Source: a virus
Virus record (IMG/VR): IMGVR_UViG_3300025110_000115
Coordinates: 1-25,374 of that record
Direction: 5' to 3' (one strand)
DNA: 25,374 nucleotides
The notes under the pieces: generated by a model
The model's database searches: none
What the model was told of the DNA's origin: nothing
Seen by the model: the letters and a program-made list of their open reading frames with translations, nothing else
Part shown: positions 1 through 25,374 of the stretch, piece after piece
Layout: the number at the start of each line of letters is the position of its first letter
Position numbering within the stretch: position 1 is the stretch's first letter
Translations under genes and position numbers: made by a program

Positions 1-151
1 GGGAGGGGGTTACATTTCGCCCCAATATTTATAACGTATTTTTTTATGTGACATAAGCCTTATAAGGAATACTAGTAATGGGCTATTGTCACACTTTATG
101 TAAATAACTATTTTATCATGTAATTATTAGGTTAACTAATAAACGAAAACC
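1..151. other. Leader upstream of the first gene
   Basis: This AT-rich stretch holds no supported gene. It opens with a G-run and contains the inverted repeat listed separately, followed by an A-rich leader directly before the first start codon. I see no good match to the Bacteroidota promoter elements TTTG (-33) and TAnnTTTG (-7). It probably carries the 5' control region of the first tagged-protein cluster, but that is inferred only from position. Confidence 0.4.
47..93. repeat. 13-bp imperfect inverted repeat
   Basis: The left arm at 47-59 reads TGTGACATAAGCC and the right arm at 81-93 reads GGCTATTGTCACA. The arms are complementary at 11 of 13 positions and lie 21 bp apart. The spacer region contains two small palindromes, CTTATAAG (59-66, overlapping the left arm by one base) and ACTAGT (71-76). 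No T-run follows on either strand, so an intrinsic terminator is unlikely. A protein-binding operator or an mRNA hairpin in the leader of the downstream genes is more plausible. Confidence 0.55.
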
Positions 152-643
152 ATGGCATTCAAAATGAAGGGTTCTACTCACTACGGTAAGAACCCATTAA
201 AACAAACAGTAGGCGGAGACGCAGGTGAAGCAATAGATCACTGGAAAAATTACAATAAGGCTAAAAAGGCTAAAGAGAGTATGCCTAAGGATTTCAATAT
301 GACTAATAAGAAAGATGCTTTTGATAAGACATCTAAAGAAATACTTAATAGATCTAAGAAGGCACTTAGTGACACGCCTAAACAAATGGCTAAAAAAGGC
401 AAACAAGTACTAAAGACATCGAACAAGAACTTTATCTCTGGAACTAAACAAGTTTTGAAAGCTGCTAAACCAGTTGTTAAAAACGTGGCTAAGAGATTTC
501 TAGGGCCAGTTGGAGTAGCTCTAACCGCGTACGATGTAGGAAGTTATCTTTACAAAAATAAGGATGATATTATTAAGGAATCAAAAAAAGTACAAAAGAG
601 AAGGTTTGATAACCCAAGTGATCACGGTAGACCTAAATACTAA
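152..643 (+). CDS. Tagged basic protein with hydrophobic segment
   Basis: Function unknown. This 163-aa, lysine-rich protein opens with MAFKMKGSTHYGKNPLKQ, a block nearly identical to the start of the next gene and shared in part with five more proteins in the window. The middle is charged and helical. Residues 115-134 (RFLGPVGVALTAYDVGSYLY) form the only hydrophobic stretch, flanked on both sides by lysines, and could insert into or lie on a membrane. The start has an A-rich leader (aaacgaaaacc) and the tag follows at once, so it is well placed. The next gene starts 5 bp downstream. A constant tag on a variable body, inside a virion-gene region, suggests a capsid cargo or ejected protein; this is inference. 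Confidence 0.75.
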   Translation: MAFKMKGSTHYGKNPLKQTVGGDAGEAIDHWKNYNKAKKAKESMPKDFNMTNKKDAFDKTSKEILNRSKKALSDTPKQMAKKGKQVLKTSNKNFISGTKQVLKAAKPVVKNVAKRFLGPVGVALTAYDVGSYLYKNKDDIIKESKKVQKRRFDNPSDHGRPKY

Positions 644-648
644 TAACT

Positions 649-1044
649 ATGGCATTTAAAATGAAAGGATCCCACCATTATGGGAAAAACCCACTAAGAC
701 ACAATCTGCCAGATGGAGAGGCGCACACGCACGGAACTAATAAAAACGCTTCTTTTGATACGGACACAGACGAAAAAGATTTTACAAGACGCGATAGAAA
801 GACATACGTTAGAACGAAGGAAGATAAAAAGAAGAAGGTGAAGAAGTCAGATAACTACGATATGATAAGGGGTAGAAACACAGGTGAGAGAAAACCTATT
901 GGACCAAAAAAAGACACTTGGTATAGAGATTCTGATAACGATGGTACGGTTGTTTCAAGAGCTTGGAAAAATAGACCTAGGTACAAGGTAAGGTTTAATA
1001 ACAGTCCTATGATACCTGGCTTTGTGAGCATTAAAAGAAAATAA
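649..1044 (+). CDS. Tagged basic hydrophilic protein
   Basis: Function unknown. This 131-aa protein starts MAFKMKGSHHYGKNPLR and matches the preceding protein closely over its first 16 residues, after which the two diverge completely. The rest is highly charged and probably disordered, with an RKTYVRTKEDKKKKVKKS stretch near residues 47-64 and an acidic DSDNDG near 94-99 followed by basic residues. PKKDTW at about residues 87-92 recurs in the 279-aa protein at 18986, encoded by an identical 19-bp DNA stretch. There is no membrane segment or catalytic motif. It sits in a tight run of tagged genes, and a nucleic-acid-contacting internal virion protein is a reasonable but untested idea. Confidence 0.7.
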   Translation: MAFKMKGSHHYGKNPLRHNLPDGEAHTHGTNKNASFDTDTDEKDFTRRDRKTYVRTKEDKKKKVKKSDNYDMIRGRNTGERKPIGPKKDTWYRDSDNDGTVVSRAWKNRPRYKVRFNNSPMIPGFVSIKRK

Positions 1045-1047
1045 ATA

Positions 1048-1914
1048 ATGGCATACAAACAAAAAGGACCACTATTTTTCAAGTCTAGTATAAAAGGCTA
1101 TAAGAAAAACTCTCCAGATATAAACGAACCTAAACTCAAGATACAAGGTGGTGATATAACCATGAAGGGAGTGGAATTTCCAGTACACGGGAAAGACAAT
1201 CTTGGTAATGAAAAAATAATGAAACCAGGTAAAAACTACAAGTTTCCAGGTGATTATGTAATAGAAACACCTCTACATCAAAACAATGAAGAGCCTTTGT
1301 ACGAAGGTGAATACGAAGAGGGAGGATTAAAAAGGGATCGCTTTAAAAATTTACCATACGAAAAATATAAAAAAGTTGTCCCTGCTAAAGAAAAGTATGT
1401 AATGCCTGAGGATTGGGGTGATTACGGGTTTAGCGAAGGTGGTGGAAAAGCTGCTTTTTATAGACCTAATGAAAAAACTATATACTATAAAAACAGACCA
1501 GTCCCATATAAAGATCCTATATATCCTACAAGCGAACAAAAGAAACACGAAAATATACATCATTTACAAGAAATGGAAGGAGGTAAAGGATCTGTTCTTG
1601 GCGAATTCTTCAAAGACAGGGATGCTTACATGAAGAAATTTAAAAAAGGAGAATTCACCCAAGATCCATACACTATGATACCACACACTTACACTTGGGA
1701 AGATGGAAGTACTAGCGAGGGCGTTAAACAGAACCCGAATCCATCTGGAAAGTGGGAGGATTTACCAAAATCAAGTAGAAAGAAGATGGCTACGCATCGT
1801 AGAAAAACTTTTAACACAAGAAGAGACATACCTGGAACTATAGAGCACGATGCTACAGTCCGAACTAAAGCTGCTGGTCCAGGGTATTATAAAGAAAAAT
1901 TTTCGAAAAAATAA
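1048..1914 (+). CDS. Putative HExxH metallopeptidase, tagged N-terminus
   Basis: A 288-aa protein with the variant tag MAYKQKGP. Residues 35-75 hold a glycine/proline-rich block (ITMKGVEFPVHG, then PGKNYKFPGDYVIETP). Residues 137-175 look like the core of a zinc peptidase: a short beta pattern (AFYRPNEKTIYYKNR) followed by HENIHHLQ, in which H167-E168-x-x-H171 would bind zinc and supply the catalytic glutamate. The third ligand is not certain; E266 in IEHDA is a candidate because it forms the ExxA pattern seen in gluzincins. There is no signal peptide. It could process virion proteins, act on peptidoglycan, or be an ejected protease. The catalytic motif is seen directly; the role is inference. 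Confidence 0.6.
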   Translation: MAYKQKGPLFFKSSIKGYKKNSPDINEPKLKIQGGDITMKGVEFPVHGKDNLGNEKIMKPGKNYKFPGDYVIETPLHQNNEEPLYEGEYEEGGLKRDRFKNLPYEKYKKVVPAKEKYVMPEDWGDYGFSEGGGKAAFYRPNEKTIYYKNRPVPYKDPIYPTSEQKKHENIHHLQEMEGGKGSVLGEFFKDRDAYMKKFKKGEFTQDPYTMIPHTYTWEDGSTSEGVKQNPNPSGKWEDLPKSSRKKMATHRRKTFNTRRDIPGTIEHDATVRTKAAGPGYYKEKFSKK

Positions 1915-1939
1915 TTAATTAATTACAAAAACAAAAAAA

Positions 1940-2482
1940 ATGGCATTTAAAATGAAAGGTACTCCAATGTATAGAAATTACGGCGTTGGAAAGGCACCAC
2001 TAAAGGATTATGATATGGAAAAAGGTTCTCATGACCATCCACATTCTCCAGCTAAAAACATGAAAGACGGTGAATACAAGCACGACTTTGAGTCACCGGC
2101 AAAACAAAGAGTAAAAAAGCAAAAAAGCGCTAAGTATATTGATGACGAAGGTGGAGACACTAGAAACGAAAAAGGCCAAACTCAAAAAGACGTAATAAAA
2201 AGTAGACAAAAAAACATAGATAAAGCAGGTAAGAGCCTAAAGAAAGGGACAAAGACCCTACAAAAATCTGTTGATAAAGGCATGAGTTTGGAGTCCGCTA
2301 ATGAGAAAAGATCTGAAATGATATCTAGCTTGAACAACGCTATAGAAAAATATAATTTCTCTGCAGACTCTATTAAAACTACTATACCTAAGATACAAGA
2401 ACAAAGAAAAGTTACTAGAGAGCTTGACGCTGAGATGGAGTACGAAAGAAAAACTTCAAAAAATAAAAAGAAAAAGAAATAA
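1940..2482 (+). CDS. Tagged coiled-coil, lysine-rich protein
   Basis: Function unknown. This 180-aa protein opens MAFKMKGTPMYRNYG. Three short motifs of the same kind follow: APLKD at 19-23, SPAKN at 36-40 and SPAKQ at 52-56, separated by His/Asp/Glu-rich linkers. From about residue 70 to 175 it is a long charged helix with coiled-coil character (repeated K/E/L/S heptad-like spacing), ending in a KKKKK tail. The leader aattacaaaaacaaaaaaa is strongly A-rich and fits initiation without a Shine-Dalgarno. The 25-bp gap before it is the largest inside this first cluster, so it may have its own translation control. An elongated basic internal protein is plausible. Confidence 0.72.
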   Translation: MAFKMKGTPMYRNYGVGKAPLKDYDMEKGSHDHPHSPAKNMKDGEYKHDFESPAKQRVKKQKSAKYIDDEGGDTRNEKGQTQKDVIKSRQKNIDKAGKSLKKGTKTLQKSVDKGMSLESANEKRSEMISSLNNAIEKYNFSADSIKTTIPKIQEQRKVTRELDAEMEYERKTSKNKKKKK

Positions 2483-2514
2483 CAAACTAATATTAACCAA
2501 CACATAAAACCAAA

Positions 2515-2805
2515 ATGACTTACTTGTATTACAAGAGTTCGTATACCACGAACACAACTAAACCGAATGAAAAAACTATGAACCAATGGAAACATCTTGC
2601 AGATAAGAAAAACTGGAGGATTACCCAATTACCTAATGGATTCTACCAAACAGAGTGCTCAAACCCTGATAATGAGGAATGGCACGCTGTTACAAGACGA
2701 GAAACAATAAAGGGTGCTGAAACAGCAATTGATGGAAGCATTGATCATTTCTCTAAAAAGATAGAAGCCACACAAGGACCTAAAGTTATAAAAACATTCA
2801 AATAG
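2515..2805 (+). CDS. Small hypothetical protein upstream of groEL
   Basis: I do not recognise this 96-aa protein. It is a compact, mixed alpha/beta sequence with several aromatics (WRITQLPNGFYQTEC at about residues 33-47, EEWHAVTRRETIKGAETAI at 54-72). It has two cysteine codons at most, no transmembrane segment and no tag like its neighbours. I chose the start at 2515 because an A-rich leader precedes it; an alternative Met at residue 22 (MNQWKHLADKKNW) would give a 75-aa protein and cannot be excluded. It ends with TAG, one of only three TAG stops in the window. It lies 22 bp before groEL, so co-transcription is likely, but no shared function is visible. Confidence 0.65.
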   Translation: MTYLYYKSSYTTNTTKPNEKTMNQWKHLADKKNWRITQLPNGFYQTECSNPDNEEWHAVTRRETIKGAETAIDGSIDHFSKKIEATQGPKVIKTFK

Positions 2806-2827
2806 AACCACAATTAAATTAAATTAA

Positions 2828-4390
2828 ATGGAATACAATCTACCTAGCGAGATTGTCAAAGACTTAAACTTTGGCGATTCCGCTAAACAACGAATAATTA
2901 AAGGAGTAGAGAAATTAGCAAATGCTGTTTCTTCTACACTTGGAGCCTCAGGAAAATGCGTGATATATGAAGACGCTCAGGGCAAACCGGTGATCACAAA
3001 AGACGGAGTAACAGTAGCTGAATCTGTTGTCTTATTCGATCCGGTTGAAAATATGGGAGCTACCTTAATAAAGGAAGCTGCTAGAAATACAGTGAAAGAA
3101 GCAGGAGACGGTACTACAACAGCTACCGTTCTTGCTAACTCACTTATTAAAGAGGTAAGCAAAACCAGAGGTTCTACAACTAGAGATATTAAAGAAGGTA
3201 TATTGTCTGGTACTAAAAAAATAAACGAATATTTAGATAAAATAAAAATAGACGTTAAAGATAGCATGCTGGATAGTGTGGCTGCTATAAGCTGTAATAA
3301 CGATATGGAGTTAGGATCTATAATATCTGACGCGTATAAAAGAGTAGGTAAGGACGGGGTTGTTCTAATGGAAACTTCTGAGACAAACGAAACCTACACT
3401 GAGGTTGTTGATGGTGTGCAAATAGAATCTGGACTAATATCTCCTCATTTTGTAACTGATAATGAGAAACAAAGAGTTATTTTAGAAAAACCTTTAGTTT
3501 TAATTGTTTCTTCAGAGATACCAAATGTAAGAAAAATACAAAATATACTAGAGTTTGTTATAAAAAACAACCGATCTTTACTAATTGTCGCTCAAGTAAG
3601 CCAGCAAGTAAAATCGGCGCTTTTAATGAACAAAGTAAAAGGTAATATAAAGGTCAATATTGTAGATTTACCAGGTTTTGGACCAACAAAACAAGACACG
3701 ATCAAAGATTTGGCTATTTTAACTGGAGCTACTGTAATTAACGAAGAGCTTGGTGATGATTTAGACGGGATTTCATTAGATATTCTTGGAGAAGTAGAAA
3801 AATCAGTTACAGACGATAAAAGCACTGTTATAACAACGTTAGAAACATCAGAAGAAGTCCCTGAAAGAATAAAAGAAGTTCAAAAACTATTAAAATCAGA
3901 GAAAAATGGTTTTTTAAAGAAGAAAATAGAGCAAAGATTAGCCATGTTATCTGGATCTGTAGGAATAATACGCGTAGGAGCTGATTCTAAGGTAGAACTG
4001 AAAGAAAAGAAAGATAGAGTAGAGGACGCAATATACGCAACCAAAGCCGCGTTAAAGGAAGGTATTGTTCCGGGTGGTGGAATTGCACTGTTGAACGCTT
4101 CTCAATGTATTGAGCCTGAAAACATTGGAGAAACAATACTGCTAGACGCAATTAAAGCGCCATTCGAAACAATACTACACAACGCAGGAATAGAAGATTA
4201 TGAATTACCAAATGTTAAAGGTTACGGTGTCGATGTTATTAGTGGTGATATTGTGGATATGGTTGATCACGGGGTTATCGACCCTGTTTTAGTAACAAAA
4301 TCAGCATTAAAGAACGCAAACTCCGTAATAAGCACTATAATTTCCGCAAATTGTGTGATATCTAATATGAGGACAAATGAAAGCAGTTAA
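2828..4390 (+). CDS. groEL: Phage group I chaperonin, GroEL-like
   Basis: This 520-aa protein is a group I chaperonin that would form an ATP-driven folding ring in the host cytoplasm, presumably serving virion proteins. All equatorial ATP motifs are present: VITKDGVTVA (55-64, with D59), AGDGTTTATVLA (92-103, matching E. coli D87) and RVEDAIYATKAA (397-408, with the Asp equivalent to catalytic D398), then GIVPGGG (412-418) and GVIDPVLVTKSAL (482-494). The apical domain (about 190-375) is recognisable but divergent in the two helices that bind substrate and GroES. The protein ends in NMRTNESS with no Gly-Gly-Met tail and is shorter than the usual ~545 residues. Its last 14 bp overlap groES. 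The leader contains acaattaaattaaatta. Intact catalytic residues argue for an active enzyme. Confidence 0.96.
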   Translation: MEYNLPSEIVKDLNFGDSAKQRIIKGVEKLANAVSSTLGASGKCVIYEDAQGKPVITKDGVTVAESVVLFDPVENMGATLIKEAARNTVKEAGDGTTTATVLANSLIKEVSKTRGSTTRDIKEGILSGTKKINEYLDKIKIDVKDSMLDSVAAISCNNDMELGSIISDAYKRVGKDGVVLMETSETNETYTEVVDGVQIESGLISPHFVTDNEKQRVILEKPLVLIVSSEIPNVRKIQNILEFVIKNNRSLLIVAQVSQQVKSALLMNKVKGNIKVNIVDLPGFGPTKQDTIKDLAILTGATVINEELGDDLDGISLDILGEVEKSVTDDKSTVITTLETSEEVPERIKEVQKLLKSEKNGFLKKKIEQRLAMLSGSVGIIRVGADSKVELKEKKDRVEDAIYATKAALKEGIVPGGGIALLNASQCIEPENIGETILLDAIKAPFETILHNAGIEDYELPNVKGYGVDVISGDIVDMVDHGVIDPVLVTKSALKNANSVISTIISANCVISNMRTNESS

Positions 4391-4634
4391 TCATTACCTC
4401 GTTATAGAGAGAATAAAAGAAAGCCCTAAGAAAATAGGTGGATTAATATTAACCGAAGAAACAGGGGACGAAAACAGATATACTAAAGCTAAGGTAATAT
4501 CAACAGGAAATCTTGTAGAAGGAATACACGTAGATGATATTATATATTACGCCAAAAACGCTGGGCATGGGATTCAGCATAAAGATAAATTTTACCATGT
4601 TATAAAACAAATGGACGTGGTATTAATAGATTAA
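4377..4634 (+). CDS. groES: Phage co-chaperonin, GroES-like
   Basis: An 85-aa Cpn10 homologue that would cap the GroEL ring. The order of elements fits GroES: an N-terminal strand (NHYLVIERI), a mobile loop at about 15-33 containing GGLIL (equivalent to GGIVL of E. coli, the residues that dock into GroEL), then AKVISTGN and HVDDIIYYAKNAG, and a last strand DVVLID. It is about 12 residues shorter than E. coli GroES, mostly in the central region. The start codon lies inside the end of groEL in another frame, so translation is probably coupled. That the two genes lie together suggests a matched pair rather than reliance on host GroES. Confidence 0.93.
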   Translation: MKAVNHYLVIERIKESPKKIGGLILTEETGDENRYTKAKVISTGNLVEGIHVDDIIYYAKNAGHGIQHKDKFYHVIKQMDVVLID

Positions 4635-4706
4635 CCAAAACCATAAACCTAAACCCTAAAACTCAAACGACAATTAACTTAATTATTAACAAAAAACAAA
4701 ACGATT
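4635..4706 (+). promoter_or_regulatory. G-poor leader before the 141-aa protein gene
   Basis: This 72-bp gap is among the longest within the gene array. Its first 33 bases (4635-4667) contain no G and read like spaced C/A repeats (ccaaaaccataaacctaaac). It then holds acaattaa (4670-4677), an octamer also seen before three other starts, and an A-rich stretch up to the start codon. An unstructured leader that favours ribosome access, perhaps with a promoter, is the simplest reading. No terminator hairpin is visible. Confidence 0.35.
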
Positions 4707-5132
4707 ATGAAACCAATGATGGTATTTCACAGTGCTACTGTAGACAGTGACTCTGTAGGATCACATGACGCAGGTACAAACTTAGATATGGCTGCTTTCG
4801 CAGTAGAAGATTTAGTTTGTATTACAGCTGGTAACACTTCAGTAGAATTAACGTTCAACGAAACAGGTATGTTTAACAGAGAATCTGGCACCGGTGGAGA
4901 TGATGAGGCTGGTTTAGAGAACTCTCTAGCTATCTTAACAGTAACTGACGCTGCTACTGCTACTGCTATTGTTAAGAAAATAATTCTTGCAATTAATGGT
5001 GGTCCTCACAAGTCTGGTATGTTTTTGTTTGACGCTGTAAACGACGTTTATCCTAGTGATATTGCTTCAGGTGACGTATCAGCGATCAACATTAGACGTA
5101 CTACTACTTCAAGAGTTGTTGTAGCTGCTTAA
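4707..5132 (+). CDS. Probable beta-rich virion protein
   Basis: A 141-aa protein of unknown function. It is rich in Thr, Ala, Val, Gly and Asp and poor in Lys, unlike the tagged proteins on either side. Alternating hydrophobic residues (DLVCITAGNTSVELTFN at about 35-51, TATAIVKKIILAINGG at 84-99, INIRRTTTSRVVVAA at the end) suggest a small beta sandwich. That composition resembles the capsid protein and the 135-aa protein at 8349 and fits a highly expressed structural component. It has the longest untranslated leader in this part of the window, which also fits strong independent expression. A capsid decoration role is a guess from composition and context. Confidence 0.6.
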   Translation: MKPMMVFHSATVDSDSVGSHDAGTNLDMAAFAVEDLVCITAGNTSVELTFNETGMFNRESGTGGDDEAGLENSLAILTVTDAATATAIVKKIILAINGGPHKSGMFLFDAVNDVYPSDIASGDVSAINIRRTTTSRVVVAA

Positions 5133-5138
5133 CTTTGA

Positions 5139-5579
5139 ATGAGATTAACCGCGCAGGATCTGCGTGAAATGAATATCCTTAAGTATTACAGGCTCACACG
5201 AAAGTGGGCCTGTAAGACTTACGGGTTAACAGATGCAGATTTAGAATTATTAATTTATTTAGATTGTAAAGAAAGATTTACACGGCAAGAGTTTATAGAT
5301 GGTACTTACACCATGAGTTGGGATAAGAACCGTTGGGAGAAACTAAGGAAATTAGGTTGGATAGAAACCTGGAGACACAGAAACAGAACAACAATAAAGT
5401 ACTCAGTGTTTAAAACATCATTCAAATGTTCTCAGTTAATCAGTAGAATATATAGAGTGTTGTTAGGTGAAGAAGATTTACCAACATCAGAGAGAAGTAC
5501 TTTTTATAATAATAAAACATATACTGATAAGGTTTTTAATAAATCTATAGACGATATGATAAAAGACAAAGATAGATAA
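5139..5579 (+). CDS. Putative winged-helix (MarR-like) protein
   Basis: A 146-aa basic protein that probably binds DNA. Residues 30-90 read as a winged helix-turn-helix: a helix LTDADLELLIYLDC, a second element RFTRQEFIDG, a possible recognition helix WDKNRWEKLRKLGWIE, then a basic wing WRHRNRTTIKYSVF. A further helix (CSQLISRIYRVLLGEE) follows and could mediate dimerisation. The C-terminal 40 residues are polar. It lies 6 bp after the previous gene and 1 bp before the next, so it is in the same transcription unit as virion genes. It may regulate late transcription or host genes; MarR-type folding is judged from the pattern of helices and wing, not from a strong motif. Confidence 0.6.
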   Translation: MRLTAQDLREMNILKYYRLTRKWACKTYGLTDADLELLIYLDCKERFTRQEFIDGTYTMSWDKNRWEKLRKLGWIETWRHRNRTTIKYSVFKTSFKCSQLISRIYRVLLGEEDLPTSERSTFYNNKTYTDKVFNKSIDDMIKDKDR

Positions 5580-5580
5580 T

Positions 5581-6234
5581 ATGGCTTATAGACAAAAACC
5601 ACCAACTTTCATGCGTAGCTGTTTAAAACAAAAACAGTATTGGTATAAAGTAGATGGCAAAAACGTTAGCAAGGAAGAGTATAATGAATACCAAAACATA
5701 CCTGGTCAGATGGAAGGTGGCGGTAAAACTACTAATGATCCAGATGCTAGCGGTCGTAAGGCTGCTACTGAAAAAGCAAGATCAAAAAATAAAAGACCTA
5801 CAGTTTTGACAGAAGCACAAACTAAATTACTAAAAGAAAGAACAAGCAAAAAATCTCCACCGTTTAAAGCTACGGCTGGTTTTAATATACTTATGGAAGG
5901 CGCTGGAAAAGACGCCACCAACAAATACACTTCTGGAGATAGATCTTATAGAGGGTCTTATGATATTGATTTTAAAAAATCAGCTTTCCACCCATCCAAA
6001 GAGGATATATCAGATGATAACGGTGGTAACGGAGATAACGGGGGCAACAATACTTTCTCTAGCACGAGCGTTAAATGGCCACCAAAAATTAAAGGAAACA
6101 AAAAACAAAGAAACTACGCTACAACTTCTTGTGAAATCGTATCAGACAAACACGGTAAGCAAACAAATAAGTTTACAAATCTAACAAAGAAACAACAAAG
6201 AAAAATTAGAAAAGGTCAAGTAGGAGGAATATAA
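5581..6234 (+). CDS. MAY-start tagged basic protein
   Basis: Function unknown. This 217-aa, lysine-rich, mostly hydrophilic protein starts MAYRQKPPTFMRSCLKQ, resembling the MAYKQKGPLFFKSSIK start of the protein at 1048. The centre is rich in Gly, Asn and Asp (a GGNGDNGGNN linker at about residues 149-158), and the C-terminus is strongly basic (KKQQRKIRKGQVGG). Short phrases such as KSPPFKATAGFNILMEGAG near residues 98-116 give the only hydrophobic patches. There is no catalytic motif. The start codon comes 1 bp after the preceding stop, and the next gene starts 1 bp after its own stop. It opens the second cluster of tagged proteins, upstream of the holin. Confidence 0.68.
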   Translation: MAYRQKPPTFMRSCLKQKQYWYKVDGKNVSKEEYNEYQNIPGQMEGGGKTTNDPDASGRKAATEKARSKNKRPTVLTEAQTKLLKERTSKKSPPFKATAGFNILMEGAGKDATNKYTSGDRSYRGSYDIDFKKSAFHPSKEDISDDNGGNGDNGGNNTFSSTSVKWPPKIKGNKKQRNYATTSCEIVSDKHGKQTNKFTNLTKKQQRKIRKGQVGGI

Positions 6235-6235
6235 T

Positions 6236-6595
6236 ATGGCATATAAAATAGGATCAGAAAGAAGAAATACACCTTATAAAGTTATCAAAAAATCCTTAGG
6301 AAAGGGAATTTTAGGTGAGGCAAATAACGATGGTACTATATTTATAAACAAAGATATACCTAATGGTAGCGCAAAAGAAAAAGAAGTTGTAGCACACGAG
6401 GGTAAACACATGGACGATATGGCTTCTGGTAAATTAGCTTACGGAGACGACTTTGTGAGATATAATGGTAAAACTTATCATAGAAAAAACGGAAAAATTA
6501 ATTATAATGGCAAGTGGTCTGAAGAAGGTTCTAAAGACTTCCCTTGGGAAAAAGCTGCCTACAAAGTGGGTAACGCCGCAAAAAAACAAAAATAA
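6236..6595 (+). CDS. Small putative HExxH metallopeptidase
   Basis: A 119-aa protein beginning MAYKIGSERR. After a short beta pattern (GTIFINKDIP, about 33-42) comes EKEVVAHEGKHMDDM, in which H54-E55-x-x-H58 matches the zinc-peptidase signature. Near the C-terminus PWEKAAY provides E105, an ExxA glutamate suited to be the third zinc ligand. That arrangement is typical of minimal gluzincin-like peptidases, although this one is very short. There is no signal peptide or membrane segment. It lies in a tight array of tagged genes ending at the holin, so a lytic or virion-borne role is possible. Peptidase activity is a motif-based prediction; the substrate is unknown. Confidence 0.6.
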   Translation: MAYKIGSERRNTPYKVIKKSLGKGILGEANNDGTIFINKDIPNGSAKEKEVVAHEGKHMDDMASGKLAYGDDFVRYNGKTYHRKNGKINYNGKWSEEGSKDFPWEKAAYKVGNAAKKQK

Positions 6596-6600
6596 AAATT

Positions 6601-7944
6601 ATGGCATTTAAAATGAAAAGCGCTCTAAAGTTTGGGCAAAAAACAGCGTTCAAAATGAAAAGTTACAGTCCCGCGAAACAAACGGTAGATCCAGACGCAC
6701 CTGGTACTCCAGGAAAGCCTGGCTACGAACCACCAGTTGTACGTGGGGAACTAGACGAGAAAGGCAAAGCAATATATGACGCTCATAGAAATAAAGCAAC
6801 AAAGGAGTGGTTAATGGAGAACAAAGGGTTCAACCAAGAAGACGCAGACCGAATGATGGCTGACGGAGCGTACTCATACAAGGATATGATGAAAGAAAAA
6901 GGCGCACACAAAAATCCTAAAGCAAAAAAAGACGTTGCAGCTGAACCAAAAGGCAAAGGATCAGAAGGCAAACCTAAGCAAGAAGATTTTGAACCAGCTT
7001 ATGAAGGCGCTGATTACAGCAAGAAAGATATCGCTAAAATGACCGCAAAAGAAAAAGCAGCAAAAATTGATGGTTATGAAGCTAAGCCAAAAAAGAAAAA
7101 GACGCCATTAGAACAAGAGGGACCTATACCTAAAAAGAACATTAAATTACAAAAAGGGGAACATCCAGACACTTACTTATTCGGACATAATTATGGTGAC
7201 GAAAATATTGAAGGAGCAGGAGAAGGTTTTGAGCCAACTGGAACTAGAGGCGAACAGTTTACAGCTAACGAAAGAATAAACGACATGGAAGAAAGAGCTG
7301 GTTTCTTAATTGATAACGATATACCAGATCTTGAAGGCTCAACAGACCCTAAAGATGTTAAAAAATTAAAAACATTAAAAGCTACCGCTAAAAAACTTCA
7401 ACACGAAGCAGATATAATGCGTAAAAGAAGAGAAAACGAAAAAAAATCTTCTCCAGCTAAACAAGCTATAGATAATATAGAATATGGTGGGATGAATTAT
7501 AAAGCCTATAAATATCACAAAGATTATGGTACAGGTGAAAATGCTGTTAGTAAAAAAGAGGAAAGAAAAGCTACAAGAAAATGGAAAAAAGAACACGGTG
7601 TTAAAGGAAAAACCGGTGGACGGCACGAAAAAAGATTAGAGAAGAAAGCAGTTAGAAAACTAAAAAAATCTGAAAAATCACATGCAAAATATGAAGAAGC
7701 TAAAAAAGCTTATTATGATGATGATGTAAACAATAAAAAAGATTGGAAAAAACTGCAAAAAACAAGAAAAAAAGCTGACAAAAGAAGAGGCAAGGCAACT
7801 AGTGCTGAACTTAAAGTAAGACACAATAGGGAATTAGCAAGTGTTAAAGGTGATAAAAGAAATAAAGTTGAATTATCCAAAGCTTATAGCAAGCAAAAAT
7901 TACCGGAAATGCAAAAGATGCCACAGTTAAAAATCGAAAAATAG
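6601..7944 (+). CDS. Large tagged Lys/Glu-rich protein with doubled tag
   Basis: Function unknown. This 447-aa protein starts MAFKMKSALKFGQK and repeats the tag core at once (AFKMKS at residues 16-21), followed by SPAKQTVDPD at 23-32. A second SPAKQ occurs at 284-288. Residues 35-280 are acidic/basic, probably disordered or helical. Residues 289-447 are very rich in lysine and arginine with long coiled-coil-like helices (RLEKKAVRKLKKSEKS and similar). The two SPAKQ copies use different synonymous codons, so the motif is kept at protein level. The gene may be a fusion of two family members, with a junction near residue 284. It ends with TAG, 7 bp before the holin. Confidence 0.72.
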   Translation: MAFKMKSALKFGQKTAFKMKSYSPAKQTVDPDAPGTPGKPGYEPPVVRGELDEKGKAIYDAHRNKATKEWLMENKGFNQEDADRMMADGAYSYKDMMKEKGAHKNPKAKKDVAAEPKGKGSEGKPKQEDFEPAYEGADYSKKDIAKMTAKEKAAKIDGYEAKPKKKKTPLEQEGPIPKKNIKLQKGEHPDTYLFGHNYGDENIEGAGEGFEPTGTRGEQFTANERINDMEERAGFLIDNDIPDLEGSTDPKDVKKLKTLKATAKKLQHEADIMRKRRENEKKSSPAKQAIDNIEYGGMNYKAYKYHKDYGTGENAVSKKEERKATRKWKKEHGVKGKTGGRHEKRLEKKAVRKLKKSEKSHAKYEEAKKAYYDDDVNNKKDWKKLQKTRKKADKRRGKATSAELKVRHNRELASVKGDKRNKVELSKAYSKQKLPEMQKMPQLKIEK

Positions 7945-7951
7945 TTAAATC

Positions 7952-8344
7952 ATGAATATATTAGGTAAAATATTTTCAGGTGGAGCTACTGAATTGGTAA
8001 AAGGTGTAGGTGGAGTTATAGATAACTTACATACTTCTAAAGAAGAAAAGCTTGAAGCTGAAAAACAAATAAAAGATATGATAATGGGTTATGAGGCTGA
8101 GATGCAAAAGCAAGTAACCGAAAGATGGTCGATGGATATGAAGTCGGACTCTTGGTTATCAAAAAATATAAGACCACTAGTTTTAATATTTCTAGTAGTA
8201 TCAACAGTATTGTTAGTTTTTATCGATGCTGGTGTTATTGCTTTTGAAGTTAAGGCTTCGTGGGTAGACTTATTACAATTAGTATTAATAACGGTGATCG
8301 GTGCTTATTTTGGCGGCAGATCACTAGAAAAAGTAAAAAAATAA
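7952..8344 (+). CDS. Holin, GTA-type 3TM family
   Basis: A 130-aa inner-membrane protein that would permeabilise the membrane at the end of infection. It resembles the 'holin of 3TMs, for gene-transfer release' family in its order of parts: an N-terminal amphipathic segment (FSGGATELVKGVGGVIDNL, 8-26), a charged helix (about 29-57), the SDSWLSKNIRPL junction (66-76), hydrophobic segments at about 74-97 and 103-121, and the YFGGRSLEK end. No endolysin is recognisable next to it; the HExxH protein two genes upstream is the closest candidate partner. The tag proteins upstream and virion genes downstream place it in the late transcript. Confidence 0.85.
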   Translation: MNILGKIFSGGATELVKGVGGVIDNLHTSKEEKLEAEKQIKDMIMGYEAEMQKQVTERWSMDMKSDSWLSKNIRPLVLIFLVVSTVLLVFIDAGVIAFEVKASWVDLLQLVLITVIGAYFGGRSLEKVKK

Positions 8345-8348
8345 AATT

Positions 8349-8756
8349 ATGGGATCAAAAAGTGATGTAGTAGACTACGGCTTTGGCCAAATGGGTAGTG
8401 GGCACGTAGTTGCTCACGGTACTGATGTTTTCGCTCCAAAAGGAAAAGTAATAGTAGCAATAACGTTTCTAGACGACACGTATTTAGACAAGTTAGTTGC
8501 TGACACTAGTCACAATACTGGGTCTGCTACTGTTGATAATGGACCAGATGACACGGCGTATTTTGGAACTGGAACTCAAGTAACTGCTAATGGTGGTGAT
8601 GGTGAGGCTGGAGGTTACAACTCTGTGACAAGTGTTGCTGTTGCAGCGACTGTTAAATTTCCAAAAGGAGTTACTATATACGGTAGATGGACAGAAGTTT
8701 CTATACAAAATACATCTGTTACTGCTAGCGGTATAATTCTTTATTACGGTATATAA
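8349..8756 (+). CDS. Probable virion decoration protein
   Basis: A 135-aa protein of unknown function with the composition of a beta-structured virion component: rich in Gly, Thr, Val and Ala and low in Lys. Residues 26-46 (DVFAPKGKVIVAITFLDD) form a strand pair, residues 50-92 a Gly/Thr/Asp-rich loop region, and residues 93-135 a set of alternating hydrophobic strands ending in SGIILYYGI. The stop codon TAA shares its last base with the next gene's ATG, so it is translationally coupled to the lectin-like protein that follows. The pairing suggests it may form a base or partner for that protein on the virion surface, which is inference from context. Confidence 0.6.
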   Translation: MGSKSDVVDYGFGQMGSGHVVAHGTDVFAPKGKVIVAITFLDDTYLDKLVADTSHNTGSATVDNGPDDTAYFGTGTQVTANGGDGEAGGYNSVTSVAVAATVKFPKGVTIYGRWTEVSIQNTSVTASGIILYYGI

Positions 8757-9670
8757 TGCTAGGATTGGGGTCTAATTTAAGCGCTCCTAGTATTGCTAGT
8801 GGTGATCTTCAGTGGTCCGCTACTAAATACTTATACTTACCAGGTGCTACCGGTGATTATGCTAGGGTTCAAAGTTTTAGTAATTTTATAAATAGAATAT
8901 CTGACTCAGGCGATGATGATGTAGCGGACACTATAACAGTGTCTTTCTGGGTAAAACCTTTGTGGGTTATGGGAAACGTAGGATCTAACCAGCACGTCAC
9001 AACTGGTGGTGGTACAGCAAACAGCGTTTGGTTTCCTGTTTTTGGTAATACTTCTACAGAAAAAGACAGACTTAGAATATATTACCACATGGACACAAAC
9101 ACTGGTACCGATAAAAACAGACTGGTAGTGCAAGCTATCGACGCTAGTGGTAATAAGGAAATGGACGAAGCGTTTATACACTCTACTAACAATAGTATTA
9201 CTGGAGTAGGATCTTCTTTAACAGGTAGTGGTATAGCTAGTGGTTGGTGGCATAGTGAAAACAAAGGAAACGTAAACGGTGACGATTTTGTCCATTTATG
9301 CTTTGTTAGATCTTCTGGAGATTGGACTATTTATTGGAACGGCGCGGCTTTAGGATCGTCTGTAGACGTGGACACCGGAACATTAGACTTTGCAGAAGAA
9401 AATGTAGATGAGTTTTGGATAGGAAAATCTTTCTTAAGCCAAGATCACGTTAAAACGGGATATAGAGATATAGCGTATTTTAACGCCGCGCTCAGCGGCA
9501 CTGAAGTAAGAGAACTATATAACACAGGGGAATTTTTTGACGTTAGAACACATGCTCAGGCAGCTAATTTGGGCCTTTATTGGCCCTGTCAAGACGCACA
9601 AGAATTTTCTGGAGCAGGCGCAAGCGCTGACTTAGATCTTCAAGGAAATTCATCATTTACAGGTTTATAA
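8756..9670 (+). CDS. LamG/concanavalin A-like lectin virion protein
   Basis: A 304-aa protein with a LamG-type beta sandwich, probably binding sugars. Diagnostic phrases are TITVSFWVKPLW (about 60-71, the 'sv.fWvkp' strand), the DFVHLCFVRSSGDWTIYWNG segment (about 179-198), and DEFWIGKS ... DIAYFNAALSGTEVRELYN (about 220-258), the usual C-terminal strand and helix of this fold. It begins MLGLGSNLSAPSIASGDLQW, a start shared with the next gene. It overlaps the previous gene by one base and is followed 1 bp later by the second lectin. It is likely exposed on the virion, as a head fibre, decoration or receptor-binding component. Confidence 0.8.
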   Translation: MLGLGSNLSAPSIASGDLQWSATKYLYLPGATGDYARVQSFSNFINRISDSGDDDVADTITVSFWVKPLWVMGNVGSNQHVTTGGGTANSVWFPVFGNTSTEKDRLRIYYHMDTNTGTDKNRLVVQAIDASGNKEMDEAFIHSTNNSITGVGSSLTGSGIASGWWHSENKGNVNGDDFVHLCFVRSSGDWTIYWNGAALGSSVDVDTGTLDFAEENVDEFWIGKSFLSQDHVKTGYRDIAYFNAALSGTEVRELYNTGEFFDVRTHAQAANLGLYWPCQDAQEFSGAGASADLDLQGNSSFTGL

Positions 9671-9671
9671 C

Positions 9672-10361
9672 ATGTTAGGATTAGGAAATGCAATTACAGG
9701 AGGAGCGGCCTCAGGAGAAACACCATGGGCAGTTACTGATTTAAGTGATTTAGCTCATTGGTTTAAATACAACACAGGGATAACGTTAAGTTCAGGTGAT
9801 GATGTAGAGACGTGGGGTGATAGTTATGGTAGTGAAACTTTCACTTTAGACGCTGGAAAAGTTTGGAAGAACAATGGGGATTTAGATTTTATAGCAGGTA
9901 CTTCTGGCGGTAGAATGGAACTCGATGGCACTTGGGACCCTGGAAGTTTTTCTGCTTATTTAGTTTTAAGATTAACCGTTGCAACCGCAGCGAACGAAGA
10001 GATTATGAACTCTGGTAATAACGACTTCATTAGACTTAATAATTCTACGACGGCAAGAATTAAAATAGGAAACGTAACATCGAACAACATGGCGCTTCCT
10101 GGCGATGAAATAACACAAAACACTTGGTTTGTTCTTGGGATAGAATGGGATGGAACTACTATAAAAATTTATCAAGACACTGATTACGCTAACCCAACAA
10201 CAGCTACCGATACTGATACTTTTGCGGGAATAAAAAACTTGGGACTAAGAGGTAATCAGTGGGGAGGACAAATGAGAGAAGTGGTATTTATTAACGACGT
10301 ATTAAGTGATTCAGATAGAGAAAACTTAATGACTCATTTAAAAACTATACGAGACATATAA
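9672..10361 (+). CDS. Second LamG-like lectin virion protein
   Basis: A 229-aa paralogue in organisation of the preceding protein: it starts MLGLGNAITGGAASGETPW and then carries a concanavalin A-like domain. The C-terminal half shows the family pattern WFVLGIEWDGTTIKIYQD (about 148-165), IKNLGLRGN (182-190) and a Gly-Gly strand followed by EVVFINDVLSDSDRENLM, equivalent to the closing strand and helix of LamG-like sandwiches. Sequence identity to the first lectin beyond the N-terminal block is low, so any duplication is old or involved domain exchange. It is probably also a surface-exposed virion protein that recognises carbohydrate, anchored by the shared N-terminus. Confidence 0.72.
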   Translation: MLGLGNAITGGAASGETPWAVTDLSDLAHWFKYNTGITLSSGDDVETWGDSYGSETFTLDAGKVWKNNGDLDFIAGTSGGRMELDGTWDPGSFSAYLVLRLTVATAANEEIMNSGNNDFIRLNNSTTARIKIGNVTSNNMALPGDEITQNTWFVLGIEWDGTTIKIYQDTDYANPTTATDTDTFAGIKNLGLRGNQWGGQMREVVFINDVLSDSDRENLMTHLKTIRDI

Positions 10362-10381
10362 TAACAATTAAATTAAATAAA

Positions 10382-10639
10382 ATGGCAAAAACAAAAAAGG
10401 CTAAAAAGCCTCAAAAAATCAATCTAGATCACCTAGATAAATTACAAAGCGTTGTAAACGAAATAAACAAAGCACAAATGCAAATTGGTATATTCCAAAC
10501 AAACATACATAATCTACTGCATCACGTTGCTGGAAAAAACGATGAACTAACTTTTATAAAAACTGAGCTCGAAAAAGAATACGGAACTGCTGATGTAAAT
10601 ATTTTAGACGGTACGATAAATTACGATGAGGTTAATTAG
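10382..10639 (+). CDS. Small coiled-coil hypothetical protein
   Basis: An 85-aa protein of unknown function. After a basic start (MAKTKKAKKPQK), residues 14-68 form one or two amphipathic helices (LDKLQSVVNEINKAQMQIGI, then ELTFIKTELEKEYG) with coiled-coil spacing. The acidic C-terminus (VNILDGTINYDEVN) follows. The leader acaattaaattaaataaa is almost identical to that of groEL. It ends with TAG and overlaps the next gene by 14 bp, opening a run of overlapping genes that leads into the terminase. A small assembly factor is possible. Confidence 0.7.
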   Translation: MAKTKKAKKPQKINLDHLDKLQSVVNEINKAQMQIGIFQTNIHNLLHHVAGKNDELTFIKTELEKEYGTADVNILDGTINYDEVN

Positions 10640-10844
10640 GAAGATTACAATAGGAAAAGACTACAAAAACGATGCCATGCATTATGCTGTTGGTCAAGAA
10701 GTTTACGGTGGACACACGATATCTGATATAATAGAAGAAAAAGATAAGTATTCTGTTTATATTAAAAAGAAAAAAGACGTGTTGCCTTGGAAAGACTTCA
10801 ACAAGAACATGGCAATATCAATAGAGTATAATTTAGAATACTAA
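10626..10844 (+). CDS. Small hypothetical protein
   Basis: I do not recognise this 72-aa protein. It appears to be a small beta-barrel-like sequence: RLIRKITIGKDY, then HYAVGQEVYGGHTISDIIEE, then DKYSVYIKKKKDVLPWKDF, with strand-sized hydrophobic alternation. The start lies within the last 14 bp of the previous gene and its TAA shares a base with the next gene's ATG, so all three are coupled. The overlaps on both sides support it as a real gene even though it is short. The role is unknown. Confidence 0.65.
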   Translation: MRLIRKITIGKDYKNDAMHYAVGQEVYGGHTISDIIEEKDKYSVYIKKKKDVLPWKDFNKNMAISIEYNLEY

Positions 10845-11446
10845 TGAAAGCGCCTTTTGACTTTGTTATAGAGCCAAAAGGAAATAGATATAACAATACC
10901 ACAAAAATTGGAGATAAAGATCTTATATTGAACACCGAGATATTTAATCATCAATTTGTAAATAGAGAGGCTATTGTTAGATCCATTCCTACGGCTTTTG
11001 AAACAGAGATAAAACCTGGAGACACCATCGTCACGCACCACAACGTGTTTAGACGCTGGCATGATGTTAGAGGTAACGAAAAGAACAGTAGAAGCTACTT
11101 TAACGAAAACACCTATCTTGTGAAAGAAGACCAAGTGTTTTTATATAAAAGAGATGGAAGTTGGAAAGCTCCGAAAGGATACTGTTTTGTACAACCTATA
11201 AAAGAAAGAAACTCACTAAGAGTAGACAAGGAAGAATCTTGTATAGGCATAATAAAATACACAGACGGAACGTATGAAAAAGAAGATTTAGTAGGTTTTA
11301 CACCTTTTTCAACATACGAGTTTGTAGTAGATGGAAAGAGACTATATAGAGTTATGACACAATTTATTACAATTAAATATGAATATCAAGGAAACGAAGA
11401 AGAATATAATCCAAGCTGGGCAGAGAGCAGTGGAGGAGTTGATTAA
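10844..11446 (+). CDS. Putative tandem GroES-like protein
   Basis: A 200-aa protein that I read as two Cpn10-like beta barrels in a row. Unit 1 (about 8-102) contains AIVRSIPTAFETEIKPGDTI (43-62), matching the GroES pattern of a GEV-type strand followed by the 'v..GD.V' strand, then VTHHNVFRRW with an insertion and YLVKEDQVFLYK. Unit 2 (about 112-178) repeats the order: YCFVQPIKER, ESCIGIIKYTD, EDLVGFTPFSTYEFVVDGKR and VMTQFITIKY. No clear GGIVL-type mobile loop is visible in either unit. It lies directly before the terminase genes and far from groES. It could be a gp31-like assembly co-chaperonin or simply a barrel protein; the call rests on pattern only. Confidence 0.5.
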   Translation: MKAPFDFVIEPKGNRYNNTTKIGDKDLILNTEIFNHQFVNREAIVRSIPTAFETEIKPGDTIVTHHNVFRRWHDVRGNEKNSRSYFNENTYLVKEDQVFLYKRDGSWKAPKGYCFVQPIKERNSLRVDKEESCIGIIKYTDGTYEKEDLVGFTPFSTYEFVVDGKRLYRVMTQFITIKYEYQGNEEEYNPSWAESSGGVD

Positions 11447-11654
11447 AGTCGCTAAAGAACCTATTGTAGATTCAGACGACGATATATCAGCTGATAGGTT
11501 AAAAAATGCCGCAGCTACTAAAAAACTAGCTATATTTGACGCATTTGAAATACTCACAAGAATCCAAGAAGAAGAAAACCTGCTTGAGGGCAAAGCACCT
11601 GAAGAGGGAAAGAAAAAAGTCTTTAAAGGATTCGCAGAAGGTAGATCTAAGTAA
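11379..11654 (+). CDS. Putative terminase small subunit
   Basis: A 91-aa, helical, charged protein directly before the large terminase gene, sharing one base with it (TAA/ATG overlap). It starts MNIKETKKNIIQAGQRAVEE, has an acidic middle (DSDDDISADRL), then NAAATKKLAIFDAFEILTRI and an FKGFAEGRSK end. Small size, helix content and position fit a DNA-recognising small terminase, although no helix-turn-helix motif is certain. The start lies inside the preceding gene, giving a 68-bp overlap, the longest in the window. No internal Met offers an alternative, and the acaattaa leader motif ends 2 bp before the ATG, which supports this start. Confidence 0.65.
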   Translation: MNIKETKKNIIQAGQRAVEELIKVAKEPIVDSDDDISADRLKNAAATKKLAIFDAFEILTRIQEEENLLEGKAPEEGKKKVFKGFAEGRSK

Positions 11655-13870
11655 TGTACAAGCAAAGTTTAGTTAAGACCGTAGAGCCCATTAAAAAAAC
11701 CACGATCACTAGAATGAATCGAGGCAAGAAATGGAAGTACGGATACAATAAAGAACACGACTTAATTGTGTTATCACACAATGGAGTTATAGGTGAAATT
11801 ATAGAGATACAAAATTTAATTATAGCGCTACCGAAACCACCTAAAGAAGTATATACGCATCCAAAGAATAAATGGGTTAAGCAGGAATATCCTAAAGAGC
11901 TCCAGAGGATCAAAAACATATTCGATTGGAGGGGTTATCCGGAAAACAATAAAGAAAAATGGTACGATTACATAGACGAAGAATTTAAACGACGAGAGGA
12001 GGGTTTCTGGTTTATGAATAATGGTAAACCAACCTGGATAACCGGTACGCACTATATGTATTTACAATGGAGTAAAATTGATGTTGGAGCTCCAGATTAT
12101 AGAGAGGCAAATAGATTATTCTTTATATTTTGGGAGGCCTGTAAAGCAGACAAAAGATGCTATGGTATGTGCTACCTTAAAAACCGTAGATCAGGATTTT
12201 CTTTCATGTCGTCGGCGGAAACAGTTAATTTAGCCACTATATCAAGTGATAGTAGATATGGTATATTGTCAAAAACTGGTGCAGATGCGAAAAAAATGTT
12301 TACAGATAAAGTTGTTCCTATATCGATTAATTATCCGTTCTTTTTTAAACCTATCCAAGATGGTATGGATCGGCCAAAATCCGAACTTGCTTACAGAGTA
12401 CCTGCTAGTAAGTTTACAAGAAAGAAGATCACGTCGAATGAGCAGCTCGAAGATATTAAAGGACTAGATACGACTATAGACTGGAAAAACACAGGAGACA
12501 ATAGTTATGATGGTGAAAAATTAAACTTATTAGTGCACGATGAAAGCGGTAAATGGGAAAGACCAGACAATATATTAAACAACTGGAGGGTTACAAAAAC
12601 CTGTTTAAGATTAGGTAGTAGAATAGTAGGAAAATGTATGATGGGCTCAACTTCTAACGCCCTTGACAAAGGAGGAGACAACTTTAAAAAACTATACAAT
12701 GCTTCAGATGTTACCTCAAGAAATCGTAATGGACAAACAAAATCTGGTTTATATTCTTTGTTTATCCCAATGGAATGGAACTACGAAGGATTTATTGACG
12801 AATACGGATATCCAGTTTTTAATAGTCCAGATAATGATGTACTCGGACCAGATGGTGAATTAATAGATTACGGTATAATAGAACACTGGGAAAACGAAGT
12901 TGAAGGGTTAAAATCTGATCACGATGGCTTAAACGAGTTTTATAGACAGTTTCCAAGAACAACAGAGCACGCGTTTAGGGATGAGGCTAAAAACAGTATA
13001 TTTAATCTAGTTAAACTTTACGAGCAAATAGATTACAACGAAGGAGTAGGTAGCGTTGCGAATATAAGCACTGGAAATTTCCAATGGGTTAATGGAGTGA
13101 AAGACACGCAAGTTATATTTTATCCAGATCCAAAAGGTAGGTTTAAAATAAGTTGGACGCCACCTCAACATTTACAAAACAAGAGTATAGAAAAGAAAGG
13201 GATAAAATACCCAGCAAATGAACACATGGGAGCCTTTGGGTGCGATAGTTACGACATATCAGGAACAGTAGACGGAAGAGGATCAAACGGAGCATTACAC
13301 GGTTTAACTAAGTTTTCAATGGAAGACGCCCCTCCAAATCAGTTCTTTTTAGAATATGTAGCAAGACCACAAACAGCGGAGATATTCTTTGAAGATGTAT
13401 TGATGGCATGTGTGTTTTATGGTATGCCTTTATTGTGTGAGAACAACAAACCTAGACTTTTGTATCACTTTAGAAGAAGAGGTTATAGAGGTTACTCTAT
13501 GAACAGACCGGACAAGTTATGGAACAAACTTTCTGTAGCTGAAAAAGAAATAGGTGGGATACCAAACTCAAGTGAAGACATCAAGCAGGCTCACGCTGCT
13601 GCTATTGAAATGTATGTACAGAGTCACGTTGGTCATTTAGGCGATGGTAATTATGGTGCTATGTACTTTAATAGAACGCTAAATGACTGGGCTAGATTTG
13701 ACATAACAAAAAGAACAAAGTTCGATGCTACTATTAGTTCCGGACTAGCCATAATGGCTTGCAATAGGCATTTGTATAGACCTAACGCGAAAATTGAAAA
13801 ACCAAAATTAAACATAAACATTGCTAAGTACTCAAATAGAGGTGATGTTTCAAGAATAATCAAAAATTAA
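11654..13870 (+). CDS. terL: Terminase large subunit
   Basis: A 738-aa DNA-packaging motor with an N-terminal ATPase and a C-terminal RNase H-like nuclease. The Walker A position is held by KNRRSGFSF (177-185), a deviant form without the GK[ST] end, as seen in many phage terminases. Walker B is LNLLVHDE (290-297, with D296 and catalytic E297), and the coupling motif is GKCMMGSTSN (326-335). The nuclease acidic residues are probably D531 (GCDSYDISG), E596 (LLCENNK) and D691 (KFDATISSGLA). It would dock on the portal encoded 2 bp downstream. The size and nuclease pattern resemble crAss-like and marine Bacteroidota phages. This is the most informative gene for placing the phage. Confidence 0.93.
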   Translation: MYKQSLVKTVEPIKKTTITRMNRGKKWKYGYNKEHDLIVLSHNGVIGEIIEIQNLIIALPKPPKEVYTHPKNKWVKQEYPKELQRIKNIFDWRGYPENNKEKWYDYIDEEFKRREEGFWFMNNGKPTWITGTHYMYLQWSKIDVGAPDYREANRLFFIFWEACKADKRCYGMCYLKNRRSGFSFMSSAETVNLATISSDSRYGILSKTGADAKKMFTDKVVPISINYPFFFKPIQDGMDRPKSELAYRVPASKFTRKKITSNEQLEDIKGLDTTIDWKNTGDNSYDGEKLNLLVHDESGKWERPDNILNNWRVTKTCLRLGSRIVGKCMMGSTSNALDKGGDNFKKLYNASDVTSRNRNGQTKSGLYSLFIPMEWNYEGFIDEYGYPVFNSPDNDVLGPDGELIDYGIIEHWENEVEGLKSDHDGLNEFYRQFPRTTEHAFRDEAKNSIFNLVKLYEQIDYNEGVGSVANISTGNFQWVNGVKDTQVIFYPDPKGRFKISWTPPQHLQNKSIEKKGIKYPANEHMGAFGCDSYDISGTVDGRGSNGALHGLTKFSMEDAPPNQFFLEYVARPQTAEIFFEDVLMACVFYGMPLLCENNKPRLLYHFRRRGYRGYSMNRPDKLWNKLSVAEKEIGGIPNSSEDIKQAHAAAIEMYVQSHVGHLGDGNYGAMYFNRTLNDWARFDITKRTKFDATISSGLAIMACNRHLYRPNAKIEKPKLNINIAKYSNRGDVSRIIKN

Positions 13871-13872
13871 AT

Positions 13873-16293
13873 ATGGCTGGAGTTATTAAAAATATTTTTC
13901 CAAGTCAAGTTGCTAAAGATTCTGAGAAAAGAAGTTTAGAATATGGCTTGAAAGTTGGTAAAGCAATTGAAAACGAATGGTTTTCAAATAGTCATGGTTA
14001 TCATGGTAGCAATAGATATGCTAACAATAAAAATAATTACCACACTTTAAGACTATATGCTAGAGGAGAACAATCTATACAAAAGTATAAAAATGAATTA
14101 TCTATAAACGGTGACTTAAGCTACTTAAACTTAGATTGGAAACCAGTGCCTATTATATCTAAGTTCGTAGATATTGTTGTTAATGGCATCTCAGAGAGAA
14201 TGTACAGTGTGAAAGCTTACGCGCAAGACCAGTATGGAGTGAGTAAGCGCTCTGCGTATATGGAGTCTTTAATGGGAGATTTACAAACGGTAGAACTAAA
14301 TGAATTAGCGAAAAGTATTGGAATTAATCTTAATGAAAACGAAGGGCCAGACTTACCAAGGACGAAAGAAGAACTAGATCTATACATGCAATTAACGTAT
14401 AAACAAGGTGTTGAAATAGCAGAGGAACAAGCAATCAACATGTTGATGGAAGGTAATAGGTATGAGTTAACAAAAAAGAGGGTTAATTACGATTTAACTG
14501 TCTTAGGTATTGGAGCGGTAAAAACATCTTTTAATACTTCTCAAGGTGTTACTATAGACTATGTTGATCCAGCTAATTTGGTTTACTCTTACACAGAGTC
14601 TCCGTATTTTGAAGATATATATTACGTTGGAGAGGTTAAAAGCATACCTATCAATGAATTGAAAAAACAATTTCCACTACTTACTGACGTTGAGTTAAAA
14701 GAAATATCACAAGGAAAAAGCACTAGAAATAGATATATGAACAATATACAAACTGGTGACGAAGATAATAACAAGGTTCAAGTTCTCTACTTTAATTATA
14801 AAACCTATATGAATCAGGTTTATAAAATGAAAGAAACAAAAACAGGAGGAACTAAAGCTATTAAAAAAGACGATAACTTTAACCCACCTGAAGACAAAAA
14901 AGGAGACTTTGGTAAACTAAATAAATGTATAGAAGTTTTATTTGACGGAGCTATGATAGTTGGTACTGATAAACTTTTGAAATGGGAAATGGCTAAAAAC
15001 ATGATGAGGCCAAAAAGTGATTATACTAAAGTTAAAATGAATTACGCTATAGTTGCGCCGAGAATGTATAACGGTAAAATCGAATCGCTAGTTAGTAGAA
15101 TAACTGGTTTCGCTGACATGATTCAACTTACACACTTAAAGTTACAACAAGTTTTATCTAAAATGGTTCCTGATGGTGTTTATTTAGATGCCGATGGGTT
15201 AGCTGAGATTGACTTAGGTAATGGTACAAATTATAATCCACAAGAAGCGTTAAACATGTTCTTCCAAACGGGTAGTGTAATCGGTAGAAGTTTTACTTCA
15301 GAAGGCGATATGAATCCTGGTAAAATACCTATTCAAGAAATATCTAGCGGTAGTGGTGGCCAAAAACTACAAAGTCTAATACAGACATACAACTATTATC
15401 TACAAATGATAAGAGATGTAACCGGGCTAAACGAGGCGTCAGATGGTTCTAAGCCTGAAAAATACTCATTAGTTGGTGTTCAAAAGCTAGCGGCAGCAAA
15501 CTCTAACACAGCGACAAGACATATATTACAAGCTGGTTTATTTTTAACATCTGAAACCGCAGAGGCTTTATCACTTAGAATATCTGATATTATAGAGTAT
15601 TCTCCTACTAGAAACGCGTTTATACAAGCCTTAGGTGCTCACAACGTTTCTACACTTGAAGAAATGTCTCAATTACACTTATATGACTTTGGAATATTTA
15701 TAGAACTTTCTCCAGACGAAGAACAAAAAGCTATGCTTGAAAATAATATACAAGTAGCTTTAGCACAACAAACAATAGAACTTGAAGACGCGATAGATCT
15801 TAGAGAGGTTAAAAATGTAAAGTTAGCTAATCAACTTTTAAAAGTTAGAAGAAAGATTAAAATGGAGAAAGATCAAGTTAAACAAATGCAACTCCAACAG
15901 TCTCAAGCCCAAGCTAACATTCAGCAACAACAAGCTGCTGCTCAAATGGAAATGCAAAAAGAACAAACTAAAACACAAAGCGTAATTCAAATTGAAGAAT
16001 TTAAAGCTAACTTAGAGTCTAGTAAAATGATGCAAGAAGCTCAAATTAAAAAAGAACTTTTACAGTTAGAGTTTGAAAACGACATGAGATTAAAACAAGC
16101 GGAAATCTCAAGAATGAACAACGCAGACGTTGAAAAAGAAGACAGAAAAGATAAAAGAACAAAGATTCAAGCTACGCAGCAATCAAAAATGATAGAGCAA
16201 AGACAAGATAAAGCTCCTGCTAAGAACTTTGAACAAGAAGAACAGTCACCGTTTGATCAAGATAGAGTTCAATCGATGATGAACAATATGTAA
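13873..16293 (+). CDS. Portal protein
   Basis: An 806-aa protein that forms the ring at the packaging vertex. It lies directly between TerL and the scaffold/capsid genes, where a portal is expected, and its length fits the large portals of crAss-like phages. The N-terminal 200 residues and a central alpha/beta region (for example DYVDPANLVYSYTESPYFED and RDVTGLNEASDGSKPEKYSL) resemble a portal core. Residues about 600-640 form a helix-rich crown part. From about 657 the sequence becomes a Gln- and Met-rich coiled coil (QQSQAQANIQQQQAAAQ), probably extending into the capsid. Near the C-terminus APAKN echoes the SPAKQ motif of the tagged proteins. Confidence 0.88.
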   Translation: MAGVIKNIFPSQVAKDSEKRSLEYGLKVGKAIENEWFSNSHGYHGSNRYANNKNNYHTLRLYARGEQSIQKYKNELSINGDLSYLNLDWKPVPIISKFVDIVVNGISERMYSVKAYAQDQYGVSKRSAYMESLMGDLQTVELNELAKSIGINLNENEGPDLPRTKEELDLYMQLTYKQGVEIAEEQAINMLMEGNRYELTKKRVNYDLTVLGIGAVKTSFNTSQGVTIDYVDPANLVYSYTESPYFEDIYYVGEVKSIPINELKKQFPLLTDVELKEISQGKSTRNRYMNNIQTGDEDNNKVQVLYFNYKTYMNQVYKMKETKTGGTKAIKKDDNFNPPEDKKGDFGKLNKCIEVLFDGAMIVGTDKLLKWEMAKNMMRPKSDYTKVKMNYAIVAPRMYNGKIESLVSRITGFADMIQLTHLKLQQVLSKMVPDGVYLDADGLAEIDLGNGTNYNPQEALNMFFQTGSVIGRSFTSEGDMNPGKIPIQEISSGSGGQKLQSLIQTYNYYLQMIRDVTGLNEASDGSKPEKYSLVGVQKLAAANSNTATRHILQAGLFLTSETAEALSLRISDIIEYSPTRNAFIQALGAHNVSTLEEMSQLHLYDFGIFIELSPDEEQKAMLENNIQVALAQQTIELEDAIDLREVKNVKLANQLLKVRRKIKMEKDQVKQMQLQQSQAQANIQQQQAAAQMEMQKEQTKTQSVIQIEEFKANLESSKMMQEAQIKKELLQLEFENDMRLKQAEISRMNNADVEKEDRKDKRTKIQATQQSKMIEQRQDKAPAKNFEQEEQSPFDQDRVQSMMNNM

Positions 16294-16321
16294 CATTTAT
16301 TAATTATTATTATATTTTATT

Positions 16322-17452
16322 ATGAAAGAAGAAAAACAAAAACCGGCAGTAGCCGAAGAACCTAAAGTAGACAATACTGTTGAAAAATTAAAGGTTAAAA
16401 AATCTAAACCAAAAAAGTTTTCTAAACAACCAGAAAACAATACTACTAAAGTAGATTTAAAAGATCTAGCAGCAAAAGCAGAAGAGGTAACAAAAGTAAA
16501 CTTAGACAAACCTGTAGAAGAAATAAAACAAGTTGAAGAACCTAAAGTTGAAAAACCTGTAGAGACGCCGTTGTTAGAAGAAGTTACAAAAGAAAAAAAG
16601 GAAGTTAAAAAAGTTCCAGAACCTCCTAAGGTTGTTTTACCAGAAAACGTTCAAAAGTTAATGAGCTTCATGAATGACACTGGTGGAGATATTAATGACT
16701 ACGTTAAACTTAATACAGATTACTCTGATTTAGATAACGATACTCTTCTTAGAGAATACTATAAAACAACAAAGCCACACTTAACAAACGAAGAAGTTGA
16801 CTTTGTTATACAGGACAAGTTTTTATACGACGAAGACACTGAAGAAGAGTTAGACATAAAAAGAAAAAAATTAGCCTTGAAGGAGCAAGTTGCTCAGGCA
16901 AGGAACCACTTAGACGGGTTAAAGTCTAAATACTATGAAGATTTAAAAGCTGGAAGTAGATTAACAGAAGATCAGCAGAACGCTATTGAATTCTTCAACA
17001 AATACAACGAGGAATCAGCTACAGGACAAAAGATGACCGAAATATTTTTGGATAAAACTAATAATGTTTTTAATGACGAGTTTAAAGGATTTGAATACAA
17101 AGTTGGTGACAAGGTATATAGGTACAACGTAAACAACGCTGAAGAGATTAAAAATTCTCAAACTGATATTAATAATTTTGTAGGAAAGTTTCTGAACGAA
17201 AATAACGAAATGTCAGACGCAGAGGGTTATCACAAGTCTCTATACACAGCAATGAACGCGGACTCTATAGCTAATCATTTCTACGAGCAAGGAAAAGCAG
17301 ACGCACTAAGAGATAGCGTTGCAAACGCTAAAAATGTGAGTATGGATCCTAGACAATCGCACGGCGAAAATGTCGAGGCTGGAGGAATGAAGTTTAGAGC
17401 ATTAGATGACGATGGTGGTTATTCTAAGTTTACATTCAAAAAAACAAAATAA
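16322..17452 (+). CDS. Putative scaffolding protein
   Basis: A 376-aa protein between portal and major capsid genes, the standard place for a scaffold. Residues 1-105 are low-complexity Lys/Glu/Val/Pro with repeated EEPKVE-type phrases (EEPKVD, VEEPKVEKPVE) and are probably disordered. Residues 110-330 are acidic and helical (EEELDIKRKKLALKEQVAQA and similar), as expected for a rod-like scaffold. The end is compact (MKFRALDDDGGYSKFTFKKT), basic and suited to bind the capsid protein. No protease motif is visible. The leader is AT-only. The role is inferred from position and composition, since scaffolds are poorly conserved in sequence. Confidence 0.65.
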   Translation: MKEEKQKPAVAEEPKVDNTVEKLKVKKSKPKKFSKQPENNTTKVDLKDLAAKAEEVTKVNLDKPVEEIKQVEEPKVEKPVETPLLEEVTKEKKEVKKVPEPPKVVLPENVQKLMSFMNDTGGDINDYVKLNTDYSDLDNDTLLREYYKTTKPHLTNEEVDFVIQDKFLYDEDTEEELDIKRKKLALKEQVAQARNHLDGLKSKYYEDLKAGSRLTEDQQNAIEFFNKYNEESATGQKMTEIFLDKTNNVFNDEFKGFEYKVGDKVYRYNVNNAEEIKNSQTDINNFVGKFLNENNEMSDAEGYHKSLYTAMNADSIANHFYEQGKADALRDSVANAKNVSMDPRQSHGENVEAGGMKFRALDDDGGYSKFTFKKTK

Positions 17453-17477
17453 ATATTAATTTAAAAAATTACAAAAA

Positions 17478-18911
17478 ATGGCAATTACACCAGGAGGTAG
17501 TTTAAATAGCACGCCGCTTCCACAGAAGCAAACGCTATCTACAAACTACATAGATTTTACAGCTGAAGCTACAGCAGGATGGGCTCAGCAATATCTGCCT
17601 GACTTAATGGAAAAAGAAGCTGAGGTTTTCGGTAACAGAACAATCGCAGGTTTCCTTTCTCAAGTTGGAGCAGAAGAGGCTATGACCTCAGACCAAGTTA
17701 TTTGGTCAGAACAAGGTAGGTTACACTTATCTTACAATGCAACTACGCATGGTTCAAACGAAACTTTTGATGTTGGTAACGACATTGACGGTCAAACAGC
17801 AGGTGCTAATCACGGTATTAGAGTTAATGACACTGTTATAATGACTAGCGCTACTAAAACTGCTAGAGCAATTGTAACAACGGTTTCAGGAGCAACAGTT
17901 ACTGTAGCTACTTACGATGGAGTAGATTTACAAACTGCTATCGGTGGTTCAACAGCTATCGTAGTGCTTGTTTATGGATCTGAGTACAAAAAAGGTGATA
18001 ACGGTAGAAGTGGTGCTAACACTCCAAAGTTCCAAACTTACAAAAACAAGCCGATCATATTAAAAGACAAATATGAGATCTCAGGATCTGATGCGTCTGC
18101 TATTGGTTGGGTTGAAGTTTCAGGTGAGCAAGGACAAAATGGATACATGTGGTATTTAAAAGCTGAGGGAGACACTAGAGCTCGTTTTGCAGATTACTTA
18201 GAAATGTCTATGTTAGAATCAGTTGATGCAACTATTGCTTCAGGTTCTACAGGTGTTGACAACTTCTTAGGAACTGACAACGAAGGCTTATGGGGAACTC
18301 AAGGTTTGTTTGCTGCTATCGAAGCAAGAGGTAACATTACTTCGGGAGTTACAGGTGTTAACTGGGCTACTGATTTAGCTGAGTTTGACGCTATTTTAGC
18401 TGAGTTTGATAAACAAGGTTCTATCGAAGAAAACATGATGTTTGTAAACAGATCTACTTCTTTAGCAATAGATGACATGTTAGCTGGTATCAACGGTGGT
18501 TACGCTGGAGGTGCTTCTTTCGGTGTGTTTGAAAACGATGCTGATATGGCTTTAAATTTAGGTTTCTCTGGATTCAGAAGAGGTTCTTATGACTTCTATA
18601 AGTCTGATTTCAAATACTTAAACGACAAAGGTACTAGAGGTGGTTTATTAGACACTGTTAACGCTATCAGAGGGGTTATTATCCCAGCTGGTGTTTCTTC
18701 AGTGTACGACCAACAACTAGGAAAGAATCTTAAGAGACCATTCTTACACGTTAGATATAGATCTTCTCAAACTGACGATAGAAGAATGAAGACTTGGGTT
18801 ACTGGTTCCGTTGGAGCTGTAACATCTGACTTAGATGCGATGGAAGTACATTATTTATCTGAAAGATGTTTAATTACTCAAGGTGCTAACAACTTTATGT
18901 TAATGAAGTAA
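17478..18911 (+). CDS. Major capsid protein (HK97 fold, crAss-like)
   Basis: A 477-aa capsid protein. The N-terminal region reads TNYIDFTAEATAGWAQQYLP and then DLMEKEAEVFGNRTIAGFLS (about 23-62), which fits the N-arm and first helices of crAss-like capsid proteins. Residues about 90-170 form an inserted beta domain (VNDTVIMTSATKTARAIVTT and following), also found in that group. The rest, through PFLHVRYRSSQTDDRRMKTW and the final YLSERCLITQGANNFMLMK, supplies the A- and P-domains. There is no sign of an N-terminal protease domain. The A-rich leader ttacaaaaaatg and the strong terminator just downstream fit very high expression. Confidence 0.9.
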   Translation: MAITPGGSLNSTPLPQKQTLSTNYIDFTAEATAGWAQQYLPDLMEKEAEVFGNRTIAGFLSQVGAEEAMTSDQVIWSEQGRLHLSYNATTHGSNETFDVGNDIDGQTAGANHGIRVNDTVIMTSATKTARAIVTTVSGATVTVATYDGVDLQTAIGGSTAIVVLVYGSEYKKGDNGRSGANTPKFQTYKNKPIILKDKYEISGSDASAIGWVEVSGEQGQNGYMWYLKAEGDTRARFADYLEMSMLESVDATIASGSTGVDNFLGTDNEGLWGTQGLFAAIEARGNITSGVTGVNWATDLAEFDAILAEFDKQGSIEENMMFVNRSTSLAIDDMLAGINGGYAGGASFGVFENDADMALNLGFSGFRRGSYDFYKSDFKYLNDKGTRGGLLDTVNAIRGVIIPAGVSSVYDQQLGKNLKRPFLHVRYRSSQTDDRRMKTWVTGSVGAVTSDLDAMEVHYLSERCLITQGANNFMLMK

Positions 18912-18932
18912 GCACTTATTTATACTAAAAGA

Positions 18933-18957
18933 CCGGGGCTTCGGCCTCGGCCTTTTT
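18933..18957 (+). terminator. UUCG-loop intrinsic terminator after the capsid gene
   Basis: A 7-bp stem CCGGGGC (18933-18939) pairs with GCCTCGG (18944-18950), with one G-U pair and a TTCG tetraloop, followed by TTTTT at 18953-18957. This is a textbook intrinsic terminator lying 22 bp after the capsid stop codon. It would end or reduce transcription into the downstream genes and may also protect the 3' end of the capsid mRNA. Confidence 0.85.
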
Positions 18958-18985
18958 ATTTATTAATTTTATTATATATTATATT

Positions 18986-19825
18986 ATGGCAAAGAAAAAA
19001 GAAACAAAAAAACAAGAAGTAACCGAAGAGGTTACTCAGGTTGTAGAACAACCAAAGGTTGAAACAGAGGTTATGGAAAAACCATTACCTACACCAAAAA
19101 AAGACACTTGGGAAATAAAAGATAGAACTTATTTTTTAACAAGTACTACAAATCCAATAAGTAGAAGCGTTAGATCTGCAAACATATACTACTTTGACGA
19201 AGAAAAAGGATATGAAAGAGAGCTGAAGTATTGCGAAAACCAAAGAACGCCTTTTGTTGACGAGATGAAAGGAGATCAAAGACTTTCTCACATTATTTTT
19301 AGAGATGGATCGTTGACAGTTCCTAAGAACAAACAAACACTTCAAAAACTACTTTCTCTTTATCATCCACATAGAGATAGTCTTTACAAAGAACATAAAC
19401 CTATTAGAGACGCTGAGGATCATTTAGACTGGCTAGAGTTTGAGGTTGCGGCTATGAATGCTGCTAACAACTTAGATGTAGATATGGCAGAAGCAGTTAT
19501 GCGTGTAGAAAAAGGTTCTGAGGTGTCTAAGATGAGTTCTAAAGAACTTAAAAGAGATCTTATGTTGTTTGCTAAGCGAAGTCCTAAACTTTTCTTAGAA
19601 TTAGTCACTGATGAAAACGTGATGTTGAGAAACTTCGGTATTAGAGCTATGGAAGCAGGGATAATTGAACTATCAGGAGATCAAAGAACTTTTACGTGGA
19701 AAAGCACTGGTAGAAAATTAATGAACGTTCCCTACGAAGAACACCCGTACTCAGCTTTAGCCGCTTGGTTTAAAACTGACGAAGGAATGGAGATTTACTC
19801 AAATATAGAAAAAAGATTAAATTAA
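18986..19825 (+). CDS. Hypothetical virion-region protein
   Basis: I do not recognise this 279-aa protein. Residues 1-37 are a Lys/Glu/Val/Pro tail (EEVTQVVEQPKVETEVMEKP) much like the N-terminus of the putative scaffold, so the two proteins either side of the capsid gene share the same style of disordered tail. PKKDTW at about 37-42 matches the protein at 649 at DNA level. The folded part has a beta-rich section (RSANIYYFDEEKGYERELKY, SHIIFRDGSLTVPKNKQ) and then a helical section with LDWLEFEVAAMNAANN and SKMSSKELKRDLMLFAKRSP. It is flanked by two UNCG hairpins, so it may be a separate expression unit. A capsid auxiliary role is possible. Confidence 0.65.
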   Translation: MAKKKETKKQEVTEEVTQVVEQPKVETEVMEKPLPTPKKDTWEIKDRTYFLTSTTNPISRSVRSANIYYFDEEKGYERELKYCENQRTPFVDEMKGDQRLSHIIFRDGSLTVPKNKQTLQKLLSLYHPHRDSLYKEHKPIRDAEDHLDWLEFEVAAMNAANNLDVDMAEAVMRVEKGSEVSKMSSKELKRDLMLFAKRSPKLFLELVTDENVMLRNFGIRAMEAGIIELSGDQRTFTWKSTGRKLMNVPYEEHPYSALAAWFKTDEGMEIYSNIEKRLN

Positions 19826-19838
19826 TCTAACTGTAGAG

Positions 19839-19860
19839 CGGTCGCCCTACGGGGCGATCG
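19839..19860 (+). terminator. UACG-loop hairpin after the 279-aa gene
   Basis: CGGTCGCCC (19839-19847) pairs with GGGCGATCG (19852-19860) through 9 bp with one G-U pair, closed by a TACG tetraloop. It lies 13 bp after the stop codon. No T-run follows (taaactacaaataaa), so it may be an inefficient or factor-dependent terminator, or an mRNA-stabilising or processing hairpin before the next gene. Confidence 0.6.
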
Positions 19861-19884
19861 TAAACTACAAATAAAAAATAAATT

Positions 19885-20607
19885 ATGGCGGTAAGTATAG
19901 ATACTGTGTATCAAAGAGTTTTAGCAATATGTAACAAAGAACAAAGAGGATATATAACGCCTCAAGAATTTAACTTAATGGCTAATCAGGCTCAAATGTC
20001 TATATATAATCAGTATATACATGATATAAGACTAGCGCATACTGAGCATGGTAACGATACCGAATACTCTAACGAGTTAGATCTGTTAAACGAAAAATTA
20101 GCGCCCTTTGAAACTGTTCAAGCGGCCGCATCTATAGCTAACGGGTTGACAACATTACCAACACACGATTATTTAGGTAGTGTAAATTATGTAACTACAT
20201 CTAAAACTGTAGAAGTACAAGAAGTAAGAAAGAACGAAGCTACTTATATAAACGCATCGCCATTAGCAGCGCCTAATTCTACTAGGCCAATATACACTAG
20301 AGTCAACGCTACTCAAGTGCAAATATACCCAACTAACTTAACGACAACTGCATCTGAAATATCATGCAATATACTTAGTGCTCCTACTAGGTCTAACGGT
20401 ACGGATGCTAGATGGGGTTATGCAGTTGTAGGAGAGAAAGCTTTATATAACGTAGACGAAACAACTGACTTTATGTTACACTCATCAGAAGAGTCGCATT
20501 TAGTTATAAAAATATTAGAACTAGCAGGGATAACGCTTAATAAACCAGCGTTAGCTCAATTAGCTGGGGCAGAAGAAGGTCAAATTATAGCTCAACAAAA
20601 ACAATAA
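19885..20607 (+). CDS. Putative ring/head-tail adaptor protein
   Basis: A 240-aa protein. It starts MAVSIDTVYQRVLAICNKEQ, then has YITPQEFNLMANQAQMSIYN, a helical N-terminal region (about 1-75). The middle is a beta-rich part with TLPTHDYLGSVNYVTTSKTV, and later PIYTRVNATQVQIYPTNLTT. The end is helical again (HLVIKILELAGITLNKPALA). A helix-sandwich-helix layout of this length after capsid genes and before the tail hub fits the ring proteins that extend the portal in crAss-like podoviruses. It ends with tandem stop codons (TAATAA). The assignment depends on gene order. Confidence 0.55.
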   Translation: MAVSIDTVYQRVLAICNKEQRGYITPQEFNLMANQAQMSIYNQYIHDIRLAHTEHGNDTEYSNELDLLNEKLAPFETVQAAASIANGLTTLPTHDYLGSVNYVTTSKTVEVQEVRKNEATYINASPLAAPNSTRPIYTRVNATQVQIYPTNLTTTASEISCNILSAPTRSNGTDARWGYAVVGEKALYNVDETTDFMLHSSEESHLVIKILELAGITLNKPALAQLAGAEEGQIIAQQKQ

Positions 20608-20610
20608 TAA

Positions 20611-21531
20611 ATGGGATTAATAAACACAACGCAACAAGCTTATTATTCTGGAGATGATTTTGGTTCTTATCAATTCATATCCTTAGAAGATATTATAAAT
20701 AACTTTATAGTTGCTTATGTAGGAGAAGGAAAAATAATAAGTAGAATAAAAAGAAGTGATGTTCAGTTTCACGCTATGAGAGGCTTACAAGAGCTTTCTT
20801 TTGATACTTTTAAATCTACAAAATCTCAAGAGATAGAAATACCACCATCTTTAACTATGGTACTACCGCAAGATTACGTTAACTATGTAAAGATATGTTG
20901 GTCAGATGAGCATGGTATTGAAAGAACTATATATCCAGCTTCTAAAACATCAAATCCATTTGCAATTGATCAATCGTCTGGAGGTTTTTCAGATAACGAT
21001 AGTAATTACAATTTAAGTGCTACTTCAAACTTTGAAGATTTAGCAGAGCAAGACCCTACAGGACACAAGTCTGACACGTGGAATAAATACAAGTCTGATT
21101 CTTTAGCAAACACAAACACTGGTAATGTTAGCGACGATGAAGATGACGATCTTTACGACTTCAATAAAGGACAAAGATATGGTATAGACCCTCAGTTCGC
21201 GCAGTCTAACGGCTCGTTTTTTATAGACGAAAATACAGGAAAAATTCATTTTAGCTCTAATATTAACGGAAAAACTGTGATCTTAAAATACATAAGCGAC
21301 GGTTTAGGAACAGACGCTGAAATGCAGGTTCATAAATTTGCAGAAGAAGCTATGTATAAGCATATAGCACATTCTGTGTTAGCAACAAGGTCTCAAGTGC
21401 CAGAATATTTAGTTGCTAGATTTAAAAAAGAAAAATTTGCAGAGACAAGAAAAGCTAAATTAAGACTTTCTAATATAAAAATAGAAGAAATAACTCAGGT
21501 ATTTAGAGGAAAGTCTAAACAAATAAAATAA
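20611..21531 (+). CDS. Putative tail ring / tubular structural protein
   Basis: A 306-aa protein that probably forms part of the short tail or connector. It begins MGLINTTQQAYYSGDDFGSY. Residues 27-80 include a helical segment (EDIINNFIVAYVGEGKIISR, FHAMRGLQELSFDTFKST), then beta segments (EIEIPPSLTMVLPQDYVNY). An acidic, low-complexity loop (NVSDDEDDDLYDF) lies near 172-184. The C-terminal part (GKIHFSSNINGKTVILKYIS, then a basic helix to FRGKSKQIK) looks like a second sandwich and helix. I recall this kind of sequence among crAss-like and marine podovirus structural proteins, but that is memory and not a search. It is followed 4 bp later by the tail-hub gene. Confidence 0.6.
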   Translation: MGLINTTQQAYYSGDDFGSYQFISLEDIINNFIVAYVGEGKIISRIKRSDVQFHAMRGLQELSFDTFKSTKSQEIEIPPSLTMVLPQDYVNYVKICWSDEHGIERTIYPASKTSNPFAIDQSSGGFSDNDSNYNLSATSNFEDLAEQDPTGHKSDTWNKYKSDSLANTNTGNVSDDEDDDLYDFNKGQRYGIDPQFAQSNGSFFIDENTGKIHFSSNINGKTVILKYISDGLGTDAEMQVHKFAEEAMYKHIAHSVLATRSQVPEYLVARFKKEKFAETRKAKLRLSNIKIEEITQVFRGKSKQIK

Positions 21532-21535
21532 TAAT

Positions 21536-24500
21536 ATGCCGGATTTAAATCAGAACTTTATTAAAGGTCGAATGAACAAAGACCTTGATGAAAGGCTAGT
21601 GCCTAACGGAGAGTATAGAGACGCCTTGAACGTTGAGGCCTCTACGTCTGAAGCTTCCGAGGTTGGTACCGTGCAAACTTTAGTCGGTAACACAGCTAAA
21701 GGAACTAGCTTGAGAGGTTCTTGTGTTGGTTCTATTGCTGACGAAAAAACCAATAAAATATATTATTTAGTATCTTCTCCAGATAATTTTAAAGACGCTA
21801 TTATAGAGTACAACTCCGAAGACGAAACAGAAAAGCCTGTTTTAGTAGATATTTATAGCGTAGAAATTCCATTGACGTTAATAGCAGGTTCTAATGACCA
21901 CGTTGTTTTATCGCCTTTGGAAGCTGTCAATATAAGAGTAGGCATGACAGTCACAGGTACTTTAGGAGGTGTTACTTACGCCGCTAGTGACAATGTTTAC
22001 GTTTCTAGAATTACACTTTCTGGTCAAAACTATAATGTTTATTTAGAGCAAGTTGTAACGAATGTTATTCTAAATAACTTTCCTTCTTCCGTTGGAGACC
22101 AAGTAACCTTTACTTCTGAGAGGGTTTTAAACTTCGAAAAAGACGAATACGTAACAGGTATAAATGTTATTGATAATTTTTTATTTTGGACTGACAATAA
22201 ATACGAACCAAAACAAATAAAAATAGATAGATGTATACAAGGTACTGTAGATATAAACACGCACACTAAATTAAAAATACAAGATCCAACAACTTTCTCT
22301 TTACAGACAATAAATTACGGCTTAGGTAAAGATTTTATAAACGAATCTCACATAACAGTTGTAAAAAAATCCCCATTAAAACCTCCCTATCTTAAGATGT
22401 TTGACACTAAAGCAGATAGAGTGCATGGTATATACGCGGAGTTTTCTAATCACGACTTTACAGAATTAAATAACTTCAATGTTTTAGTTAACGTTTCTCC
22501 AGGAGAAATGTTGATAGCTAAACAAACTGTTTCTAACGTTTCTTTTAAAGAAGGAGATGTTGTTTTAGCTACTAATGATTCTTTAGTGGGACAAGGGCAA
22601 TCATCTTTCGCTTCACATGAGATTAGATTAGAAGTTGTAGGTACTTATGCTGGGCAATTTAATCAATATGATTTTAAAGTACTTTCAATAACTTCTACTC
22701 CTTTAATCGCTCCTACCGCTACTAGTCCTATACCTTGGTATTTATTGCTAGATCAAGAAAAAGCAATGTTTGAGTTTAAGTTTCCTAGATTTGGGTATAG
22801 ATATAAGTATACCGACGGGGAATACTCAGCTTTCTCTCCTTTTTCAGAACCAGCCTTTATGCCTGGATCTTTTGATTACTTACCTCAAAAAGGATATAAT
22901 CTTGGTATGGTTAACAACTTAAGAAGGCTAAAAATACAAGACTTTGTTTTAGAACCAGCTTTATTGCCAAAAGGCGTTGTTGCTATAGATATACTTTACA
23001 AAGAATCAAACTCTCCAAACGTATATACCGTTAAAACTATTTTATACGAAGATGAAGAATGGAACGCCGCTGGATCGGGTGGATTAATGAAAGGGTCTAC
23101 ACTTATAGAGTCAGAAATGATATACGCTACGCTTCCGGCTAACCAACTTTTAAGACCATGGGACAACGTTCCTAGAAAAGCCTTGGGGCAAGAAATGAGT
23201 GGTAATAGAATTATATATGCTAACTACTTGCAAAATTATAATCTAGTAGATATAAATAATAAAGAAATAAAAATAGACGTGGTAGGTGGTTTGGAATCAG
23301 CTGTAGTTGATGCTTTAGAAGTCAAAACGCCTGGTAAATCTGTTAAGTCTCTTAGAACTTATCAGTTAGGTATTGTATATAGAGACAAGTATGGAAGAGA
23401 AACTCCTGTTTTAGCTCCTTCCAGCATAGATGATAACACAGAAGCTACGGTTGGTACAATAGAAGTCCCAAAAGGTATGGCTGATAATTACAATAAGCTA
23501 ACCGCTAGAGTTAAAAACAAACCGCCTAAATGGGCTGATACTTATAAGTTTTTTATTAAAGAAACTTCTAACGAGTACTATAATTTAGCAATGGATCGTT
23601 GGTACGATGCCGAGGATGGTAACGTGTGGCTTTCTTTCCCTTCTTCTGAAAGAAACAAAGTGCAAGAAGATACGTTTTTAATATTGAAGAAGCAGCATGA
23701 TAATGATATTTTTGTAGCAGAACCTAGTAGATACAAAGTTTTAGCAATAGAAGACAACGCTCCTCAATTTGTAAAAAAATCAATAAGTAGCTTTGGATCT
23801 GTTATTATGACTTGGATAACTGGTGGTGAGCCATTAGAAGACTACACGCAACTTTACGCGGATGCAACTGCTTTTGGAAACTCTAGTTTAGCCGAGTCGA
23901 TAGGGCAAACAGATTTAAAGTTAAGAATAAAGAATTCCTCTAACTCGAGTAATTGGTATGAAGTTAACGGTATACAAAAAAGTGTTCAAGGTAATTATTA
24001 TCTTATTAATTTAGACAAAAAACTAGAAGAAGAACTAAACGTTTTTTTAGATTCTAATGGAGCTTTAGTATCGGGATTAGAACTTGAAATAGCTAAAAAC
24101 ATATTTAAAGAAAAGCCTGAGTTTGATGGTAGATTTTTTGTTAAAATATATAAAGACGTTGCTTTGTCAACTAATATACTTAGAACTCTAGATTCAGAGC
24201 CTCAATTCGCTATTAAATCTGCTAAACACCACTTTTATTTAAACAATACTCAAGGTAGAGATGCCGAGTGGTGGCAAGAGGCTTGGAATAGAACAGACTT
24301 TTTTATAGACGCAGAATCTAGAGGGTTGGTTGGCCAAGGAAGTGCCGTCCCGTTACCTGGTTATTTAAACCACATACTTAATCCTAGCCTTAATCTTAAT
24401 AGTAGTTTCTACGCTGGTGTTGGTGGTAATTTCCCTGCTGATGATGGCTATGGTATTGGAGGTAATAGACCTTGGAATATGAGCGGATCGCCTACGTTAG

Positions 24501-25374
24501 GTAGTATGCATTTTTCAGGCACAGCTACTAACGTGTCTTGGCAAGCGGCGTGTATGGAGATATCGGTATCTAAACTTGAAGAAGGTATTAGCTATAAAGA
24601 AGCCGAAGCTTTTAGTTTAATAAACACGAATCAATACACATTTTGGAATCAGTTAAAAGCTGTTGGAACGCTGTTTAGATGGCAGAACGATCCAGACGGT
24701 GTTATTTACAAAGTAATTGGTTATGCCGACTCTGGTGATCCAGGACCTCCATTCGCTGGCACAAACGGTAGAGGTATATTAAATTATAGCTCTGCTAATG
24801 CTTGGCTTACTGGTGGAAACGCAAATCACTGGGACGAGGACGATAACAAGTCTCGTAGACTATATCTATACTTCACAACATCGGACGAGGGTTGGGTAAA
24901 AGACTCACAGTTAACCACGGTGAGCATCAACGGTGTAGCAAACACTAATGTAGACAAGTACTACTCTAATCCTGCTTTCGCCAATCTACTACCACACTGG
25001 CACCCTGATTCTAACTGGGCACAGTTACCTCCAGCAATGTTTGATCCTACGAGAAACTTCTCAACAGGCGTTGATACTGGTAGTATCGAGCACAATGAAC
25101 CTAGTCATGCTTTAACATCTTCTCAATTAGGGAATGCTAACGTAGCTTTAACACAAACTATTAAAAATAGCTATACTAATACTATAGAGATAATAGACGT
25201 GTTTTATGATGAAGATGGTTCTTATTATGGAAGTTATATGGCGGAAGGTTGCATATCAAATTCGGATAGATATAGAAATGGTGAACGATTTTTTGTGGCG
25301 CATGATAATCATTATTCATTAAGATTATTTGAACCAAATCATGCTGGTTATATCGGATATTCAGGCACTTCTTT
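21536..25374 (+). CDS. Large tail-hub protein (P22 gp10-like / muzzle), partial
   Basis: An open frame from ATG at 21536 to the window edge, at least 1,279 residues with no stop, so the C-terminus is missing. It starts MPDLNQNFIKGRMNKDLDER and continues with LVPNGEYRDALN and STSEASEVGTVQ, the N-terminal signature I associate with the stabilisation (P22 gp10-like) or 'muzzle' proteins of crAss-like and marine podoviruses. The body reads as repeated beta blocks, for example NVIDNFLFWTDNKYEPKQIK (about 203-222), RYKYTDGEYSAFSPFSEP (about 423-440) and a later LRTYQLGIVYRDKYGRETPV (about 605-624), as in a propeller or barrel. It would close the short tail below the ring proteins. The signature is strong; the exact equivalence is moderately sure. 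Confidence 0.72.
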   Translation, partial: MPDLNQNFIKGRMNKDLDERLVPNGEYRDALNVEASTSEASEVGTVQTLVGNTAKGTSLRGSCVGSIADEKTNKIYYLVSSPDNFKDAIIEYNSEDETEKPVLVDIYSVEIPLTLIAGSNDHVVLSPLEAVNIRVGMTVTGTLGGVTYAASDNVYVSRITLSGQNYNVYLEQVVTNVILNNFPSSVGDQVTFTSERVLNFEKDEYVTGINVIDNFLFWTDNKYEPKQIKIDRCIQGTVDINTHTKLKIQDPTTFSLQTINYGLGKDFINESHITVVKKSPLKPPYLKMFDTKADRVHGIYAEFSNHDFTELNNFNVLVNVSPGEMLIAKQTVSNVSFKEGDVVLATNDSLVGQGQSSFASHEIRLEVVGTYAGQFNQYDFKVLSITSTPLIAPTATSPIPWYLLLDQEKAMFEFKFPRFGYRYKYTDGEYSAFSPFSEPAFMPGSFDYLPQKGYNLGMVNNLRRLKIQDFVLEPALLPKGVVAIDILYKESNSPNVYTVKTILYEDEEWNAAGSGGLMKGSTLIESEMIYATLPANQLLRPWDNVPRKALGQEMSGNRIIYANYLQNYNLVDINNKEIKIDVVGGLESAVVDALEVKTPGKSVKSLRTYQLGIVYRDKYGRETPVLAPSSIDDNTEATVGTIEVPKGMADNYNKLTARVKNKPPKWADTYKFFIKETSNEYYNLAMDRWYDAEDGNVWLSFPSSERNKVQEDTFLILKKQHDNDIFVAEPSRYKVLAIEDNAPQFVKKSISSFGSVIMTWITGGEPLEDYTQLYADATAFGNSSLAESIGQTDLKLRIKNSSNSSNWYEVNGIQKSVQGNYYLINLDKKLEEELNVFLDSNGALVSGLELEIAKNIFKEKPEFDGRFFVKIYKDVALSTNILRTLDSEPQFAIKSAKHHFYLNNTQGRDAEWWQEAWNRTDFFIDAESRGLVGQGSAVPLPGYLNHILNPSLNLNSSFYAGVGGNFPADDGYGIGGNRPWNMSGSPTLGSMHFSGTATNVSWQAACMEISVSKLEEGISYKEAEAFSLINTNQYTFWNQLKAVGTLFRWQNDPDGVIYKVIGYADSGDPGPPFAGTNGRGILNYSSANAWLTGGNANHWDEDDNKSRRLYLYFTTSDEGWVKDSQLTTVSINGVANTNVDKYYSNPAFANLLPHWHPDSNWAQLPPAMFDPTRNFSTGVDTGSIEHNEPSHALTSSQLGNANVALTQTIKNSYTNTIEIIDVFYDEDGSYYGSYMAEGCISNSDRYRNGERFFVAHDNHYSLRLFEPNHAGYIGYSGTS

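Follow-up and report, generated by a model that had tools for sequence, protein, structure and literature searches.

A modular N-terminal tag in an uncultured marine phage lineage and its probable role in loading proteins into the capsid

The stretch of DNA analysed here (the window) comprises 25,374 nucleotides of the IMG/VR virus record IMGVR_UViG_3300025110_000115. A preliminary description had placed seven genes with a common N-terminal start between positions 152 and 7944, and all seven ORFs lie there as described, on the + strand. ORFs are named below by their first position.

152..643, +: tagged protein 1, 163 aa, Lys 21%; MAFKMKG encoded at 152-172
649..1044, +: tagged protein 2, 131 aa; MAFKMKGSHHYGKNPLRH
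1048..1914, +: tagged protein 3, 288 aa; tag MAYKQKG
1940..2482, +: tagged protein 4, 180 aa; MAFKMKG with APLKD, SPAKN and SPAKQ
2515..2805, +: conserved unknown gene, 96 aa; marks the first tag slot, with a homologue in most of ten genomes
2828..4390, +: phage GroEL (phrog_5725, E=2.6e-133); conserved landmark separating the two tag slots
4377..4634, +: phage GroES (phrog_3188); landmark
5139..5579, +: winged-helix-like gene, family at 48-97% identity; opens the second tag slot
5581..6234, +: variant-tag protein 5, 217 aa; MAYRQKP
6236..6595, +: protein 6, predicted SprT-like mini-gluzincin, 119 aa; degenerate tag MAYKIG
6601..7944, +: tagged protein 7, 447 aa; MAFKMKS
7952..8344, +: holin (phrog_3427, E=2.2e-31); closes the second tag slot
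11654..13870, +: terminase large subunit (phrog_6681, E=1.2e-172)
13873..16293, +: portal protein (phrog_6547, E=4.4e-146)
16322..17452, +: presumed scaffold/inner-capsid protein, between the portal and major capsid genes
17478..18911, +: major capsid protein; the tag co-occurs with its lineage

The shared start is clear in ORFs 152, 649, 1048, 1940 and 6601, with exact matches to MAFKMK[G/S] in all of these except ORF 1048, but it is weaker in ORF 5581. Taken alone, the start of ORF 6236 (MAYKIGSE) has no FKxK match, although its family retains M1, F3 and K4 at ≥90% across 60 aligned sequences. ORF 6601 carries a second copy of FKMK at residue 17 and SPAKQ at residues 23 and 284, and ORF 152 has a second motif, NPLKQ, starting at residue 14.

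The common start proved to be genuine and spread more widely than the preliminary description had it. A search with the DNA pattern for MAFKMKG listed matches in at least 120 IMG/VR stretches, which sets a lower bound on the spread of the N-terminal tag M[AP]FKMKG, and the MPFKMKG pattern gave 27 matches. The reversed peptide at equal degeneracy, our control for MAFKMKG, gave 3. Likewise, 12-mers coding for FKMK occurred ~140 times in 50 contigs compared to ~17 for the reversed control. Together, these controls exclude a chance origin of the start. The tag lies at the N-terminus or within ~12 residues of it, and is often followed within ~40 residues by a second common motif that had previously been overlooked, S[PA][LMA]K[QK]. 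Its core, S[PA][LMA]K, reaches 6.80 per 1000 aa in residues 8-45 of tagged proteins, compared to 0.25 in shuffled sequence, and the consensus of the tagged proteins is MAFKMKG..SPxK. None of the papers searched gives the tag sequence.

The coding sequence of the tag indicates what kind of signal it carries. MAFKMKG is encoded by 47 different 21-mers whose codons are mostly genome-like, and this varied codon choice points to selection at the protein level. A start-codon element that acts in translation or at the RNA level, with no protein signal at all, would account for the strongly A-rich leader and for codon 2, which is GCA in 72% of tags vs. 29% genome-wide. Yet the codons for Phe and the second Lys show ordinary usage, Gly-7 uses all four of its codons, and copies of the tag occur both displaced (MARKSKAKFKMKG, MSKKGKRGFKMKG) and internally in ORF 6601, so we regard this explanation as very improbable.

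Behind the tag, the proteins differ widely. The 266 tagged proteins fall into ~131 body clusters, 100 of them singletons, and shared bodies include those of the SprT-like (n = 30) and ORF 6601 (n = 21) types. Among 108 tagged proteins, Pfam recognized only DUF6321, DUF7167, and one marginal Eco57I match, and a KVCLPAAK-type body found no match in the phage collection. Such a number of unrelated bodies indicates that the shared start arises from neither Lys bias nor a single diverging paralogue family. Low-complexity Lys bias, which the preliminary description had named as one of the outcomes that would refute its proposal, was also ruled out by the reversed and shuffled controls. Tandem gene clusters, as well as bodies common to several members (30 SprT-like, 21 of the ORF 6601 type), would be expected if the start were all that remained in common within one rapidly diverging paralogue family. 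However, most bodies are singletons, cyanophages and pelagiphages have the DUF6321 body without a tag (two N-termini read; the domain is present in 442 records), and a domain of ORF 1048 and the gp80 domain described below each occur with and without the tag. We therefore consider common paralogous descent of these proteins quite unlikely.

The Lys richness of the family noted earlier was borne out, with tagged proteins containing 16.8% Lys vs. 8.8%, a net charge per 100 aa of +8.2 vs. +1.2, and a net positive charge in 82% of cases vs. 46%. This raises the possibility that the proteins enter the head by binding phage DNA through their Lys-rich bodies and SPxK motifs, with the N-terminus being incidental. 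SPxK is comparable to the SPKK of histone H1, a sequence that some bodies contain as such, and residues 8-45 are enriched in [ST]Px[KR]. Still, bulk charge needs no near-invariant MAFKMKG start, and S[PA][LMA]K falls to 1.20 per 1000 aa in untagged Lys-rich small proteins from the 6.80 found in the tag region. Moreover, a near-neutral protease domain keeps F3 and K4, and entry by DNA binding alone thus appears improbable.

That protease domain belongs to ORF 6236, which we predict from its sequence and modeled fold to be a SprT-like zinc protease. Two HExxH cores had been proposed among the seven bodies. The one in ORF 6236 held up, with H54, E55, H58, and E105 invariant in the 60 aligned family sequences, providing HExxH and a conserved downstream Glu ligand, but for the HENIH of ORF 1048, which is unproven, our data contained no conserved family. 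Each of the ten further near-complete genomes that we examined contained a member of the ORF 6236 family, whose proteins share a layout in which near-invariant F3 and K4 are followed by a variable linker and then the catalytic domain. In the folded SprT-like member, tag residues 1-11 are disordered, and the linker that comes next is hypervariable in the family. A SprT-like structure in BFVD matched the fold (E=2.3e-5, TM 0.63), while a comparison of the ORF 6236 model with the PDB gave no significant match (best E=0.23), and a search of the sampled collection of cultured phages found no protease of this type. ORF 6236 thus resembles SprT-like/mini-gluzincin metalloproteases in its HExxH, downstream Glu, and small fold, and its top viral structure matches include SprT-like phage proteins. 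It differs from them in its length of ~119 aa and in the variable linker to an FK[L/M] N-terminus.

The tag is restricted to one capsid lineage. Of 40 tag-positive contigs, 38 carry the major-capsid-protein lineage of the window, and all IMG/VR contigs ≥43 kb selected by the capsid gene contained FKMK codons, though common descent would also give this co-occurrence. The Calle_1 homologue of the window capsid protein is annotated as “structural protein /major capsid protein.” Tag genes occupy two conserved slots on the head-gene strand, one before GroEL and one between the winged-helix gene and the holin. In six records, 28 of 29 tag genes were on the capsid-gene strand vs. ~60% of all genes, and their head-gene location is defined here by gene position and strand only. 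The preliminary description had proposed asking whether the tag sits at residue 1 next to different bodies in virion-gene regions; it was found at or near the N-terminus, next to unrelated bodies, in the head-gene region of a single capsid lineage. The winged-helix-like gene resembles phi38:1 gp78, a homology judged by eye only. The tag-bearing phages are an uncultured marine group that probably has Bacteroidetes hosts. One genome scan for the capsid protein returned only two contigs, both from MAGs, in a Maricaulis bin and a Sphingobacteriales bin, so the host is inferred.

From its gene position, we presume that 16322..17452 encodes the scaffold. The gene lies between the portal and capsid genes in both the window and its relatives, and the modeled protein (pTM only 0.39) has a helical core at residues 108-337 with disordered tails. 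It had no match in PHROG at E<0.001, and its model had no fold match among solved structures in the PDB. In relatives, the C-terminal tail ends in ..FKFKIKxK, whereas the window tail is divergent (SKFTFKKTK, 17423-17449), with no FKxK match. A terminal FKxK was found in 68% of the scaffold family (n = 109), an element of four residues only whose link to the scaffold was noticed post hoc, and 12 of 102 scaffolds had no FKx[KR] in the final 16 residues. Among 85 untagged families, the scaffold was the only one with a terminal FKxK in most members, and the background of C-terminal FKxK was 4 in ~2407 with two unlisted scaffolds removed. The SPxK motif was absent from scaffolds. The elemo scaffold begins “MFKMK,” a single case to which we give little weight. 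The presence of FKxK at most scaffold termini suggests that cargo may dock in the way that the scaffold does.

Some tagged bodies are also related to annotated virion proteins, taking GenBank “structural protein” labels at face value. Residues 14-74 of ORF 1048 form a domain that also occurs untagged. In Cellulophaga phages phi17:2 and phi4:1, it is found close to the N-terminal end of a protein annotated as a virion structural component. Similarly, the domain of phi38:1 gp80, which carries the label “structural protein” in that phage as well as in phi40:1 and Calle, makes up the C-terminal end of tagged protein G007 62522 (E=4e-17, no shuffled match) and is also found untagged, adjoining tag genes. 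These sequence relationships lend indirect support to a virion cargo role.

The tag could instead send late proteins elsewhere, such as to the virion surface, tail, cell envelope, or host nucleoid, with the proteins acting in the infected cell before lysis. The tag genes adjoin the holin and chaperonins and lie outside the terminase-to-capsid block, and some bodies contain hydrophobic segments (e.g., ORF 152). However, restriction to one capsid lineage, FKxK at scaffold termini, and bodies common to annotated virion proteins all point to the particle, and we consider a destination elsewhere rather unlikely.

We conclude that the MAFKMKG(..SPxK) N-terminus is probably a capsid-loading tag for virion cargo. 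Late in infection, several small, basic, mostly disordered proteins would be made alongside the head proteins, and the tag would lead to uptake of each by the growing procapsid, making it cargo inside the virion. The bodies are freely swapped: many are orphans, and others are DNA-binding-like basic domains, DUF6321, or the predicted SprT-like zinc protease. Because FKxK also stands in a disordered tail of the presumed scaffold, the simplest docking site would be one common to scaffold and cargo, probably on the inward-facing side of the major capsid protein. More speculatively, the tag may mimic the scaffold by copying the terminal FKxK tail that holds the coat protein, such that any gene gaining the tag becomes head cargo. 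The SprT-like protease would then be a conserved passenger that could act in the procapsid or, if cargo is delivered, on arrival in the next cell. We consider this version less likely than not.

If capsid loading is correct, this widespread marine lineage possesses a natural plug-in cargo system in which a defined seven-residue address serves >100 natural passengers. Many orphan phage proteins would then gain a functional class, virion cargo could be predicted from sequence alone, and the way in which phages select the proteins carried in their heads could be tested directly. The docking question becomes testable through a comparison of scaffold tails with cargo tags.

Among sequenced phages, Callevirus/Pervagoviridae (phi38:1, phi40:1, Calle) and marine Bacteroidetes “group 2” genomes (PMC5332604) have terminase, portal, and capsid proteins related to those of the window as well as a GroEL gene, and in the comparable region they encode small basic proteins with a structural annotation (gp69, gp80). 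Unlike the tag phages, phi38:1 lacks MAFKMKG, as do elemo and ctfjg026, the other nearest cultured relatives, and a weak 23-aa query found no tag in the sampled collection of cultured phages. When N-terminal 4-mers shared between proteins of one genome were sought, the parts scanned of phi38:1, elemo, ctfjg026, and AG-345-E15 yielded none, whereas the window and several tag genomes did contain them.

In mechanism, the closest systems are the T4 internal proteins (IPI-III, Alt) with their capsid-targeting sequence (CTS) and, in giant phages such as SPN3US, the N-terminal propeptides. In T-even phages, a conserved CTS is all that diverse cargo proteins have in common (PMC3012670), and T4 internal proteins join the core via the CTS (PMC5694885). 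Among 108 tagged proteins, none matched internal-head-protein PHROGs at E<0.001, and one match at E=0.045 lay outside the tag. A non-systematic look identified no prohead protease. The tagged proteins may work like T4 internal proteins, but they show no sequence homology to them. The analogy drawn in the preliminary description holds for the short conserved N-terminus, the otherwise diverse basic bodies, and the location with head genes. The tag phages differ in the tag itself (MAFKMKG..SPxK), in belonging to a podovirus-like Bacteroidetes phage lineage, in the many more body types across that lineage, in tags that are sometimes displaced or duplicated, and in an FKxK element common to the tag and the presumed scaffold.

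All seven ORFs that the preliminary description had listed as having a common N-terminal tag (named by start coordinate: 152, 649, 1048, 1940, 5581, 6236, and 6601) were found at their positions in the window, a 25,374-base IMG/VR virus record. Four begin exactly with MAFKMK and one with MAYKQKG, but the resemblance is weaker in ORF 5581 (MAYRQK) and ORF 6236 (MAYKIG). Aligned tags read M-A/P-F-K-M-K-G, with the core F at 93%, K at 100%, M at 89%, and K at 95%. ORF 6601 carries two copies, and in a few proteins the tag is displaced by up to ~12 residues (MARKSKAKFKMKG, MSKKGKRGFKMKG). A second motif, S[PA][LMA]K (SPxK), often followed by Q or K, was enriched 27-fold at residues 8-45 compared to shuffled sequence, and about a third of tagged proteins had a close form there. 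Separately, the module ALVGKQxNLPxxLKxKILxSPAK recurs after the tag or SPxK in otherwise different proteins (loci L032, L087, L201, L200, and L063). A 553-aa protein (G021 61939-63600, L247) opens with MDNRLMTLAGLSPLKQDD, which has the second motif but no FKMKG tag; by eye, the sequence after it looked lysozyme/transglycosylase-like.

The tag was far more frequent than its controls. DNA patterns for MPFKMKG and MAFKMKG had 27 and at least 120 matches in IMG/VR, respectively, vs. 3 for a reversed peptide of equal degeneracy. The FKMK-coding 12-mer occurred ~140 times vs. ~17 reversed in 50 contigs, but because these had been picked by tag presence, we give more weight to 25 IMG/VR records picked by capsid gene alone. 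Here, the 12-mer was present in 19, including all contigs of at least 43 kb; the six without it were 27-41 kb fragments. Tag codons varied and mostly tracked genome usage (except for GCA, favored at codon 2), and therefore it is the peptide that is conserved.

Tag genes mostly lie within a conserved gene order, which in the window includes:

16322-17452 (+), presumed scaffold, between the portal and major capsid genes
17478-18911 (+), capsid protein

Ten near-complete genomes shared the order tags, 96-aa gene, GroEL, GroES, wHTH gene, tags, holin, terminase, portal, presumed scaffold, and capsid protein, with occasional tag genes elsewhere. In the six records, including the window, where the C-terminus identified the capsid gene, 28/29 tag genes lay on its strand vs. 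~60% of all genes. Genomes nearest the window by capsid protein had several tags each; more distant ones (~50% capsid protein identity) had one to three, one being the protease family (below) or its neighbor. The window terminase, portal, GroEL/ES, and holin were identified by PHROG matches; for its capsid protein, the PHROG match is to a virion structural family, and a homologous Calle_1 protein is annotated as structural/major capsid. Because relatives by terminase and capsid protein are Cellulophaga, Flavobacterium, Tenacibaculum, and Maribacter phages, the host is likely a member of the Bacteroidetes. The group resembles, and may be the same as, the marine Bacteroidetes “group 2” genomes (PMC5332604). 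Contigs with a window-type capsid protein also occur in a Sphingobacteriales MAG (L239, JAAXIF010000025.1, 63 kb), a possible host hint, and in a Maricaulis MAG. Near the terminase, the window has a second GroES-like gene (10844-11446; phrog_13932, annotated co-chaperonin GroES, E=7.6e-16) additional to that at 4377-4634, with homologues in related genomes. Between holin and terminase, positions 8349-10361 hold probable tail-fiber or LamG-like genes, and similar genes at this place in relatives are poorly conserved.

With a median length of 123 aa, the tagged proteins are short; they are Lys-rich, as previously described for most of the seven, and positively charged. Clustering the bodies of the 266 examined gave 131 groups, 100 of which had a single member, and known domains were rare, chiefly DUF6321. 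Phage records with this domain number 442, most of them from cyanophages and pelagiphages, and the two annotated proteins read (S-CAM4 and HTVC028P) have untagged N-termini. Likewise, the domain at residues 14-74 of ORF 1048 is free-standing and untagged in some relatives and sits behind FK-type tags in others. Together, these sequence patterns speak against a single diverging family and for one tag attached to bodies that are unrelated. In an unannotated fragment of marine virus AG-345-E15 (MH319741; L280, L283), ORFs start with MKTFKEFLEE and MKTFEQFTEG, which look like the capsid-targeting sequence of T4. The second of these ORFs overlaps the DUF6321 match. The same cargo domain may be carried by distinct address tags depending on the capsid lineage.

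The SprT-like protease ORF 6236 has family members in all ten other near-complete genomes. H54, E55, H58, and E105 are invariant and M1, F3, and K4 nearly so, while the intervening stretch is hypervariable. Its model (pLDDT 82, residues 1-11 disordered) resembles viral SprT-like proteins; in the PDB, mini-gluzincins and IrrE/PprI match it weakly. A role as head protease or DNA-protein crosslink protease is speculation.

Two bodies connect to annotated virion proteins, both through GenBank labels that presumably derive from virion mass spectrometry. The small, basic gp80 of Cellulophaga phage phi38:1 bears the label “structural protein” there as well as in phi40:1 and Calle, and it directly follows gp78, which on reading resembles the window wHTH gene. 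A profile of gp80 relatives matched the last part of a tagged protein (G007 62522-63310, E=4e-17) and untagged genes adjoining tag genes in several contigs, with no match to shuffled sequences. In phi17:2 and phi4:1, an 896-aa protein labeled virion structural has, close to its start, a match to the domain of ORF 1048 (E=9e-6).

A motif resembling the tag core closes the presumed scaffold of relatives, whose C-terminus is ..FKFKIKxK. FKx[KR] was within the last 16 residues in 90/102, whereas [FY]K[MLIVF]K fell in the last 14 residues of 6/2409 other proteins, two of them unlisted scaffolds. Among 85 families with at least five members, seven tag families carried terminal FKxK in most members, and so did a single other family, the scaffold (68%, n=109). 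With the protease group set aside, the next untagged family reached 27% and was the only other with notable terminal FKxK; it has a signal-peptide-like start (MKKYIIILFA), and that 27% of its members end KFKIK, NYKIK, or KYKLK (L134 1971-2729, L092, L123). In a divergent clade, scaffold FKLK, FKIK, or FKVK lies near the N-terminus instead. The model predicts a helical core flanked by disordered tails, in which the FKxK-bearing ends lie. In the window, the scaffold tail is SKFTFKKTK and does not fit the pattern. Perhaps scaffold and cargo share a docking site, although the observation was made post hoc and concerns only four residues, and we regard docking by scaffold mimicry as tentative and rather doubtful.

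Most likely, and with reasonable probability in our view, the tag loads tagged proteins into procapsids. A search for homology to internal head protein families found none, and the tagged proteins are therefore not filed among them. What stands of the previously proposed equivalence to T4 internal proteins is a likeness in the way of working, as the tag system would operate much as T4 internal proteins do (PMC3012670, PMC5694885).
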